Shown here piece after piece: positions 1 to 64,000 of a DNA stretch of 64,000 bases. The notes under the pieces were generated by a model. The model was not told the DNA's origin, searched no databases, and was given only the letters and a program-made list of their open reading frames with translations. Numbering within the stretch: the stretch's first letter is position 1; every line of letters begins with the position of its first letter. The DNA is from Acidocella sp. (GTDB lineage Bacteria > Pseudomonadota > Alphaproteobacteria > Acetobacterales > Acetobacteraceae). The stretch covers positions 1 to 64,000 of the forward strand of contig DAIDEE010000006.1 of the NCBI GenBank assembly GCA_027308685.1, given 5' to 3'. Both the position numbers and the translations under genes were made by a program.

Positions 1-1
1 G

Positions 2-1852
2 CTGACCTTGTGGCCATTGGTCAGCGCCACGGCCGCGGGTGCGGTTGTCGGCGACGGCGTCTCTTACCTCTTTGGGCGCCGCTACAAGCTGCGCGTCATG
101 GCAATCTGGCCGCTGCGCGCCCGGCCAGGACTGTTGGACTCTGGTAAGGCGTTCTTCGGGCGTCATGGCAGCAAGGCGGTACTTATTGCACGCTTTCTGC
201 CAGCCGTTCGCGCCGTGATTCCGCTGGTGGCAGGACTGTCTGGCATGTCAGTGGTCAGGTTCTATGCGGTTGATATTTGCGCGGGCGGACTTTTCGCTTT
301 TTCGCATGTTCTGTTCGGTATGGCGATTGGTGCTTCGTTCACGATTCTTCATGCCATTGCGGCCCGCCTTGCAGTTCTGGCGCTGCTTCTGGCAGCTTTG
401 ATAGGATTGGTTGTGTGGCTAACCCCGTTGGCGGTTCGCCGGACGGCCGCGTTTGCGGCGCGCCTGCGAGGGCCGGTGCGTGAGTGGGCCCGAGGGGGTG
501 ATACCAGATTTCGGCGGCTCGTGCGCTCATTACTGGACCCCGAACGGCCGGAAATGCCAGGACTTTTGGTGTTAGCGCTTTCCGTAGCCAGCGGGTTATG
601 GTTGTTTTTTGGCGTTTTGCAGGATGTTATTGCCGGTGACCCGCTGGTGCGCGCCGACCGATCGGTATTCCATTTACTGCAATCATTGCGCGTGCCTATT
701 GTTGACCAGGTTATGGTGGCGATCACCGAGTTAGGTGATGCCAGCGTGATTGTGCCCGTAACTTTGACCGTGCTGGTCTGGCTCGCCTGGCAGCGTGCCT
801 GGCGAGCAGCGAGTTATGGGGTGGCTACCGTGGCGGGAGCCAGCATTTTCGCGGTGCTGCTGAAGGCGCTGCTTCATCAGGCCAGACCGGGAGCGCTCTA
901 TAATGGGTGGAATGCCTATTCGTTCCCGAGCAGTCACGCCACCGTTAGCGCGGCGTTGTATGGCTTTTTAGTGGTGTTGGTCGGCCGAGAGGTTAGTGCC
1001 CGTGCCAGCATGGCCGCCACGTTGGCTGCGGTCTCGCTGGTTGGTGCCATCGCCTTTTCGCGTCTCTATCTTGGCGCACATTGGCTCTCGGATGTGTTGG
1101 CAGGTCTCGCCGTTGGCGTGGCGTGGAGCGCTTTGCTCGGAATTGTGTATTTGCAGCATGCGCGGCGAGATGTGCGGGCAGGGGGCATGGCGGCTGGCAG
1201 TGTCATCGCGCTGTGTGGTGCCGGTATGCTGCATATTGCCTTGGCTCATCCGGCCGACATGCGGCGTTACGCGATACATCAGCCGATTTCACAGATGGCC
1301 CAGGCAGACTGGCAAAATGGTGATTGGGCTGCGCTGCCAATCCGGCGGGTGGATCTGTCCGGCGATTACGAGGAACCTTTCACGATCCAATGGGCAGGCT
1401 CTCTTGCAAGTCTGAAGGCGGACCTGCTGACGCAAGGCTGGCGCACGCCGGTGCCGTGGACGCTTCGCTCGTCCTTCGAATGGTTGCTGCCTAATGCCGC
1501 GCCGGCTGCCCTGCCGGTGTTGCCGCATCTCGACAACGGCCGCGCCGAAGCTCTGGTGATGATCGAGGCTGGCGGTGGCCTGCCCCCGGATCAGCGGCTC
1601 ATTCTTCGGCTTTGGCCGTCTGGTGTGGTGCTCTCGGGCGGCTTGGTGCCCCAGCCTGTGTGGATCGGTACGGTCGTCATCGAGGCGGTTGAGCATCTGA
1701 AGCCGTTAGTGACGGTTGTTGATGAGCAACAAGATGTGAACGAAGCGCTGGATAGGCTTAAAGCTGCTCTACCGAAAGCGCAGCTTGAGGGCCGCCTACC
1801 AGCGATAATCAGCCCAGATTGGAATGGAAAAATAATCATCGGCCAGCCTTAG
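2..1852 (+). CDS. DedA-PAP2-LssY fusion membrane protein (5' end cut by window)
   Basis: The frame is open through the left edge of the window, so the N-terminus is missing. The first ~150 residues look like the DedA/SNARE-associated membrane domain, with the typical FFGRHG and ARFLPAVRAVIPLVAG segments. Residues ~185-395 are a PAP2-type phosphatase domain. All three PAP2 motifs are present: K-x6-RP (KALLHQARP), PSSH, and SR-x5-H-x3-D (SRLYLGAHWLSD). The last ~210 residues resemble the LssY C-terminal domain. Proteins of this build are thought to act on lipid or undecaprenyl phosphates at the inner membrane, with the DedA part in lipid-carrier transport; the substrate here is inferred. The gene stops at TAG 1850-1852 and faces the multicopper oxidase gene convergently. 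Confidence 0.85.
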   Translation: MTLWPLVSATAAGAVVGDGVSYLFGRRYKLRVMAIWPLRARPGLLDSGKAFFGRHGSKAVLIARFLPAVRAVIPLVAGLSGMSVVRFYAVDICAGGLFAFSHVLFGMAIGASFTILHAIAARLAVLALLLAALIGLVVWLTPLAVRRTAAFAARLRGPVREWARGGDTRFRRLVRSLLDPERPEMPGLLVLALSVASGLWLFFGVLQDVIAGDPLVRADRSVFHLLQSLRVPIVDQVMVAITELGDASVIVPVTLTVLVWLAWQRAWRAASYGVATVAGASIFAVLLKALLHQARPGALYNGWNAYSFPSSHATVSAALYGFLVVLVGREVSARASMAATLAAVSLVGAIAFSRLYLGAHWLSDVLAGLAVGVAWSALLGIVYLQHARRDVRAGGMAAGSVIALCGAGMLHIALAHPADMRRYAIHQPISQMAQADWQNGDWAALPIRRVDLSGDYEEPFTIQWAGSLASLKADLLTQGWRTPVPWTLRSSFEWLLPNAAPAALPVLPHLDNGRAEALVMIEAGGGLPPDQRLILRLWPSGVVLSGGLVPQPVWIGTVVIEAVEHLKPLVTVVDEQQDVNEALDRLKAALPKAQLEGRLPAIISPDWNGKIIIGQP

Positions 1853-1956
1853 CGGTTAAGGCGTGGGGTCGCGCACCCTAACAAGTTGCGATTGTCAGCA
1901 CGATAAAACAGCGTCTCGTTTAAGTTGATGCAATCAAGGGCCAGGCCCCGATCGCA

Positions 1957-3375
1957 TCATACCACGCCGGCGTACCTTACTTCGGTCATCATGCCAGACA
2001 TCATATGAAACAGGTTGTGGCAGTGCAGTGCCCAGCGGCCTTGATTATCAGCGTCAAAGGCAATGCGTACGCCGCCCATCGGCGGGACCAGCACCGTATC
2101 GCGCACTGCGCCATTGAGCGTCTGCCCGTTGATCGCCACGACTTGAAAGGCATGGCCGTGCAAATGCATCGGATGCGACATCATCGAATGGTTCGTCATG
2201 TCGATCACCACCCGTTGACCGGCTTTGATCATCAGGACATCCGGGTTTGGCCAGGTACTGCCGTTCAACGACCAGACATATTGGTTCATATCCCCGCCAA
2301 GTCGCAGGGGAATTGTGATATCTGCATCGCGCAGGCCCAACGGTTTAGCGGCGGATAACGAGGTTTCCAGCGACAGATCAACAGCGTTTGCCGCCACCAT
2401 CGCCGTGTTGTCCAGTTTGCTGACAGTTGCGGTCGCAGTTGCCAGAACCAGCCCGGTGCGCGCTGTTTTTCCCTCGACCTGTGCAAATACCGGAAAGGCC
2501 CCGGCCCGCGGCAGCTTTAATAAAATATCTAATCTCTGCGCCATAGCAACGGGAAATTGTGAACCGGTGACGGGTTTCACATCATGCCCATCGACCGCAA
2601 TCAACTGACCAGACAGAGCGCCAAGATCAATCCAGAAATTGGTGGACGACGCGCCATTGATAATGCGTAACCGAATATTTTGCCCAGCCGAAACCCGGAT
2701 GATTTGTGGGTCGGCCAGTGTGCGTTCGTTGGTTAAATAAGCGTCGTAATCAATATCATTGAGATCACCACCGCCCATCATACCGCCGGAGCCCATGTTC
2801 ATGCCGCTCATGTTCATCCCGCTCATGTTCATGCCGCCCATGCCACCTTTTTTGGTTAAGCCGGCCAGCAGTTCATCGGGGTTCTTGAAGCTGAAGTCGT
2901 GCAGCATCATCACCACGTCCTGCACGTCAGCAGCGGCACCCGCTGCATCATGCACAATTAAAGGCGCGGCCATAAGCTGCTGTTCCTGCATGCCTTGATG
3001 AGAATGCATCCAGAATGTGCCAGGGATTGGGGCAAAATCATATAATTTTTTGCCTCCGTTAGCGATGGCTGGTGTTTGCGGCCATGGAAACCCATCCTGC
3101 TTCCAATCAGGTAGCTGACCGTGCCAATGCACAATAGTTTCAGTACCACATTGATTGTCCAGCATTACCGCGAACCGCTCGCCCGGGCTGAGTGTTAAGC
3201 CCGGTTTGCCGCCAGGTCCGATCAGTCCAAAAACCTTCGCTGGCTTGCCATTAACCTCAAGAATACGACTGGTCGCACTTAGCAGATTGCTGGATTGTGC
3301 CTGAGCCTTTGGTACAGCGCTCAACAGGCCTAACCCGGCCGTTCCAGCCAAAACATTCCTACGTGACAACCTCAT
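1957..3375 (-). CDS. Tat-exported multicopper oxidase, CueO-like
   Basis: Predicted periplasmic copper oxidase of about 472 residues. The N-terminus has a twin-arginine signal (LSRRNVLAG). All four copper-ligand motifs are visible: HWHG (~83-86), HSH (~124-126), HPMHLHGH (~401-408) and HCHNLFHMMSGM (~451 on), in which the Met supplies the axial type-1 ligand. A Met/Gly-rich loop with repeated GMNMS units lies at about residues 175-205, as in CueO, where such a loop binds Cu(I). ATG at 3375 is preferred over TTG at 3399 because an AAGGGA ribosome site sits just upstream and the Tat motif then starts at residue 3. It is last in a minus-strand run after a Spy-like protein and a Met-rich membrane peptide. 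Cu(I) oxidation is the expected role. Confidence 0.9.
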   Translation of the reverse strand: MRLSRRNVLAGTAGLGLLSAVPKAQAQSSNLLSATSRILEVNGKPAKVFGLIGPGGKPGLTLSPGERFAVMLDNQCGTETIVHWHGQLPDWKQDGFPWPQTPAIANGGKKLYDFAPIPGTFWMHSHQGMQEQQLMAAPLIVHDAAGAAADVQDVVMMLHDFSFKNPDELLAGLTKKGGMGGMNMSGMNMSGMNMGSGGMMGGGDLNDIDYDAYLTNERTLADPQIIRVSAGQNIRLRIINGASSTNFWIDLGALSGQLIAVDGHDVKPVTGSQFPVAMAQRLDILLKLPRAGAFPVFAQVEGKTARTGLVLATATATVSKLDNTAMVAANAVDLSLETSLSAAKPLGLRDADITIPLRLGGDMNQYVWSLNGSTWPNPDVLMIKAGQRVVIDMTNHSMMSHPMHLHGHAFQVVAINGQTLNGAVRDTVLVPPMGGVRIAFDADNQGRWALHCHNLFHMMSGMMTEVRYAGVV

Positions 3376-3618
3376 TTTGACACTATCCCTTGCAACCAAC
3401 TATACTTGTTATGTAATAGCATCTTGATTTTTGAGAAGTATGTCGGCGAATTAAACTACCGAACAGCAATGACTCATGCTGTATATCGCACATCTTTGTG
3501 CTGATTTTTCCATTCCCGGTTATCGGTGCTTTTGTCGGGGTTACCGAGCCACGCACCGTCAAAAAGCTAGCCTCAAGCTATCGTTGATTTTTTATGCTAG
3601 TCATGCACGCTCAGCTTA

Positions 3619-3750
3619 TTATCGGCGGTGATCAAAAAACAGATATTTCACCAGGGCCGCGATTACAAGCATGCAGACCAATGCGCCAAATAATCCTCCC
3701 CAGCCCATGCCCCACATCATCGAGCCACCATAGCCATAACCATACATCAT
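3619..3750 (-). CDS. 43-residue Met/Gly/Tyr-rich membrane peptide in copper module
   Basis: A small reading frame with an excellent ribosome site (AGGAG, 5 bases before the ATG at 3750) and a TAA stop at 3619-3621. The N-terminal half is a run of Met, Tyr, Gly and Trp (MMYGYGYGGSMMWGMGWGG). It is followed by one hydrophobic helix (about residues 20-34) and a short basic, His-containing tail (FFDHRR). It lies between the Spy-like and multicopper oxidase genes on the same strand. The Met residues could bind Cu(I) on the periplasmic side; this is inference. Similar tiny Met/Gly-rich membrane peptides occur near copper genes, but I cannot name a family. Confidence 0.65.
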   Translation of the reverse strand: MMYGYGYGGSMMWGMGWGGLFGALVCMLVIAALVKYLFFDHRR

Positions 3751-3771
3751 TTTAACTCCTACAAGGAATAT

Positions 3772-3806
3772 CCGGCCTGCCCCAACTGCTGACCATGGCA
3801 GGCCGG
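3772..3806 (-). promoter_or_regulatory. Perfect 10-bp inverted repeat between Spy-like gene and membrane peptide
   Basis: CCGGCCTGCC (3772-3781) and GGCAGGCCGG (3797-3806) are perfect inverted copies around a 15-base loop. In the minus-strand transcript this hairpin falls 41 bases after the Spy-like stop codon and just before the ribosome site of the 43-residue peptide. No T-run follows, so it is more likely a processing or attenuation structure than a simple terminator. Confidence 0.5.
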
Positions 3807-3847
3807 TTGATCAACTCACCAGATACCGGCCCAAGCGGTTTTAGCTG

Positions 3848-4480
3848 TTACTCGTCGAAATTCATCATGGTTGGGCCTATACCGTAACCACCTCCAAACC
3901 TGCCCTCCAGTGCAAGGCCAGGTAAAATCTCATGCGCCTGGCCATTTTGGTAAGGGGTTAGTTTGGCCACCAATGCCTCAGCCGCAGCCTTTTGATCATC
4001 AAAATTCTGCTTTTTGAGCATGATCATCTGGCTCATAAACGTAAACTGCTCATCGGGTGTGACGGCCGTTTTGTCATTTGGCTCAAACGCCGCTTTCATG
4101 GCTGTGAAAAATTTCTGATCCGACGCGGTCACGGCATCGACATAGGCCTTCCAGGCCGGAGCTTCATCGCTGGTGATCTTCAATTCTTGCTTCAGCGCCT
4201 CAAAGCGGTTCGCAAAAACTGCTTTACCATTGCCCGACCAGACGTGGCCTGGTCCAAACCCATTCATCATCCCTGGTCCGTAACCAGACCCAAAGGCACC
4301 CATCATGCCCGCTCCAACCCCGCTACCGGGACCACCCATCATGCCCGGCCAATAATTGCCGCTTTGGTCCGTTGTCGTGGCTGAGTTAGCAGCAGGTTGC
4401 GCTAACGCAGCAGCGGCAAATCCTATCAGAATCAAAGTAGCCGCACCGGTCAGTACAATCCGGCGAAATTTTGTTGTCAT
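3848..4480 (-). CDS. Spy/CpxP-like periplasmic protein (LTXXQ type), Met/Gly-rich
   Basis: A 210-residue exported protein with a signal peptide of about 28 residues (ending AAALAQ). A Gly/Met segment with repeated PGMMGG/GMMGAFG/PGMMNGFG units follows (about 40-80). The helical rest carries an LTPYQ motif near the C-terminus, as in the LTXXQ (Spy/CpxP) family of ATP-independent periplasmic chaperones. The ribosome site is AGGAG, 8 bases before the ATG at 4480. It is the first gene of the minus-strand copper run. Spy/CpxP proteins respond to envelope stress, including metals; the Met-rich insert suggests direct copper binding, which is inferred. Confidence 0.75.
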   Translation of the reverse strand: MTTKFRRIVLTGAATLILIGFAAAALAQPAANSATTTDQSGNYWPGMMGGPGSGVGAGMMGAFGSGYGPGMMNGFGPGHVWSGNGKAVFANRFEALKQELKITSDEAPAWKAYVDAVTASDQKFFTAMKAAFEPNDKTAVTPDEQFTFMSQMIMLKKQNFDDQKAAAEALVAKLTPYQNGQAHEILPGLALEGRFGGGYGIGPTMMNFDE

Positions 4481-4770
4481 GTTAAGATCTCCTGGTGAAC
4501 GAAGCGCGGCTTCGGGTTGAAGCGTAAGCGCTAGGTCAGGTCGTTCGATAGTCTAAACATGAACCTGCTGCCTTGATCTCGATCAAAATGAGAGACCATT
4601 CGCAAGTCGTATTTTGGCCAGAGTGTCATGCTTTACTTGGCAGGGCCTTAATCATTCAGTGCCAGAAATCACCGGGCGTTTGAAATTGACGGATCGTGGA
4701 ATTTGACCGCGCCATTGATTTCAACCTACGCCGCAAATAATATAGTAAAGTATAAACTGAGCACTATCCT

Positions 4771-5937
4771 CTAAGAAAGGTAGATGCCGCATATGCGATT
4801 CCGGCCTTCTTCCTTGGCGCTGTAGAGAGCCCTGTCTGCTGCTTCTACCAAATCAATGGGCGCTTTCTTGCCAGGTTCAGGCACGAACGAAGCAACCCCG
4901 AGACTGATTGTCATGATGCCGCCCGGCCGGTTTGCGTGTGGGATTCGCATGTCACGGACCTGACGAAGCATCCGTTCCGCAACGGTGAGGGCTGATTTCA
5001 TGTCTGTGTTGGGAAGCAGAACAGCAAATTCCTCGCCGCCGTAGCGTCCTACGATGTCTGTTGGTCGGCAGGAGGCCTCCAAAGCGCTTGCCAGTTTTTG
5101 GAGACACCGGTCACCGGCGGGGTGTCCATAAAGATCGTTGTATTCCTTAAATGTATCGGCATCGATCATGATAAGCGAAAGTGGCTGGTTGGCCTTACTG
5201 GCACGATGAAAATACCGGTGCAGACATTCCTCAAAGTGTAGTCGATTACCGACGTTGGTAAGAAAGTCAAACCGTGCGTTGGCATGATGCCAGCGCACAG
5301 TTTTTTCCTTGACCAGCGCGATCATACTGAAATTTCCGACCAGCATGATAACGGTAAGGTCAATGATCAAAATGTCAAATCCAGGGACAGCTTCAAAGGA
5401 CGCATACGATATTCTAGGCCACACCAGCGATCGTACTGCCCGCTGCAGCATAATGATTAACTGAAGGCCTAGAATAACGAGCACAGGCCAGCGGATAACA
5501 GCGGAGCCTTGGGGGGTTAGCCAAAGCTCGTGGAGGGTGAGGCTCATGGGAATGAGCAGCAATAGAAGACTTAAACCAACGCGAAGGTCTAAACTTGCCC
5601 TGAATTCCGGAATAAAATAAAGCCCAAGCCAGATTAGTATCGGTGTGATGATGACGATGCTTTGTGGTTGAAACCCTCTTAAATACCGAAAGGCGGTCCA
5701 AAAAAAACCAAAGCTAAATAGCAGAGCAAAGTTGGTGAACGCGACACCTGCCAGCAAAGGCAATGTAGCACGGCCGATCATTGCGAGTGACATCAAGACT
5801 CCCGAAGCCGCAATCCAGAAAACCTCAATTTGCTGGCGGTCCTGCAGCCAAACAAGCAGGCTACCGCCCGCTGTTAGTAGGGTTACAAAGACCATAGCCA
5901 TGAGAAGTGTCTGCGGGTCTAAATTCAACGGTATCAT
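4771..5937 (-). CDS. Membrane-bound diguanylate cyclase (GGDEF)
   Basis: A 388-residue protein. About 205 N-terminal residues form six to seven hydrophobic helices and a C-terminal GGDEF domain follows. The active site is intact as GGEEF (about residue 300). An RxxD product-inhibition site (RPTD) sits exactly five residues upstream, so both synthesis of cyclic di-GMP from two GTP and feedback inhibition are expected. The N-terminal membrane domain is presumably a sensor; I do not recognise its family. No EAL domain is attached. The gene stands alone, with a 290-bp gap downstream and a 1.3-kb gap upstream. Confidence 0.92.
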   Translation of the reverse strand: MIPLNLDPQTLLMAMVFVTLLTAGGSLLVWLQDRQQIEVFWIAASGVLMSLAMIGRATLPLLAGVAFTNFALLFSFGFFWTAFRYLRGFQPQSIVIITPILIWLGLYFIPEFRASLDLRVGLSLLLLLIPMSLTLHELWLTPQGSAVIRWPVLVILGLQLIIMLQRAVRSLVWPRISYASFEAVPGFDILIIDLTVIMLVGNFSMIALVKEKTVRWHHANARFDFLTNVGNRLHFEECLHRYFHRASKANQPLSLIMIDADTFKEYNDLYGHPAGDRCLQKLASALEASCRPTDIVGRYGGEEFAVLLPNTDMKSALTVAERMLRQVRDMRIPHANRPGGIMTISLGVASFVPEPGKKAPIDLVEAADRALYSAKEEGRNRICGIYLS

Positions 5938-7238
5938 TTTAATGAATTAGCCTCGCTGGCAGACGCTGCTGGACTGCTCTCCTTTAGAGTTACATTTTCT
6001 GAAGATTGCCGGAACTGCCTGGATGAAAATGGTGATACATGATTTAGGTATCCATAGGCTATTCGGTCGTGGATAAGCTGTCAAAATTTGCAATATCGGT
6101 TCGTCCGTATGTTTTATTTTAACGAGTGCACTTGTTTTAGATACTAACTGGTCGAGAAACCATTGTAATGTATAAAATATATGGTCATGTGTTTGTTCTG
6201 CATCTTTATCATAAGTACTACATAAATTTTAGACATTATGAGGCCACATGTTTAATGTCACATCACAGATGCCGCGACCGAAATGGCGCTCGTGATGCCG
6301 GCGTATGTATGAAATACCAAATAAATATCCCGTCTGACAGATGAATATCTTTGCTGTAATGCCTTCTGCAGAGCGGTAAATGCGGTGATAGTTTATTTTA
6401 GGCGTGCTGCGTTATGGGAGAAATATTTGGAATGTGATTAGGCAACGCTGCCTGTTCAAAGTCTGAATTTGAGGGTATGGATGCTTTCTCAACCTCAGAT
6501 TGAGGTTGGGGTGGAAACCTAGATATATGATTATTTTGACCATAGCTGTCAAAGACATTGTCGGCGTAATTTCAGGCTAGTCAAAAAGATTTGCTGTTGT
6601 ATCGACAAATGCATATTTGCTTTTGTCGGCTCTCGATGAACGAGGTTGCACAACCGGCATCACACTGAATGGTTCGCCGTAATTATTTGTCGGGCACCGC
6701 GGTCGTCTCTGTAGCGAGTTGAGCGGTTCAGGGTTTTGTCCAGTTCCGCGATCAGATCCTGCGAAGATCCAAGATTTTGGGCTAACTGCGAAGCCTCGAG
6801 GTACGCGTTGTGCGGTAGTGTTCGAGAGGCAGATACTGCGGTTTCCCAGAAACCGGGTGAACGCCGGTGCCGGAGAAAAAATCACACCCGTTTTGCGCCG
6901 GGCACCAGGCCCCGCCATGCGCGCCCGGATTTGTGGGTAATTGTAAGTCAAACCGGAGGGGTAGTATTGGGCAAGGGTATCGGGGCCGCATTGAGGCGTA
7001 ATGAAATAAATAACTCACTGGATAGTGAATTATATAGACAAACGATTTTGCCGGTGGTTATAAGGGGGCAGATGCTGGGAAACCGGTGTGCCGAGACCGT
7101 AAAAGCGGCTTGAAAACTAGGGTAGAGCGAAAGATGAGCAATTTATAGGCATAAATGAACCCAAGCGGGCGGGCGTGACCGCAGTGGTGTGAATGGCTGG
7201 CATCACCAACACTCATAATGATTAACGGAGGATAAACA
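5938..7238. other. 1.3-kb stretch without a convincing gene
   Basis: The left part (5938-6570) is clearly AT-rich and has no long frame. The right part (6577-7113) has overlapping open frames on both strands (a 124-codon frame on minus, a 125-codon frame on plus). None has a ribosome site, a recognisable motif or plausible protein composition, so I treat them as chance frames or eroded sequence. A palindrome at 7010-7033 and the leader of the ABC transporter operon occupy the end. Confidence 0.5.
7010..7033. promoter_or_regulatory. 24-bp near-perfect palindrome upstream of ABC transporter operon
   Basis: The left arm ATAACTCACT (7010-7019) and right arm AGTGAATTAT (7024-7033) are inverted copies with one mismatch, separated by GGAT. 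Size and symmetry fit a TetR-type operator. It lies about 205 bp before the start of the binding-protein gene. A TetR regulator is encoded at 16502-17179, but a link between the two is only inference. Confidence 0.5.
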
Positions 7239-8492
7239 ATGAACCAATTAGATAGTTTGAACGGAAAAATTCTGGTGCCGCGCCGTCGGTTGCTGGGCGG
7301 CATTGCCGCGGGTGCGGCGGTTTCATCGCTGGCGATGCCGCATATCGCGCGGGCTGCCGAGCCGATCCGTATCGGCCTGCTGGAGGCCAAGCAGGGGCCA
7401 ATTTCCCAGCAGGCGCAGTATCTGCAACAGGGCACATTTCTGGCGCTTGAGCAGTTGAACAACGAATTGCTTGGCCAGCCGGCCGAAATCGTATGGGATG
7501 ATGAGATTTCGCCTCAGGCGGCGGGGCAGAATGCCGTACAGTTGATCGAGCAGAACAAGGTTGTGGCATTGCTGGGTGGTGCGCTCAGCAATTTTGCACT
7601 GGCGGAAGAAGCGATCGCCGGACAATATAAAATTCCGTTTATCGTCAATAACGGTGCAGCCGAGGATATTACCGGGGCCAAGTGCAATCCCTATACATTC
7701 CGCTTGCAGCCGCCGGTGCCCGTGCAGGCCGCAGCGATGATGCCATTCCTCGAACATATCGGCAAACGCTGGTACTTCCTCTCAGCCTCATATGCGTTTG
7801 GCCAGGATATTGCCGACAGCTTCAAGGCCTTGTTGAAAACCGCCGGCGGCGTAATTGTGGGAGACGACCAGGTACCAGTTGGCACAGCTGATTATAGCGC
7901 CTTTATCCTTAAAATTCGTGATGCCAAGCCTGATTTGGTAATTGGTGGCCTGACTTCGGGTGATTTGTCGAACTTCCTGAAGCAATGGAATGATTTCGGG
8001 ATGCGCGGAAAAATTCCATTCACTGAAATCGCGGTGGGTGATCCTGATTTGTGGGCCGTGGGCAAGGAGAATGTTTCGGGCATTTATACCACTTTGTGGT
8101 GGTACAAAGACCCGAATAACTCGCCCGCAGACAAAGCTTTCGCAGACGCTTATCAGAAAAAATACAACCGCCCGGCTGCCGATAAAGCATGGATGGGTTG
8201 GTATACTGCCAAAATCATGTTCCAGGCGATCAATGCGGCGAAATCCACCAAGGCTGATGCCATTGTTGAAGCCTTGCAGAATTGGCACGAAATTGATGGC
8301 GGGCTGAATGTGCATTTCAACAAGTGGAACAACCAGCTTGAGCATCGTTTTCTGATTGTCGGCGTGAAGAAGAATATCCCTGATCAGTGGGATTACTTTG
8401 ACGTGCTGGCTTCGGTGCCGGGTTCGCCTGAGGCGATGACGGCAGCGTTTGGCACGGCGGCGGACAGCGTATGCCATATGACGGCGCTGTAA
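7239..8492 (+). CDS. HAAT-type ABC transporter substrate-binding protein, Tat-exported
   Basis: A 417-residue periplasmic binding protein of the Leu/Ile/Val or urea/amide type (Peripla_BP_6). A twin-arginine signal (PRRRLLGG) and hydrophobic stretch end near HIARA (about residue 39), and the mature protein starts with the family-typical IRIGLLEAKQGPIS. The ribosome site GGAGG is well placed before the ATG at 7239. It heads an operon with a LivH-type permease and a fused LivM-LivG-LivF protein. The ligand is not readable from sequence. Tat export is less usual than Sec export for this family. The shikimate-dehydrogenase homologue downstream makes a hydroxy acid or ring compound possible, but amides or amino acids remain equally open. 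Confidence 0.88.
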   Translation: MNQLDSLNGKILVPRRRLLGGIAAGAAVSSLAMPHIARAAEPIRIGLLEAKQGPISQQAQYLQQGTFLALEQLNNELLGQPAEIVWDDEISPQAAGQNAVQLIEQNKVVALLGGALSNFALAEEAIAGQYKIPFIVNNGAAEDITGAKCNPYTFRLQPPVPVQAAAMMPFLEHIGKRWYFLSASYAFGQDIADSFKALLKTAGGVIVGDDQVPVGTADYSAFILKIRDAKPDLVIGGLTSGDLSNFLKQWNDFGMRGKIPFTEIAVGDPDLWAVGKENVSGIYTTLWWYKDPNNSPADKAFADAYQKKYNRPAADKAWMGWYTAKIMFQAINAAKSTKADAIVEALQNWHEIDGGLNVHFNKWNNQLEHRFLIVGVKKNIPDQWDYFDVLASVPGSPEAMTAAFGTAADSVCHMTAL

Positions 8493-8516
8493 GTTAAACA
8501 GCGGGAGGAACGCACG

Positions 8517-9386
8517 ATGCTCGATATGATGGTGATGCAGGCTGGAAACGGCTTGGCACTTGGGTTTTTATATGTGCTGATTGCTCTAGGGCTGTCGATT
8601 ATTTTCGGCCTCCTTGGCATTGTCAATTTTGCGCATGGCGTGTTCTTCGCGTTGGGGGCTTATTTTTCCGTCACCATGTTTGGCGTGATGGGCTGGTGGG
8701 GCGTGCCGGTAGCGATGGTGATCGTCACCATTATCGGCATGCTCACCGAGTTTTTGTTGATACGGCGGCTTTACGATAAAGACCCACTGGTCAGCCTGAT
8801 CGTGACCTTTGCATTTTCGCTGCTGGCTGAAGCCGTTATTCGCACAATCTGGGGGCCTGAAGGGCAACCTTTCAACGCACCGGATGCATTGAGCAATGTC
8901 ATTATTTTCGGGCCGTTCGTGATGGCGACTTACCGTCTGGCAGTGATGCTGTTAGCGATGGTTATTTTGGCGTCATTGTGGGCGTTTTTGAATTATACAA
9001 AATTTGGTCGCATTTTGAGGGCCGGAAGCCGTGACCCCGGAATGGTTGGTCTGCTTGGGATTAATTTGCCGCGTGTTTTAACGGGTACGTTTGGATTGGG
9101 ATGTTTGCTGGCCGCCATCGCGGGTGTGTTGGCAGCGCCGCTGTGGACCGTGACGCCGAGCATGGGTACGGCCGCGATTATGCCGGCGTTTGTCATCGTT
9201 ACCATTGGCGGGCTTGGCTCGTATATGGGCGCTGTGGTGGCAGGCTTGCTGGTTGGTTTGGTGCAGTCTCTTACGATCCAATTTTATCCGGAAGCCTCCG
9301 CTGCAGCAATGTATGTATTGATGGCTTTGATCTTGCTGGTGCGGCCGCGCGGGTTGTTCGGTGAGCAATGGGAGCGTTTTGAATGA
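8517..9386 (+). CDS. Branched-chain-amino-acid-type ABC permease (LivH family)
   Basis: A 289-residue polytopic inner-membrane permease with the LivH pattern: GLSIIFGLLGIVNFAHG in the first third and GLGSYMGAVVAGLLVGLVQS near the end. It starts 24 bases after the binding-protein gene with a GGGAGGAA ribosome site, and its TGA overlaps the next start as ATGA (9383-9386). It should pair with the permease half of the fusion protein that follows to form the membrane channel of the transporter. Confidence 0.92.
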   Translation: MLDMMVMQAGNGLALGFLYVLIALGLSIIFGLLGIVNFAHGVFFALGAYFSVTMFGVMGWWGVPVAMVIVTIIGMLTEFLLIRRLYDKDPLVSLIVTFAFSLLAEAVIRTIWGPEGQPFNAPDALSNVIIFGPFVMATYRLAVMLLAMVILASLWAFLNYTKFGRILRAGSRDPGMVGLLGINLPRVLTGTFGLGCLLAAIAGVLAAPLWTVTPSMGTAAIMPAFVIVTIGGLGSYMGAVVAGLLVGLVQSLTIQFYPEASAAAMYVLMALILLVRPRGLFGEQWERFE

Positions 9387-11893
9387 AATTTTTACTCAAA
9401 TTTTTAACCGCGAATCCAGTTGTCGTCCTGGCGCTGGTGTTGGTGGGGTTGAGCTTGGCGGCTCCGATAATGGGCTTGCCAGTCAGCAAGATTACCGAGA
9501 TTATTATTTTCACTCTCTATGCGGCGGGCGTGAATGTGCTGGTAGGTTATACGGGGCTGGTGCCATTTGGGGCCTCGGTGTTTTTTGGGACCGCCACCTA
9601 TATTGTCGCCATTTTCATATTGGATGGCGGCGGCAACGAGATTGTGGCCCTTCTGGTTGCGATAGTCGCTTCCGTGCTTTTGGCGCTGGTGTTGGGGCTG
9701 TTGATTTTACGGCGGCGCGGTTTGTATTTTTCATTGTTGACGCTTGCGGCTTCGCAAATTGCTTTTGAGGTCGCATTTAGCTGGACAGCGGTAACCGGTG
9801 GTGAAAATGGCTTGCAGGATGTGCCGATGAGCATTCTGACAACCCCCCTGCGGTTGCATGTATTTGTGCTGGTGCTGGCGGTGGTGGTGATGTGGCTTTT
9901 GTGGCGGCTGGCACATGCGCCGTTTGGCCGTGCCTTGCAGGCTGTACGCGATAATGAAGCGCGGATGCGCTGCCTGGGCTACAATACCGCACGGTTGAAG
10001 CTGTTGGCTTTTTGTCTGTGTGGCGGAGTTGTGGGGCTGGCCGGTGGATTGCTGGCGCTCATGCTGCGCGGGGCATATGCTGACAGTCTTGGCTGGGAAC
10101 ATGCGGGCGATGCGTTGCTGATGACTGTGCTGGGCGGCGTGCATCAGTTTCTGGGTCCTCTTTGGGGGGCCATTGCGTTCATCATGCTGCAGGACCGGTT
10201 GAGCGCGGTTATCGCTAATTGGTGGTTGGTATTTGCGCCTATTATTATGATCTTTGCGCTTGGCTCGCCGGAAGGTATCCAAGGGCTGGCACAGCGCTTC
10301 AGGAAATTGCAGAATTGGACGTTGGTCCGTGCGGGGATTCCGGTGCGTCCGGATGTTATCGAACCGTACAAACCCGGCGATGCGAATCTTGATTTGACCC
10401 AGCCGGTTCTCACAGTGCGCGGTCTGACCAATCGTTTTGGCTCGCTCTACACCGCGCGCAACATCGATTTGGATGTGATGCCGTGCCAGTTGCATAGTTT
10501 TATTGGCCCGAACGGTGCGGGCAAAACGACATTTTTCAATATTTTAACTGGAATGCTGCATCCGACCGAAGGGACGATTAGTTTTGCCGGGCGCGATATT
10601 ACTAAATTGCCGGTGTATGAACGGGTGCGGCTGGGGATGAGCCGGTCATTCCAGATCGTCAGCGTATTTAAGGATTTAACGGCGTTTGAGAATGTACGGA
10701 TAGCGGTGCAGGCCCGTCTGCCATGGAAGTTGCGTGATTGTCTGACAGATGCTTACCGTAACGAAGCTGCAAATGCGCGTACTTGGATGCTACTGGCGGC
10801 AGTGGGACTAGAGGATCGTGCGGCGGAGATGTGCACGCATCTGTCTCATGGTGAGCAGCGCTTGCTGGAGATCGCCATTTCTCTGGCGACCGATGCGAAG
10901 TTGCTGTTGCTAGATGAACCTCTGGCCGGACTTGCGCAGGCGGACAGGCAGATTGTTGGCGCGTTGATTCGTCGCCTGGCGCAAGCTCATGCCGTGCTAC
11001 TGATTGAGCATGATATGGACCGGGTGCTGACCCTTTCTGATCGGATTACTGTGCTGCATCAAGGTAATCTGATCGCCGATGGTAAGCCTCGCGATGTGGC
11101 GAACGACCCAGCAGTTATCACGGCTTATCTGGGGGCGCCGAAGGATCCGATGGTGATTCCGCCGCATGAGGGCGGGCCAGCCGGCAAGCCGATTCTAGAA
11201 GTTAAAAATCTCTCGGCTGGTTATGCGGGAAGTGTCATTTTGAATGGTGTAAGCTTCACAATTCACGAAGGTGAGGCGATTGCCATTCTGGGACGCAATG
11301 GTGTTGGTAAGACCACGACGCTGAATAGTCTGATGGGCACGGTCGATATCAACGGCGGCGAGATTTGGCTTGATGGCAAGAATATCACGGGCGCGAAATC
11401 CTATCAGATTAATCAAAGCGGTATTTCGCTGGTTCCAGAGGGACGCCGGTTGTTTCCGAACCTGACGGTGTTGGAAAACCTGCAACTGGCAATGCGTCCG
11501 GGTGGCGCTACGCTCGATGAAGTCTATGAGCTGTTTCCAAAACTGAAGATTTTGCAGAAATCACGTGGTTCGGCACTTTCCGGCGGTGAGCGCCAGATGG
11601 TGGCGGTGGCGCGTGCGTTAATGGTGCCTAGCCGGATTATTTTGCTGGATGAACCGTTCGAGGGCTTGGCGCCCGCGATCGTGAAGGAAGTTATGGAAGC
11701 GGTGGTGAAGCTGCGCAGCCGGGCGAGCCTGGTGATTGTGGAGCATCATGCAGAATCGGTTCTTTCGATTGTGGATCGCGCTATTGTTCTGGTGAATGGC
11801 GAGGTGGCTTATGAGGGCACGGCAGAGGCGCTGGCGGCGGATGAGCCACTACAGGCGCGGTTGCTTGGGGTCGTGCATGCGGAAGCTGCTTGA
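9383..11893 (+). CDS. Fused LivM permease + LivG ATPase + LivF ATPase
   Basis: An 836-residue protein joining three transporter parts that are usually separate. Residues ~1-310 are a LivM-type permease. Residues ~340-575 are a first ABC ATPase with Walker A GPNGAGKTT (~374), signature LSHGEQ (~486) and Walker B LLLLDEP. Residues ~600-836 are a second ATPase with Walker A GRNGVGKTT (~636), signature LSGGERQ (~731) and Walker B IILLDEP. All catalytic motifs are intact, so both ATPases should work. The only unusual element is the first signature, SHGEQ rather than SGGEQ. Together with the two genes before it, this encodes a complete importer in three polypeptides. Confidence 0.93.
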   Translation: MKFLLKFLTANPVVVLALVLVGLSLAAPIMGLPVSKITEIIIFTLYAAGVNVLVGYTGLVPFGASVFFGTATYIVAIFILDGGGNEIVALLVAIVASVLLALVLGLLILRRRGLYFSLLTLAASQIAFEVAFSWTAVTGGENGLQDVPMSILTTPLRLHVFVLVLAVVVMWLLWRLAHAPFGRALQAVRDNEARMRCLGYNTARLKLLAFCLCGGVVGLAGGLLALMLRGAYADSLGWEHAGDALLMTVLGGVHQFLGPLWGAIAFIMLQDRLSAVIANWWLVFAPIIMIFALGSPEGIQGLAQRFRKLQNWTLVRAGIPVRPDVIEPYKPGDANLDLTQPVLTVRGLTNRFGSLYTARNIDLDVMPCQLHSFIGPNGAGKTTFFNILTGMLHPTEGTISFAGRDITKLPVYERVRLGMSRSFQIVSVFKDLTAFENVRIAVQARLPWKLRDCLTDAYRNEAANARTWMLLAAVGLEDRAAEMCTHLSHGEQRLLEIAISLATDAKLLLLDEPLAGLAQADRQIVGALIRRLAQAHAVLLIEHDMDRVLTLSDRITVLHQGNLIADGKPRDVANDPAVITAYLGAPKDPMVIPPHEGGPAGKPILEVKNLSAGYAGSVILNGVSFTIHEGEAIAILGRNGVGKTTTLNSLMGTVDINGGEIWLDGKNITGAKSYQINQSGISLVPEGRRLFPNLTVLENLQLAMRPGGATLDEVYELFPKLKILQKSRGSALSGGERQMVAVARALMVPSRIILLDEPFEGLAPAIVKEVMEAVVKLRSRASLVIVEHHAESVLSIVDRAIVLVNGEVAYEGTAEALAADEPLQARLLGVVHAEAA

Positions 11894-11934
11894 GTTCATG
11901 TAAATGATCAAAAATCTAGATATTTTTGTTCGAA

Positions 11935-11948
11935 TTAGATAGTTAAAT
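11935..11948. promoter_or_regulatory. Motif TTAGATAGTTAAAT upstream of the aroE homologue
   Basis: This 14-mer in the aroE-like gene leader differs by one base from TTAGTTAGTTAAAT at 14401-14414 in the porin leader. The ABC operon palindrome contains the related string GATAGTGAATTAT. This suggests, but does not prove, a shared regulator for the three transcription units. Confidence 0.3.
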
Positions 11949-12037
11949 AAATAATCGCCGCGTTTGCTGCCTTCATTTTTTGAATAGTCCAACTGGTTTT
12001 GCTGCCGGACTGGATGGTCGAACACAACGAGAGGACA

Positions 12038-12949
12038 ATGAATATTACGACGCCGCTGCCAAATAGTGAAACCAATTCCGCGACCGCTGTGCCACGCCAG
12101 ATAAAACTTGGCTTGATCGGCGCGGATATTGGGCCCTCTCGCTCACCCGCAATGCATGAGGCCGAGGGACGTGCGCAGGGGCTGGATGTTAGCTACCAAC
12201 TGATCGATCTGACCACCCGCAGCGTTGGGGTGGAGGGGCTGCCCGGTTTGCTGGCAGAGGCTGAGGCGGAGGGCTTTGCCGGGGTCAATGTCACGCATCC
12301 CTGCAAGCAGGCGGTGATTCCATTGCTGGATGAATTATCTGAGGACGCGCGCGCCCTGGGGGCGGTGAATACGGTGCTGTTCCAGGATGGCAAACGGCTG
12401 GGCCATAACACCGACTGGTACGGGTTCTCCGAGGCGTTCCGCCGCGGGATGGCCGGTGCCCCGCTGTCGCGCGTGGTGCAAATCGGTGCCGGCGGGGCTG
12501 GCTCAGCGGTGGCGTATGGCGCTCTGAAATTGGGCGTGGCACAGCTTTCGCTGGTGGATGTGGACCAGGCCAGGGCCGAGGCGCTGGCGGCTAAGCTCGG
12601 CGGTATTTTTGGCGCGTCGCGGGTGAGTGCGGCGGCCCGGCCGGATGATGTGGTGCCCACGGCGGATGGTTTGATCAATACCACCCCGATCGGTATGGAA
12701 GCCTACCCTGGCTTGCCGCTGAGTGGGGCTTTGCTGAGACCCAATTTATGGGTTGCCGAAGTGGTATATTTTCCGCTCGACACCGCATTGCTGCAGGCCG
12801 CCCGCGCACTTGGCAGCCGCACCGTGGATGGTGGGGGCATGGCGGTTTTCCAGGCTGCGGAAGCGTTTCGGCTTTTTACCGGTGTGATGCCGGATGTCGA
12901 GCGGATGCTGACAGGCTTTGCGGCCATGCGGCCCATTCGACATGAGTGA
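12038..12949 (+). CDS. Shikimate/quinate dehydrogenase family protein (AroE-like)
   Basis: A 303-residue NAD(P)-dependent dehydrogenase that interconverts 3-dehydroshikimate and shikimate (or dehydroquinate and quinate). Motifs in order: SRSPAMH (substrate-binding serines), NVTHPCK with the catalytic Lys, NTDWYG with the catalytic Asp, the GAGGAGSAVAYG dinucleotide fold, and NTTPIGM. ATG at 12038 was chosen because GAGAGGAC precedes it directly; an upstream TTG at 11999 has no ribosome site. The setting between an ABC importer, an MFS carrier and a porin suggests a catabolic rather than biosynthetic copy. That is inference, and the substrate could be either ring acid. Confidence 0.85.
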   Translation: MNITTPLPNSETNSATAVPRQIKLGLIGADIGPSRSPAMHEAEGRAQGLDVSYQLIDLTTRSVGVEGLPGLLAEAEAEGFAGVNVTHPCKQAVIPLLDELSEDARALGAVNTVLFQDGKRLGHNTDWYGFSEAFRRGMAGAPLSRVVQIGAGGAGSAVAYGALKLGVAQLSLVDVDQARAEALAAKLGGIFGASRVSAAARPDDVVPTADGLINTTPIGMEAYPGLPLSGALLRPNLWVAEVVYFPLDTALLQAARALGSRTVDGGGMAVFQAAEAFRLFTGVMPDVERMLTGFAAMRPIRHE

Positions 12950-12953
12950 GGCA

Positions 12954-14144
12954 TTATGGCGTTGCTGATGGCTGTGGCTTGAAATACGTGATGCGGAACA
13001 AATACAGGGCAAGACACGCGCCGATCATGACTGAGACGGCCGCCGCCAGGAATACCGCGGCATAGCCATGATAGTCGATGACCAGCCCCGCCGCCGGCCC
13101 GGTGGCGCCGAGAGCGACATCCAGAAATACGGTGAATGCGCCGACGATGGCGCCCCGGCTGGCAGCCGGCATGTTCTGCAAAACCTCGGTTCCCATGGCG
13201 GGAAATATCAATGACATGCCGCAACCGGTGAGCGTGGCGCCGGTGATGGCCTGCCAGCGTGCCTGCGCGAGCCAGAGCAGAATGAGGCCGCCAAACTGAA
13301 TGAGCAGTGAAACGAGGGTGACAGCAAAGCCTCCGAAGCGGTGGATCAGGTTAGCAAATAAAATTCGGATCGCGACGAATGAAACGCCGAAGGCGCTCAA
13401 CGCATAGGCAGCACCTTCCCAGCCTCGGCTGGCGAAATATAGCGTGATGAAGGCGACGATGGTGCCAAACCCGGCGGAGCCTAGCGCCAACACCATGCCA
13501 AACGGGACCACATGGCCAAATACTTTCAACAGGCTGATCCGATGCCCGCCAATTTTTGCGGTGCCAGGGGTTAGAAGGCAGAAGAGCGCGCTGGTCAGGC
13601 TAAGGCCGATGGTGGTGAGGGCAATGCCGGTGAGCCCGGCCTGATGGTTGATCATTACCCCGAGTGGTGCGCCGATGCCAATTCCGCCATAGGAGACAAC
13701 GCCATTCCAGGACATCACCTTGGCTGTGCCATGAGCGCCGACTCGCCCAACACCCCAAGCAATGCAGCCAGTGCCGGTGCCGCTCTCCGCGGTGCCCAAC
13801 CAAAGCCGGCTGAGGGCTAGCCAGAGTAGGACCGTCAGAGGCGAGGTTGTGGTGCTGGCTGCTAAAATGCAGGCACCGCTGCCCACCCCGCAGATCAGCC
13901 CGGCCAGCACCGCGTGTTTTGGCCCGCGGGAGTCGGAGAGTGAGCCGACTGGAGCCCGGGTGATCAGCGTGGCAAGATATTGCAGGCTGATCAAAAGCCC
14001 CGCGGTCAGTGCGCTGAACCCAAACCTGCCATGTACCAGGCCGGGAAATACCGCCAATGGTAGACCGATTAGGATGTATGTGATGAGGTTGAAGATGACG
14101 ATGCGAAGAACTTCGAGGGTAGGCACAGATTTATGCGCGGCCAT
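12954..14144 (-). CDS. MFS transporter, YhhS/YfcJ-like
   Basis: About 396 residues with 12 hydrophobic helices and the MFS loop motif after the second helix region (GSLSDSRGPKHAV). The pattern resembles the YhhS/YfcJ group. It is convergent with the shikimate-dehydrogenase homologue, and the two stop codons are 4 bases apart. The frame is open up to a TTG at 14315, but the 57 extra residues are not hydrophobic and are unlike the family. The only Met candidate is ATG 14144, which has a weak ribosome site, so the start is uncertain. The substrate is unknown. Confidence 0.8.
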   Translation of the reverse strand: MAAHKSVPTLEVLRIVIFNLITYILIGLPLAVFPGLVHGRFGFSALTAGLLISLQYLATLITRAPVGSLSDSRGPKHAVLAGLICGVGSGACILAASTTTSPLTVLLWLALSRLWLGTAESGTGTGCIAWGVGRVGAHGTAKVMSWNGVVSYGGIGIGAPLGVMINHQAGLTGIALTTIGLSLTSALFCLLTPGTAKIGGHRISLLKVFGHVVPFGMVLALGSAGFGTIVAFITLYFASRGWEGAAYALSAFGVSFVAIRILFANLIHRFGGFAVTLVSLLIQFGGLILLWLAQARWQAITGATLTGCGMSLIFPAMGTEVLQNMPAASRGAIVGAFTVFLDVALGATGPAAGLVIDYHGYAAVFLAAAVSVMIGACLALYLFRITYFKPQPSATP

Positions 14145-14775
14145 TCGGCCGGTTTGTCCGACGCTGAGAGTCAAAATATGCCGCTCCAACAAGGTCCCGA
14201 CCGTTGTTTGCGGGAATTTTATGAGAGTTGCACCCTGAATTTTCTGCAGGGCAGGGCGGCAGATTTGAAGTTTCAATGCAATCCCGCTGCGGTGGTGTTT
14301 GGCTAACCTTTTCAAAAATCATCGAATTAATAAAACGACAGATTAATTGCCGCATTTATTTCGTCCAAAGCAAAAAAAACGCTTGCAGCGTACCAAATGG
14401 TTAGTTAGTTAAATTATAAGTGATAAATAAAGTCGAAGTCCAAGGTTTTATATCAAATGCTATAATCTCGCTGCAATGCAGCAAAATTGTGGGTTTTACG
14501 ACAGTAGCGCCGTAATGGCGTCGCTTTTAGAGGAGTTGCGCGGTTAGTTTTGAGAATTGTGGGGCCGGTTTTGTTTGTACAATTTTGTTAAAACTTGTTC
14601 AGCAATCCTGGTGGCATTGAGGACTCTAAAATTCAAAAGTGCGGGGCACGGGTTATCGACTGAGATTTTAGGTAATTTAATTCGTTGCACAAAATTTATT
14701 GCGCCAACCATAGCCGCGATGGCAGCGGCCAACTGAAACAACAACACAATAGATAGTACACAGGAGAGTTAAAAA
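14145..14775. other. AT-rich intergenic region before the OprB porin
   Basis: A leader of about 630 bp between the divergent MFS and porin genes. It holds the motif TTAGTTAGTTAAAT at 14401-14414 and AT-rich tracts suitable for promoters. The part to 14315 is open in the MFS frame, but I see no gene in it. The porin ribosome site (AGGAG) lies just before 14776. Confidence 0.5.
14401..14414. promoter_or_regulatory. Motif TTAGTTAGTTAAAT upstream of the porin
   Basis: A near copy (13 of 14 bases) of the motif at 11935-11948. It sits about 360 bp before the porin start, in the shared leader of the porin and the MFS gene. It may be a common operator. Confidence 0.3.
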
Positions 14776-16075
14776 ATGCGTCATATCACTAAAGCCGGTT
14801 CCAAACTGAAGACTGGGTTACTCGCAAGTGCTGCGTTTGCCATGGGTATTGGGGTTGCAGCGTCGGCGCAGGCGCAGTCTGCGCCGGCTAATAATTTCTG
14901 GACCCGTCCGTTGATGACCGGTGACTGGAATGGCGGCCGCACCAAGTTGAGGAATGACGGCCTGGATTTCCATGGTTTTTATGTTGGCGAATTCGCCGAT
15001 GTGTTGTCGGGCGGCAAGCGTCAGGGCAATGGCTATGCGCAGCAGCTTGGTGTGAGTGTTGACGTTGATCTGGGCAAGATTGATGACCTCATTGGCGCGG
15101 TGCTGCATTTTGGTTTCAACCAGCGTCAGGGCCGCAGCGTATCGAGTGATTTTATTGGCAACAAGTTGGCGGCTCAGGAAGTTTACGGTGCCGGTGAGAC
15201 CTTGCGTGTTACCGAAATGAGCTACGAGCAAACGCTCGCGCATGGTCTGATTAACACCAAGATAGGCTTTTATCCGTTCGGCAATGATTTTGCGTTGACC
15301 TTGCTCGGCTGCGACTTTCAGAATGTCGGGTTTTGCGCCCATCCGCAAAACCTGCCCGGTTCTAGCGGTTATTCCGATTACCCAACCGCGAAATGGGGGG
15401 GGCCGCGTGAAGGTGAATATCACGCCAGCACTTTATGCCGAAGCCGGTGTGTTTGATTCCAACCCAACGTATTACGCGCATAATAATGGCCTCAAAGTTG
15501 GTATGTCGGGCTCGACAGGCGCCATTATTCCGTTTGAAGTTGGTTATACCACTGCCCTTGGTGACGCGAAGTTGCCAGGTCACTACAAGGTTGGTGGCTA
15601 TTACGACACCTCCACGTCGGCTGACGCCGCGGTGCCGCATCAGATGGGTGATGGCCGCTACGGTGGCTATATTTTGGTGGACCAGATGCTGTTCAGCTTC
15701 AATGGCACACCAAGCCGCGGCTTGATTGCCATGGCGCAGGTTTCCTACTCCGACCCGAAGACGGCAGTTTTTGAAAGCACGATGGATGTGGGCTTGATCG
15801 CGCAAGGCCTGTTTGATGCCCGCCCACATGACTTTATGGCTATTGGCTATGTGCGGGCTGGTTTGAATAACCGCACCGCTAGAGCTAAGCAAACGCTAAA
15901 TTACCCGAATGCAACCACCGGCGAGGGCGTTATTGAAGTTGGGTATGGCCTGCAGGTTACGCCATGGCTACTGATCCACCCGAACGTGCAGTATATTATG
16001 GATCCGGGCACGTTTGCGTACAAACATATACCCAATGCTTGGGTGTTTGGGGCGCAGACCAAGATCTTCTTCTAG
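14776..16075 (+). pseudogene. oprB: OprB-type carbohydrate porin, frameshifted in a G8 tract
   Basis: Two overlapping frames together encode one outer-membrane porin of about 432 residues. The first part has a signal peptide ending SAQAQ and the OprB-typical LMTGDWNGGR and GFYVGEFADVLSGG. The second part continues from VNITPALYAEAGVFDSNP to a C-terminal Phe (QTKIFF). The break is a run of eight G at 15395-15402. With seven G the reading is continuous (AKWGGRVKVNITP), so one extra base is the whole defect. As written, translation ends early at 15456. It could be a true mutation, a phase-variable switch or a homopolymer sequencing error. OprB porins pass sugars and related polar solutes. Confidence 0.88.
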
Positions 16076-16085
16076 CTCTAACAAC

Positions 16086-16105
16086 GATGGGAAACACTTC
16101 CCATC
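16086..16105 (+). terminator. Hairpin just after the porin gene
   Basis: GATGGGAA (16086-16093) and TTCCCATC (16098-16105) form a perfect 8-bp stem with a 4-base loop, 11 bases after the porin stop. No T-run follows. Confidence 0.5.
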
Positions 16106-16160
16106 AGCACTAGCACAATCAGAAGTGCCGCCAGTGCGGCGTCTTCGGTATCCAGGAGAT

Positions 16161-16180
16161 GGGCACGCTTCCGCGTGCCC
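16161..16180. terminator. Strong GC hairpin with TTCC tetraloop
   Basis: GGGCACGC (16161-16168) and GCGTGCCC (16173-16180) form a perfect GC-rich 8-bp stem closed by TTCC. It is a likely second transcription stop after the porin and may also serve the convergent TetR gene. Confidence 0.5.
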
Positions 16181-16501
16181 GTTCTGATCGCTATCATAAC
16201 GATGGTGAATTAGCTTGTCCGTTCAGCGCTGGGCTTACACCGCCGGCCAGAGTCCTGGCGGAGTGGTCCTGAACCGCTTTCGCGCAGAGATCACCTTGTT
16301 GCAGAGTTTTATCGGCGGCAAAAGCTGGCAACTGAATTGTTCAATGTTGCTCTGATATTCACCGCCGCAATCGCAATGACCGGCGTGTTGTCGTATATAT
16401 TCCGGCTTGGCGATGTGAAGCGGATCGAGCTCGGTTAATGTGAGATAATCGCGCTGTGACGCTGGCAAGGCGTAATGACGAAATTACGGTGCGTACGGAA
16501 G
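16181..16501. other. Intergenic, no gene supported
   Basis: About 320 bp between the porin terminators and the TetR gene. One 77-codon minus frame (16235-16468) has several Cys and His but no ribosome site and no recognisable family. Confidence 0.4.
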
Positions 16502-17179
16502 TTAATCCGCGGACATCATGAATAGTGTGACGGTGTCGGTGATCATCCGGCGCTGGCGTTCGCGTATTTTCGGTTCGTTCAAGTCGCACTCGAAAATAGT
16601 GCCGAAGGTCTGGCGGTTGGACACGCGGTAAAAACACAGCGCACTAATCATTAAATGTAAATCCGCCGGGTCGATATGGCGCTTGAACACGCCCTCCTGC
16701 AGCCCTCGTGCGAGCAGGCCTTTGACCACCATCAGCGCCGGACGGTTGGTTTCGCGCACCGCCAGCGAGGCTTTTACGTGCTCGGCGTTGTGAATATTTT
16801 CAATGGCGACCAGGCGGACAAATTCAGGGTGGGCATCATGGTAGTCGAAGGTGAATTCCACCAGCCGCCGCAAGGCGGTTTCAGGGTCCAGACGGTCAAG
16901 GTCCATATGCTCCTCGATCCGCCTGATCCCGGCATAGGCACGCTCCAGCACCAGGGCGTAAAGGTTTTCCTTGCTTCCGAAATAATAATAAATCATCCGC
17001 TTGGTGGTCTGGGTTTTGGCGGCGATGGCGTCCACTCGCCCGCCGGCTAGCCCGTGGGCGGCAAATTCCATGGTCGCCACGTCCAAAATGTCCTGTTTGG
17101 TACGTTCCGGGTCGCGCGACCGGACCGGCCGGGGAGCCGTGTCGGGTGGTAAATTCGTCACTGCGTCAACCGGTTTCAT
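16502..17179 (-). CDS. TetR family transcriptional regulator
   Basis: A 225-residue regulator. After a ~22-residue polar extension, residues ~25-75 form the TetR DNA-binding helix-turn-helix (ILDVATMEFAAHGLAGGRVDAIA, then TTKRMIYYYFGSKENLYALV). The C-terminal helical half is the ligand domain of a larger TetR subgroup. It lies downstream of and on the same strand as an AEC carrier, and opposite the porin. Possible targets include the carrier and the ABC/porin units with palindromic leaders; this is inferred. The ligand is unknown. Confidence 0.9.
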   Translation of the reverse strand: MKPVDAVTNLPPDTAPRPVRSRDPERTKQDILDVATMEFAAHGLAGGRVDAIAAKTQTTKRMIYYYFGSKENLYALVLERAYAGIRRIEEHMDLDRLDPETALRRLVEFTFDYHDAHPEFVRLVAIENIHNAEHVKASLAVRETNRPALMVVKGLLARGLQEGVFKRHIDPADLHLMISALCFYRVSNRQTFGTIFECDLNEPKIRERQRRMITDTVTLFMMSAD

Positions 17180-17284
17180 CGTTAACAGATTCCTGTGCAG
17201 GTGGCGTGCTCTAATGGTGGAATGATCACGCCCAGTACATAGAGGTCAACACCGCACTCTGGCAACTTATATACGGCGTCCTCG

Positions 17285-18211
17285 CTAAATCAGCAGGAGC
17301 AAGCCTGAGATTGTCAGAAACGATAGCAGTGTAGCCACCATCAGCGCGGCGGCGCCATTCTGCTCTTGTCCATAGGGTTGGCCGAGTAAGGCCAAAACAC
17401 TGAGCATTGGTGCACCGGCATAAATCAACATGGCTTTTTTCATCGAAGGGTCCAGTGTGGGGACCATCTGCAGGACGAAAAAAACCACCAACGGGTGCAA
17501 TATAAGCTTGCCGGAGACGATGCGGGCGATGTCGCCCAACATACCTTTGATCTGCAGCCCAGCCAGCGTACCGCCGACCGCGAACAACGCAGTAGCGGAG
17601 GAGGCCATGGCGAGCATCTGCAGCGGCTTGACCACAGGGACCGGCAATTTGATGCCCAGGAAAGACACGGCCGCCCCGGCCACAATGGCCAGGATCAGTG
17701 GATTTTTGGCCAGCCGGGCGGCGAGGTAAAAAAACAGCCGTGGCCGCGGCTCGCCACCATTGTTGGCGGATTCTGCCAGGGTGAGCGCCAGCGGGATCAT
17801 CAGGGCATTTTCGATTATCATGCACAGCGCCAGCGCTACCGAAGCCGCCGGCCCAGCTACCATGACGGCGATTGGATAGCCGACATAGCCGCTGTTGGAG
17901 ACCGAAGACCCCATGGCTTGAATGGCGCCTTGCGAGAGAGACCGGCCTTGCAGCTTGGTGGCGGTGAGCAGCATGAGCGTGAACACCGATAGCGACGCGC
18001 AGCCGTACGCGACGAGATAAGCCGGGTTCCAGATTTCGGCGAAATGGCGCTGCGAGAGCAAAGTGAAGACCAGCGCGGGCAGTGCGAACTTAAGCACGAA
18101 CAGGCCCAGAGTGCGGATATCGGCAGGGCTCATGACTTTGAACCGACTGGCAGCGTAGCCGATTGCGATGACGCCGAATACCGGCAGGGTGATGGATAAA
18201 ATATTGAGCAT
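17285..18211 (-). CDS. AEC (auxin efflux carrier) family transporter
   Basis: A 308-residue inner-membrane protein with about ten hydrophobic helices in the two-bundle AEC pattern: an N-terminal GVIAIGYAASRFKVMSPAD and, in the C-terminal half, PTLDPSMKKAMLIYAGAPM. Bacterial AEC members move small carboxylates such as malate or malonate; the substrate here cannot be read. It is followed 105 bp later by the TetR gene on the same strand and may be controlled by it. Confidence 0.88.
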   Translation of the reverse strand: MLNILSITLPVFGVIAIGYAASRFKVMSPADIRTLGLFVLKFALPALVFTLLSQRHFAEIWNPAYLVAYGCASLSVFTLMLLTATKLQGRSLSQGAIQAMGSSVSNSGYVGYPIAVMVAGPAASVALALCMIIENALMIPLALTLAESANNGGEPRPRLFFYLAARLAKNPLILAIVAGAAVSFLGIKLPVPVVKPLQMLAMASSATALFAVGGTLAGLQIKGMLGDIARIVSGKLILHPLVVFFVLQMVPTLDPSMKKAMLIYAGAPMLSVLALLGQPYGQEQNGAAALMVATLLSFLTISGLLLLI

Positions 18212-18418
18212 TGCGCCGTCAGGTCTTACTTCCAGAGGGTGGGTGGGCTGGGGCCGAGCTAAGTCATTTTAAATTAACTGAATCGTGAGTTAATACAACC
18301 TACCACTCGTGGGTAGAATTCGACATTTCGGCTTATAATCGTGCCCTACGCGCACTGCCGTCGCTGTATGATGCGCGGACAAGAGATGGATTCCTTTGGT
18401 GCGGCCAGGAGGGCGGGG

Positions 18419-19861
18419 CTAAGCTGAGGTCGCTTTCACAAATTTCCGCAGCACTCCCGCCAGTACGGCGAAAGCCGGGGTAATTTCGGCTTCCGTGACG
18501 CATGCATAACCCAGCAGTAAACCCCGCTGTCCGGCGACAGATTGATGATAATACCGGCTGAGCGGCCGCACCAGTACGCCGTGCCGCAGGGCAGCTTCGG
18601 CGACGGCCACATCGTCCACCCTGTCGGGCAGGCGCACGACCAGATGCAACCCGGCGTTATTGCCGATGACCTCGAATTGTTCACCAAATTCGGCTTGCAC
18701 GGCTTCCAGCAGGCATTGGCGGCGGCGGCTATAGAGGCCGCGCATCCGCCTGATATGGGCGGTTAAGTGCCCGTCAGTGATAAAATCCGCCAGCACGGCT
18801 TGCTGCTGCAACTGGCCTTCGCGGTATAATTCCGCCGAGCCTTTGCTGAATGCACCGGCCAATTGCGGGGGGGCAACGAGGTACCCTAATCGCAAGCCTG
18901 GAAATAATGTTTTGCTGAAACTGCCAATATAAATCACCAATTCGTTGGTATCGAGCCCTTGCAGGCTGGCAATCGGGCGGGTGCCGTAACGAAATTCACT
19001 ATCGTAATCATCCTCGATGATCCAACTGCCATTCAACCGGCAATATTCAAGCAAGGCCTGCCGCCGCGCCAGGCTCATTACCATGCCCAAAGGATATTGG
19101 TGCGAGGGTGTGGCGATGACGAAGCGCGGGGCAGGGCGGGTTCCTGCGGCTAGCCAGTCCAGCCCCTCGGCATCCACCGGCAGAGGCTGCAACACCATGC
19201 CGAGCGATTGCAGCGTACTGCGCAACCCCCAATAGCAAGGGTTTTCCAGCCATACGCTGTCACCTGGGTCGGCCAGCAGCCGTGTTGTCAGGTCGATAGA
19301 TTGATGAATGCCGGTGGTGATGATGATCTGCTCAGGTTCGCAACGAACCGAGCGCGCTGAGCGTAAATACTCAGCCAGTGCCTGCCGCAAAGCAGGCAGG
19401 CCGCCCTCAGGCGCGTAACTTAGACGCTCAGGGGCAGCCTTGCGCCAATGGCGGTTTTGCAACCGGGTCCAAACCCGCGCCGGAAACTCCCGCACATCCG
19501 GCACGCCGGGCATGAATGCCCCCCATTGGCGCCGAGAAAACCCGGCGCCTGCGATGAGTGATTGCCCGCGCTGGGACAGCGCGGGCGCTATGTGTGAGAT
19601 TGTGGGGCGGGCAGGCATAGCCTCTACCGGGCGCGGTACTTCGATGATGTGGTCCACCGACAAATCGGCTATATAAGTGCCGCTGCCGTGCCGGCCTTCC
19701 ACGCAGCCTTGCGCACGCAAATTTTCGTACACCTCAATGACGGTATTGCGTGCTATACCTAACTCTCGCGCTAATAACCGACTGGCCGGCAATTTTGTCC
19801 CGGCCGGCAACTGGCCTTCCAGCACCGCTGCCAGCAGCAAGTTATGCAGTTGACGGTACAA
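18419..19861 (-). CDS. MocR/GabR-type regulator (GntR HTH + aminotransferase domain)
   Basis: At least 480 residues. The N-terminus is a GntR winged helix (LPASRLLARELGIARNTVIEVY), then GSGTYI, then a fold-type I aminotransferase domain. That domain has the conserved ENPCYWG, an EDDYDSEFRYG segment (Asp for the PLP nitrogen) and GSFSKTLFPGLRLGY with the PLP Lys. TTG 19861 is the first standard start, but family-like sequence (LQERLDKQGG) continues in frame upstream to about 19924. There a CTG is preceded by GAGGAA at a good distance, so the true protein is probably ~21 residues longer with an unusual start. It is divergent from gabT-gabD, exactly the GabR arrangement, so GABA-responsive control is likely. 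Confidence 0.88.
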   Translation of the reverse strand: MYRQLHNLLLAAVLEGQLPAGTKLPASRLLARELGIARNTVIEVYENLRAQGCVEGRHGSGTYIADLSVDHIIEVPRPVEAMPARPTISHIAPALSQRGQSLIAGAGFSRRQWGAFMPGVPDVREFPARVWTRLQNRHWRKAAPERLSYAPEGGLPALRQALAEYLRSARSVRCEPEQIIITTGIHQSIDLTTRLLADPGDSVWLENPCYWGLRSTLQSLGMVLQPLPVDAEGLDWLAAGTRPAPRFVIATPSHQYPLGMVMSLARRQALLEYCRLNGSWIIEDDYDSEFRYGTRPIASLQGLDTNELVIYIGSFSKTLFPGLRLGYLVAPPQLAGAFSKGSAELYREGQLQQQAVLADFITDGHLTAHIRRMRGLYSRRRQCLLEAVQAEFGEQFEVIGNNAGLHLVVRLPDRVDDVAVAEAALRHGVLVRPLSRYYHQSVAGQRGLLLGYACVTEAEITPAFAVLAGVLRKFVKATSA

Positions 19862-19948
19862 AGGTGGCCCGCCTTGCTTATCCAGACGTTCTTGCAGCCA
19901 GTCGGAGAGGATTATCGTCGCCAGTGTTTCGGTTCCTCAGAAGTTGTA

Positions 19949-19979
19949 GTGGTTCTATAAATATTACATAAGTGGTCCT
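19949..19979. promoter_or_regulatory. Direct repeats GTGGTYCT in the regulator-gabT intergenic region
   Basis: GTGGTTCT (19949-19956) and GTGGTCCT (19972-19979) are direct copies 23 bp apart, about two helical turns. They lie between the divergent MocR-type regulator and gabT. MocR regulators such as GabR bind direct repeats, so this is a candidate operator. Confidence 0.4.
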
Positions 19980-20069
19980 TTTTCTAGGGCCACATTCGGT
20001 TAGGTTCAGGTACCAATTGTCGTGCGGGCTTTGTCCAATGGCTCGCCCTTACTCTGATAGGAGGTTGCC

Positions 20070-21383
20070 ATGTTGAACACTGTTCGCGCCCATGCCGAGA
20101 CCACGACCCCCGATGCCACCAACGCGGATTGGGAAGCTCGGCGCAAGGCCGCAACACCGCGTGGTGTTGGCGTTCTGGAAGGTTTTTACGCCGCCCGGGC
20201 GTTGAATAGCGAGCTTTGGGATATCGAGGGCAATCGTTATATCGACTTTGCCGGCGGCATCGCCGTGCTGAACACCGGACATTGCCACCCGCGCGTGGTG
20301 GCTGCTGTCACCCAGCAGCTCAGCCAGTTTACGCATACGGCCTATCAGGTGATTCCTTACACCTCCTACGTGTCGCTGGCGGAGAAAATTAACGCCCGCG
20401 CTCCTGGCAGCCACGCCAAAAAGACCATTCTTGTCACCACCGGTGTTGAGGCTGTGGAAAACGCCGTAAAAATTGCCCGCGCCGCCACCGGCCGCTCCGG
20501 CATTATCGCTTTCGACGGCGCCTTTCATGGTCGCACGTTGCTGGGCATGGCGCTGACCGGCAAAGTGGTTCCTTACAAGGTCGGTTTTGGTGCCATGCCA
20601 GCGGATATTTTCCACGCACCGTTTCCTAATGAATTGCATGATGTCAGTGTGGAGGATGCGCTCAAGCATCTGCGCCGCCTGTTCAAATCCGATATTGATC
20701 CCAAGCGCGTTGCAGCTTTCATCTATGAGCCTGTGCAAGGCGAAGGCGGGTTCTATGAAGCCCCTGAAGCCTTCATCCGTGGCCTGCGCGAGATTGCCGA
20801 TGAGCACGGCATTTTATTGATCGCTGATGAAATCCAGTGCGGGTTCGGGCGCACCGGTACGTTTTTTGCCAGCGAACGCCATACCATTCCCATCGATTTG
20901 ATGACATTCGCCAAAAGCATCGCCGCCGGGTTACCGCTTTCTGGCGTGGTCGGCCGCGCTGAAATTATGGATGCCAGTGAACCGGGCGGCCTGGGTGGTA
21001 CCTATGCCGGTAACCCGCTCTCGGTCGCAGCGGCCCATGCGGTGCTTGATATCATCGATGAGGAACATCTGGTTGAACGCGCCAATATCCTGGGTGGCCG
21101 CTTGCAAGCCCGGTTGAAATCTATCCAGGGCGATGTGCCGGCACTGGCCGAAGTGCGCGGTCCTGGCAGCATGGTGGCTGCTGAGTTCCTCAATCCAGTT
21201 ACACATGAGCCAGACGCCGCCGCTGCCAAACGGGTGCAGAATTTGGCGTTGGAGAGGGGGCTGGTGCTGCTGACCTGCGGGTCCTACGGCAACATCATCC
21301 GCTTCCTTTACCCGCTGACAATACAGGATGCGGTGTTTGCCGAAGCGCTCGATATTCTTGAACACGCTGTGCGCCACGCATGA
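20070..21383 (+). CDS. gabT: 4-aminobutyrate aminotransferase
   Basis: A 437-residue class III PLP aminotransferase that converts GABA and 2-oxoglutarate to succinate semialdehyde and glutamate. Visible features are TTGVEAVENAVKIAR (PLP phosphate region), FDGAFHGRT, LIADEIQCGFGRTG with the PLP Asp (about residue 253), and TFAKSIAAGLPL with the Schiff-base Lys (about 281). The ribosome site GGAGG precedes ATG 20070. The stop overlaps the next start as ATGA (21380-21383), so it is coupled to gabD. Other omega-aminotransferases look similar, but the gabD partner and GabR-like regulator support GABA as substrate. Confidence 0.93.
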   Translation: MLNTVRAHAETTTPDATNADWEARRKAATPRGVGVLEGFYAARALNSELWDIEGNRYIDFAGGIAVLNTGHCHPRVVAAVTQQLSQFTHTAYQVIPYTSYVSLAEKINARAPGSHAKKTILVTTGVEAVENAVKIARAATGRSGIIAFDGAFHGRTLLGMALTGKVVPYKVGFGAMPADIFHAPFPNELHDVSVEDALKHLRRLFKSDIDPKRVAAFIYEPVQGEGGFYEAPEAFIRGLREIADEHGILLIADEIQCGFGRTGTFFASERHTIPIDLMTFAKSIAAGLPLSGVVGRAEIMDASEPGGLGGTYAGNPLSVAAAHAVLDIIDEEHLVERANILGGRLQARLKSIQGDVPALAEVRGPGSMVAAEFLNPVTHEPDAAAAKRVQNLALERGLVLLTCGSYGNIIRFLYPLTIQDAVFAEALDILEHAVRHA

Positions 21384-22837
21384 GCCTGACACTGAGTGAC
21401 CCCGGCTTGTTCCGCGAGCAGGCTTATTTAGGCGGTGCCTGGGTGGATGCTGATCATGGTCAGTCCTTCACCGTTGATAACCCGGCTACCGGAATTGTGC
21501 TGGGTTCTGTGCCGATGATGGGTGGTGCTGAAACCAAGCGCGCCATTGAGGCTGCCAATGCCGCCTGGCCGGCCTGGCGTGCCCGCACCGCCAAGGACCG
21601 CGCCCAGTTATTGCGACGTTGGTTTGAACTGGTGCTGGCCCATAGCGAGGATTTGGCGGCTTTGATGACCGCCGAACAAGGCAAGCCGCTGGCTGAAGCA
21701 CGGGGTGAGGTGGCTTACGCGGCCTCGTTCCTGGAATGGTTCGCTGAAGAAGCCAAGCGGATTTATGGCGAGACCATCCCCAGCCCTGCAGCCGACCGCC
21801 GCTTGTTTGTGCTGCGTGAACCGATTGGCGTGTGTGCCGCCATCACGCCATGGAATTTTCCTCTGGCGATGATTACCCGCAAGGCTGGTCCGGCCTTGGC
21901 GGCGGGCAACCCGATGATTGTGAAGCCCGCCGAGGCGACGCCCTACAGCGCCCTTGCTTTGGCGGTATTGGCTGAACGTGCCGGGATTCCGGGCGGTGTG
22001 TTTCAGGTGATCACCGGCAACCCGCGTGAGATCGGCCAGGAGTTCACCTCCAACCCGGTGGTGCGCAAAATCAGCTTCACCGGTTCCACCCAAACGGGCC
22101 GCCTGCTGTATGGGCAATCCGCGGGCACCATCAAAAAACTCTCACTCGAACTCGGCGGCAATGCGCCTTTCATCGTGTTCGAGGATGCTGATCTCGATGC
22201 CGCCGTCGAGGGGGCGATGGCTTCAAAATTCCGCAATGCCGGGCAAACCTGTGTATGTGCCAACCGGCTTTATGTGCATGATAAAGTGTATGATGCCTTC
22301 GCGGAAAAACTGGCGGCAGCCGTGGCCAAATTATCAGTTGGCAATGGCACCACGCCCGGGGTGAACCAAGGCCCGCTGATTAACCAAGCAGCGCTGGCAA
22401 AGGTTCAATCCCATATTGCTGATGCTGTTAGTTTGGGTGCCTCGGTCAGCGCTGGTGGCCAAAGGCACGCGCTGGGCGGTAATTTTTTTGAACCGACCAT
22501 CCTCACCAATGTCACCAGTTCGATGAAAGTGGCGCGCGAGGAAACCTTTGGCCCGCTGGCGCCGTTGTTTCGCTTTTACAGCGACGCGGAAATCATTGCT
22601 CTTGCCAACGATACCGAGTTTGGCCTTGCCAGCTATTTCTACAGCCGCGATGTAGGCCGCATCTGGAGGGTCGCCGAGGCGCTTGAATATGGCATTGTCG
22701 GTGTGAACACCGGCATCATCTCCAATGAGGTGGCCCCGTTCGGCGGCGTCAAGCAATCTGGACTGGGCCGGGAGGGCTCTCGCCACGGCATCGACGATTA
22801 TCTGGTGACTAAATATATGGCATTGGCTGGAATTTAG
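21380..22837 (+). CDS. gabD: Succinate-semialdehyde dehydrogenase
   Basis: A 485-residue NAD(P)-dependent aldehyde dehydrogenase. It carries the ALDH motifs TPWNFPLAMITRK, FTGSTQTG, LELGGNAPF with the general-base Glu (about 257) and GQTCVC with the nucleophilic Cys (about 290). C-terminal YGIVGVNTG and PFGGVKQSGLGREG are typical of the GabD group. It is coupled to gabT by a 4-base overlap and completes the GABA shunt by making succinate. Confidence 0.95.
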   Translation: MSLTLSDPGLFREQAYLGGAWVDADHGQSFTVDNPATGIVLGSVPMMGGAETKRAIEAANAAWPAWRARTAKDRAQLLRRWFELVLAHSEDLAALMTAEQGKPLAEARGEVAYAASFLEWFAEEAKRIYGETIPSPAADRRLFVLREPIGVCAAITPWNFPLAMITRKAGPALAAGNPMIVKPAEATPYSALALAVLAERAGIPGGVFQVITGNPREIGQEFTSNPVVRKISFTGSTQTGRLLYGQSAGTIKKLSLELGGNAPFIVFEDADLDAAVEGAMASKFRNAGQTCVCANRLYVHDKVYDAFAEKLAAAVAKLSVGNGTTPGVNQGPLINQAALAKVQSHIADAVSLGASVSAGGQRHALGGNFFEPTILTNVTSSMKVAREETFGPLAPLFRFYSDAEIIALANDTEFGLASYFYSRDVGRIWRVAEALEYGIVGVNTGIISNEVAPFGGVKQSGLGREGSRHGIDDYLVTKYMALAGI

Positions 22838-22949
22838 AAATAGTTCGTGTTCGCCTTATGATATTACAATGGCGCGCGCTTGATTATTTAATATTCATCA
22901 TGAGCGTGTTTTAAAAGTCGGCCTAAAACAACAAACGGAGGATCAACAT

Positions 22950-24368
22950 ATGAGCTTACCAGCACGGGACGGGCATCGTCTCTCACGTGATAGCCTTGGG
23001 CTATCCCAAATCATTGCCTCGACATTGGCTAATATTGCGCCAGCCATGAGCTTTTTCTTTGGCTTTGCGGTTATTGTGTCGGGAGCCGGGGTTGGCGCAC
23101 CGCTCACCATATTGCTGGCGATGGTCGTGATTTTGTTCCTCACCAACACGCTGGCGGAATTTTCCAAATATCGCCCCAGCACCGGGTCGTTCGTGACCTT
23201 TATCGGTATGGCGTTTGGCCCGACCGCCGGGGCTTCTGCATCACTTTTCGTGGTGATTGGCTACTGCATTGCTGCGTCATCGGTGGTGGTTATTTCGGGT
23301 GGCTGGGCACAGACCACCCTGCAGTTTTTGTTCGGTTGGAATATCCCCTGGCAGCTTCTCAGCATTATCTCAACCGCTATTGTAGGTGTGCTGGTGGCGC
23401 GCGGGATCAGCCTTTCTACCACCTGGGCGGCGATCTTCTTTTATTTTGAACTGGTCCTGCTGCTGATTGGCGCGGTGATTATGCTGGTTGTCAATCATGG
23501 CGCCATTACCTTGGCACCGTTGATGCCCTCCAGCATCTCGGGCGGGCTTGCTGGCATTGGTGCTGGCTTCCCGCTGGCGATTTATTTATTCATTGGCTGG
23601 GAAAATTCGGCAATGCTGGCTGAAGAAACCTCAAACCCCCGGCGCAATGTGCCACGTGCTCTCATCACGGGTACACTGGCGATCGGCGTGCTTTATATGT
23701 TTCTTTCCTTTGCCACTGAAACCGCCTTTCATAACGATGCCAAAGCCATTGGCGCCTCCTCGATCCCCTTCATCGATGCGTTCAAAGCCTCTGCAGCCGG
23801 CTTGCTGTTTGTGGCCTATATTGCCGGTCTTACCAGCATATTCTCGTCGCTGATCGGACTGACCAATGCCCAGGCGCGTATTTTGTTCAGCTCCAGCCGT
23901 GAAGGTTTGCTCCCCACCTTTTTTGGAAAAATTCATCCACAGCATAAAACGCCGCATACTGCGATGTGGACCTATATCATCGTCGCATTGCTGATCGTTC
24001 TGGTGTTTGGTTATGTGTATAATATCGATCCGGTGACTTTGTTCGGTGATACCGGTACGCTGGGGACCATTCCGGTTATCGTGACTTACCTCGTCACCAA
24101 CCTTGCCCTGCCGGTTTATATGTTGAAACATCATCGGGAAGATTTCAGCCCCGTTAAGCATCTTGTAATTCCGCTGCTCGGTACCGGCCTGATGCTGTTT
24201 CCGCTCTATGGCCTGGTGGAGCCGGGGCAGCCTTATCCGTTCAACATCTACCCCTATCTGGCGCTCGGTTTGCTGGTGCTTTCGGTTATTTACGGGTTTA
24301 TCCTGGCGAAGCGTTCGCCTGACCTCGTGCACCGTATTGGATCGTATGTCGCAGATGAAGAATACTAA
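22950..24368 (+). CDS. APC superfamily amino acid permease, probably for GABA
   Basis: A 472-residue inner-membrane carrier with about 12 helices. The first helix reads SQIIASTLANIAPAMSFFFGF and a FIGWENSAMLAEET segment follows mid-protein, as in APC-type amino acid/polyamine transporters. It has a strong ribosome site (GGAGG) and lies 112 bp after gabD on the same strand. GABA uptake is the natural role from context; the sequence alone would fit other amino acids or ethanolamine. Confidence 0.88.
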   Translation: MSLPARDGHRLSRDSLGLSQIIASTLANIAPAMSFFFGFAVIVSGAGVGAPLTILLAMVVILFLTNTLAEFSKYRPSTGSFVTFIGMAFGPTAGASASLFVVIGYCIAASSVVVISGGWAQTTLQFLFGWNIPWQLLSIISTAIVGVLVARGISLSTTWAAIFFYFELVLLLIGAVIMLVVNHGAITLAPLMPSSISGGLAGIGAGFPLAIYLFIGWENSAMLAEETSNPRRNVPRALITGTLAIGVLYMFLSFATETAFHNDAKAIGASSIPFIDAFKASAAGLLFVAYIAGLTSIFSSLIGLTNAQARILFSSSREGLLPTFFGKIHPQHKTPHTAMWTYIIVALLIVLVFGYVYNIDPVTLFGDTGTLGTIPVIVTYLVTNLALPVYMLKHHREDFSPVKHLVIPLLGTGLMLFPLYGLVEPGQPYPFNIYPYLALGLLVLSVIYGFILAKRSPDLVHRIGSYVADEEY

Positions 24369-24392
24369 ACTCTAGCCTGACGATCATCACCA

Positions 24393-24426
24393 CCGGTGCA
24401 GTTGTGGGTGTGCACAACTGCACCGG
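24393..24426. terminator. Perfect 14-bp stem between convergent genes
   Basis: CCGGTGCAGTTGTG (24393-24406) and its exact complement (24413-24426) enclose a 6-base loop. It sits between the permease and the convergent HerA-like gene and is suited to act as a bidirectional terminator. Confidence 0.7.
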
Positions 24427-24458
24427 GCTGATTTGAACATAAATGCCGCATCGTTGTG

Positions 24459-25952
24459 TTATCCCGCCAAGGCTTCCTCGGCATTTGGGGCACCCGGTGC
24501 GGTAGCCCATGCCAGTTCAACCAGTGTCACGATGCGCCGCCCGGCGCCATCGAGCTGACAAACAATCAAGCCCTGCTCCTCCATATAGCTGAGCACGCGC
24601 CGTGCGCGGCCCAGTGAGCGGGTACCGTAGGCGCGGGCAATTGCCTGGTCGCCGGGGCATGGCAGGCCCTTGCGCGCTGTGCCGGCCAGCATCATGAAAA
24701 TGCCTTGCATGTCTTCCGGCAAAACGGCGGCACGGGCCGAGACATCCTGCCACGCTTCATCTTGCGCCATATCGGCACTGATGCCGGCGCGCGCCCGGGT
24801 TAGCATACGGCGGAAGGCGCTCAGGTCCGGTGCTCCGGCACCCAGCCCCTCAATTCGGCAACGTACCAGAAAATCCTGGTAGAGCACGCCAATGGCGCGG
24901 AAACCGGCTTCGGGGTCGGCCAAAAGGGCAATTAAAATGCGATCCAGCCGGGCGCGTTGCTCGGCCAGTTTTTCAGGCGTGGGTGCGGCGACAGCCTCCG
25001 CGGTGGTCTCCCGCAGGGCTGGCTTTGCGGCCATAAGCTGGCTTAGCAAGTCTGGCGCTGGCGGCGAGGGAGGGCGGCGCTGTGGCCGGGCGGCCTCGGG
25101 CGGTGGTGCCGCCAGAATAACCGCCTGGGCATCCTCCATCGCTTGTGGCAGTGGCAGAAGATGTGGGGTCACATGGCGCGGCGCTGTGACTGTTGGCCCG
25201 ATGCACAGGCCCAGGGGTCGGCGCGACAGCGCCGGGCCGAGTGCCATGAAATACCCACGCTCCAGGTCTCGGAATGCTTCCGCCTGCCGCCGTTCCATGC
25301 CCAGAAGGTCGGCGGCCCGGGCCATGTCGATATCCAGAAAGGTACGGCCCATCAGGAAATTAGATGCCTCGGCTGCAACGTTTTTGGCGAGTTTGGCGAG
25401 GCGCTGGGTTGCGATCACGCCAGCCAGCCCGCGCTTGCGGCCCCGGCACATCAAGTTCGTCATGGCCCCCAGTGACAGTTTGCGTGCTTCGTCCGACACA
25501 TCACCCGCTATGGCCGGGGCAAATAATTGCGCCTCATCGACCACCACCAGCATCGGGTACCAATGGTCGCGGTCAACATCGAAAAGCCCGCCCAGAAAGG
25601 CCGCGGCGCGGCGTAACTGGTTCTCGGCGTCGAGTCCTTCAAGATTGAGCACCGTTGATACGCGATGGATGCGCGCTCGCTCACCGGCTAGTTGCAGGCC
25701 GTGCTCGGTATGGGCTTCGGCATCGATCACCAAGTGACCAAACCCCTCGGCCAGCGTGACGAAGTCACCCTCGGGGTCAATAATCGCCTGCTGCACCCAC
25801 GTCGCGCTCTGCTCCAGCAGCCGGCGTAATAGATGGGATTTTCCGGAGCCTGAGTTGCCTTGAACCAGCAGGCGCGTGGCCAGCAACTCCTCAAGGTCAA
25901 GTGTTGCTGGGGCACCAGAGGCCGTATGCCCCATTTCGATCGCAATCGTCAT
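24459..25952 (-). CDS. HerA/DUF87-like P-loop ATPase
   Basis: A 497-residue protein with a strong ATPase core: Walker A GNSGSGKSHLL near residue 35, Walker B MLVVVDEAQLF near 135, and a sensor-like GVIATQRLAKLAKNV. The arrangement resembles the HerA/DUF87 family of hexameric DNA-translocating ATPases. The middle is Pro/Ala-rich (about residues 285-320). The C-terminus looks like a winged helix (ARAYGTRSLGRARRVLSYMEEQG). No nuclease such as NurA is next to it. DNA processing is expected, but the exact role is unknown. Confidence 0.75.
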   Translation of the reverse strand: MTIAIEMGHTASGAPATLDLEELLATRLLVQGNSGSGKSHLLRRLLEQSATWVQQAIIDPEGDFVTLAEGFGHLVIDAEAHTEHGLQLAGERARIHRVSTVLNLEGLDAENQLRRAAAFLGGLFDVDRDHWYPMLVVVDEAQLFAPAIAGDVSDEARKLSLGAMTNLMCRGRKRGLAGVIATQRLAKLAKNVAAEASNFLMGRTFLDIDMARAADLLGMERRQAEAFRDLERGYFMALGPALSRRPLGLCIGPTVTAPRHVTPHLLPLPQAMEDAQAVILAAPPPEAARPQRRPPSPPAPDLLSQLMAAKPALRETTAEAVAAPTPEKLAEQRARLDRILIALLADPEAGFRAIGVLYQDFLVRCRIEGLGAGAPDLSAFRRMLTRARAGISADMAQDEAWQDVSARAAVLPEDMQGIFMMLAGTARKGLPCPGDQAIARAYGTRSLGRARRVLSYMEEQGLIVCQLDGAGRRIVTLVELAWATAPGAPNAEEALAG

Positions 25953-26220
25953 ATCTCGACTCGCAGCCTCCTTGAGGGGCTGGACTTAACAACCCCATTG
26001 AGGTCAGTCGAGCACTGCGAGCGGATCGTCGTGCCGGCATGAAGTTTTTGCGATGAGGTTGGGCATCGCCAGCAACAAAAATACCAGATTTCTATATTTT
26101 GGATCGATTTTTATCAATAATTTCAATATAATACGGCATTTTTATGCTGACGGAGGTTAACGTTAAATTTGATCACGCCTGAAGCTCGACTGAGACCGAT
26201 GGATATGCTTTGTTCACATA

Positions 26221-27735
26221 ATGTTCTCAATGGAGCGAATTCAGATCGTCTGGTTCAAGCGGGACTTCCGTTTGTGGGACCACGCGCCTCTGGCTGAAGC
26301 TGCTCGCCGCGGCCCGGTGTTGCCGCTGGTTGTGATTGAGCCGGATTATTGGCGTGAGCCTGACACCTCGTATCGGCAATACCAGTTCCTTGTGGGATGC
26401 GTGAGCGATCTTGCTCTGCAAATCAAGGCGCACGGTGGCGTATTGCACGTTAGAACGGGGGCTGTGTTGGACATTCTGGAAGATATATTGGCGGCCTGCG
26501 GGCCATTCGACCTTTGGTCACACGAAGAGACCGGTAACGGTTGGACCTTCGCCCGCGATCGAGCTGTGCGGCTCTGGGCCAAACGGCGCGGCGTGACTTG
26601 GACTGAAAGGCCGCAATTTGGTGTGGTGCGCGGCCCTGGCTTGAACCGAGATCGCTGGTCTTCTCAATGGAACCGCGCCATGTCACAGCCCATTGTGACT
26701 TCGCCGAAATCAGTTGTGTGGGTCCCGTCTGAAATATCACGTGATCCACCCACAGCCATGGCGATGGGCCTTGCGCAGGACGGGATCGTGCATCTGCAGC
26801 CACCTGGGCGAGATGCTGCATTTGCGGTCCTGGAGAGTTTTTTGAAGGTTCGTGGCGAGCATTACACGCGCGGGATGTCCTCGCCACGCTCTGCCGCGCA
26901 TATGTGTTCACGTTTGTCTCCCTACATCGCTTATGGCTGCATTTCGCTGAAGGAAGTTTACCAAGCCGCAGTCCGTCTGGCTCCGGTCAATGCGTTCTGG
27001 CGGACGGCCAAAAGCTCGTTTCTCGCCAGGCTGCACTGGCATTGTCATTTCATCCAAAAGCTTGAGAGCGAGCCGCAGATTGAGTTCCAGCCCTTCGTGA
27101 AGGCCTTTGCGGGCCTGCGTCCCCGGCCGGGGAATGCGGCTCATTTTACGGCGTGGATTACTGGCTGCACTGGCTACCCGTTTGTGGATGCCGCCATGCG
27201 TTATCTCATCGCCCATGGTTGGATTAATTTTCGGATGCGGGCGATGTTGGTATCGTTTGCCGCCTACGACTTGTTTTTGCCTTGGCAGGAGGCTGGTACT
27301 GCGTTGGCGCGCTTATTTACTGACTATGAGCCCGGAATTCATTGGCCGCAGTGTCAGATGCAATCGGGCGAAACTGGCATTAATACCGTGCGGGTCTATT
27401 CGCCGGTGAAACAGGGGTATGACCAGGACCCGAGAGGAGATTTTATCCGCGAATGGGTTCCTGAGTTGAAGGCCATACCAGGGGCACTGATTCACGAGCC
27501 TTGGCGCCTTGATGCGATTGAGCGGGCGTTATTATGCCCAGACTACCCGCCGCGCGTTGTTGATCACGACTCGGCTGTGCGAGCCGCCAAGGAAAAATTA
27601 TTCGCACTTCGACGCCGGCCGGAGGCGCAACGGCAGGCGGGTATGGTTTTGCAGCGCCACGGGTCGCGCAGGAGAAGCGGTCAGCGTGGCGTAGGCACTG
27701 CCAAAAAGCTGGCTCAATCGGAGTTTGGTTTTTAG
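26221..27735 (+). CDS. Cryptochrome/deoxyribodipyrimidine photolyase family protein
   Basis: About 504 residues. The N-terminal photolyase domain begins [14 protein letters not shown]. The FAD-binding half contains [40 protein letters not shown] and [15 protein letters not shown] followed by VKQGYDQDP, all typical of FAD contacts. It should repair UV pyrimidine dimers with light energy; a cryptochrome role cannot be excluded. The start may be 26221 or the ATG at 26230, and neither has a clear ribosome site. It stands alone after a 268-bp AT-rich gap. Confidence 0.88.
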
Positions 27736-27974
27736 GGCGCGATGAAATAATCTTGAATTTCAAAGCGCTTCCAAATCATATCAACCTCTGTCAGCACCGT
27801 TAGGGCGATCTCGGATTTTTAGCCGACATCGTTGGCCGATAGGTCATAGCCCCTGCCAAAATTATTGCGGCGTAAATAACGTAAATTTGTTTTTACACGG
27901 GTTGATTAATAAAAAATTACATAATATTAACGATATCTGTATAATTTTTTAGTTTTAATTTAAGGTTTTAACTT

Positions 27975-28433
27975 GTGAATACTAAAATGTCTAAAATTGC
28001 TTGGTTGTTTTTATTTTTTAGTATTTCAGGGGTGGCTCTGGCGAGTTCACCGCCGGTGTTGAGTTCCTACTTAACCCTTGGTTTGGTTGAGCAAGGTCCC
28101 GACGGTACGAAAATTGTCCCTGTGAAGGTGCTAAAACCAGGGGAAGTCATCGCCTATACCGCCACTTACGAGAATAAGGGTGGGTCAGCAATCGATGGGT
28201 TGGTGGTGAAAATTCCGGTTCCCGCCGGCACCACCTATGTCCGTATGGGCACGAGCCCGCAGCCTGCCGAAGCGAGCAACGACAACGTTCATTTTGCGCC
28301 GATCCCACCGCCTAGCAAGGATGATGCTTCGATTTTTTCACATTATCGGGCGATCGAATGGAACATCGGCAATCTGACACCGGGTCAGAAGCGGGTGGTC
28401 CGTATTTACGTGACTGTCGACAAGGCCTCGTAA
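27975..28433 (+). CDS. Small exported DUF11-like protein
   Basis: 152 residues with a signal peptide ending near GVALASS, then one Ig-like module of the DUF11 type. The key segments are LKPGEVIAYTATYENKG, IPVPAGTTYVRMGTSPQPAEAS and NLTPGQKRVVRIYVTV. The start is GTG 27975 or ATG 27987, and neither has a strong ribosome site. It opens a run of four same-strand surface-protein genes. It may be a cap or chaperone-like subunit of that assembly, but its function is unknown. Confidence 0.75.
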   Translation: MNTKMSKIAWLFLFFSISGVALASSPPVLSSYLTLGLVEQGPDGTKIVPVKVLKPGEVIAYTATYENKGGSAIDGLVVKIPVPAGTTYVRMGTSPQPAEASNDNVHFAPIPPPSKDDASIFSHYRAIEWNIGNLTPGQKRVVRIYVTVDKAS

Positions 28434-28502
28434 GAGGCGAATCCCAGACAATTAAATCTCCTCACAACCTTCCCATAAATCATCAATCTGAAAGCGATCA
28501 GT

Positions 28503-31163
28503 ATGACGCGACATGATAGCCGAACAGGGCTTTTTTTGCCCAAATTGCGTAAAATTCTCACTGCCGCAGCTTTTGCGGCTTCGCTTGCGTTGGGCGTGAA
28601 CGCTCAGGCAGCGATTGCTCCGGCGGCAGGCACCAACATCAGCAACCAGGCGTCAGCCACTTATGTGGATTCTTCAGGAGCGACCCATACGGTGACCTCC
28701 AATGTGGTGAATACCACAGTCACCCAGGTGGCCAGCCTGACGTTGACCGCCAGCAACACCTCCACCTCCACCGCGAACGGTACCGTTTATTACCCGGAAA
28801 CCCTGACAAATACGGGTAACGGTAGTGATACGTTTGCCCTGACCCAGACCAACCCGGGTAGCGGCACCTTCACCATGAGCAGCGTACAGTTTTTCGCTGA
28901 TAACGGCAGCGGCCAGCCGACCGGCCCAGCGCTGACCTCCACGGGCATTCTGGCTGCTGGGGCGGCGTTCAAGTTTATTGTGGTTGGTGCGGTGTCCTCC
29001 ACGGCGACATCGGGTCAAACCAACGTGATTACCGTGACCGGCACCAGCGGCTTTTCGTCCGGCCAAACCGCCAGTGTAACGGATACGACAACCATCACCA
29101 GCGGTGCTGTGGTGGCCGTGACCAAGTCAATCAGTGCGCCGTCCGGTGCGCCTGGCTCGGGTCCTTATACTTACACCCTGAGCTATACCAACAGCGGCAA
29201 TGCCAACGCCACCAGCGTAACTCTGACAGACGTTGTGCCGACTGGAATGACCTATGTTACCGGTTCAGGCCTGTGGAGCGTAACGGGTGCCACCGCCTTG
29301 AGCGATAGTGGCGGCAGCAGCGGCACCTCGCCGAACACCATCACGTCGAGCTACACAACAGGCACCACCACTTTTAAAGTGGTTATTGCGAACGTTGGCG
29401 CCGGGCAATCTGGCACCGTCAGTTTCAAGGTGAATGTGGGCGCTGCTACGTTACCGGGGATTTTGAACAACACGGCACAAATCTCGTTTGTTGATAGTGC
29501 CAGCGGTTCAACAATTACTGGCACCACGAACACTGTGGCTTTTAACGTCAGTTCCACTGCCAGCTTAACCCTGACCGGCCAGACCGTTAAGGGTCCGGCT
29601 GCACCGGGTTCCTCTGTACCTTTCACCAACGTGGTGACGAATACCGGTACCGCGACCGATACGTTTAACATTAAGCTTCTGACCAACAACTTCCCAACCG
29701 GCACCACTTTCCAGCTTTACAAGATGGATGGTTTGACCCCGCTGGTGGATACCAACAACGATGGCATTGTTGACACAGGGCCGTTGGCACCGGGCGCAAC
29801 TTACAGTGTGATTGTGGTTGCCACCTTGCCGAATAGCGCCACTAATGCCAGTGCGCCTTACATTCTGACCAAATCAGCCACTTCAACCAACGATCCAACC
29901 AAGTCTCAAACCACGACAGACACGTTGTTAGCCATCGAGCCGGCAAGCGTTGACGTCACCGATGTGGCAGCCATTGGCGGCACTGGGGTTTTGGGAACGG
30001 GCCTTGGGCCGGAATCGTCGCCCGTATTGACCCAGTCGGTCAACCCGGGGGCTTCCACGACCTTCAGCCTGTTCGTCAACAACACCGGCCCATCGGCTGA
30101 TAATTACGACCTGACGGCGACCTATGCCGGTGCGGCTTTGCCATCCGGCTGGACTGTCAGCTTCGCCCAACCGGTGGGCGGCTCGTGTTCGACCACGGGC
30201 GCGGCGATTACCAACACGGGCAACGTTGTCGCTGCCGGTAATGTCCAGGTTTGCGCCATCGTAACGGTGCCAGCCATCGGGACTGCCAACGCGATGTATA
30301 ATGCCGGCCTGTATAAAATCTGGATGCAGGCGCTCTCGCCGAATTCCGGTGCGACCGACACCATCGATAACGGCGTGTCGGTCAATCAGGTGCGCTCGCT
30401 AGTGCTGTCGCCCAATGGTACGGGCCAGACCTACCCGGGTGGCACTTACGTCTACACCCACACGCTGACCAACGAGGGCAACGTGACTGAAGCCGACGGT
30501 ACTGTCAGCACGTCAACCTTCAGCGATACCAATGGCCTGACCGGCTGGACATCAACCTTGTACTACGATGCCAGCCATAGCGGGACTATTACCAGCACGG
30601 ATCCGATCATCCCGACTTCGGGTGGTTTGAATACTGTGTCCGGCTTGTCGGCTGGTCTTGCTCCTGGTGCGTCGATCACGATCTTCGACAAGGTGGTTGC
30701 ACCAAGCGGTGCCACAACCGGCGCGTTGAACCCCACGACCATCACGGTAACAACCACAACGGGGACCTACACGGTATCCGCACCGACCCCGTCGGTTGTG
30801 ACTGATAATACTTCGGTGATCTCGGGCAACATTACGCTGGTGAAAACCCAGGGGTTGGATGCAACGTGTTCAGGCAGCGCCAGCACCTATACCCAGGGCA
30901 ACATTAACGCAGCCCCTGGCCAGTGCATCATGTATCAGGTGACAGCAACCAACGTTGGGGCCACTAATGCTACCAGCGTGGTGATCTCTGACTCGACACC
31001 TGCTTACACAACACTGAACACCGTAGCCGCCATCACGACACCCGGCATCATCGGTAGCGGTGGTCCGACGGTCGGTGGCACCGGATCTATCAGTGCCACA
31101 GTGGCGACGATGACCCCCGGTCAGTCGGTGGTCTTGAGCTTCGGCGTTAAGATCAACCACTAA
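28503..31163 (+). CDS. Large exported DUF11-repeat surface protein
   Basis: 886 residues rich in Thr, Ser, Asn and Gly, with a signal peptide ending NAQAA. The N-terminal module (GTNISNQASATYVDSSG) is shared with the 2028-residue protein two genes on. Several DUF11/Ig-like repeats follow, e.g. YTYTLSYTNSGNANATSVTL and YQVTATNVGATNATSVVI. There is no LPXTG anchor, no lipobox and no C-terminal barrel, so attachment would need a partner. I infer an extracellular fibre or matrix protein. The gene is followed by a hairpin at 31177-31208. Confidence 0.8.
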   Translation: MTRHDSRTGLFLPKLRKILTAAAFAASLALGVNAQAAIAPAAGTNISNQASATYVDSSGATHTVTSNVVNTTVTQVASLTLTASNTSTSTANGTVYYPETLTNTGNGSDTFALTQTNPGSGTFTMSSVQFFADNGSGQPTGPALTSTGILAAGAAFKFIVVGAVSSTATSGQTNVITVTGTSGFSSGQTASVTDTTTITSGAVVAVTKSISAPSGAPGSGPYTYTLSYTNSGNANATSVTLTDVVPTGMTYVTGSGLWSVTGATALSDSGGSSGTSPNTITSSYTTGTTTFKVVIANVGAGQSGTVSFKVNVGAATLPGILNNTAQISFVDSASGSTITGTTNTVAFNVSSTASLTLTGQTVKGPAAPGSSVPFTNVVTNTGTATDTFNIKLLTNNFPTGTTFQLYKMDGLTPLVDTNNDGIVDTGPLAPGATYSVIVVATLPNSATNASAPYILTKSATSTNDPTKSQTTTDTLLAIEPASVDVTDVAAIGGTGVLGTGLGPESSPVLTQSVNPGASTTFSLFVNNTGPSADNYDLTATYAGAALPSGWTVSFAQPVGGSCSTTGAAITNTGNVVAAGNVQVCAIVTVPAIGTANAMYNAGLYKIWMQALSPNSGATDTIDNGVSVNQVRSLVLSPNGTGQTYPGGTYVYTHTLTNEGNVTEADGTVSTSTFSDTNGLTGWTSTLYYDASHSGTITSTDPIIPTSGGLNTVSGLSAGLAPGASITIFDKVVAPSGATTGALNPTTITVTTTTGTYTVSAPTPSVVTDNTSVISGNITLVKTQGLDATCSGSASTYTQGNINAAPGQCIMYQVTATNVGATNATSVVISDSTPAYTTLNTVAAITTPGIIGSGGPTVGGTGSISATVATMTPGQSVVLSFGVKINH

Positions 31164-31176
31164 CCATGGCGATAAC

Positions 31177-31208
31177 AACGATGGTGGCCTCAAGCGGTCA
31201 CCATCGTT
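31177..31208 (+). terminator. 10-bp stem after the 886-residue surface protein gene
   Basis: AACGATGGTG (31177-31186) and CACCATCGTT (31199-31208) form a perfect stem with a 12-base loop, 13 bases after the stop codon. No strong T-run follows, so it may stop or attenuate transcription into the next gene. Confidence 0.5.
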
Positions 31209-31388
31209 ACGCTTTGTTCGACACAAATGGCTTAGGTCATTTCGATAGTTACCATCGTATTTGCAAATAAAACGAAGCGTCGACCGGGCTGGAGTTCACC
31301 CGCGATGATGGCTGGCTTCGTGTTGTTTGCAATTATGACAGGGGGCGGCCCTCAATAATTATTTTTTGAAGCAAAGTTTTTCGGTTTG

Positions 31389-34300
31389 ATGAGAGTTTTT
31401 CGTAACATCTTACCAGTTTTACTGGTTGCGGCAGGGCTGATTAGTCCGCTGGCGATGTTTGTGAAAATCGCTGAGGCGCAGGTTGCCGTGCCCACTAATG
31501 GTACGCTCATCACGAACACCGCATACGCCACATACTTCGATGATCAAGGCCGGGTGGGCGTTGCAACATCGAATACCGTCACCAGCGTGGTATCGCCTGT
31601 ATCAGCGCTAACACTCACCAGCAGCCAGACTGTGCAAAGTGCCAGCGGAGCACAATTTGCTATCATGCATGTGCTTACCAACACCGGCACGCAAACTGTC
31701 ACCTACGCATTGACGGCGCTGCTCAATTCCGGTTCGGGCTACACACCGGATGCGTTGCAAATTCTCACCGACCCCAGCGGCGGCACCGCGATTGTGACCG
31801 CCGACCAGCCGGTGAACAGTGTTACGCTGGCTCCGAATGCTTCGGTGAATTTGCTTGTAACCGGATATGTGCCCTCGCAGACACCGCAGGCGGCGGCTGC
31901 AACCATCACATTGACGGCAAGCAGCGCCGGGTTAGGCCAGAGCAATACCGATATCATTCAAGTATCGGGTTCAGCGCAAGTGGTGGTCAGTTTAGTATCA
32001 CCGCAATCGGTCGCCGTACCAGGCGAGGCCGCCACGTTCAATGCCACTGCAACTGATTACAATTTTGCGGCCGGGCCGGTGGTAGTTTTGGTTAATGGTG
32101 CGCCTAGTAGCTATTTTTTACTTACACTGCCGGTTCCAGCCGGCACCAGTTTTATTTCGGCCCAGACTGGCGCGCAGATTTTATATCACTCACTCGGCCA
32201 GCCCGCAGGATCCTACACCATCACCCCGGTAGGGCAGGTGGATTATGTGGCCGCGGGTGTGGCGTCTCTTGCAGTAAATGCCAGTGTCAGCCTGAGTTTG
32301 ACTGTTGGTGTAAACACCAATGTTTCAGCAACGGTTATCGACACCGCTTTAGCCGATTGGGTGAACAGCGCGTCTGCAACGCAGCTTACATACAGTAATC
32401 AAGTGCAATTGCCGATTACGGCGGTGGCTCCCTCGATCGCGTTTTTCACGCCCGGTTTTGTGCAGCCGGAATATGAAAATACCATCGGCAACGCGCTTTA
32501 CTTACAGGTTTCGGCTCCTGGTTGCGATACCAATCCGGCGCAAATTCTGACCATCCCTGTGACTTTGACCAGCCGACTGACCGGTGACGTGGAGATATTC
32601 CAGGCCACCGAAACTGCGCCCGGATCGGGAGTTTTCAGAATTTTGCCAAGCGTGCCGACTGCGAATGCTGCCGCAACGCCGGTGGTGAAGGGTAACGGCG
32701 TGATGGAGTTACGCCCAAATGACACGGTGGTTGCGCTGGCGGGTAATGGTTGTTCGGATGCGGTATCCACCACCTTGCTGATTGACCCCAGCGGCGTTGT
32801 GTACAGTTACAGCACGGACCTACCGGTGGCGGGTTCTGTGGTGCATTTGATCAATGTCGCCAACAATGCGCCGGCTGCTGTGTATCAGTATGATGGCGTG
32901 ACGCCTGCGCCGAGCACGGTAACTACGGGCAGTGACGGTATTTATTCATTTCCTTTGGTAGCGCCTGGCACTTATCAGATTGTGGTGACCCCGCCTGCTG
33001 GCTATGCCTTTCCGTCGAAAACGTCGCCCACTAATCAGCCCGCCGGGCGTACGACGAGTGTAACAGGCTCCTTCGGGCAGGCTTTCACCATCTCCGGACA
33101 GGCTGATGCGCCGGTCGTGTATGATATTCCGCTCGATAGCGCTGCACCAAAGGGTAAATTATTCATCACTCAGACCGCCAATCAGTCGATCGTTCAGATC
33201 GGTGATTTTGTCGATTATTCTGTGCAGATTAACAATAACACTGGTGAAACGCTCACGAGCGCAACCATGCTAGTTACCCTGCCAGCCGGGCTTACCTACG
33301 TGCGGGGCACTGCCACATTGAATGGGGTGCGCATCGCAGACCCCACCGGCAATGCCGCGCAACTGGTGTTTGCATTGGGCACATTGCCTGTGGGGGCTAC
33401 GCCGATATTGCGATATCGCGTTTCAGTGGGACCAAATGCCAGTACCGGCGGCTTGGTGGATAGCGCTCAGGCCTTTGCCAATGACACGCAAGGTCCCATT
33501 GGCTCCAATGTCTCACCGGTTACGGTGCAGATCGTTGGTGGTGTGTTCAGCGACAAAGCCTATGTGATTGGTAAGGTATTTGCGGATTGTCATTTGACCA
33601 AGATGCAGGAAGATGGCGACCCCGGCGTGCCGGGCGTGCGAATTTATTTTAATAACGGCGATTACGCGATTACCGATACTGAGGGTAAATATAGTTTTTA
33701 TGGGTTAACCCCACGCACGCATGTGGCGCAGGTCGATACCACCACTTTGCCTGCTGGGGTAAAGATGGAGATATTGGACAACCGCAACGCGCTTAATCCG
33801 AACAGCCAGTTTGTGGATTTGCAGAATGGCGAGATGCAGAAAGTTAATTTTGCTATTGCCGGGTGCTCGCCCGATTTACTTACGCAAATTGCGGCACGTA
33901 AAAAAGCTTTGAAGAATCCGTCGGAATTGACGGCCGCCGCTGGTATTTTGCTGTCCGGTCAGTATCAGCAAAGCAGTTTGCTGCAGCAACAGCAATTGTT
34001 GCAGCCGCAGGATGCTGGGGGCATCGGCTTGCCGGGTTCGGGTACGGCGGTTGGCAGTATGGGCTCGGCATCGATGGCCGGACCGCAAATCGGCTCCGTG
34101 CTGCCAGGGCAAGGCGGCGGTATGATCCCCACTTCGCCGGGCGCGCCGATGCCAGGTGGCGGTAGGGTACCCGGCGGCTTGGGTGCCGTGGGGGATCCCG
34201 GTGGTTCCTTTGCGCCATTCGCCCAAGGGCAGCCCAGCCCGATCTACACGCCCACCACCACCTTATTTAACCATTCTGCTCCCGGTGGCGTGCAGGATGA

Positions 34301-37300
34301 GGTTGCGAACGACGACCCTGACATGACCGCGCCGCTAGAGAGCGTGATATTGTCGCTGCGTCCTGGAACAGGTTTTATCGGGCTGCATGATGGCGAGGTT
34401 CTGGGCACTGACCAGAGCAATGTGCGGCTGCAAGGGCCAACTGGTGCATTGCTGGCATTAAGCGTGAATGGTGTGACGATACCCGCCAGCCGCGTAGGCA
34501 AAAAGAGCACTGATACCAAAACCGGCATCACGGCCTGGGAATATATCGGCGTGGATTTGCAACCCGGCGTTAATACGCTGTCGATGACCGTGCAGGATGG
34601 TTTCGGCAACAGCCGTGGTAGCGCCACGATCCATGTGACGGCGCCGGGGAAACTGGCACAAATCAATATCAATGCCCCTAAAACAGCGGTGGCTGATGGC
34701 GCTACCGCCATACCGGTTGTCATCTCGCTGCTCGATGCGCGCGGCCACCCCATCCCAGGGCGGGCGGTGGTAACATTGCAGTCAACACTTGGCCAATGGC
34801 AGACCACCAGCGTGAACCCCAATGTGGCTGGCACCCAGGTGATCGTGACGAACGGTGTAGGAACATTTTTATTGGTGCCGCCGGTGCAGCCAGGAGCCGA
34901 CGTGATTTTGGCGGCTGACGGCACCATCAGCGCCAAAACCAATCTCACCTTTTCGCCCAATTTGCGCCCGATGATTGCGGTTGGTCTGGTCAGCGGTACG
35001 GTGAGCCTACGAAATCTCAATCCGGCGGACTTGCAGCCGGCGCAGTCAGGTGACGTATTCTCGCGCCAAATTCAGGGTGCTTCCGAATCTTTCGCTGGTG
35101 GTAAGGGCGAGGCGGCGGCGCGTACAGCATTTTTCCTGAAGGGCAAAATCCTCGGCTCCACGTTGCTCACGCTGTCCTATGATTCCGATAAACCGTCGGA
35201 CACCACTTTGTTCCGCGATATTCAGCCGGATCAGTTCTACCCGGTGTATGGGGATTCCTCGGCCCGGGGCTATGAAGCGCAATCGACCGGGCGGTTGTAT
35301 GTGTTGCTCCAGCACGGCACCGATTATGTTTTGATCGGCGATTATTCCACCCAGACCCAGGACCCGGCGCGGCAATTATCGCAGGTCTCACGAGTATTAA
35401 ATGGTATTAAAGGCCAGGTAACCAAGGGGCCGGTCACGGTTTCGGGCTTCGCCAGCAGCACCAACAGCACCCAGATCGTTCAGCAATTCCCGGCCAATGG
35501 TACTTCGGGGCCGTTTCAGTTGAACATCAATGGTGTGGTCAACAGCGCCCAGGTTGATGTGATCACCTACGACCGCAACCAGCGTTCGGTGATCGTGAAC
35601 GATACGCCGTTGGCACAATATACCGATTACACCATTGAGCCCTATAGCGGCTTGTTGCTGCTGAACCAGCCAGTGCCGACCTTGGATTCCAACCTCGACC
35701 CGATTTACATCCGGGTCAGCTATTCCATCGTCACCGGTGGGCCGAAGCATACGGTGGCCGGGGCGGCGGCGGATGTTAAAGTTGGCAGCCATGTTACTGT
35801 CGGCGCCAATGTGATGCAGGATAACGACCCGCTGAACCGCCAGACCATCGTGGGTGCAAATGGTACGTTCAATTTGCCCGACAGCACGGTGGCCGTGGCG
35901 GAAGTTGCGCGTACAACTTCAGCGCTTTATGGCCAGGGCTTGGGCGAGCGTTTGGATATACGCCACCAGGGCAATGTATTTGACTTCCATGTCTGGGGCA
36001 CGCGCACCGATGCTGGTTTTTATAATCAGAGCAGCATTCAGTCAGAGGGCGAGGCCGAATACGGGCTGAAGGCCAGCTATGCGCTGAACCAGAATAACCG
36101 CATTGTGGCGGAAGCCTTAGACACCAGCGATTCCGTAACGGGAGCAAAACAGCAAGGCGAAAGCCTTTCGCTGGTGCATAATCTGCCGGATAATATCGTC
36201 GTCGAAATCGGTATGCGTCATAGTGCCACCAACGAGGCCGCCGCACTTGCTACGCCGGCGAGTACTACCTACATCACCCCGATCCGATCAATTTTGCCGA
36301 ATGTTGGTCCGGCCGTTACCTCGGCACTCGTTGGTTATACCAGCGTGCGTTTGAAGCTGACCGCGCCAGTGCCGTATCTGCCGAAAGCCTCGGTTTTTGG
36401 GGTGGCAGAACAGGCCATAAGTGGTGGTGGGCGTGAGCTTGGGGTTGGCGGAACATATAATATCAATCAGACGACCAAAGCGTATTTTCGCTATGATTTT
36501 ATGAATACGCTGAATGGGCCTTACACGCTTGATCCGGCGATTGCGCAATATACGGCGGTTGCGGGGATCAGCACAGCGTTAACCCCTGATACCCAACTAT
36601 TCAATGAATACCGCATGGGTGATGCGCTGGCGGGGCGCGATGCTGAAAATGCCACAGGTTTGCGGCATCTCTGGCACATTGGGAATGGGTTTGGAATTTC
36701 CGCTGGTTTTCAGAAAATTAAACCAATTTACGGCGCAGTGACGGATGCCTCGACGGCAGTTGATCTGGGCGGCGGCTATACGGGCTCGGATAAGCTCAAA
36801 GCCTCGGCGGATGCGCAATGGCAGACCTCGCAAGTTACCCAAAGCTTATTATTCACGGCTGCTATGGCGGCCAAGGTCACGCCGTCGTTCACGATATTGA
36901 ATCGTGGTATTTACAATACCCAGCAGGATGTGAGCCCGGCTACAGGTTCGCGCCGGTTAATGATATTGCAAACCGGCTTTGCTTACCGGCCGGTGAACAC
37001 CGACGTATGGAACATGCTGAGCCGTTTAGAATATAAAAACGAGACGGACAGCACGCTTGGCGCAGGCTTGAACCTGAACCAAAGTTCTTTGGTGGGCGCT
37101 ACAAATATCAACTATCAACCGACCAAGTGGTTATGGATTGATGCGCGTTACGCGTTTGATAAAGCCCATGACGGCAATAACGGCATCCCAGGGGATACGC
37201 TTTACCAGATGGCCGGCCTGCGGGGCATCGCAGATATTGCCCCACGGTGGGATGTCGGGGCGCAAGGCTTTGAGATGTGGGGCAACGGCCAAACCCAAAC

Positions 37301-37475
37301 AGCATTGGGCGTAGAGGTTGGGTATCTGGTCTGGCGCGATATCTGGCTTTCGCTCGGCTATGACTTTGAAGGTTTTAACAATCCTGATCTCGCCGGATCA
37401 CAATATACGTTGAAGGGTGTCTATTTCAGAATGCGCTTCAAGTTCGACCAAGATCTTTTCGATGGTGGGCCATGA
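31389..37475 (+). CDS. Giant DUF11/SdrD/Ig surface protein with predicted outer-membrane barrel
   Basis: 2028 residues. After the signal peptide (ending KIAEAQ) come a module shared with the 886-residue protein and Ig-like repeats. A DUF11 domain lies at ~590-700 (SIVQIGDFVDYSVQINN) and an SdrD B-type domain at ~717-800 (VPGVRIYFNNGDYAITDTEGKYSFYGL). A Gln- then Gly/Pro-rich linker spans ~830-955. An invasin-like Ig domain is at ~1090-1190 (KTAVADGATAIPVVISLLDA). The final ~830 residues consist of alternating amphipathic strands that look like an outer-membrane beta-barrel (e.g. TLLTLSYDSDKPSDTTLF, GVYFRMRFKF). ATG 31389 follows an in-frame TTG; either may start. The stop overlaps the next start as ATGA. 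The barrel may anchor or export its two fibre-like neighbours; this is inference. Confidence 0.82.
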   Translation: MRVFRNILPVLLVAAGLISPLAMFVKIAEAQVAVPTNGTLITNTAYATYFDDQGRVGVATSNTVTSVVSPVSALTLTSSQTVQSASGAQFAIMHVLTNTGTQTVTYALTALLNSGSGYTPDALQILTDPSGGTAIVTADQPVNSVTLAPNASVNLLVTGYVPSQTPQAAAATITLTASSAGLGQSNTDIIQVSGSAQVVVSLVSPQSVAVPGEAATFNATATDYNFAAGPVVVLVNGAPSSYFLLTLPVPAGTSFISAQTGAQILYHSLGQPAGSYTITPVGQVDYVAAGVASLAVNASVSLSLTVGVNTNVSATVIDTALADWVNSASATQLTYSNQVQLPITAVAPSIAFFTPGFVQPEYENTIGNALYLQVSAPGCDTNPAQILTIPVTLTSRLTGDVEIFQATETAPGSGVFRILPSVPTANAAATPVVKGNGVMELRPNDTVVALAGNGCSDAVSTTLLIDPSGVVYSYSTDLPVAGSVVHLINVANNAPAAVYQYDGVTPAPSTVTTGSDGIYSFPLVAPGTYQIVVTPPAGYAFPSKTSPTNQPAGRTTSVTGSFGQAFTISGQADAPVVYDIPLDSAAPKGKLFITQTANQSIVQIGDFVDYSVQINNNTGETLTSATMLVTLPAGLTYVRGTATLNGVRIADPTGNAAQLVFALGTLPVGATPILRYRVSVGPNASTGGLVDSAQAFANDTQGPIGSNVSPVTVQIVGGVFSDKAYVIGKVFADCHLTKMQEDGDPGVPGVRIYFNNGDYAITDTEGKYSFYGLTPRTHVAQVDTTTLPAGVKMEILDNRNALNPNSQFVDLQNGEMQKVNFAIAGCSPDLLTQIAARKKALKNPSELTAAAGILLSGQYQQSSLLQQQQLLQPQDAGGIGLPGSGTAVGSMGSASMAGPQIGSVLPGQGGGMIPTSPGAPMPGGGRVPGGLGAVGDPGGSFAPFAQGQPSPIYTPTTTLFNHSAPGGVQDEVANDDPDMTAPLESVILSLRPGTGFIGLHDGEVLGTDQSNVRLQGPTGALLALSVNGVTIPASRVGKKSTDTKTGITAWEYIGVDLQPGVNTLSMTVQDGFGNSRGSATIHVTAPGKLAQININAPKTAVADGATAIPVVISLLDARGHPIPGRAVVTLQSTLGQWQTTSVNPNVAGTQVIVTNGVGTFLLVPPVQPGADVILAADGTISAKTNLTFSPNLRPMIAVGLVSGTVSLRNLNPADLQPAQSGDVFSRQIQGASESFAGGKGEAAARTAFFLKGKILGSTLLTLSYDSDKPSDTTLFRDIQPDQFYPVYGDSSARGYEAQSTGRLYVLLQHGTDYVLIGDYSTQTQDPARQLSQVSRVLNGIKGQVTKGPVTVSGFASSTNSTQIVQQFPANGTSGPFQLNINGVVNSAQVDVITYDRNQRSVIVNDTPLAQYTDYTIEPYSGLLLLNQPVPTLDSNLDPIYIRVSYSIVTGGPKHTVAGAAADVKVGSHVTVGANVMQDNDPLNRQTIVGANGTFNLPDSTVAVAEVARTTSALYGQGLGERLDIRHQGNVFDFHVWGTRTDAGFYNQSSIQSEGEAEYGLKASYALNQNNRIVAEALDTSDSVTGAKQQGESLSLVHNLPDNIVVEIGMRHSATNEAAALATPASTTYITPIRSILPNVGPAVTSALVGYTSVRLKLTAPVPYLPKASVFGVAEQAISGGGRELGVGGTYNINQTTKAYFRYDFMNTLNGPYTLDPAIAQYTAVAGISTALTPDTQLFNEYRMGDALAGRDAENATGLRHLWHIGNGFGISAGFQKIKPIYGAVTDASTAVDLGGGYTGSDKLKASADAQWQTSQVTQSLLFTAAMAAKVTPSFTILNRGIYNTQQDVSPATGSRRLMILQTGFAYRPVNTDVWNMLSRLEYKNETDSTLGAGLNLNQSSLVGATNINYQPTKWLWIDARYAFDKAHDGNNGIPGDTLYQMAGLRGIADIAPRWDVGAQGFEMWGNGQTQTALGVEVGYLVWRDIWLSLGYDFEGFNNPDLAGSQYTLKGVYFRMRFKFDQDLFDGGP

Positions 37476-40033
37476 TGTTGCGCCGCTGGGTTAAAGCATT
37501 CCTTGGCGTGGGTGTGGCGCTGCTGGTCATGCTGTCAATGAGCGGCGTGGCACAGGCCAATTCCTGCGCCCCCGCAGCATCGCAGGGAGCCGGTGCACCG
37601 AGTGATTACAAGGATTACTGCTGGCTGGATTTCACCGGCTATAACGATACCACCGCCACTGGCGCAGGTGGTCAGAGTTTTACGTTTACGCTGCCGGATT
37701 TTTCTACCGTTAAGATGAATGTGCAGGTCTCTGCCACACCATCGAATCAGTTAAATTATCCCCTGCTTAAAGCAAATGCGGTGCCAAGTTATGGCGGTGC
37801 GGCATTTGGTAACGTGGCCTTCAATGGTATTCCTGGTTTGCCGGTGCTGTACATGGCGAATGGCGTCGGCAATGAGGTGGTGACGGTGAATGTCACGAAT
37901 ATTGTAGTGTCGCCTCCGCCGGGCGGGACCGGGATTGCCAAATACGCAATTATCGTAGCTGATGGTGAGTCAACCAATAATAATCCCGAGGCTTTGGGTT
38001 TTACCAACACCAGTCCGAGTGCTGCCGCCTGGAATTTGTTGGCGACAATTCCAAATACCGGCGCACCAAAACTGACGGGTGTCGGCACCGCAACGGTGAC
38101 GGAGACTGGTAATTCAGGGGGCAACGAAGGCAGCTATGTTTTTGGGGCCTTTAATAATCCTACCAGCTTTATTGCTACGTTGTCCTCCAACGGCGGCTTG
38201 CAAGGAATTGTGATTGGCGTCCGTTACGCCTCGATCAACGTCACTTCGGTCATTTCCGGGTCGCGGCTGAATAGCAAGGACCAGTTTGATTACGCGGTTA
38301 AAACACAGGCTGGCACCACGATTGCGCGTGGGGCCACCACGGGCACGGCTCTCACAGGCTTTGCCCCAGCCAGTGTTCCGACCATCGCCGCCAGTTATCC
38401 GTTCAATTTATTTGAGAGCATGGTAACTGGTTCGACCAGCTCGATTGGTAATTATGCTGTCTCGCTGACCTGTACCAACGCTACGGCGGGATCAACGACT
38501 GTGTTGCCAACCAATTATATTGGTAACTCCTACACGATTCCGAATTTGAACTATGGCGATGCCATTTCATGTGTTTTCACGAATTCTAAACCAAATTACG
38601 CGGCGATTACTGGTAATATTTACAGCGATACCAACCATAACAGTAGCTTCGATTCTGGTGAGAGCGGGACAGGGTTGTCCAACCTGTATGTAAAGCTAGC
38701 AGCATCCACGAATGGCGTTTGCGCGACCACGGCCACCGCAGTTGGCTCTGTTTCGTCAACCACAGGTGCGTATTCTATTCCTGGTGTGGCAGCCGGCAAT
38801 TATTGTTTGATTTTGAGTGCGGACAACGTACTAAATAATGTCACACCAGTGCTACCTGCAGGTTGGGTTGGCACACAAAATGGCGGCGGGATTATTTACT
38901 TTAATGCTGGAAATTATTCGTCGCCGCCGCAGAATTTTGGGCTGTATCACGGTGCCACCCTAACTGGCACGGTATTCACTGATAACGGCATCGGTTCAGG
39001 CACCGCCAACGATGGCAAGCAGAACGGTAATGAAGTCGGGTTGGCAAATAATATCGTCGCGGCCTTGGCAGGCGGCACTCTGGTGGACTCCGAACCGACG
39101 AGCGGCAGTGGGTTCTACCAACTATGGATACCCTTTGCGTATTCGGGCACCAGTTTAGTCATTCAACCCACCACTCCCAGCGGTTGGCTGGCGACCGGCG
39201 GGTCAGCTGGAACCACTGGCGGCACATATGCCCGCCCAAAGGTGACTGCCGCGCCGGTGGCAGGAACCAGCTATACCGGTGTGAATTTCGGCCTCGTGGC
39301 GCCGAATAATCTCACCCCGAACGGTGCCCAGGAAACGCAGCCTGGCAGCAGTGTTTATTATGCAGAGATTTATACCGCCGCCTCCACGGGCAATGTATTG
39401 TTTTCGATCATTGGTACGCCCAATCCCTCGGTATCGGGCTGGACCCAGACATTGTATAAAGATGCCTCCTGTTCAGGCACTATTGCCGCCAGTGACCCGG
39501 TAATCAGCGCTGCAGTGCCTGTGACGGCAGGGCAGACACTTTGCTTGATTATGAAGCAGACCACTCCCGCCGGCGTAACCAACGGCGCTTCCACGATCGC
39601 CAATATCAGCGCATTGATGACATACAGCAACGCCAGCCCAGCCTTGACCGCCACGGCTGTTGTAAATGACACAACGACCATCGGCCAGGGTTCGACCCTG
39701 GTGTTGCACAAATCGGTGACAGACATCACGACTGCAACGGGCCCGGCTGCTTCGGTTAATGCATCGCCCGGGGATCAACTAAATTATATTATTACCGCAA
39801 CCAACAACGGTACCGCCGCATTAACCTCGGTGGTTATTAACGATTCCACGCCAGCCTTTACCGCCTTCGTGAGCGCCGCTTGCCCGTCGTCATCACCCCC
39901 TGGCGTGACCGGCTGTTCGGTATCCACCAAGCCAACTGTGGGCACGACAGGAGCGTTACAATGGACCGTGACCGGCAAACTCAATGCAGGTTCGAGCGAA
40001 ATCGTTTCGTATATTGTTAATATTCAAAACTAG
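37472..40033 (+). CDS. Exported surface protein with SdrD-type and DUF11 domains
   Basis: 853 residues, translationally coupled to the giant barrel protein (4-base overlap). The signal peptide ends VAQANS. The N-terminal third (DYCWLDFTGYNDTTATG on) resembles non-repeat regions of Gram-positive-type surface adhesins. SdrD B-type domains follow near residues 375-470 and 494-610, and a DUF11 module closes the protein (~742-853, LNYIITATNNGTAALTS). A segment near 655 (LYKDASCSGTIAASDPVI) matches one in the 886-residue protein, so the genes share modules. No membrane anchor is visible at the C-terminus. Confidence 0.8.
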   Translation: MMLRRWVKAFLGVGVALLVMLSMSGVAQANSCAPAASQGAGAPSDYKDYCWLDFTGYNDTTATGAGGQSFTFTLPDFSTVKMNVQVSATPSNQLNYPLLKANAVPSYGGAAFGNVAFNGIPGLPVLYMANGVGNEVVTVNVTNIVVSPPPGGTGIAKYAIIVADGESTNNNPEALGFTNTSPSAAAWNLLATIPNTGAPKLTGVGTATVTETGNSGGNEGSYVFGAFNNPTSFIATLSSNGGLQGIVIGVRYASINVTSVISGSRLNSKDQFDYAVKTQAGTTIARGATTGTALTGFAPASVPTIAASYPFNLFESMVTGSTSSIGNYAVSLTCTNATAGSTTVLPTNYIGNSYTIPNLNYGDAISCVFTNSKPNYAAITGNIYSDTNHNSSFDSGESGTGLSNLYVKLAASTNGVCATTATAVGSVSSTTGAYSIPGVAAGNYCLILSADNVLNNVTPVLPAGWVGTQNGGGIIYFNAGNYSSPPQNFGLYHGATLTGTVFTDNGIGSGTANDGKQNGNEVGLANNIVAALAGGTLVDSEPTSGSGFYQLWIPFAYSGTSLVIQPTTPSGWLATGGSAGTTGGTYARPKVTAAPVAGTSYTGVNFGLVAPNNLTPNGAQETQPGSSVYYAEIYTAASTGNVLFSIIGTPNPSVSGWTQTLYKDASCSGTIAASDPVISAAVPVTAGQTLCLIMKQTTPAGVTNGASTIANISALMTYSNASPALTATAVVNDTTTIGQGSTLVLHKSVTDITTATGPAASVNASPGDQLNYIITATNNGTAALTSVVINDSTPAFTAFVSAACPSSSPPGVTGCSVSTKPTVGTTGALQWTVTGKLNAGSSEIVSYIVNIQN

Positions 40034-40524
40034 AGGAAGGCTATTCTGAGAGGTGTTGTTGCTGCGGGCCTATCTGACAAGGTGCCCAATTTTGGTAACG
40101 AAATATCTTAGTTGGTCGAGCAGCAACGTATAGAGTAAAAACTACCGATCATTATGCCAAGACTATTGTTGCAGAGCAGGGCGAGCGTCGCGCTGTCATC
40201 TAACCAACCAGACGGTTTTAAGTGAATTTGCTTATTGGGTGCTGCTGCACAGCGCTGCCCTTATCTCTGGCCTAGGGGTGGAGTTAGACTCAGGCAGGTG
40301 GATTTACGGAGTACGCCCCACTGCTTTGAACGGCTCTTTGTTGCCGCCGGATAGAAAGGTGACCAACTAATTCTGGCGCCGCAAGCGGTACCAAGCTGTT
40401 CACCTCTAACGAATCGCCTGAACAAAAGGCTGTATTTTGAGCCTTATGCAATCGCGTGTCTCGTGTTGCCCAAACATATAGTTGACAACGTAAATAAGAC
40501 AGAATATCGTTTTCCGATAAAATA
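40034..40524. other. Intergenic, no gene supported
   Basis: About 490 bp after the surface-protein run. No frame with a ribosome site or family resemblance was found. A short inverted repeat TATCG-N5-CGATA (40505-40519) and the operator-like palindrome at 40525 mark the promoter end. Confidence 0.4.
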
Positions 40525-40539
40525 GTTCGTATAACGAAC
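40525..40539. promoter_or_regulatory. IclR-like palindrome GTTCGT-ATA-ACGAAC
   Basis: A perfect 6-bp inverted repeat with a 3-base spacer, 20 bp before the start codon of the TctC-type gene. Its shape and GTTCG core resemble operators of IclR-family regulators such as PcaU. No such regulator is encoded in the window. Confidence 0.45.
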
Positions 40540-40559
40540 ATAAACAAGGGGAACAATTA

Positions 40560-41522
40560 ATGTCCGACATTATTGTGACGCGTCGTCAGATTTTACTTGC
40601 CGGTGCCACGTTCGTTGCCGGTGCATTGTCTGGATTTCCACGTTTGGCTCATGCAGCTGCATATCCTAACCGGCCGATAACGATATTGATCCCGTACGGG
40701 CCTGGAGGTGGGTACGACTCCTACGCGCGCGAGTTCGCCGCCGTGCTCACTCATCAACTGGGGGTTAATGTCGAGCCGGTAAATTTACCAGGTGGCGGCG
40801 GAGCCGAGGCGATTTTCCAACTCCAACAAGACAAGCCTACGGGCTACCATGTGAGTCTCATCAACACACTTGGAATATTGTTGAGCAAAAATCGTCAGAC
40901 AATCAATCTCGATAAGCTCACATGGATTGCGAATCTGGGACGAGATCCGTTTGGCCTTGCCGTGAGTGCAAAATCGTCAATCAAGACCCCTGAAGACATT
41001 CAAAAATTAGGTGCAACTCGGCCTATTTCTTTTGCGTCCTCAGGTGTTGATGCGTCTTTTTTCGCTGCAAAAGTATTTTGCGCATCGCTTGGAATAGGTA
41101 GCAAGTTTATCTCTGGATATAAGGGGTCGGTAAATTCATCGGTGGCTGTGGCCCGCGGTGACGTTGATGCGGTTGTGTATTCACTATCAACTCTAGAAAA
41201 GCTGCAAAGTGCCGGGCTTATTCGTATTGTTTTCTCATTTGAGGATAAGAGTTCGATCCCTGGTATTGAGGACGCGACATCTATCAATAAGCCAGACCTC
41301 GCGAATATTTATGAATCTCGACCCATCGTAGCGCCGCCTGGTCTTGATCCAGCGATAGCTGATGTGTTGTCAGATAATTTTGTACGTGCAGCTCATACAC
41401 CAGAGGTGGTCGCGTGGGCTTCTAAAATCAAAACTGTTCTGAATCCACTTGATAAAAAAGGTACGTATGAAATGTTTAAGTCAGAAGAACGCCTTGTAGA
41501 TAAATGGCGACATATTTTCTGA
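40560..41522 (+). CDS. Orphan TctC/Bug-family substrate-binding protein
   Basis: 320 residues with a Tat-like signal (TRRQILLAG, cleavage near AHAAA) and the family start YPNRPITILIPYGPGGGYD. It belongs to the tripartite tricarboxylate transporter binding proteins, which hold carboxylates in the periplasm. No tctA or tctB membrane gene is in the window. Its base composition is more AT-rich than its neighbours, which may mean recent acquisition. The ribosome site is AAGGGG before ATG 40560. Confidence 0.85.
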   Translation: MSDIIVTRRQILLAGATFVAGALSGFPRLAHAAAYPNRPITILIPYGPGGGYDSYAREFAAVLTHQLGVNVEPVNLPGGGGAEAIFQLQQDKPTGYHVSLINTLGILLSKNRQTINLDKLTWIANLGRDPFGLAVSAKSSIKTPEDIQKLGATRPISFASSGVDASFFAAKVFCASLGIGSKFISGYKGSVNSSVAVARGDVDAVVYSLSTLEKLQSAGLIRIVFSFEDKSSIPGIEDATSINKPDLANIYESRPIVAPPGLDPAIADVLSDNFVRAAHTPEVVAWASKIKTVLNPLDKKGTYEMFKSEERLVDKWRHIF

Positions 41523-42130
41523 TAAATATCAGACTATCGTGATGAATTTTGAGCTGAATATAACTTTCGAATCCTCTGAGACTTGATGAATGAAGCATCG
41601 TCAGACTGCTATCATAGGGTGAATAAGGCCTGGTAATATATTTTGATATTTGATCAATTGTTTGATGCTCAAGCGTGTGTGTTATAATTTGTTTGTCTAA
41701 TCTCGAATAAATTTTTGTTGATTATTCAGATCGAGCTATTACTGGCTTGCGGCCAGAGGGATTTGCCGTGCTTTAAGCGTTTACATTTCACCTCCTGGAC
41801 TTATCCCTCTAACCACGATCAGTCACGAAAAGCAGGCCGCCTTGCAACGTAGCGCTAATAAACCCTATGGCGATATTAATTTTTCAGGCTGCAGTCTTCT
41901 CCAAGATGCCGAAAGGATCATGATGCGCTACATCGATAAGGGACCTCACCACGCAACAATTGGATGGTGAATTTAATAAATTTCACGGCCTGTAATTTGA
42001 TATAGTTTTTCGGTACTCTTAAGAATAAAGACTGGCAAAATTGAAAATTTACGGGACGCATATACAGATCACGTAACAGCCATATTTGGGTTTGCTCCCG
42101 GGGAAGCGTAAAGATCAGTTTAGGAATTTG
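41523..42130. other. AT-rich intergenic stretch, no gene supported
   Basis: About 600 bp with low GC and no frame that looks coding. It may contain the promoter of the proton ATPase. I see no clear repeat or insertion-sequence end in it. Confidence 0.4.
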
Positions 42131-44437
42131 ATGGATACCAGGATGAGCGAAAACATAGAACAGGGCTTATCAGCTACGGAAGCCGCAAGGTTGTTGCGGC
42201 AGTTCGGAGCAATTGCCGTTGCCGAAACCTCGGAAAGCTGGCTGCACGGGCTGGCGGCGAAACTTTGGGCGCCGTTGCCTTGGATGCTTGAGGCGACGAT
42301 TTTGCTGGAGTTGTTTCTCGGCCACGGGCCGCAGGCCCTGATCATTTCGGTGCTGCTGATGTTCAATGCTGTGCTCGGCATGACCCAGGAAGCCCGCGCT
42401 AAGGATGCGGTTGCGGCGTTGCGACAGACGCTCGCGGTTATGGCCTCGGTTCGGCGCGATGGCCGTTGGATGCGCATCGATGCGTCTGTCCTGGTACCTG
42501 GAGATTTTGTGAAACTGGCGCTTGGCGCTGTGGCACCTGCCGATATCAAACTTGTAGCCGGCAGCGTGCTTTTAGACCAATCAATGTTAACGGGGGAATC
42601 TCTTCCCGTGGAGCGCAAAGCTGGAGACTTGGCCTACGCCGGCGCGATGATCCGCCAGGGGGAAGCGACGGGGGTCGTGGTAGCGACCGGCGCACGTACC
42701 TATTTTGGCAAAACCGCGTCGTTGGTGCAGGACGCGCATAGCGTCAGTGGCGAGCAACGCGCGGTGTTAACGGTGGTGCGAGATCTGGCTTTGGTCAATG
42801 GTATCATTGTGCTGGCGATGCTCGTTTATGCTCATGCCATAGGCCGGACATTTAATGATTCTGTACCATTGCTGTTGACGGCGCTGCTGGCCTCGATCCC
42901 TGTTGCGCTACCTTCAACTTTTACGCTTGCGGCCGCACTTTCGGCCCGACGGTTGGTGCGTGGGTCCGTGCTGCCGACAAGCCTTGCGGCAATCAACGAG
43001 GCGGCGACAATGAGCCTGCTTTGCGTGGACAAGACCGGTACACTGACGCAGAACGCGCTGTCGATCCATAGTGTCGTGGCTTTCGGTGGTGTCGCGGAGA
43101 CGGCTGTGCTGGCTGCCGCCGCGTCGTCGGAGGGCGGAGATCCTGTTGATCAGGTGATTATTGATGCCGCACGGGTGCGGGGCGGGGCCGTGCCAAGCAC
43201 GACAAATTTTCAGCCTTTTGATCCGGCCCGGAAATACGCTCAAGCGCGGCTTGCAGATGGTGATTTGCTCCGTAAAGGAGCGCTTGGCGCGCTGATATCC
43301 GTGCCGCTATCCGCTGAACAGGAGAATGCCCGCAAACGCCTCACCGCGGCCGGTTGCCGGGTTTTGGCTATAACCCGAACCAATGCCACCACGACCATTT
43401 TGCTTGGATTGCTCGGTCTTGCCGATCCACCGCGCGCGGACGCGGCGGGTTTGATCACTGCCTTGCGTGATCTTGGGGTACATGTGGTGATGGTGACGGG
43501 CGATGCCCCGGAAACTGCCGCAGTTATTGCCAAAGCCGTTGGTATAACCGGCGGAGTTTGTGATTCGGCGGCGCTGGAGACACTCGCTTCACCGGACGAT
43601 TACGGCGTGTTCGCCGGTGTATTTCCAGAACAGAAATTTCGCTTGGTAAAATTGTTTCAACGCAATGGCCATGTGGTCGGCATGTGCGGTGATGGCACCA
43701 ATGACGCTCCGGCCCTGCGTCAGGCGCAAATGGGGATCGCCGTCTCATCTGCGACCGATGTCGCCAAGGCGGCGGCGGGGCTGGTGCTGACTTCGCCGGG
43801 GCTGGCCGGCATCCTGGACGCGATCCGTGAGGGGCGCGCGGCCTTCCAACGGATCCGAACCTATACCCTCTCGATGGTGGTGCGAAAAATTGCATTTGTG
43901 CTTTATCTCGCCGTAGGCTTGGTCATTACGGGGCATGCAGTATTGACGCCGCTGCTGATGGTTTTATTGCTGATTGTAAATGATTTTCTGACTATGGCGA
44001 TCACGACGGATCGTGCATTGCCGTCCTCCCAACCCCTTCATTGGCAAATTGGCCGGCTCATCGGCGAGGGTGGAATTTACGGGTTGGCAACACTCGTGTA
44101 TGCCACGCTGATGCTCCAAATTGGCCGAAGCTTTTGGCGTTTGCCGCTGGTGCAAATTCAGACGCTTTCATTTTTGACCCTGATGCTGGCGATCCAGGCG
44201 AACGTTTATGTTATTCGTGAGGAACGCTGGTTTTGGTCGTCAGCGCCGAGCAATTGGTTGGGTGGCGCAACAGTTGCCATGGTTGCCTTTAGTCTTTTTG
44301 TTGCAGGGTTCGGCGTAGTGATGGCACCACTTAACTGGAATATTCTGGGTATAATTTTAGGCAGCGTTATTTTTTTCACTTTTCTGCTCGGCCTACTGAA
44401 ACCTATCGTTGCCCTCCTTGAGCGCCAGATTTTGTAG
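42131..44437 (+). CDS. Plasma-membrane-type proton P-type ATPase (P3A)
   Basis: 768 residues. The motifs are TGES in the actuator domain (~152), DKTGTLT with the phosphorylated Asp (~298) and GDGTNDAPALRQAQMGIAV (~519). The LPWMLEATILLELFLG first-helix region and the Asp in LLIVNDFLTMAITTDR (sixth helix) match the proton pumps of the Pma1/AHA2 group rather than metal or Ca pumps. There is no CPC metal site. ATG 42131 was chosen for its AGGAA ribosome site; an upstream TTG at 42086 lacks one. Proton extrusion would suit an acidic habitat. It stands alone. Confidence 0.9.
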   Translation: MDTRMSENIEQGLSATEAARLLRQFGAIAVAETSESWLHGLAAKLWAPLPWMLEATILLELFLGHGPQALIISVLLMFNAVLGMTQEARAKDAVAALRQTLAVMASVRRDGRWMRIDASVLVPGDFVKLALGAVAPADIKLVAGSVLLDQSMLTGESLPVERKAGDLAYAGAMIRQGEATGVVVATGARTYFGKTASLVQDAHSVSGEQRAVLTVVRDLALVNGIIVLAMLVYAHAIGRTFNDSVPLLLTALLASIPVALPSTFTLAAALSARRLVRGSVLPTSLAAINEAATMSLLCVDKTGTLTQNALSIHSVVAFGGVAETAVLAAAASSEGGDPVDQVIIDAARVRGGAVPSTTNFQPFDPARKYAQARLADGDLLRKGALGALISVPLSAEQENARKRLTAAGCRVLAITRTNATTTILLGLLGLADPPRADAAGLITALRDLGVHVVMVTGDAPETAAVIAKAVGITGGVCDSAALETLASPDDYGVFAGVFPEQKFRLVKLFQRNGHVVGMCGDGTNDAPALRQAQMGIAVSSATDVAKAAAGLVLTSPGLAGILDAIREGRAAFQRIRTYTLSMVVRKIAFVLYLAVGLVITGHAVLTPLLMVLLLIVNDFLTMAITTDRALPSSQPLHWQIGRLIGEGGIYGLATLVYATLMLQIGRSFWRLPLVQIQTLSFLTLMLAIQANVYVIREERWFWSSAPSNWLGGATVAMVAFSLFVAGFGVVMAPLNWNILGIILGSVIFFTFLLGLLKPIVALLERQIL

Positions 44438-44761
44438 GTACTCAGCTTTGGTCGGTAAATGCTCGTGGGTGGGCTGGGGAATGCCCGCTCTTCAGCATGT
44501 TGAGCGTATAAGCCTAGCGTAATCCGTCGTTATTCTTAACGCGCTCCAACTCTGTCACAGAAACTTGGCTCACTAAAGATGGCGGTGGCGCCGTTTTGGT
44601 AGGTGAACAGGCGGCCGATGATTTTTTGGCTGGGGGCGTTACAGGCACCGCGCATCATGAGGTAGTAGACGATGGAGGGGCTTTGGAAACCAAAGACCTG
44701 GCCTGTCGATGCGGCTGGCCCAGGCATCGGCTTTTTTGGTTTACGGCCGTGTGCGTTATAG
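44438..44761. other. Intergenic, no gene supported
   Basis: 324 bp. Short open frames exist on both strands (e.g. 44536-44727 minus), but without ribosome sites or family matches I can name. It may hold remnants of a lost gene. Confidence 0.35.
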
Positions 44762-45445
44762 CTAGGGCTCTGTTAGCGCCAGAATATCCGAAAGATTTTT
44801 CATGATGATCGTCGGTGAACCGGGCAACCGCTCAGCAGGTTGACCGCTTCGGTTGCACCAGATCACCTGAAAACCAAAAGCCGCAGCACTATAGGCATCC
44901 CAACCATTGGAAGATATGAAGCAGATTTGGTCGCGCCGAACACCGATGGTATCGACCGCCAATTGATAGACTTCAGGTGCCGGCTTGAAAATACCAACAT
45001 TTTCCACCGATAGAACATGGTCGATCAATAACCCAATGCCTGAATGATCGATTGCGGCTTTCAGCATGGCTGGCGTGCCGTTGGAGAGAATGGCTGTGGT
45101 GATATTTTTGGTTTTTAGTGCCGCCAATGTGCCAGGAATTTCTGGATAGGCTGATAGGGTTTGATATAGATCGAGTAAATTTTGTCGCCGTGCAGTGTCG
45201 GTAAGGCCGGTTGCCTCGAGCGCAAAATCGAGTGCATCCGCAGTGACCTGCTCAAAATTCACATAATTTTTTTGCAAGCTGCGAAGCCACGTATATTGCA
45301 ACTGCTTATCGCGCCAAATTGTTATTAGTTCGTTCCGTTTGTTGTCCGGAATATCGGCGCAACGCGCCACAGCGGAGCCAAAGTCGAACAAGGTGCCGTA
45401 CGCGTCGAATATAAAGGCTTTGCACGCGGCAAGTGGGGTTGTCAT
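44762..45445 (-). CDS. Haloacid dehalogenase, type II
   Basis: 227 residues of the L-2-haloacid dehalogenase type. The nucleophile Asp is in FDAYGTL, the halide/substrate Arg in WRDKQLQYTWLRSL, Ser in LSNGTP, Lys in FKPAPEVYQ, and the last acidic motif in SSNGWDAYSAAAFGF. All family-specific residues are present, so hydrolysis of 2-haloacids to 2-hydroxyacids is expected, although other small substrates are possible. Its ATG overlaps the TetR gene stop (45442-45445), so the two form an operon and the regulator probably controls it. Confidence 0.92.
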   Translation of the reverse strand: MTTPLAACKAFIFDAYGTLFDFGSAVARCADIPDNKRNELITIWRDKQLQYTWLRSLQKNYVNFEQVTADALDFALEATGLTDTARRQNLLDLYQTLSAYPEIPGTLAALKTKNITTAILSNGTPAMLKAAIDHSGIGLLIDHVLSVENVGIFKPAPEVYQLAVDTIGVRRDQICFISSNGWDAYSAAAFGFQVIWCNRSGQPAERLPGSPTIIMKNLSDILALTEP

Positions 45446-46068
45446 TCTTTTGTCCTATGTGTGATGTGACGTAACGCTTGATCTGCGATGCGGCGTCGTT
45501 TAGCCGGGTCGGGGTCGATGCGTGCCAGAACGCGCAGGGCGAGGATTGTGGCGTTCAAGATCTCGGCCAACAAGGTGGGCTCTGAATGTGGGGCTAGTTG
45601 GCCTAACGCCGCCGCACGCTGCAGGTTCGCCAAAAAAAAATGCTCGATTTCGCCGAGACGCTGATGCACCACACTTCGCGCTTGTGCAGACATCAGCCCG
45701 CCATCAAGGCATGAATTGACCAGCAAGCAGCCCAGATGGTCTGGATCATTATCACATAGCCCTATGATTTCGGCGAAAAATTGGCTGATTGCGCCGAGCG
45801 GGTCAGCCGCCGTAGCTAACCTGGCAAGCCGGCCGGTGAGACCGATATCGGCATAACGGTTAATCGCCGCGACAAACAACCCGTCTTTATCCTTATAGCG
45901 GTGATACAATGCCGCTGCGCTGAGGCCGGTGGCGGATGTTAGGTCTCGCAGTGAGGCCGCGCTGTAGCCGCGCTGCCAGAACACGCTGATGGCGCGGTCT
46001 AATATGAGATTGTCGGCGAGGAGACGCGGACGGCTCACGGGTGAAAGATTGATTGCGACATGATTCAA
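45442..46068 (-). CDS. TetR family regulator
   Basis: 208 residues with an N-terminal TetR helix-turn-helix (FWQRGYSAASLRDLTSATGLSAAALYHRY). The start is TTG 46068, with a GTG 30 bases downstream as alternative; neither has a clear ribosome site, so the leader may be very short. It is divergent from a DsbA/FrnE-like gene across 53 bp of AT-rich DNA where an operator would lie, and it overlaps the haloacid dehalogenase gene. Confidence 0.88.
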   Translation of the reverse strand: MNHVAINLSPVSRPRLLADNLILDRAISVFWQRGYSAASLRDLTSATGLSAAALYHRYKDKDGLFVAAINRYADIGLTGRLARLATAADPLGAISQFFAEIIGLCDNDPDHLGCLLVNSCLDGGLMSAQARSVVHQRLGEIEHFFLANLQRAAALGQLAPHSEPTLLAEILNATILALRVLARIDPDPAKRRRIADQALRHITHRTKE

Positions 46069-46121
46069 TATATATTAGAATGATCGATATAATTCAAGTG
46101 TGACGTATCCGGAGCCGTAAC

Positions 46122-46775
46122 ATGATGAACCAGCCACATCTCGTATATTTTGCCGACCCTATGTGTTCCTGGTGCTGGGGGTTTTCACCGGTTATCAGCA
46201 CCATTCGGGCCGCGTTCGGTGACCGCTTGCCTATCCGTCTGGTCCTTGGCGGCTTACGCCCTGGCACCACGACGCCGATGGATGAGGCGGCCAAAGCTAA
46301 TACGCGCAAGCATTGGGAGCATGTGCACACGGCCTCCGCCCAGAGGTTTGACTATAAATTTTTTGACCGACCGGAATTTATTTATGACACCGAGCCTGCC
46401 TGCAGGGCGGTGGTTCTGGCGCGGCGGCGTTCAATAGCGATGGCGCTTGATACGCTGGCGGCCATTCATTACGCATTTTATGCCGAAAACCAGGATGTCA
46501 CCGCGCCTGATATTTTGGCCCGAATTTTTGTCTCGTTGGGTGGTGATGAGGCGATGTTTCAGGCTGAATTCTCGGAAACAGCTCTGAGCCAGGAAACACA
46601 ACGAGATTTTTATATCAGCCAACAAACCGGCGTAACAGGTTTTCCAACTCTGATCGCGGGGACCGGGGCTGAAGCCCCGTTTGAGCTTGTCACCCAGGGC
46701 TTCCAAACTGCAGCGCATGTCCTTCCGGCGCTCAGAGACTGGTTAAAACGCCACGAAACTAGCTTGCTTTCGTGA
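46122..46775 (+). CDS. DsbA family oxidoreductase-like protein (FrnE type)
   Basis: 217 residues with a thioredoxin-like fold and the active-site pair CSWC (PMCSWCWGFSP, about residue 14). Later segments TGVTGFPTLIAG (cis-Pro loop) fit the FrnE/DsbA group. No signal peptide is present, so it should be cytoplasmic. The GGAG ribosome site is 8 bases before ATG 46122. Its 3' end overlaps the convergent DoxX gene by 17 bases. Thiol-disulfide exchange is likely; the target is unknown. Confidence 0.88.
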   Translation: MMNQPHLVYFADPMCSWCWGFSPVISTIRAAFGDRLPIRLVLGGLRPGTTTPMDEAAKANTRKHWEHVHTASAQRFDYKFFDRPEFIYDTEPACRAVVLARRRSIAMALDTLAAIHYAFYAENQDVTAPDILARIFVSLGGDEAMFQAEFSETALSQETQRDFYISQQTGVTGFPTLIAGTGAEAPFELVTQGFQTAAHVLPALRDWLKRHETSLLS

Positions 46776-47226
46776 GAAAGCGTTTGATCAATGTATCGAC
46801 CGAGAGCAGTCCAGCCCCTTGTGACATTAACACGAGCATCATGGCGACCCATTGAATATGCGTTGGCCAGGCTTGCGGATAAACAAAAATTTCAATGACC
46901 GATGTCATCCCGAACAAAGCCAGCGCCGTGAAACGGGTAGCTAAACCGAGGAGCAATAATGGCGGTGTAACGACCTCCATCGTCACCGCCATATAAGCAG
47001 AGAGCACTGGCGGCAGTAGGGGCACCTGGTAGCTATTGCTGAACATGTAGAGTGTTGTATCCCAATTGGCCAAATGGGTTTGTGCTGAGCTCCAAAACAC
47101 CTGTGCCAGTGCCACCCGCGCGGTGAGCGCGACCAGCCAATAAGGAATATGATTGAAAAGCTGGGTTACGCGGTCAATAAGATGAACACGAAGCAGAGTC
47201 GGCTTCCGGCTTATGGTTTGGCTCAT
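46759..47226 (-). CDS. DoxX family membrane protein of the bufferin operon (BufD-like)
   Basis: 155 residues with four hydrophobic helices and the DoxX pattern (ALAQVFWSSAQTHLANW, later PPLLLLGLATRFTALAL). It has a strong ribosome site (AGGAGG) and overlaps bufC as ATGA (47223-47226). In known bufferin operons a DoxX protein follows bufC; its role is not settled, but membrane redox or export functions have been suggested for the family. Confidence 0.85.
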   Translation of the reverse strand: MSQTISRKPTLLRVHLIDRVTQLFNHIPYWLVALTARVALAQVFWSSAQTHLANWDTTLYMFSNSYQVPLLPPVLSAYMAVTMEVVTPPLLLLGLATRFTALALFGMTSVIEIFVYPQAWPTHIQWVAMMLVLMSQGAGLLSVDTLIKRFLTKAS

Positions 47227-47996
47227 AATAGTCCTCCTATATTGGGTTGCGTTATGCTGGCGGCGCTAAAAATGCCCAGGTTGAGAAACTTGCACAGTAT
47301 GGTTGCGGCTTCATCAGGGACCACTACATCGAGTGCGGTACCGAGCGGAAAGCCGCTCACCAGCATGCGGGCGAAATCAAAAGCCTCACCATGCAGAGTT
47401 GCCATTTTCAATTTGCCCAGATGACAAAACACGGCCAGATGTTCAGCCCTGGGTGCGGGGGGAAGATGATTTCCAAGCAAGGCGGCTTCCCAACCTGCCC
47501 GCGCCATTGGCCCCACCGTCAGTAAAGTGAGTGAGGGATGAGCGGTAAAATATAAGTTGGTTATTTTTGTGAGGTCGATCTGGCTCAGCCCTTCCAACGC
47601 CAAAGCGGGGTGGCGCGTGGCGTGCAAGGCCCGATGAACCGCCCAGTCCAACCGGGCGATATCTGCCAAGGCCGGATGTTGCCGCGACAGCATTGATTGA
47701 TTGAGATGAATTGAAAAATATTCATCATATTCATACAAATTTGCAGTTTTCGGCGAGCGGATCTGAATGAATTCCTGTGCCGCCTTATTAAATGCTGCTG
47801 CGCCGACGACACGTAGCACCGCCGGATATGCCAAGCGCAACACAGCGGCAAGATTGCCCAGCATATTCTGCCGATATACGCCCAGCCTGATCTGCATTGA
47901 TGGGCCGGCCTCAGCAATCTGCCCGGCCAGCAATGTGGCATCACCACTGCGTAGAAATTCAGCGAATAAGGTTTGCTGTTCAGCCAGTTGCAGCAT
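47223..47996 (-). CDS. bufC: BufC-like DUF2063 protein, partner of the MNIO enzyme
   Basis: 257 residues. The N-terminal DUF2063 domain is clear (QQTLFAEFLRSGD, IRLGVYRQNMLGNL, LRLAYPAVLRVVG). In MNIO systems this partner binds the precursor leader and presents it to the enzyme. ATG 47996 was chosen because GGAGG sits 6 bases upstream; the frame is open further up but those residues belong to the bufB overlap. It overlaps bufB by 17 bases and doxX by 4. Confidence 0.88.
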   Translation of the reverse strand: MLQLAEQQTLFAEFLRSGDATLLAGQIAEAGPSMQIRLGVYRQNMLGNLAAVLRLAYPAVLRVVGAAAFNKAAQEFIQIRSPKTANLYEYDEYFSIHLNQSMLSRQHPALADIARLDWAVHRALHATRHPALALEGLSQIDLTKITNLYFTAHPSLTLLTVGPMARAGWEAALLGNHLPPAPRAEHLAVFCHLGKLKMATLHGEAFDFARMLVSGFPLGTALDVVVPDEAATILCKFLNLGIFSAASITQPNIGGLL

Positions 47997-48834
47997 GATG
48001 AACCTCCGGGCTGACGCGCGCCAGATACTGCTGCGCAATGGTGGCTTGGGCCAATAATTCCGGCAATGCCGGCAGTGCCGCATCCCATTCGATCAGGTTT
48101 GGACGTGGACCAATTATACGAAGTGCCGTCTCGAACAACGCCCAGACCTCCGCCGCTACCGGGCGATCATGAGTATCAATTAACAAGCCGGTCTCATCAG
48201 CGCCTCCGCCAGCCAAATGATACTCGCCTATGGCATAGGAAGGCAGCGCCTCAAGATATTTTATGGCATTCCAGCCGTGATTATGCGCACTGATAAAAAT
48301 ATTACTGATATCGCATATGAGGCCACAACCTGTGCGCGCCACCAGAGCAGCCAGAAACTCTGGCTCAGGAATAGTGGAATTGTTGAATTGCAAATAGGTT
48401 GATGGGTTTTCCATCAATATCTGCCGTCGCAGAATATCTTGCACATGCATAACATTATCGCAAACGGTTGCAAGGCTTTCCTCGGTGAGGGGCAATGGCA
48501 ATAAATCTGCCAGGTAATGATGGTTCACTACTCCCCAGGCCAGATGCTCTGAGACTAAAGCGGGTTGAACTCTGCGCACCAAAGCGGTTATTCTGGCTAG
48601 GTGCTCAGGGTCAACCCGCGTTGCGCTGCCGAGCGAGAGGCCTACACTATGTAACGATACTGGATAATCGCGCCGTATATCCTCAAGAATTTCTAACGCT
48701 GGAGCACTCAGATAATTTTCGCTGTGAACCTCCACTCAGCCAATGTCTGGCCGGGTGGCTTGGAATATAGCATGGTGCGGAAAGCGCAGCCCGACCCCTG
48801 CTTGGCAAGGGACCGGGCTGTGATTTTGCGACAC
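47980..48834 (-). pseudogene. bufB: bufB MNIO (DUF692) gene with in-frame TGA
   Basis: Read through from GTG 48834, this frame encodes a 284-residue MNIO enzyme, the usual size, beginning near QAGVGLRFPHHAIFQATRPDIG. A TGA at 48736-48738 then stands exactly where the family has Trp (DIGW-EVHSENY). The frame goes on at once with VEVHSENYLSAPALEIL and the rest of the TIM-barrel with its His/Glu/Asp iron ligands. TGG to TGA is one base. A GTG directly after the stop (48735) could restart a 251-residue protein lacking the first strand. MNIO enzymes convert peptide Cys to thiazole/oxazole-type groups for copper binding. It is either a null allele, a split gene or a sequence error. Confidence 0.85.
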
Positions 48835-48844
48835 TGATACAGAC

Positions 48845-49165
48845 TCAGGAGGCTTTAAGAGAACCACCGGCGAGCTTTCCACAATCACCCGGTGACAACA
48901 AAACAAAAGAGGCAGGATCATTGGCTTTTGTGGCTTGCCCCGCGCAAGAATGTGTGCCGGTGGCACAATCATTGCGACCAACGGCGTTTACACCGTAACA
49001 AGCCCCCAAATGGCCGGCTTTGACTTGCGCCATGTTGGCCTGTTTTGTCTGCATCATTTGTTGCTGTGTCATCGGTATACCTTGAGCACTAGCAATACCC
49101 GGGGCCATGCTGGCGAGCCCAAGAGCGCTCGTCAGTACCGATGCGGCGAATAATCTACGATCCAT
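48845..49165 (-). CDS. bufA: Bufferin precursor peptide (DUF2282)
   Basis: 106 residues: a signal peptide (to about residue 27, GIASAQ), a Gln/Met-rich linker, and the DUF2282 core. Four Cys are at 56, 67, 74 and 95 within CYGVNAVGRNDCATGTHSCAGQ and SPGDCGK. This matches bufferin-1 type RiPP precursors whose Cys are modified by the MNIO enzyme and which then sequester copper in the periplasm. It has a GGGAG ribosome site before ATG 49165 and is the first gene of the bufA-B-C-doxX operon. Modification here depends on the state of bufB. Confidence 0.92.
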   Translation of the reverse strand: MDRRLFAASVLTSALGLASMAPGIASAQGIPMTQQQMMQTKQANMAQVKAGHLGACYGVNAVGRNDCATGTHSCAGQATKANDPASFVLLSPGDCGKLAGGSLKAS

Positions 49166-49215
49166 TTTGTTCTCCCGTTAATTCACCGCATGAACACCAG
49201 GCGGTACTTTGATTA

Positions 49216-49240
49216 TTTGCTGGGGGGGTGGAAAAGTTAC
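49216..49240 (-). promoter_or_regulatory. Possible SigF-type promoter of bufA, G7 tract in its spacer
   Basis: On the minus strand GTAACT (49240-49235) is followed after 15 bases by CAAA (49219-49216), close to but weaker than the GTAACC-N16-CGAA type. The spacer holds a homopolymer of seven G on the plus strand (49222-49228). It lies about 50 bp before the bufA start. Confidence 0.4.
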
Positions 49241-49274
49241 GCGAGGATCAGGCAAAAATTTTTACCACCCCCCT

Positions 49275-49300
49275 GTAACCTTTCCCCGGCTTGTGGCGAA
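49275..49300 (+). promoter_or_regulatory. SigF-type ECF promoter GTAACC-N16-CGAA
   Basis: GTAACC (49275-49280), a 16-base spacer, then CGAA (49297-49300). This equals the motif reported for Caulobacter SigF targets. It lies 61 bp before the Cys-rich peptide gene that starts the operon containing the ECF sigma factor and NrsF homologue, so autoregulation is expected. Confidence 0.75.
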
Positions 49301-49360
49301 CAACCTTTTACGCGGCCCATGGATTGTCATGGGCTGACGGATTGGGAAGGGATTTTAAAA

Positions 49361-49573
49361 ATGAAGTTTAAGGCATCTATGCTGACTTTGGGTACCGCCG
49401 TTGCGTTGGGCGGGCTGGTTGCTGCCACCGCACCGGCACGGGCCGCTTGTGCGGGCCAGTCGAATACCATGGCCCCGGCTGCCAAATGTTCGGCTGCCAA
49501 ATGCTCGGGCACGACAGCAAAAAAATGTGCTGGTCAGGCTGCTCCCTGTGCGGCCAGGTGCAAGGCAAAATAA
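49361..49573 (+). CDS. Second Cys-rich exported peptide, bufferin-2-like
   Basis: 70 residues: a signal peptide (cleavage near APARA, residue 28) and a mature part of about 42 residues with six Cys (30, 43, 48, 56, 63, 67) spaced among Ala, Lys and Gln (CSAAKCSGTTAKKCAG). Low-complexity Cys/Lys/Ala peptides of this kind are a second class of MNIO substrates. ATG 49361 has an AAGGGA ribosome site; the longer open frame from 49190 crosses the promoter and is not coding. It is first in the plus-strand operon, before thioredoxin and ccdA. Confidence 0.72.
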   Translation: MKFKASMLTLGTAVALGGLVAATAPARAACAGQSNTMAPAAKCSAAKCSGTTAKKCAGQAAPCAARCKAK

Positions 49574-49628
49574 TCCAAAGCGCGGCTGTGTCCCCGCAGC
49601 AGCGCACAAATTTATGGGAGCGATGTCT

Positions 49629-50057
49629 ATGTTGACTCAAAACAAAGCTCATAAAATTACCCGTCAGTTGGTTCTCAAGGGTACAGTGCTATGCGGGTTG
49701 CTGATGATCGGCGCACCCTATGCCGAAGCTGCCAGTTTCGTCCCTTACACGCAGGCGGCTTTCGATGCGGCCATTGCCAATCACACGCCGGTTGTTATTC
49801 ATATTGAAGCCAGTTGGTGCCCCGTTTGTAAGCAACAGCAAGCCATATTGGAGAGTCTGCAGCGAGACCCGCACTACGCGAAGCTGGAAATTCTCGATGT
49901 TGATTTCGACAAGCAAAAACCTGTTGTCAAACAGTTTGGTGCCACCATGCAAAGCACACTCATCGCTTACCATGACGGCAAGCTGGCCCAACGTGCCGTT
50001 GGTATTACAAGTCAAAGTGCCGTGACCTCACTTTTGAACTCTGCCGTCGGCAATTAA
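49629..50057 (+). CDS. Exported thioredoxin-like protein
   Basis: 142 residues. An N-terminal hydrophobic signal or anchor (GTVLCGLLMIGAPYAEA) is followed by a thioredoxin fold with active site WCPVC (CPVC). A TLIAYHDGK segment lies where the cis-Pro loop is expected, and the Pro itself appears replaced by Thr. Of three nearby ATG codons, 49629 has the correctly spaced GGGAG site. CcdA-like protein follows 9 bases later and could supply electrons across the membrane. Likely role: thiol reduction in the periplasm, perhaps of the Cys-rich peptides; inferred. Confidence 0.85.
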   Translation: MLTQNKAHKITRQLVLKGTVLCGLLMIGAPYAEAASFVPYTQAAFDAAIANHTPVVIHIEASWCPVCKQQQAILESLQRDPHYAKLEILDVDFDKQKPVVKQFGATMQSTLIAYHDGKLAQRAVGITSQSAVTSLLNSAVGN

Positions 50058-50066
50058 GCCCGCAAG

Positions 50067-50786
50067 ATGATAACCGCTGGCTTTTTTGCCCTGCTGGCAG
50101 GGCTGCTCTCCACTCTCTCGCCCTGCGTTGTACCGGTGTTACCCTTGGTGTTGGGTGCGGCGCTCTCGCAGCACCGTGCCGGGCCGCTGGCGTTGGCGGG
50201 CGGTGTTGCGCTGTCCTTCACGTTGATTGGCCTGTTTGTCGCCACGATCGGGTTTTCACTTGGATTGAACTTTGGCGTATTCCGAATTTTAGCTTCGGTG
50301 CTGCTGTTGGCTCTGGGATTGTTACTGCTGATTCCTGGTGCTCAGACAAAGCTCGCCACTGCAACCGGGCCGTTTGGCAACTGGGTGAATCAGCGATTTG
50401 GCAGCGGCAGGGGGATTGGTCTGCGCGGGCAGTTTGGTATCGGGCTGTTGCTTGGCACCATCTGGTCGCCGTGCGCCGGGCCAACCTTAGGGGCGGCCAG
50501 CCTATTGGCGTCACAGGGGAAAGGCCTTGGGCATGTTGCCCTGGTGATGCTGATGTTCGGCATCGGCACGGCTCTGCCCTTGGTGGTGCTGGGCTTTGTC
50601 TCCCGCGCCAGTTTGGCTCGCCTGCGTAACCGGATGTTGGGGGCGGGTTCGGCTGGTAAAATGCTGCTTGGCGGGGCGCTGGTGGCGGTTTCTCTGTTAA
50701 TGATCACGGGGCTGGATCATCCGCTGGAGAGCTACCTGGTTCAAGCCTCGCCACCGTGGCTGACCGCCGCCACGACGCAGTTCTGA
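50067..50786 (+). CDS. CcdA/DsbD-like transmembrane electron carrier
   Basis: 239 residues and about six membrane helices. The two redox Cys of the CcdA family are present in LSPCVVPVLP (about residue 18) and WSPCAGPTLG (about 137). Such proteins carry reducing power from cytoplasmic thioredoxin to periplasmic thiol proteins. It lies between an exported thioredoxin gene and a DUF6969-like gene whose ATG overlaps its stop by one base (TGATG). Confidence 0.9.
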   Translation: MITAGFFALLAGLLSTLSPCVVPVLPLVLGAALSQHRAGPLALAGGVALSFTLIGLFVATIGFSLGLNFGVFRILASVLLLALGLLLLIPGAQTKLATATGPFGNWVNQRFGSGRGIGLRGQFGIGLLLGTIWSPCAGPTLGAASLLASQGKGLGHVALVMLMFGIGTALPLVVLGFVSRASLARLRNRMLGAGSAGKMLLGGALVAVSLLMITGLDHPLESYLVQASPPWLTAATTQF

Positions 50787-51424
50787 TGCATACCACCACC
50801 ACCTTGTTGGAACGCGCGCAGGCCGCCGCAACTCTGGTGGCGGCCCTTGGTGTTTTGGAAAGTGCCGGACAAAATTTGGTGACCTGTTTGATAGGCGGTG
50901 CGCCATTTGAAGCCCTTACGCATTACCCGCCTGATGATGTGGTCGACCCCGTAAGCCAGGCGCAATATTATTTTCATGCCCACCGAGGGGCGAAAGAGAG
51001 CGGTCACATTCATTGTTTCATGCGTGGAACAGGAGACGCCAGGCTGACGCATGTGGCAGCCCTCTCGCTCGACAGTTCCGGCAGACCGGCAAAGTTTTTT
51101 ACCACCAACTTATGGGTAACCGACGATCACTGGGCTGAGGCACCGCAGGTGATCAGCCTGTTGCCGCGCATGGTATGGCGGGACGCGCCGGGGCCTGAAA
51201 CGGTGAACCAGGTGCTGGGCGCGTTGTTTATACTGTATCGCCGCGAACTGGCCTCTTTGCTGCGCCGACGTGATAAAACACTGTTGCGTTGGGCGGCAAA
51301 ATATCCGGAGCAGGACCTATTTGCCGATGAACGGCTGGAAATTCTCAGCAGCGTGACCATCGATTTGCCTAAAACTCTGGGCCAACTGCGCCGCCAACTT
51401 GGGGTTGCCGACGATGAGCCATAA
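50786..51424 (+). CDS. DUF6969-like protein of unknown function
   Basis: 212 residues, no signal peptide and no membrane helix. Conserved-looking segments are THYPPDDVVD, QYYFHAHRG, SGHIHCFM and the later NLWVTDDHWAE; the His-rich pattern could bind metal. It resembles family DUF6969, recalled from memory rather than searched. ATG 50786 is translationally coupled to the ccdA-like stop. Its place between a thiol-reducing pair and the SigF/NrsF pair suggests a role in copper or thiol stress. Confidence 0.7.
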   Translation: MHTTTTLLERAQAAATLVAALGVLESAGQNLVTCLIGGAPFEALTHYPPDDVVDPVSQAQYYFHAHRGAKESGHIHCFMRGTGDARLTHVAALSLDSSGRPAKFFTTNLWVTDDHWAEAPQVISLLPRMVWRDAPGPETVNQVLGALFILYRRELASLLRRRDKTLLRWAAKYPEQDLFADERLEILSSVTIDLPKTLGQLRRQLGVADDEP

Positions 51425-51488
51425 TGCTCTAGCTGCCGGTTTACAGAATGGCATACAAACCCAATTCTGGGGGCGCAGCGGGGGAAAC

Positions 51489-52061
51489 ATGGTGGATGAA
51501 GACCCAAATTGGCGGGTCTGGATGGTGGCGGCCCAAGCCGGCGACGCGCGGGCCTATGCTGCGTTGCTGGGTGCGGCCTTGCCTTGGTTGCGTCGCCGGG
51601 CACGCTCACGCTGGCCATATTCGAATGCTGCTGATATCGAGGACATGGTGCAGGAAACCCTGTTGGCTTTGCATCAGAACCGCCATCTTTACGACCCAAC
51701 CCGCCCGCTTGCGCCGTTTTTATTCGGCATTCTAAAGCTACGCGGCGCCGATGTGCGTAGGCGGCGGCAACGTCATGCCGGGCACGAAACCGCTATCGAA
51801 GATGTACCTGTAACCTTTTCTGGGCTGATCACGAATGAGACACAGGAGAGCGATTCCGATCGCGCCGTGATGCTGGCGGCAATAGCGGAACTTTCAGAGC
51901 GTGACAGGATGGTACTTGAATTGTTGAAGGTGCGGCAATTATCGCTGCGGGAAGCGGCAACGCAAACTGGCATGAGTATCGTGGCCTTGAAGGTGGCAAC
52001 GTTCCGGGCCATGCAGCGGCTCAAGGCCGTGATGAAAGGATCGCATCCAGATGCAAACTGA
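51489..52061 (+). CDS. sigF: ECF RNA polymerase sigma factor, SigF type
   Basis: 190 residues with sigma region 2 (RRRARSRWPYSNAADIEDMVQETLLALHQ) and region 4 (LSERDRMVLELLKVRQLSLREAATQTGMS). ATG 51489 follows a GGGGGAA site; an earlier ATG at 51414 overlaps the previous gene but has no such site. It overlaps the NrsF-like anti-sigma gene by 11 bases. In Caulobacter the SigF/NrsF pair controls bufferin operons in response to metals; the matching promoter at 49275 supports the same logic here. The gene also contains a second perfect promoter motif (51810-51835). Confidence 0.9.
   Translation: MVDEDPNWRVWMVAAQAGDARAYAALLGAALPWLRRRARSRWPYSNAADIEDMVQETLLALHQNRHLYDPTRPLAPFLFGILKLRGADVRRRRQRHAGHETAIEDVPVTFSGLITNETQESDSDRAVMLAAIAELSERDRMVLELLKVRQLSLREAATQTGMSIVALKVATFRAMQRLKAVMKGSHPDAN
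51810..51835 (+). promoter_or_regulatory. Second GTAACC-N16-CGAA motif, inside sigF
   Basis: GTAACC (51810-51815), 16 bases, CGAA (51832-51835), in sense orientation inside the sigma factor gene and about 215 bp before the anti-sigma start. It may be an internal promoter feeding nrsF and the Tat protein gene. Confidence 0.5.
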
Positions 52062-52701
52062 AGATTTAATCACCAGCCTGACACAGAATTTGCCGCCGGT
52101 GCGACGTGCCTCGTCACCATCGGCGCTATTGTTGCGCTGGCTGCTGATAACCGCGCCGGTTTTGGTGCTGGTGGTGTGGATTATGGGACCATTACCATCT
52201 CTGACCACGCAGATTACACAACCGCGTTTTATCAGGGCGGAATTGCTGGCTGGCGTTACGTGTCTTGTCTCCGCCTATGCCGCTTTCAGTGCCGGACGGC
52301 CCGATGAGCCGGCTTGGAAATTATGGCTCCCGTTCATAGCGTTTGGACTTTGGCTGGCGGAATTGGGGCGGCAATGTTTTGTTCTCTCTGTCCAAACTAA
52401 AGGGGCGGCCTTGGTCCTGCACACTGACTTCATGTGCATCCCCGCCATTGCCCTGGCCGGGCTGATTCCAGCCTTGGCGATGGTGTGGTTTTTGCGTCGG
52501 CGGGCGGCCTTTCGCCTCACCCATGCCAGCCTGTGCGGCGCCATGGCCGCTGCCGCTGCCGCCGAGGTGGCGCTGCCGCTATTTCACGCCGCCGAGACGA
52601 TGATGATGGTGCTGGTCTGGCAGATGGGCAGCGTTGTGCTGTTCACCATGTTCGCTGCCGCCTGCGGACGATTTATTCTCACGAAACCAGCAATAATTTA
52701 A
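52051..52701 (+). CDS. nrsF: NrsF-type membrane anti-sigma factor (DUF1109)
   Basis: 216 residues with six predicted membrane helices, the DUF1109 pattern. It overlaps sigF, as usual for such pairs, and should hold SigF at the membrane until metal or oxidant stress. Cys129 in DFMCIPAIAL matches the first conserved sensory Cys of Caulobacter NrsF. At the place of the second (near residue 180, LFHAAET) I see Ala after His, so that Cys seems lost; another Cys is at 162. Confidence 0.85.
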   Translation: MQTEDLITSLTQNLPPVRRASSPSALLLRWLLITAPVLVLVVWIMGPLPSLTTQITQPRFIRAELLAGVTCLVSAYAAFSAGRPDEPAWKLWLPFIAFGLWLAELGRQCFVLSVQTKGAALVLHTDFMCIPAIALAGLIPALAMVWFLRRRAAFRLTHASLCGAMAAAAAAEVALPLFHAAETMMMVLVWQMGSVVLFTMFAAACGRFILTKPAII

Positions 52702-52729
52702 TCTCCTATCACAGAAAGGCTATCCTATT

Positions 52730-53395
52730 ATGACCATTAATCGTCGGCGCTTCATTGCGAATACTGCATTGGTTGGAAGCAACTTGCTGTTAGCCAGTCG
52801 CAATACCGCACTGGCTGCTGAAGCACTGAACCTCGACTTCATTCTTCACGCGACTTTTTTTTCGCGTGAAATGAAGCTCGCTAAACCACTTGACCCCCAT
52901 GCGTTTGTTTACGATGCCACAGCGCCTGCCGCGATCGGCCCGCAGGGAATCCACCATGTTGCTGGCTACCGCCCCACGCTCATTGCCGGCCCTGTCAATG
53001 TGGAAGCCTATAATGCTAATGGCAAATCACTGGGGTTCCAAATTGCCGATTGGTTTGCTGCCCGTGGAAAAGTTAAAATCGTCCCGCATGGAGATGGTGC
53101 AGTTGTTACCAGCCACTTCACCAACCTGCTTCCCAACGGGCTATATAGCCTGTTTGAGAATCACTTTGATGTAAAGCCGATAGGCTTCACCCCGCTTGAT
53201 GGTACTGGCACCAGCAATAGTTTTAGTGCAGATGCCAATGGGTCTGGCAGCATCACCGTTAAGGCAACAAAAATGCTAACCCATGCGAATGCGGTTTTGC
53301 TTGTTTACCATAGCGATAATCAAACGCACGGCATGGAACGTGGTAATATCGGCGTGACGGCTCACCACCAGCTGATCGCCCGCATACCTGCGTAA
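52730..53395 (+). CDS. Tat-exported protein of unknown function
   Basis: 221 residues with a clear twin-arginine signal (NRRRFIANTAL, cleavage near TALAA). The mature part appears beta-rich with several His (FILHATFF, GIHHVAGY, TSHFTNLL, THANAVLLVYHSDNQTHG), which could bind metal. It follows nrsF by 28 bases and is last in the SigF operon, before the hairpin at 53407. I do not recognise the family with certainty. Confidence 0.75.
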   Translation: MTINRRRFIANTALVGSNLLLASRNTALAAEALNLDFILHATFFSREMKLAKPLDPHAFVYDATAPAAIGPQGIHHVAGYRPTLIAGPVNVEAYNANGKSLGFQIADWFAARGKVKIVPHGDGAVVTSHFTNLLPNGLYSLFENHFDVKPIGFTPLDGTGTSNSFSADANGSGSITVKATKMLTHANAVLLVYHSDNQTHGMERGNIGVTAHHQLIARIPA

Positions 53396-53406
53396 CTCTT
53401 AATCGA

Positions 53407-53437
53407 CGCGATGTTCGGCTTAAGTCCGACCATCGCG
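53407..53437 (+). terminator. 12-bp stem at the end of the SigF operon
   Basis: CGCGATGTTCGG (53407-53418) and CCGACCATCGCG (53426-53437) pair with one mismatch around a 7-base loop, 11 bases after the stop codon. No T-run is present. Confidence 0.5.
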
Positions 53438-53692
53438 TGTATGACGTATGGTGCCGCGACTATAAAATAAGCCGGGGATTTTTTCGATCGCTGGGGGTAT
53501 CATCTTGAACTCACTGCGATGTTGGTGGAGCAGGGGTCGCGGAGGGGCGAGTATGTGACCATGCCGATCACCTCGTCACCAGGTCGGCCTTGACCCTGGG
53601 CTTTGCGGTAAGCCTGCCCACATAATATGCCGCGCGTCCTGCGTGCCGCTGAGGATTCACCCATGTTTTGACCTTCCCTGGCGAGTCGTATT

Positions 53693-54244
53693 TTAACGTA
53701 GGCCGAGCCGTTGTGCCGCCTGTGCCACGCATATTTCGAAAATATCCAGAGCATTGAAGGGCCGGGTTAATGCATCCGGAGGCAGCGTTACCGCGAGACC
53801 GCTACCTTGTTCAACCGCGCCTGGAACCATGAGGTTATCTGGCAGCCCAAAGTCTTCCACGGCCACGGCCTGCATCTGGTCAGGCAAGGCCGCCTGTTGG
53901 GCTCGGCTGCGTTCGGAGAATGATGTCGCGCAGTTGGAGTACCCGAAAATAGGCTTTCCGCGACCCAAAAACCAGCCGACTTCAAGCAGCGTGCCGGCGT
54001 CGGCTGATGCGCCGCGAAATGGTGTTAGATTGGCGATGATGAGGTCACATTCTTCCATCATCTCAATATCTTTGCGAAAGATTGCGCGCCACACGTCGCC
54101 CGGTGGGCTTGTGGATATTTGTGCAACATCCTCAAGTGGCGCTCGGCCAATCAACCCATATGTCGCGCAGATTTTGATTTTTGCTTCAGCGTTTTGCGCA
54201 GCATTGGGAAGGAATACATCGGGCCCGGCGAGATAGGCTTTCAT
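53693..54244 (-). CDS. Nucleoside 2-deoxyribosyltransferase-like protein
   Basis: 183 residues starting MKAYLAGPDVFLPNA, then DIEMMEECDLIIANLTPFRG and ADAGTLLEVGWFLGRGKP, the standard motifs of this N-glycoside transferase/hydrolase family. The catalytic Glu is in the GTLLEVGW segment. The start overlaps the upstream permease stop as ATGA (54241-54244), which fixes ATG 54244; the longer upstream frame is inside the permease gene. Coupling to an NMT1/THI5-type transporter suggests processing of an imported nucleoside or pyrimidine compound. Confidence 0.88.
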   Translation of the reverse strand: MKAYLAGPDVFLPNAAQNAEAKIKICATYGLIGRAPLEDVAQISTSPPGDVWRAIFRKDIEMMEECDLIIANLTPFRGASADAGTLLEVGWFLGRGKPIFGYSNCATSFSERSRAQQAALPDQMQAVAVEDFGLPDNLMVPGAVEQGSGLAVTLPPDALTRPFNALDIFEICVAQAAQRLGLR

Positions 54245-54987
54245 GAAACGCCTCTTCGGCTGTCGGGTGCCCAGTAAATGAGGTTGCGCAAAATACGGTC
54301 GAAAATTGTGAAAAGCAGAACTGCCATCATGCAAAGCACGAACAAGGCGGCGAACATTACATCTGTCTGAATTCGGGCATTGGCGTTGATCATCACATAG
54401 CCCAGGCCAGAGGAGGCACCGACCCATTCGCCGATGATGGCGCCGATGGGGGCCAGGGCCGTGGCAACGCGCAAGCCCGATGCGAAGGACGGTAGCGCCG
54501 CTGGTAAGCGTATATGCCAGAGGGTTGAGAAACGCGAGGCGTTCATGGCGGCTGCCATGTCAAGCCAGCCTGGTTCGGTAAGGCGTAGCCCATCCGCCAG
54601 CGAGGCTGTGACGGGGAAGAAAATCACCAGTATGGTCATGATGATTTTGGATGTCATGCCAAAACCAAACCACAGCACGAGCAATGGGGCGAGGGCGAAT
54701 ACTGGTATGGCCTGGCTAAGCACCAGCACCGGCATCAACCAGCGCTGTACGGGCGGCAAGACGGCCATTGTTAAGGCGGCCAGGGCACCTAGCAACGTGC
54801 CAAAGAACAAGCCAAGCAAAATTTCTGCAAGGGTGACGAGCGTATTATCAAACAAAAAATTTCGCTGTGCGATGAGTGCGGCCGCGACTGATTGCGGGGT
54901 GGGCAGCATGTACGGTGGCACTGGGCAGAATTGCGTGACAGCCCACCATCCAGCCAGAAAGACGGCGAAGGTGATGAATCCCCTCAT
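54241..54987 (-). CDS. ABC transporter permease (SsuC/ThiX-like)
   Basis: 248 residues with about six helices of the MetI type, close to SsuC/TauC/ThiX permeases. The loop ...LRLTEPGWLDMAAAMNASRFSTLWHI is the ATPase-contact (EAA) region. It overlaps the ATPase gene before it and the deoxyribosyltransferase-like gene after it by 4 bases each, so one transcript is certain in practice. Confidence 0.9.
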   Translation of the reverse strand: MRGFITFAVFLAGWWAVTQFCPVPPYMLPTPQSVAAALIAQRNFLFDNTLVTLAEILLGLFFGTLLGALAALTMAVLPPVQRWLMPVLVLSQAIPVFALAPLLVLWFGFGMTSKIIMTILVIFFPVTASLADGLRLTEPGWLDMAAAMNASRFSTLWHIRLPAALPSFASGLRVATALAPIGAIIGEWVGASSGLGYVMINANARIQTDVMFAALFVLCMMAVLLFTIFDRILRNLIYWAPDSRRGVS

Positions 54988-55706
54988 TGCGCTAACATCC
55001 GTAAAAGTTCAGCTTGGGTCTGCAACACAAGCAAATTATCAGGCGCACGCGGTGGCAAGCCGGGCACTTCAACGGGGGGACCCAGCCGCGCCGGTGCGCC
55101 TGTGAGTACGACCAGATGATGGCTGATCCGGCATGCTTCCATCGGGTCATGCGTAATCAGCAGCGTGGTGCAGCCTGCGAGCAACTCTGCCGCGAGGTCC
55201 TGGATTTTTGTGCGTGTGATGGCGTCGAGTGCTGAGAACGGCTCATCCATCAACACAATCGGGCGTTCTTCATACAAAGTCCGTGCAATCGCCACGCGCT
55301 GGCGCATACCGCCGGAAAGCTCCACCGGCAGAGATTTTGCGCGTGTAGCAAGACCGACACGTTCCAATAAATTCATCGCACGATCGGGGTTGGGTCTCAT
55401 CCTGCGCAGTTTGGCCCCCAGCATCACGTTATCAATCACGCTGGCCCATGGCAGCAGTAAATCCTGCTGCGCCATGTAGGCAATGCGTCCGCCCAGCGGG
55501 ATATTGTCGGAGGCCGTGACTTGTCCGGCAAACGGCACCTCAAGGCCCGCAATAATACGCAGCAGGCTGGTTTTTCCAACGCCGCTTGGCCCCAGAAGCG
55601 CCACTAATTGACCGGACTGAATTGTGAGATTGAGATTCTCAAAGATAATCTGCCCGCCATAATGCAAAGCCAGGTTCTGGATATGCAGTGACGGGCAGGG
55701 GCTCAC
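54984..55706 (-). CDS. ABC transporter ATP-binding protein (SsuB/ThiZ-like)
   Basis: 240 residues with Walker A GPSGVGKTSLL, Q-loop YMAQQDLLLPWA, signature LSGGMRQR, Walker B VLMDEPFSALD and switch His in LLITHD. The QQDLLLPW stretch is typical of the nitrate/sulfonate/HMP transport ATPases. The start is GTG 55706, overlapping the binding-protein stop as GTGA. Confidence 0.92.
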   Translation of the reverse strand: MSPCPSLHIQNLALHYGGQIIFENLNLTIQSGQLVALLGPSGVGKTSLLRIIAGLEVPFAGQVTASDNIPLGGRIAYMAQQDLLLPWASVIDNVMLGAKLRRMRPNPDRAMNLLERVGLATRAKSLPVELSGGMRQRVAIARTLYEERPIVLMDEPFSALDAITRTKIQDLAAELLAGCTTLLITHDPMEACRISHHLVVLTGAPARLGPPVEVPGLPPRAPDNLLVLQTQAELLRMLAQ

Positions 55707-56656
55707 GCCGGTATGGTCACCGCATAGGCGGAGACGTCGCCTTTATGTTTAATCAAGCCCTTGGCAAACATAAAGTCGCGATAGGTGCTGTAACGTTTAA
55801 CATCCAGATAAAACAGGTTGGCGGCAAAATACGGCACGCTCTGGAACCACGCGGTTTTGTTCAGCGTATCATTCAAGCTGGTCTGGTCTGCGATGAATTT
55901 TTCCCACATGCCGTGCGGGTCTTTACGAAGCGCATCGCAGCCTTTTTTCACGGCCGTTAAAAACTTCGGCAGGCGCGGGTCGTTTAAGGCGCCGGCGTTT
56001 GACATCATAATCAGCTCATCGGAAGGTGGAACGCCGTAATCCTCCGGCAGGAATACTACCGGGTTGAAGCCCTTTTCCTTCAGTTCATTTTCCTCAAAAT
56101 TGCGGTAGCCACCAATCACCGCATCAACTTCCTTGGAAATAAGCGCGGTGACCAGATTGAAATTGACATTGACCAGCGTGACATCCTGCAGCGTCAGCCC
56201 CACCGAACCGAGCATCGTGCCGATCAGCACGTCTTCCACGCCCGCGACCGAATAACCAATCTTGCGCCCTTTCAGGTCGGCTATTTTATGGATACCGGTT
56301 GTGCCCAGTGCCATCAGCGTGTTCAACGGCTGATTGATGAGCGTACCAGTGCGGCGCAACGGCAACCCCTGGTCGCACAGCAGGTAAAGCTGGGTCTGGT
56401 AGGATAACGCGATATCGGCTTTTTTGGCGGCCACCATCCGGGGCGGAATGTCCGGGTCGGTCGGCGCGATGATGTCCACGTTCAATCCGGCTGCAGCAAA
56501 TGCACCGATGTATTTGGCCACAAATATCGGCGCGTGGTCGGGATTGACGAACCAGTCAAGCAGCACAGTGAAATTTGGTGTGTCAGCACGCGCTTGCGTG
56601 GCAAATGGCAGGGCGGCGGTGGCGGCCAGAACAGACCGGCGGGATAAGGACATCAT
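55703..56656 (-). CDS. NMT1/THI5-like ABC transporter substrate-binding protein
   Basis: 317 residues with a twin-arginine-like signal (SLSRRSVLAATAALPFATQARA). The mature protein opens TVLLDWFVNPDHAPIFVA, the NMT1/THI5 pattern of pyrimidine (HMP) binding proteins. ATG 56656 has GGAG four bases upstream; the longer frame to 56791 is not supported. It heads a four-gene operon with ATPase, permease and a deoxyribosyltransferase-like protein. I looked for a TPP riboswitch in the leader and found none, so a thiamin link is possible but unproven. Confidence 0.88.
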   Translation of the reverse strand: MMSLSRRSVLAATAALPFATQARADTPNFTVLLDWFVNPDHAPIFVAKYIGAFAAAGLNVDIIAPTDPDIPPRMVAAKKADIALSYQTQLYLLCDQGLPLRRTGTLINQPLNTLMALGTTGIHKIADLKGRKIGYSVAGVEDVLIGTMLGSVGLTLQDVTLVNVNFNLVTALISKEVDAVIGGYRNFEENELKEKGFNPVVFLPEDYGVPPSDELIMMSNAGALNDPRLPKFLTAVKKGCDALRKDPHGMWEKFIADQTSLNDTLNKTAWFQSVPYFAANLFYLDVKRYSTYRDFMFAKGLIKHKGDVSAYAVTIPA

Positions 56657-56910
56657 ACGCTCCAGGTATTTTATTGTGATGACCATTGCCAAACAAGCGG
56701 GCCCTTCACAAGCGCAGTCAGGGTTTGGGTGGTTTGCGCATGCGGTGAGTCGGCGCCTGACAAACTGCCTCGAATTTGACTTTTCGGCCAAAATGACTAT
56801 AATTACTAACGGTTTTAGGATATTTTCTTTAATGAATTCAGTGTGTTACGCGCCTCTCGGCGACTCTTCTGCCACCTTGCGCGCCCCAACCTCTCCGAAC
56901 CTGACCTGAT

Positions 56911-59652
56911 ATGAGCGATACAACGGACGAACCTGACGCCGGGCCCCTGCCAAGAGGTGGCTCGGAGCCTGTCTCGATTGAGCAGGAGATGCGTAAATCC
57001 TACCTGGATTACGCGATGTCGGTTATTGTTTCGCGTGCCTTGCCGGATGCCAGGGATGGGCTGAAGCCGGTGCATCGGCGGATTTTATTCGCCATGAACG
57101 AATCCGGCAACACGCCGGATAAGCCCTATCGTAAGTCGGCCCGTATGACCGGTGAGGTGATGGGTAAATATCATCCGCATGGTGATAGCGCGATTTATTT
57201 GGCGGCAGTGCGGATGGCGCAGGATTTTTCGATGCGGCTGCCGCTGATCGATGGTCAAGGTAATTTTGGCTCGATCGATGGCGATATGCCGGCGGCCATG
57301 CGTTACACTGAAATGCGGCTAGGGGCGGCGGCGATGCTGCTGCTGGAGGATATCGACAAGGACACCGTTGATTTCCAGCCGAACTATGACGAGAGCGAGC
57401 AGGAGCCAAAAGTGCTGCCTGCGGCGTACCCCAACCTGCTGATCAATGGCTCCAACGGCATTGCGGTAGGCATGGCCACCAATATTCCGCCGCACAACCC
57501 CACCGAGATTGTGGATGCCACGCTGGCGCTGATTGCGGACCCCGATATTACGTTGGAAGCCCTGATGCAGATTGTGCCGGGACCGGATTTTCCGACCGCT
57601 GGCATTATTCTGGGGCGCTCGGGCATACGTAATGCGTTTGAGACAGGCCGCGGGTCGATCACGATTCGCGCCCGCGCCACGATTGAGCAAATTCGCAAAG
57701 ACCGTGATGCAATCATCATTTCCGAAATTCCCTATCAGGTGAATAAATCGGTGCTGCTGGAGCGCATTGCCGAGCTGGTGCGGGCTAAGGACATCGAAGG
57801 CATTGCCGATTTGCGCGATGAGAGCGACCGCGAAGGTATGCGCATTGTTGTGGAACTCAAGCGCGATGCTACTGGCGAGGTGGTGCTGAATCAGCTTTAC
57901 CGTTTCACTAATTTACAAACCAGCTTTGGCATCAACATGCTGGCGCTCGATAAGGGCCGGCCGCGCCAGGTGGGGCTGAAGGATGCGCTGAATTGCTTTG
58001 TGGAATTCCGCGAGGAAGTGATTCTGCGCCGCGCCCGTTTCGAGCTGAACAAGGCCCGCGACCGGGCGCATCTGCTGGTGGGTCTCGCTACGGCGGTTGC
58101 GAATATTGATGAAGTTATCAGGATCATTCGCGCCAGCCCGGATGCCGCCACCGCCCGCACGGCGTTGATGGACCGTGACTGGCCGGCGGAAGATGTGGCA
58201 CCGTTGCTGGCGCTGATCGATGATGTCGGCAATACCATCAAGCCTGACAACACCATGCGCCTGACCGAGGCGCAGGCGCGTGGGATTTTGGAGTTGCGCC
58301 TGGCCCGCCTGACCGGGCTGGAGCGGGAGAAAATTCAGGCCGAGTTGACCGAAGTTGCCACCCGGATTGGCGAGTTATTGGATATCATCGGCTCGCGCCT
58401 GCGCCGCCTTGAAGTGATGCGTGATGAGTTGCTGGCAGCACGCGCCAAAATCGCCTCGCCTCGCCGCTCGACCATTGAGGACCTTGAGACCGACCAGGAT
58501 GATGAAAGCCTGATCGAGCCGGGGCAGATGGTGGTCACGCTCACCCGCGATGGCTTCATTAAGCGTACCTCGCTGGAAACATTCCGCGCCCAGAATCGTG
58601 GTGGCCGAGGCCGGTCTGCTACGTCCACGCGCGGTGATGATGTCGTTACCCGCAGCTTCAACGCGCATACGCATCAGTTTGTGCTGTTCTTCTCCTCGGG
58701 CGGCAAAGCTTTCCGCGAAAAAGTCTGGCGTCTGCCGGAAGCCACCACCACCGCTAAGGGCCGCGCCTTGATCAATCTGCTGCCCGAGCTTGGCACGGAT
58801 GAAATTACCGCCGTGTTGCCGTTGCCGCAGGATGAATCGCTGTGGGAAAATCTGCATCTGGTTTTCGCCACCGCGAGCGGCGGCGTGCGGCGTAACAAAT
58901 TGGCCGATTTCCGCAATGTGCGGGCGGCTGGATTGATTGCCATGAAGCTCGATGAGGGTGACCGTTTGATCGGCGTTGCCACCTGCCGCGACGGTGATGA
59001 CGTGTTCCTGGCCACCAAGGCTGGCCGCTGCATTCGCTTTCAGATCACCGATGATAATCTGCGCGTTTTCTCAGGCCGTGATTCCGCCGGTGTACGTGGT
59101 ATCAAGCTGGCGAAGGACGATGAGGTTATCAGCCTCTCGGTGTTGCGCCATGTGGAGGCCACGCCGGATGAGCGGGCGGCGTACCTGAAATATACCGCTG
59201 CCCAGCGCCGCAGTGGTGAGGATGAGACGGTGGAAGCGCCTGCCGAGACTGAAGAATCGGTTGCTGAAATTGCCCTTTCCGAAGCCCGTATCAAGGAACT
59301 TTCTGAGGGCGAAGAGATTCTGTTAACCGTGACCAATGCCGGCTTTGGCAAGCGTTCCTCGGCCTATGAATATCGTGTGACGGGCCGTGGCGGGCAGGGC
59401 ATCGCCAATATTACCCTCAGCGCCAAACGCAACGGCACCGCCGTCGCCGCCAGCTTCCAGGTGCGTGAGGGCGATGATGTGATGCTGGTCACCGATGGTG
59501 GCCGCCTCATCCGCGTGCCGGTTGACCAGGTGCGCATCACCGGCCGTTCGGTGATGGGTGTGACCTTGTTCCGCCTCGATGATGATGAGCATGTCACCAG
59601 CGTGTTTCCGGTGTTAGAACAGGAACAAGAGGCGGAGGCCGAGGATGTCTAA
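56911..59652 (+). CDS. gyrA: DNA gyrase subunit A
   Basis: 913 residues. The catalytic Tyr is in AAMRYTE (residue 132), and the GyrA box reads QNRGGRG in the C-terminal wrapping domain. Acidic and insert-containing stretches occur near the C-terminus ([13 protein letters not shown]). In the quinolone region [13 protein letters not shown], the Ser of E. coli position 83 is kept (here 93). The position of Asp87 is Leu97. The end overlaps coaD by 8 bases. It introduces negative supercoils together with GyrB, which is not in the window. Confidence 0.97.
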
Positions 59653-60151
59653 GCAACGCATCGGTCTGTATCCGGGCACGTTCGACCCGATCACCAACGG
59701 CCATTTGGACATTATCTGCCGTGCTGCCCGGCTGGTGGATAAGCTGGTCGTGGGTGTGGCCATGAACGCCGGCAAGGGACCGATTTTCCCGATCGAGGAG
59801 CGTGCCGATCTGGTGCGGGCCGAGGTTGATATCATCGCTGAAAAAACCGGCACATTGATTGAAGTGCAGCCATTTGAAGCCCTGTTGATTTCATTTGCCC
59901 AGCAGGTGGGGGCCAGCATGATCATTCGTGGCTTACGTGCTGTTTCAGATTTTGATTATGAATTTCAGATGGCAGGCATGAATTATCGGCTTGAACCAAA
60001 TATCGAGACGGTGTTTTTGATGGCGAGTGAGCACCATCAATTCATTTCTTCTCGATTCGTGAAAGATATCGCCATGTTCGGCGGTGACATTTCATCCTTC
60101 GTGCCGCCGCTCACGCACGAACGCACTCTGGCCCGCCTGCTAAAGAAGTAA
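59645..60151 (+). CDS. coaD: Phosphopantetheine adenylyltransferase
   Basis: 168 residues. The nucleotidyltransferase motif is [15 protein letters not shown] (T-x-G-H), with RADLVRAE mid-protein and [13 protein letters not shown] near the end. It catalyses the ATP-dependent adenylylation of 4'-phosphopantetheine in CoA synthesis. It overlaps gyrA by 8 bases and is followed 11 bases later by a cyclophilin gene. Confidence 0.97.
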
Positions 60152-60162
60152 GGAGACCGACC

Positions 60163-60717
60163 ATGTTAAATCGCCGCACACTCATCACCACCGCCGCCGC
60201 AACCCCTTTCATCACGGATGCTCTTATGACCGATACCGCCCAAGCCGCCGACCTTTCCAACACCGTGCTGATGCAACTCAAATACGGCACTGTCACCATC
60301 GTGCTACGCCCTGATCTGGCGCCTAAGGCTGCCCAGCAGATCAAAACCCTCACCGCGCAGGGCTTCTATGATGGCTGCCAGTTTTTCCGCGTGATCGCCG
60401 GCTTCATGGCGCAGACCGGTGATCGCTCCAACACCGGCACGCAAGGCTCCTCCTTGCCTGATCTGCCCGCCGAATTCACCAGCGATGCCAGCTTCCTGAC
60501 CGGCGCGGTGGGCATGGCCCGCACCCAGGACCCGAACTCCGCCAACAGTCAGTTTTTTATCTGTTTTGCCCCAGCCACCTTCCTAGATGGCCAATACACC
60601 ATCGTCGGCCAGGTCACGGCGGGTATGGATGCCGTGCAGCAGATCAAAAAAGGCGACCCGCAGAGTGGCCGTGTCATTGATCCGGACAGCATCATCAGAA
60701 TGACCATGGCAGGATAA
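60163..60717 (+). CDS. Exported cyclophilin-type peptidyl-prolyl isomerase
   Basis: 184 residues. A twin-arginine-like N-terminus (LNRRTLITTAAATPF) and a signal-like stretch end near AQAAD. The cyclophilin core follows with FFRVIAGFMAQTGD (active-site Arg/Phe), GAVGMARTQDPNSANSQFFI and FLDGQYTIVGQV. It should catalyse proline isomerisation in the periplasm. The operon neighbour is coaD; a tRNA gene follows. Confidence 0.92.
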   Translation: MLNRRTLITTAAATPFITDALMTDTAQAADLSNTVLMQLKYGTVTIVLRPDLAPKAAQQIKTLTAQGFYDGCQFFRVIAGFMAQTGDRSNTGTQGSSLPDLPAEFTSDASFLTGAVGMARTQDPNSANSQFFICFAPATFLDGQYTIVGQVTAGMDAVQQIKKGDPQSGRVIDPDSIIRMTMAG

Positions 60718-60769
60718 TCGCCAGCAGCTATTGACGAAACGGCGATAATTCTATTTGTCACCCCCAGGA

Positions 60770-60844
60770 GAGCCTGTAGCTCAGTGGTAGAGCATTCGAC
60801 TTTTAATCGAATGGCCGTGGGTTCGACCCCCACCGGGCTCACCA
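60770..60844 (+). tRNA. tRNA-Lys (anticodon UUU)
   Basis: A complete cloverleaf including encoded CCA. The acceptor stem is GAGCCTG (60770-60776) with CGGGCTC (60834-60840). The D arm contains AGCTCAGTGGTAGAGC, the anticodon stem-loop TTCGA-CTTTTAA-TCGAA gives anticodon TTT, and the T arm has GGTTCGACC. Confidence 0.97.
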
Positions 60845-60872
60845 ATTTATTTTAGTCGTTGAGACTGCAAAC

Positions 60873-60895
60873 TGCCCGCTGATGCGGGCATTTTT
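60873..60895 (+). terminator. Rho-independent terminator after tRNA-Lys
   Basis: TGCCCGC (60873-60879), loop TGAT, GCGGGCA (60884-60890), then five T. Confidence 0.85.
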
Positions 60896-60940
60896 GTGCC
60901 TCGTGTGCTAAGCCGTTGAAAACATCAGGTGGAAATTCCC

Positions 60941-62104
60941 ATGGACCTTATCAGCTTTCAATCTCCTCGCATCATTGAAATCGGTGGCGGCACTGTCGCC
61001 AAAGCAGCCGAATTGCTGGCCAGATTGGGCCTGTCCTACCCATTGATTGTAACCGACCCGTTTATGGTCTCGTCCGGCATGATTGAGCGCCTGACCGGCC
61101 CGTTGACCGAAGCTGGGGTCAAGTTTGGTATTTTTAGCGACACCATCCCAGAACCCACTGATATTATTATTGATACCGGCGTGGCCCGCATGGCTGACGC
61201 GGCATACGACTGCCTGATCGCGTTTGGCGGTGGCTCCCCCATTGATACCGCCAAAGCCATGACGATTCTGGCGGCGGGGGGTGGCAAGATGCGTGATTAT
61301 AAAGTCCCCGCGGTGGCGGATGTTGCTGCCGTACCTTTGATCGCCATTCCCACCACCGCCGGAACGGGGAGTGAGTGCACTCGCTTTACGATTATCACCG
61401 ACACCGTGCATGACGAGAAAATGCTTATTGCGGGCTTAGGTGCTCTGCCGCTGGCCGCCATCGTCGATTACGAGCTGACCTTTTCGGTGCCGCCGCGTAT
61501 CACTGCCGATACCGGGGTTGATAGCTTTACCCACGCGCTTGAGGCGTTTGTTTCGCGTCGTGCCACGCCTTTTTCTGATGCGCTTGCCATCTCCGCCATG
61601 CGATTGATCGGCGCAAACCTGCGCAAAGCCTTCCATGAACCCAAAAATGCCGAAGCCCGTGCCGCTATGATGCTTGGTGCCACCCAGGCTGGACTGGCAT
61701 TTTCAAACGCTTCCGTGGCGCTGGTGCATGGCATGTCACGTCCCATCGGGGCTCATTTCCATGTTCCACATGGCCTCTCCAACGCCATGCTATTGCCGGC
61801 CATCACCCGCTTTTCGTTGAACGCGGCCCTGCCGCGCTACGCCGAAGCCTCCCGGCTTTCTGGCTTTGCCCAGCCCGATGATGCCGACCAACTGGCGGGG
61901 GCCAAGCTGGTCAACGGGTTGGACGCGTTGAACACCGAACTGGGCGTTCCGACACCCGGCACATTTGGGATCAGTTCTGTCGATTGGCACGCTAAAAAAT
62001 CATTGATGGCTGAACAAGCCCTGGCGTCTGGCAGCCCTGGTAACAACCCGCGTGTTCCTACCCATACTGAGATTATGGAACTCTACGATATTGTGTACGG
62101 CTGA
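60941..62104 (+). CDS. Iron-containing alcohol dehydrogenase
   Basis: 387 residues of the type III (Fe-ADH) family. Residues AFGGGSPIDTAKA bind NAD(P), then PTTAGTGSECT. The metal ligands lie in VDSFTHALEAF and LVHGMSRPIGAHFHVPHG. ATG 60941 was chosen over GTG 60929 because AGGTGG precedes it at a usable distance. The family reduces or oxidises varied alcohols and aldehydes; the substrate cannot be given. It stands alone after the tRNA terminator. Confidence 0.92.
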   Translation: MDLISFQSPRIIEIGGGTVAKAAELLARLGLSYPLIVTDPFMVSSGMIERLTGPLTEAGVKFGIFSDTIPEPTDIIIDTGVARMADAAYDCLIAFGGGSPIDTAKAMTILAAGGGKMRDYKVPAVADVAAVPLIAIPTTAGTGSECTRFTIITDTVHDEKMLIAGLGALPLAAIVDYELTFSVPPRITADTGVDSFTHALEAFVSRRATPFSDALAISAMRLIGANLRKAFHEPKNAEARAAMMLGATQAGLAFSNASVALVHGMSRPIGAHFHVPHGLSNAMLLPAITRFSLNAALPRYAEASRLSGFAQPDDADQLAGAKLVNGLDALNTELGVPTPGTFGISSVDWHAKKSLMAEQALASGSPGNNPRVPTHTEIMELYDIVYG

Positions 62105-62116
62105 TTAAACAGCCGC

Positions 62117-62896
62117 TCACCCGCGGTATAATAACCTGACAGCGACGAGGATTAGCACGACGGCGAGAATTTGTCTGATAATGGTGTCAGGGATGAAGCG
62201 GCTCGAGAAACTGCCAACGATGATACCGGGTATGGAGCCGCAGAGAAGCGAGGTGAGGAGAGTGAAGTTGATGCTGCCCAGCCACCAATGGCCGATACCC
62301 GCGATGAGTGTGAGCGGTACGGCGTGTGCGATGTCTGAGCCGATGATTTTTGCAGTCGTCAGGCGTGGATAAAGAAACATCAATGCGGTGGTGCCCAGTG
62401 CCCCCGCGCCAACAGATGAAATAGACACCAGAACACCGAGTACAGCACCGGTCATAATGGTGAGTGCGGCTGAAGACGTGGTACCAAAATCTGGATAACG
62501 CTTGGTTGCAAATCGCAAAATTTGCCCCTTTAGGAGTAAACTTATAGCGGTAATGATAATGGCGACGCCGAGCACTAGTGAGATCAGCGTGTTCATGACT
62601 TTGCCGGTAGCGCCAAAATGCGATAGCGCAATCATCGTGATGATCGTGGTCGGCACACTACCGAGTGCCAGACGTTTGACAATGTTCCAGTCGATATTGT
62701 GGTTGAACCCGTGGACGCCGGTGCCTACAGTTTTTGTAACGGATGCGTAAAGTAAATCCGTGCCGACGGCCGTTGCCGGCTGAATGCCAAATACCAGCAT
62801 AAGCAGTGGTGTCATAAGCGAGCCGCCACCAACGCCGGTTAAACCAACCAGAATTCCAACCAACAGGCCGGATAATATAAACGGGAATTGAATCAT
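62117..62896 (-). CDS. TSUP (TauE/SafE) family membrane permease
   Basis: 259 residues with about eight helices in two related halves. Family marks are GLLVGILVGLTGVGGGSLMTPLL near the start and GVLVSISSVGAGALGTTAL mid-protein. TSUP carriers export or import sulfur compounds or small organosulfonates; the substrate is not readable. It is convergent with the alcohol dehydrogenase gene. Confidence 0.92.
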   Translation of the reverse strand: MIQFPFILSGLLVGILVGLTGVGGGSLMTPLLMLVFGIQPATAVGTDLLYASVTKTVGTGVHGFNHNIDWNIVKRLALGSVPTTIITMIALSHFGATGKVMNTLISLVLGVAIIITAISLLLKGQILRFATKRYPDFGTTSSAALTIMTGAVLGVLVSISSVGAGALGTTALMFLYPRLTTAKIIGSDIAHAVPLTLIAGIGHWWLGSINFTLLTSLLCGSIPGIIVGSFSSRFIPDTIIRQILAVVLILVAVRLLYRG

Positions 62897-63081
62897 CGGG
62901 AATTCATGGCTGATAAAACGAAGGCTGACAAATGAGAGAACAAGTCTCTACAGACTGATGCCGGGTTGGTAAATATTTCTTGGCGACAGTAATAATTTTA
63001 ATATCGATACGATATTGTTTGCGTGATGTTTAACCTTCCCCGGTGAAATATGAAATGATCCGCTCCAGCGAATGCCCGATG

Positions 63082-63669
63082 TTATTCCTGCTGCCAACCG
63101 CGATTGAGCAGCACGGGGGCGTTGCGGGCGGTGCGCTGGGCTTCGCTCAATGTCAGCCAAATTTGTAACTGGTCCAGCACCGCCCGTGTCGCGGCAGCCA
63201 GCTGCAGTTGCAATATGCTTGTCAGCGGGTACCAGTCGAGGGATTCAAGTTCGCCGGAACCTGCCAAGGTGCCGCTGGCGCAGGCGGCGTCGGCAATAAA
63301 AAACCTGGCGTTGAAGCGGATGGTATGCTCCTCGGGGGTTACGGCCCGGCAGAGATAATCCAAGCCGCTTAAATCGGGCGGGACCCCAAGGCTGAGTCCG
63401 GTTTCCTCGAATAATTCGCGGGCGCAGGCTATGCCCAGGGCATCGCACATCGGCGGTGTTGCGTTGCGAAGAAGCTTTTTGTGGAGTTCAGGCCGCAGCG
63501 GGGAGCCGGGAACCATGGAAAAATCCAGGGAATCGACCGCACCGCCGGGAAATACCATGCGATTGGGTAAGAATTTATGATTGGCATGGCGCATCCCCAT
63601 GAGGATGCTGAGGCCGCTTTCACTTTGTTTCAGCAGCAGCAGGCTGGCGGCATCTCGGATGGGGGGCAT
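63082..63669 (-). CDS. NUDIX hydrolase
   Basis: 195 residues. The NUDIX core is split as usual for CoA-pyrophosphatase-like relatives: FPGGAVDS, an insert of about 35 residues, then ACARELFEETGLSLG, which holds the metal-binding REx2EE. It should cleave a nucleoside diphosphate linked to another moiety. It is divergent from gph across about 80 bp. Confidence 0.9.
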   Translation of the reverse strand: MPPIRDAASLLLLKQSESGLSILMGMRHANHKFLPNRMVFPGGAVDSLDFSMVPGSPLRPELHKKLLRNATPPMCDALGIACARELFEETGLSLGVPPDLSGLDYLCRAVTPEEHTIRFNARFFIADAACASGTLAGSGELESLDWYPLTSILQLQLAAATRAVLDQLQIWLTLSEAQRTARNAPVLLNRGWQQE

Positions 63670-63748
63670 CGTATAAATTCAACTCCGGCAGAGACAGCAC
63701 ACATAAAACCCGATATGGCTTTATGCCTACCTTTAATAAGGAACAATT

Positions 63749-64000
63749 ATGCGGGCGGTAGTCTTTGACCTTGATGGGACGTTAATCGATTCTTTGCCGG
63801 ATATCGCGGCTGCAGCCAACTACGTGCTTGCGGGCCGTGGTTTACCCCCCGTGGCGGCCGAGAAGGTGCGGTTTATGATTGGTGATGGTTCGAGAGTGCT
63901 GGTGGACCGTGCCTTTGCGGCGCACGACAAAACTGCCGGTGAGGCCGAATACCACCAGTTTGAGGAATGGTACACGGCCCATGCCTCTGATCTTACAGTG
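63749..64000 (+). CDS. gph: Phosphoglycolate phosphatase, 3' end beyond window
   Basis: The first 84 codons of a HAD-type phosphatase: [21 protein letters not shown] with the nucleophilic Asp, then [17 protein letters not shown], typical of Gph. The AAGGAA ribosome site precedes ATG 63749. The frame runs off the right edge. It should remove phosphate from 2-phosphoglycolate. Confidence 0.9.

Follow-up and report, generated by a model that had tools for sequence, protein, structure and literature searches.

A geneless gap in an Acidocella chromosome: a likely synteny breakpoint with insertion sequence debris

Debris of insertion sequences is a common finding at the synteny breakpoints of bacterial chromosomes. 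Elements of the IS66 family have a terminus that begins with GTAA and generate an 8-bp target duplication. Elements of the IS4 family can reportedly target the ends of another transposon, as in the case of IS231A and Tn4430. The locus described here resembles the known breakpoints in that fragments of mobile elements are found where the gene order differs between relatives, and no difference from them is evident. It is located in a 64,000-nucleotide stretch of DNA from Acidocella sp. (hereafter, the window) on contig C16; the genome comprises 2.86 Mb in 73 contigs. A literature search found no publications on IS66 insertion sequences in Acidocella.

The geneless gap and its two sides

The gap occupies positions 5938-7238, between the open reading frames for a GGDEF protein and for an ABC-type substrate-binding protein. 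As stated in an earlier note on this DNA, it is 1.3 kb (1301 bp) without a gene: neither the ORF lists nor Pfam revealed a plausible gene between 5937 and 7239, and a ranking based on 46 gene spans, hand-picked from the ORF lists, makes it the longest gap in the window, followed by one of 665 bp. The AT-rich left and GC-rich right parts described in that note are apparent from the GC content in 200-bp windows (37-42% across 6000-6599 and 51-60% across 6600-6999), and open frames are indeed present on both strands, with 124 amino acids (aa) on the minus strand (6577-6951) and 125 aa on the plus strand (6736-7113). The statement that coding signals are lacking holds only in part. Codon-usage scores are negative in all nine gap frames that were scored (-0.072 to -0.526), and those of 31 genes (0.028 to 0.372) each exceed all nine, a measure that is blunt here because the GGDEF neighbor scores the lowest of the 31. 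However, the top-scoring gap frame, 6577-6951 on the minus strand (-0.072; z 2.1 relative to shuffled versions of itself), contains a recognizable stretch of an IS66 transposase (see below). A Pfam scan of 10 of the 31 stop-to-stop frames in the gap gave, apart from IS66, only weak matches to Brix, GIY-YIG, Mucin-like, and HAT_PRP39_N (E 0.05-0.22), which were taken as chance. The gap contains no tRNA genes (the single tRNA in the window is tRNA-Lys at 60770), its 2 consensus promoters and 2 terminators compare with 2.1 and 1.8 expected, and the repeats within it amount to two short inverted pairs, with no direct repeat family.

The left neighbor of the gap (4771-5937, minus strand) encodes a GGDEF protein (diguanylate cyclase; Pfam GGDEF, 3.4e-48) with a 75% relative in the genome G010, the next-best relatives being at 43-47% (search with E up to 1e-60). 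The upstream (promoter) region of this gene, 5939-6099 on the minus strand, is similar to the region directly upstream of the GGDEF gene in G010, with 65% identity over 163 columns under permissive scoring; stricter scoring retains 6032-6099 at 77% identity. The right neighbor (7239-8492, plus strand) encodes a periplasmic substrate-binding protein (Pfam Peripla_BP_6, 2.2e-70) with 95% identity in G010. It is the first gene of an ABC operon that continues with a permease and an 836-aa protein that has a permease part and two ATPase parts, and is followed by a shikimate dehydrogenase-like gene. The promoter region and 5' leader of this operon (7006-7238, plus strand) are 75% identical, over 233 columns, to the region directly upstream of the binding-protein gene in G010. 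Since the third codon positions are only 46% (GGDEF gene) and 67% (binding-protein gene) identical to those in G010, both edges are kept somewhat beyond silent sites, as would be expected of promoters.

Close copies of both flanking genes are present in just one of the 37 other genomes of the genus, G010, where they lie on different contigs. The match to 4795-6099 is found on contig C12 (65.8-67.1 kb of 100.9 kb) and the match to 7006-7236 on contig C3 (8.0-8.3 kb of 315.3 kb), so that similarity ends at 6099 and restarts at 7006 on a different contig; G010 has no other match to 1-7238. The neighbors at the G010 sites, judged by eye, are a GNAT/DUF1778-like gene pair and a fimbrial-type gene. 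A search of seven genomes with 1-7238 returned any match in five of them, and beyond 3129 the matches came from G010 only, plus a single 34-bp match in G061 (5107-5140). Positions 6100-7005 had no match in any of the seven. Because G010 is 83% complete, absence of this DNA from it is weak evidence, but the separation of the two flanks stands regardless. Judging from the sequence, the joint is one of upstream regions that belong to two divergently oriented genes, which are unrelated and do not adjoin each other in the closest available relative, and it contains two terminal fragments of insertion sequences and ∼580 bp of AT-rich DNA without a convincing relative. As the debris consists of diverged sequence rather than a long exact repeat, the joint is unlikely to be a misassembly.

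The gap is therefore very likely a synteny breakpoint with decayed insertion sequence debris (IS66 and IS4/Tn5) between the upstream regions of two genes. From the homologies and their boundaries, which are observed, we infer that an IS66-family and an IS4/Tn5-group element would have inserted at the joint, that recombination or deletion between or beside them would have brought the GGDEF gene and the ABC operon together, and that the elements would subsequently have been worn down by deletion and point mutation. Alternatively, the rearrangement may have come first and the insertion sequences later. The "island edge" of the earlier note survives in the weaker sense of such a breakpoint. Probably no product is made from the gap itself, and its working parts are probably the promoter regions at its two edges. 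An unannotated stretch is settled as a rearrangement scar, which is useful for annotation and little more, and the debris can be set apart from the two promoter regions and a palindrome at 7011-7032, which are probably what matters here.

Remains of IS66 and IS4/Tn5 elements

The segment 6679-6866 (minus strand) is the relic of an IS66-family element, namely of its 3'-terminal part with the C-terminal region of the transposase, as indicated by blastn, tblastn, and an edge shared with other copies. Searches with the gap sequence found four further places in its own genome and matches in 6 of 61 genomes, its own included. In blastn, the copy L008 aligns with the window in two blocks, one at 6678-6747 (70 bp, 80% identity) and one at 6746-6866 (121 bp, 72% identity). 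In L008, the first block spans the end of the IS66 transposase frame and the second lies inside that frame; as these two blocks stand apart there, the window lacks ∼139 bp at 6746/6747 relative to L008.

A protein-level comparison used the intact IS66 transposase of G032 (L009), recognized by Pfam DDE_Tnp_IS66 (2.6e-85) and NCBIfam transpos_IS66 (3.3e-137). In a search of the genome, residues 448-516 of this protein matched 6721-6927 (E 2.3e-9), the sole match to the IS66 transposase in the window at E up to 1; beyond 6866, this alignment continues only weakly, for ∼60 bp of the IS4-like part. The tblastn score against the gap was 57.8 bits, whereas the best of 500 dinucleotide-shuffled sequences reached 29.3 bits and 217 of them gave any match at all. 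The earlier note, which had listed a decayed gene among its suggestions and a conserved protein family in one of the frames as evidence against its own reading, was right about the former as far as 6679-6866 is concerned. A protein family does match one of the frames, well above the shuffles, but that frame scores 15.8 bits in Pfam and 18.8 bits in NCBIfam, under the curated cutoffs of 23.1 and 180, respectively.

The boundary of the relic is shared with other copies, six of the seven having their similarity edge at window positions 6678-6680, and the remaining one (L012) at 6691. The terminus at 6679 reads GTAA, as it does in five of these seven, with GTAT in L012 and ATAA in L004. In G032, a similar tip, GTATCCCTCCGG, is found independently at the end of two copies. 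Flanking sequences differ among the copies, except for one that is common to L002 and L008. Five of the IS66 matches (L007, L008, L011, L012, and L014) are at most 0.5 kb away from the end of their contig, which was counted as a sign of multicopy behavior. The segment 6746-6851 also matches the IS66 transposase genes of two Rhizobium plasmids (2 of 72,556 records), and the plasmid matches to the gap are confined to the IS66 part. In sum, the relic resembles IS66-family insertion sequences in protein sequence over a C-terminal stretch only, agrees with them in its terminus and in the orientation of the gene end to that terminus, and differs from them in its length of only ∼188 bp, its internal deletion, and its lack of a complete transposase, so that it is classed as a relic and not as a working element. 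Inspection by eye of both sides showed no target site duplication.

As a separate observation, an IS66 relic at L002 1354 and L008 1502 lies within the same flanking sequence in the studied genome and in G006; because this flank is shared, the two genomes probably share that insertion by descent.

Immediately to the right, at about 6866-6963 (no strand assigned), lies the relic of one end of an IS4/Tn5-group element, recognized by its similarity to the ends of the element at G000:C16:85256-86679. The inverted-repeat core is at 6931-6947, with its outer side facing rightward and the outer limit between 6947 and 6963. The two ends of the C16 element align with 6865-6947 (73% over 86 columns) and 6931-6963 (31 of 33 bp). 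The broken transposase pieces of that element match the Pfam domains Tnp_DNA_bind and Dimer_Tnp_Tn5, as well as the NCBIfam IS4/Tn5 models transpos_IS4_3 and IS4_FS_Nterm. The inverted repeat reads CTTACAATTACCCACAA in the window and CTTTCAATTACCCACAA at both ends of the C16 element (16 of 17 positions identical), and the pattern CTTTCAATTACCCACAA, with one mismatch allowed, is found at 8 places in 5 of the 38 genomes of the genus. The fact that two ends in G024 (L112 and L117) have other flanks suggests, at the level of sequence comparison, that the inverted repeat proper starts at CTTTC. What remains in the window agrees with the Tn5-like group of the IS4 family in the terminal inverted repeat and ∼80 bp inside it, whereas no part of the transposase is recognized; none of the gap frames scanned matched Tnp_DNA_bind or Dimer_Tnp_Tn5, and the segment is accordingly classed as a terminal relic. 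Further IS4-like or IS66 matches in the window, at 31036-31066 (E 0.006) and at 1081-1112 and 43415-43431 (E 0.35), were taken as chance.

At four of the six IS4/Tn5-like ends with element homology, the 12-17 bp beyond the inverted repeat resemble the IS66 tip. These are the end in the window, the end in G013, and both sides of the C16 copy, which alone supplies two of the four. The tip is absent at the two G024 ends, L112 and L117, and also at L113 and L114, which match the pattern without known element homology. When the tip pattern is loosened, it also matches at 32528 and 56037 of the window, presumably by chance. That IS4/Tn5-like elements in this group of Acidocella target IS66 tips or carry them as an extended end is rather unlikely. 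If they do, the gap would record the targeting of one element by another.

Operon leader, palindrome, and other readings of the gap

The right edge of the gap includes a 22-bp imperfect palindrome, TAAcTCACT-N4-AGTGAaTTA (7011-7032, plus strand), which is a candidate operator. With up to three mismatches allowed, it is found in a single copy in the window and not at all in 100 shuffles, and among the 38 genomes of the genus it is present only here and at the corresponding site in G010. A TetR-family gene is located at 16502-17179; that its product binds this palindrome is a guess.

The 5' leader of the ABC operon that follows the palindrome (7033-7238) would be the most likely place for a functional noncoding RNA or riboswitch, and its conservation in G010, slightly above that of the third codon positions of the gene, could be read in this way. 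Still, a noncoding RNA locus, another of the suggestions of the earlier note, is highly unlikely: no Rfam family reaches the gathering level in the gap (the two subthreshold matches have E values of 0.15 and 5.8), the folding energy of the leader is no better than that of shuffled sequences (z -0.54 and -0.28), and the leader aligns poorly in G011 and G020, which have the same kind of transporter gene.

Even less likely is that 6679-6963 represents a miniature nonautonomous (MITE-like) element moved by IS66 or IS4 transposases. Both outer edges of this unit do look like insertion sequence tips, and 6679-6699 matches, in inverted orientation, the L005 segment to which 6865-6885 also aligns (21 bp, 90%, E 0.077). 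However, the whole unit has no second copy in its own genome or in 60 relatives, and no target duplication is seen. Two adjacent relics at a synteny breakpoint remain the preferred explanation of this segment.

The AT-rich filler between the GGDEF promoter region and the IS66 relic (6100-6678, no strand assigned) has no match in 60 relatives or in phages; a search of 298 further genomes from the order, with at most two candidates scored per genome, gave only three matches, of 26-28 bp (E 0.002-0.007). Positions 6964-7005, between the IS4/Tn5 relic and the operon promoter region, likewise carry no assignment. That the AT-rich filler encodes a small lineage-specific protein is the least likely reading of all, since its short frames (e.g., 6141-6344 on the plus strand) have codon scores at the level of shuffles (z -0.7 to 0.9), and, besides the paucity of those matches in the order, no convincing Pfam match was found among 10 frames scanned.

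Two features outside the gap may be mentioned. At 9383-11893, the permease and the two ABC ATPase parts are fused into one 836-aa frame, and frames of 836 and 845 aa occupy the equivalent position in loci from Acidocella (L089) and Bradyrhizobium (L091), respectively. Further to the right, the coding sequence of an OprB-type porin (window positions 14776-16075) is divided between the frames 14776-15456 and 15323-16075, which overlap and correspond to successive portions of one model (2-131 and 130-372); this split reflects a frameshift, a pseudogene, or an assembly error.

Follow-up and report, generated by a model that had tools for sequence, protein, structure and literature searches.

In Bradyrhizobium, Masloboeva et al. 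(2012) described a SigF-type system, EcfF/OsrA, that controls genes for a periplasmic thioredoxin and a DsbD-beta protein, and delivery of electrons to a periplasmic methionine sulfoxide reductase (Msr) was proposed (PMC3420878, available text). The function of the anti-sigma factors NrsF and OsrA depends on conserved cysteines (available text of PMC3511200 and PMC3420878), the reference pairs being C131 and C181 in Caulobacter NrsF and C129 and C179 in OsrA. In Buf1 bufferins, the two central cysteines are modified (thiooxazole) and the outer two form a disulfide, according to the accessible portion of PMC12452194. Here, a cluster from an Acidocella sp. (assembly GCA_027308685.1, contig DAIDEE010000006.1) was compared with these systems. 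It spans positions 46759-53395 of the window, which is the whole 64,000-nt stretch of DNA that was analyzed.

Gene content and the thioredoxin-CcdA relay

The cluster consists of two divergent gene groups, bufA-bufB-bufC-doxX on the minus strand and cysteine-rich peptide-thioredoxin-CcdA-DUF6969-SigF-NrsF-Tat-like protein on the plus strand. The original prediction had the gene content and positions right, as the profile matches agree, and its sigF-nrsF switch was confirmed as an ECF sigma gene followed by an NrsF gene; the TGA that interrupts bufB was missed. The features are as follows.

46759..47226, minus strand: doxX of the bufferin operon (PF07681, E 1.4e-14)
47223..47999, minus strand: bufC, DUF2063 partner of the MNIO (PF09836, E 4.7e-15)
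47980..48834, minus strand: bufB, MNIO maturase with an in-frame TGA at 48736-48738 (PF05114 match at 48022-48801; downstream segment matches MNIO_BufB at 314.6 bits)
48845..49165, minus strand: bufA, DUF2282 (Buf1) precursor with a signal-like N terminus and 4 Cys (PF10048, E 1.9e-16)
49275..49300, plus strand: SigF-type promoter motif GTAACC-N16-CGAA, 5' of the cysteine-rich peptide gene (exact match to the consensus in the available text of PMC3511200)
49361..49573, plus strand: cysteine-rich exported peptide (CysPep), 70 aa with 6 Cys, with homologues in congeners
49614..50057, plus strand: exported thioredoxin, WCPVC (PF00085, E 1.8e-13)
50067..50786, plus strand: CcdA-type membrane thiol relay, DsbD_2 (PF13386, E 6.3e-11)
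50786..51424, plus strand: DUF6969 protein with six invariant His in alignment A4 (PF22308, E 4e-55)
51489..52061, plus strand: SigF-type ECF sigma factor (PF04542, PF08281)
52051..52701, plus strand: NrsF anti-sigma factor (PF06532, E 2e-22)
52730..53395, plus strand: predicted Tat-like exported protein of no family

The minus-strand genes are of the Bufferin-1 type, comprising a DUF2282 precursor with four cysteines and, by eye, a signal-like N terminus, a DUF2063 partner, and DoxX; doxX and bufC share a 4-nt overlap, and bufC overlaps bufB. The upstream start of bufB, a GTG near 48834, was placed from the sequence. As its PF05114 match holds one TGA, no intact MNIO maturase is encoded, and a profile search found this interrupted gene to be the sole PF05114 match in the genome (the TGA was read from the assembly and may be accounted for by a sequencing error). 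Only a degraded motif (GTAACT, a 15-base spacer, and CAAA) was found 5' of bufA. Among the five congener loci tested, four carry GTAACC-N16-CGAA and one carries GTAACT-N16-CGAA, 74 to 77 bases before bufA. On sequence grounds, the neighboring bufferin operon appears to be undergoing decay in this strain. The MNIO gene is truncated in congener G368 and was not found in G283 and G392, all of which kept the thioredoxin-CcdA module; together with the window, BufB is therefore interrupted, truncated, or not found here and in three of the four other congeners with the relay.

The relay itself comprises a thioredoxin with a CXXC motif and an N terminus that is signal-like by eye, adjoining a CcdA in which two membrane cysteines, Cys20 and Cys136, are invariant (alignment A3). 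The pair probably keeps exported cysteines reduced. Gene maps built by tblastn covered six same-genus loci with this thioredoxin-CcdA pair (the window and L067 to L071; L068 and L070 belong to a single genome that has the locus twice). In every one of them CcdA is followed by DUF6969. The peptide lies ahead of the thioredoxin in five, and L069, the sixth, is truncated at its contig end. The plus-strand operon is under purifying selection, as dN/dS between the window and L067 for the eight genes compared ranged from 0.043 (peptide) to 0.27 (BufA).

CcdA proteins and their thioredoxin partners ordinarily act in cytochrome c maturation, as in the CcdA/CcmG role. The family names, and homologues that plasmid records label as cytochrome c biogenesis CcdA, would fit such a relay here. 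However, only 5 of 14 same-genus genomes carry this CcdA (E 1e-20), the promoter is of the stress type, and the genome encodes two further DsbD_TM proteins, so that the CcdA of the window need not be the sole cytochrome c supply. A cytochrome c role for this pair is highly improbable.

The Tat-like protein at the end of the operon has no Pfam or NCBIfam match, and a structure model made from its one sequence was unusable (mean pLDDT 30.5). Homologues of this type recur near doxX or CcdA at loci L035, L067, L073, L077, L147, L150, and L153.

Ties to the SigF/NrsF switch and to bufferin genes

Three exact matches to the SigF motif were found in the window against 0.06 expected from shuffles: the one listed above, one at 2667, far from the cluster, and one at 51810, inside sigF. 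Allowing one mismatch made the scan of the window uninformative (3 found, 2.63 expected). Across the whole genome, seven exact matches were obtained against 10 in a reversed control; thus, an exact scan cannot list the SigF regulon. At 25 of 50 thioredoxin-CcdA loci from the family (14 genus codes), GTAACC-N16-CG[AT]A lies 5' of the thioredoxin gene, with 0.002 to 0.02 matches expected per locus; exact sense-strand matches were counted in an interval that begins 450 bp before the gene and ends 60 bp inside it, and because related loci share motifs the 25 are not independent. SigF/NrsF genes lie within 4 kb in 19 of 55 family loci of the CcdA clade, whereas bufferin genes are present in the fetched stretch of 5 of the 55. 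SigF/NrsF is the commoner tie of thioredoxin-CcdA.

As proposed for Bll1026-Bll1027 of Bradyrhizobium, the pair might feed electrons to a periplasmic Msr. EcfF/OsrA also controls Msr genes (PMC3420878, available text), and the genome of the window encodes an MsrA with a signal-like N terminus (C60:9045-9494). Nevertheless, the cluster is without an Msr gene, and no SigF-type motif with up to one mismatch was found at the four Msr loci of the genome that were retrieved, searched to about 1.5 kb on each side. We regard an Msr client as rather unlikely.

The relay might alternatively act on the switch, reducing the sensor cysteines of NrsF and so shutting the response off. The cysteine dependence of NrsF and OsrA noted above accords with such a reset, and among 59 aligned NrsF rows a cysteine stands at window C129 in 51 and at window C109 in 42. 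Where OsrA has C179, however, the window protein, which does have C129, reads H179-A180 (by position number and not by alignment to a published NrsF), and congeners G068, G140, and G187 retain NrsF without the relay. A feedback role of this kind is very unlikely.

In the original prediction, the relay was a thiol-supply arm of the bufferin system. Such an arm would reduce or repair the bufferin peptides or isomerize their outer disulfide so that copper binding works. The neighborhood on which this relied does occur well above chance. BufB was found within the fetched stretch of 10 of the 80 nearest named thioredoxin-CcdA loci, and thioredoxin-CcdA lies within 12 kb at 6 of 38 bufferin loci from the family. 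At four of the named loci the pair runs in the same direction as the bufferin genes, and no sigma gene intervenes. Two of these, from Hyphomicrobium (L166 and L176), are arranged BufA2 precursor-thioredoxin-CcdA-BufB-BufC, placing the relay inside the bufferin operon between precursor and maturase, while in Devosia (L196) and a member of the Hyphomonadaceae (L189) it follows as bufABC-doxX-thioredoxin-CcdA. On a FastTree phylogeny of 134 CcdA rows, linkage to bufferin genes shows at least 12 changes. A cultured, nonpathogenic relative, Aminobacter ciceronei DSM 15910 (L207), has trx-ccdA and a bufferin operon without interruption.

A bufferin-specific arm was nonetheless not borne out, as just 1 of 80 bufferin loci drawn from the whole class has the pair, and in the window the relay is conserved beside an interrupted bufB. 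The idea that the bufferin cysteines are held reduced for copper binding also fits poorly with the Buf1 chemistry in the available text of PMC12452194, in which these residues are modified or in a disulfide and hence are not free thiols awaiting reduction. Nor is the relay new in kind, since SigF-type control of a thioredoxin/CcdA-like pair has been published for Bradyrhizobium (available text of PMC3420878). We therefore consider the bufferin-arm explanation unlikely, and the interruption of the maturation gene here suggests that the relay may serve more than a bufferin copper peptide.

The cysteine-rich peptide and DUF6969

The least described part of the cluster is the pair formed by the cysteine-rich exported peptide and DUF6969. 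The peptide has no Pfam or NCBIfam match; its dN/dS, calculated across 60 codons in comparison with the closest relative, is the lowest of the eight and in keeping with a real gene. DUF6969 has no evident signal peptide. Its structure model has a mean pLDDT of 86.8, and a fold search of the PDB with it yielded no match at E 0.001, the best having 0.093; the best match in a sequence search for a solved relative had an E value of 0.79. No publication on DUF6969 was found in a literature search that covered few subscription journals.

DUF6969 was identified in 57 of 270 alphaproteobacterial genomes, and together with a cysteine-rich exported peptide it forms a pair that recurs in Alpha- and Betaproteobacteria, at some loci next to thioredoxin-CcdA and an ECF sigma gene. 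An automatic count placed a cysteine-rich, signal-like open reading frame beside DUF6969 at 11 of 45 loci, or 10 once a spurious match at L257 was discarded, against 7 of 508 in the control, whose matches were not screened by eye as those of DUF6969 were; some of the 45 came from the CcdA search, so the count is not independent of thioredoxin-CcdA. Among the 30 best-scoring DUF6969 loci of the class, only three have the peptide (one further match was judged spurious). Locus L334, from another family, carries the motif, a cysteine-rich peptide, a DUF6789 protein, thioredoxin, CcdA, and DUF6969 downstream of SigF-NrsF. The arrangement in congeners G068 and G140, CysPep-DUF6969-SigF-NrsF, lacks thioredoxin-CcdA, and thus the peptide is kept there without the relay. 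Outside the genus of the window, no peptide was found beside thioredoxin-CcdA by homology in the family maps, a nonexhaustive search.

From the observed gene content, promoter match, conservation, and repeated co-occurrence, we infer both the biochemical steps and the client of the following scheme, which we favor tentatively, at a little under even likelihood. The plus-strand operon would be a SigF/NrsF-controlled envelope thiol-stress unit. A metal or oxidant would disable NrsF, allowing SigF to transcribe its own operon, and CcdA would take electrons from thioredoxin in the cytoplasm and hand them across the membrane to the exported thioredoxin, which in turn would reduce periplasmic cysteines. 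Its likeliest client would be the exported peptide whose gene opens the operon, with other oxidized envelope proteins as further candidates; once reduced, the peptide may offer thiols able to bind Cu(I)-like metals. DUF6969, probably a cytoplasmic metalloprotein, may handle or modify the peptide before export. The adjacent, seemingly decaying bufferin operon would respond to this switch in parallel.

A further, rather unlikely proposal is that CysPep-DUF6969 constitutes an MNIO-independent system for exported cysteine-rich metal peptides. DUF6969, as a new metalloenzyme or metallochaperone, would modify or load the peptide in the cytoplasm, and thioredoxin-CcdA would maintain it after export. 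Such a system would be governed by an ECF sigma switch in Alpha- and Betaproteobacteria and could outlast an adjacent bufferin operon.

Comparison with known systems

The cluster represents a regulon output of a kind already described, placed in a new context. A redox relay of the kind found in the Bradyrhizobium EcfF regulon stands repeatedly beside or inside bufferin operons, and the main text of the paper on the bufferin landscape mentions none of thioredoxin, CcdA, and DUF6969. These loci make it possible to test concretely whether copper-peptide systems depend on the reduction of thiols in the envelope, and DUF6969 is an unstudied, widespread family that recurs beside cysteine-rich exported peptides.

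As in the window, an ECF16 sigma/anti-sigma pair of Bradyrhizobium (EcfF/OsrA, bll1026-1027) controls an exported thioredoxin (Bll1026) and a CcdA-like protein with a DsbD beta domain (Bll1027), as given in the available text; the likeness is one of protein type and does not imply orthology. There the pair is tied by regulation to Msr genes, whereas in the window it shares one operon with the sigma genes, the cysteine-rich peptide, and DUF6969, beside a bufferin operon. The Buf1 operons of Caulobacter under SigF/NrsF share with the window the order bufA(DUF2282)-bufB-bufC-doxX and the SigF/NrsF neighbor, and congeners have the SigF-type promoter, but in the window bufB is interrupted and the bufA promoter degraded. 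In the ScsB-ScsC copper tolerance relay, which shares the link to copper, a membrane reductase keeps an exported thioredoxin-fold protein reduced, as is proposed for the pair in the window; ScsB has three domains and ScsC of C. crescentus is a trimeric isomerase, in contrast to the small CcdA and single thioredoxin domain found here (PMC8900818, available text). CcdA-Etrx-MsrAB2 of Streptococcus pneumoniae also couples CcdA to extracytoplasmic thioredoxin; unlike in the window, these are surface lipoproteins of a Gram-positive bacterium and the client is Msr (PMC3914529, available text).

Gene content of the locus and state of the bufferin operon

The genes of 46759-53395 match those listed in the original prediction, except that bufB, the MNIO maturase gene (PF05114), carries an in-frame TGA (48736-48738). 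In a profile search of the window's genome (2.86 Mb, rated 99.8% complete), this interrupted gene was the only PF05114 match. The region upstream of bufA lacks a SigF-type motif (GTAACC-N16-CGAA); in the congener loci L024, L128, L070, and L071 the motif begins 74 to 77 bases before bufA, and in L067, the nearest relative, it precedes bufA with one change. The other operon of the window, on the side of the Cys-rich exported peptide (CysPep; 49361-49573, plus strand), retains an exact motif at 49275-49300. Three exact motifs were observed in the window, compared with 0.06 expected; a whole-genome scan gave no excess (7 matches versus 10 for the reversed control). At the sequence level, the in-frame TGA and the degraded bufA promoter suggest that the bufferin operon has recently begun to decay in this strain. 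Between the window and L067, dN/dS was 0.043 for CysPep, 0.079 to 0.215 for SigF, the Tat-like protein TatP, NrsF, CcdA, DUF6969, and the exported thioredoxin (Trx), and 0.27 for BufA.

Further features in and around the cluster
46122-46775, converging on doxX and slightly overlapping it: DsbA-family protein (PF01323, E = 3.6e-12), a further thiol protein adjoining the cluster
51810-51835: exact SigF-type motif within sigF itself, also found within sigF in L003, L008, and L068 to L071; it may reflect conservation of the coding sequence, or nrsF may have an internal promoter here
52730-53395: TatP, assigned to no family; recurs close to doxX in L035, L073, L147, L150, and L153, and lies straight after ccdA in L077, where the operon has a SigF-type motif
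9036-9371 of L024 (congener G068): small protein of exported appearance, encoded between CysPep and bufA and carrying an exact SigF-type motif of its own

Linkage between Trx-CcdA and bufferin genes

At least 6 of 38 bufferin-type loci of the family share a contig with Trx-CcdA at a distance of no more than 12 kb (G000, the window's genome, and G018, G182, G341, G345, and G368), a lower bound because several contigs are short. The 38 loci comprise 37 PF05114 matches at E < 1e-80 and the truncated copy of G368; two matches near 1e-75 (G134 and G058) and weaker ones were left out. By our estimate (about 0.13 CcdA genomes, 24 kb in about 4.5 Mb), well under one would be expected, and the predicted proximity of the two modules is thus above chance. 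Across the 397 family genomes, the profile of the window CcdA gave 57 matches in 51 genomes, with PF05114 in 48 genomes and NrsF in 177 (places being taken among the matches listed). Besides the window there were 55 CcdA loci (54 further fetched regions and L035, with the fragment G114:C126 left out), only 29 of which have at least 4 kb on both sides. Bufferin genes occur within the fetched stretch in five of the 55 (L067 on BufA alone), and SigF or NrsF within 4 kb of CcdA in 19; the window is an additional bufferin-linked case, as is G345, in which about 10.5 kb separates the two modules.

Of 270 genomes drawn across the class, 103 contain PF05114. From the 102 besides the window's, 80 loci were hand-chosen, one per genome and chiefly among the top entries (57 with at least 6 kb on both sides); NrsF lies beside 10 (family-built profile) and CcdA beside one, L334. 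The 80 named loci closest to the window CcdA, the best 80 of at least 369 confirmed relatives, include 50 with at least 6 kb on both sides; BufB was found in 10, NrsF in 9, and both in 7.

Arrangements of linked loci
bufABC-doxX-sigF-nrsF-trx-ccdA, all co-directional: L172, L207 (Aminobacter ciceronei), L221
sigF-nrsF and trx-ccdA diverging from the bufferin genes: L167, L190, L334
sigF-nrsF co-directional with bufferin genes, trx-ccdA opposite: L035, L073, L229
bufABC-doxX-trx-ccdA: L196 (Devosia) and L189 (Hyphomonadaceae; sigF-nrsF about 3 kb further on)
BufA2-trx-ccdA-bufB-bufC: L166 and L176, two Hyphomicrobium MAGs (BufA2 at 82.7 and 83.5 bits, cut-off 60)

On a FastTree phylogeny of 134 CcdA rows, bufferin linkage changed at least 12 times, gain and loss being indistinguishable. 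Given these changes and the differing gene orders, the association is recurrent and real but optional.

Bufferin specificity of the relay is not supported in the window, where bufB is interrupted but CcdA and Trx are conserved (dN/dS within the range 0.079 to 0.215). In a same-genus comparison of small numbers, this Trx-CcdA occurs in 5 of 14 genomes, the window's included; among these, only G341 has an uninterrupted MNIO gene; the window copy is interrupted, G368 has an N-terminally truncated one, and none was found in G283 or G392. Three congeners (G068, G140, and G187) carry an uninterrupted bufB without the relay. The relay had been proposed to keep bufferin cysteines reduced, which fits poorly with bufferin-1 chemistry as described in PMC12452194: the central cysteines are modified and the outer ones form a disulphide, leaving little for a reductase to hold reduced.

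SigF-type motifs, the Cys-rich peptide, and DUF6969

Trx lies directly upstream of CcdA in 50 of the 55 family loci, the exceptions being L107, a fragment at the end of a contig, and L117 to L120, four matches with low scores. GTAACC-N16-CG[AT]A was found upstream on the sense strand, from 450 bp before to 60 bp into Trx, in 25 of these 50, spanning 14 genus codes, with an expectation per locus between 0.002, from the density of the reversed pattern, and 0.02, from the observed density, in which true sites are counted. L068, L070, and L071 add three in which the motif precedes CysPep, itself ahead of Trx. Among the 71 named loci with Trx, the strict motif occurs upstream in 5 and antisense in 0, and the looser GTAAC-N17/18-CGAA in 16 and 2, respectively.

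G068 and G140 keep CysPep and DUF6969 without Trx-CcdA, and the relay is therefore an add-on. Of the 270 class genomes, 57 carry DUF6969, as do 6 of 120 genomes from the family. In 30 aligned sequences, H46, H64, H66, H74, H76, and H89 are invariant, further invariant residues including N108, R162, D163, and S188. The AlphaFold2 model, built from five sequences, is confident (mean pLDDT, 86.8), and its comparison with the PDB gave no convincing match (best E, 0.093). Eleven of 45 DUF6969 loci, including one considered spurious, have a small, Cys-rich, signal-like ORF in the same orientation no more than 700 bp away, versus 7 of 508 control intervals; among the 30 best-scoring class loci, the count without the spurious one is 3.

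DUF6969 loci with a Cys-rich peptide
L224, L233, L236 (Burkholderiales): peptide-DUF6969 in one direction, Trx-CcdA-sigma in the other
L356 (Burkholderia glumae plasmid): Trx-CcdA-sigma-zf-HC2, an MFS gene, then peptide-DUF6969
L357 (Skermanella mucosa plasmid): DUF6969, peptide with NPCAAK-like repeats and a SigF-type motif ahead of its gene, sigma, NrsF
L334 (another family): SigF, NrsF, motif, Cys-rich peptide, DUF6789 protein, Trx, CcdA, DUF6969

A cytochrome c gene (SoxA/TsdA-like) immediately precedes Trx-CcdA in L224 (1114-1545), as does one in L236 (7145-7570), called by likeness to the L224 sequence. A second DUF6969 gene of the window's genome (G000 C8:39422-39946; L031) lies near a Trx2-type thioredoxin bearing an N-terminal zinc ribbon.

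Proposed mechanism and comparison with known systems

SigF/NrsF would switch the thiol unit on, and CcdA with the exported thioredoxin would reduce periplasmic cysteines. We infer that the first client of the relay would be the cysteines of the co-encoded CysPep, on which DUF6969 may act in the cytoplasm; of the whole locus, this pair of peptide and DUF6969 most deserves study. The window NrsF keeps the first published cysteine (C129) and, matched by position, has H179-A180 and no cysteine where OsrA, the NrsF-type anti-sigma factor of Bradyrhizobium, has C179; its C109 is common to 42 of 59 NrsF rows.

In Caulobacter, SigF is described as controlling the DUF2282-DUF692-DUF2063-DoxX genes (PMC3511200, PMC8224329). 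The main text of the MNIO landscape paper (PMC12452194) lists DUF2282, DUF2063, DoxX, sigma, and NrsF as genes of bufferin clusters, reports other conserved genes at extremely low frequency, and nowhere mentions thioredoxin, DsbD, CcdA, or DUF6969. In the literature library searched, no description of the gene combination was found. Of the suggestion that the relay is an undescribed bufferin arm, the novelty of the combination stands, but the locus is regulon output of a known kind.
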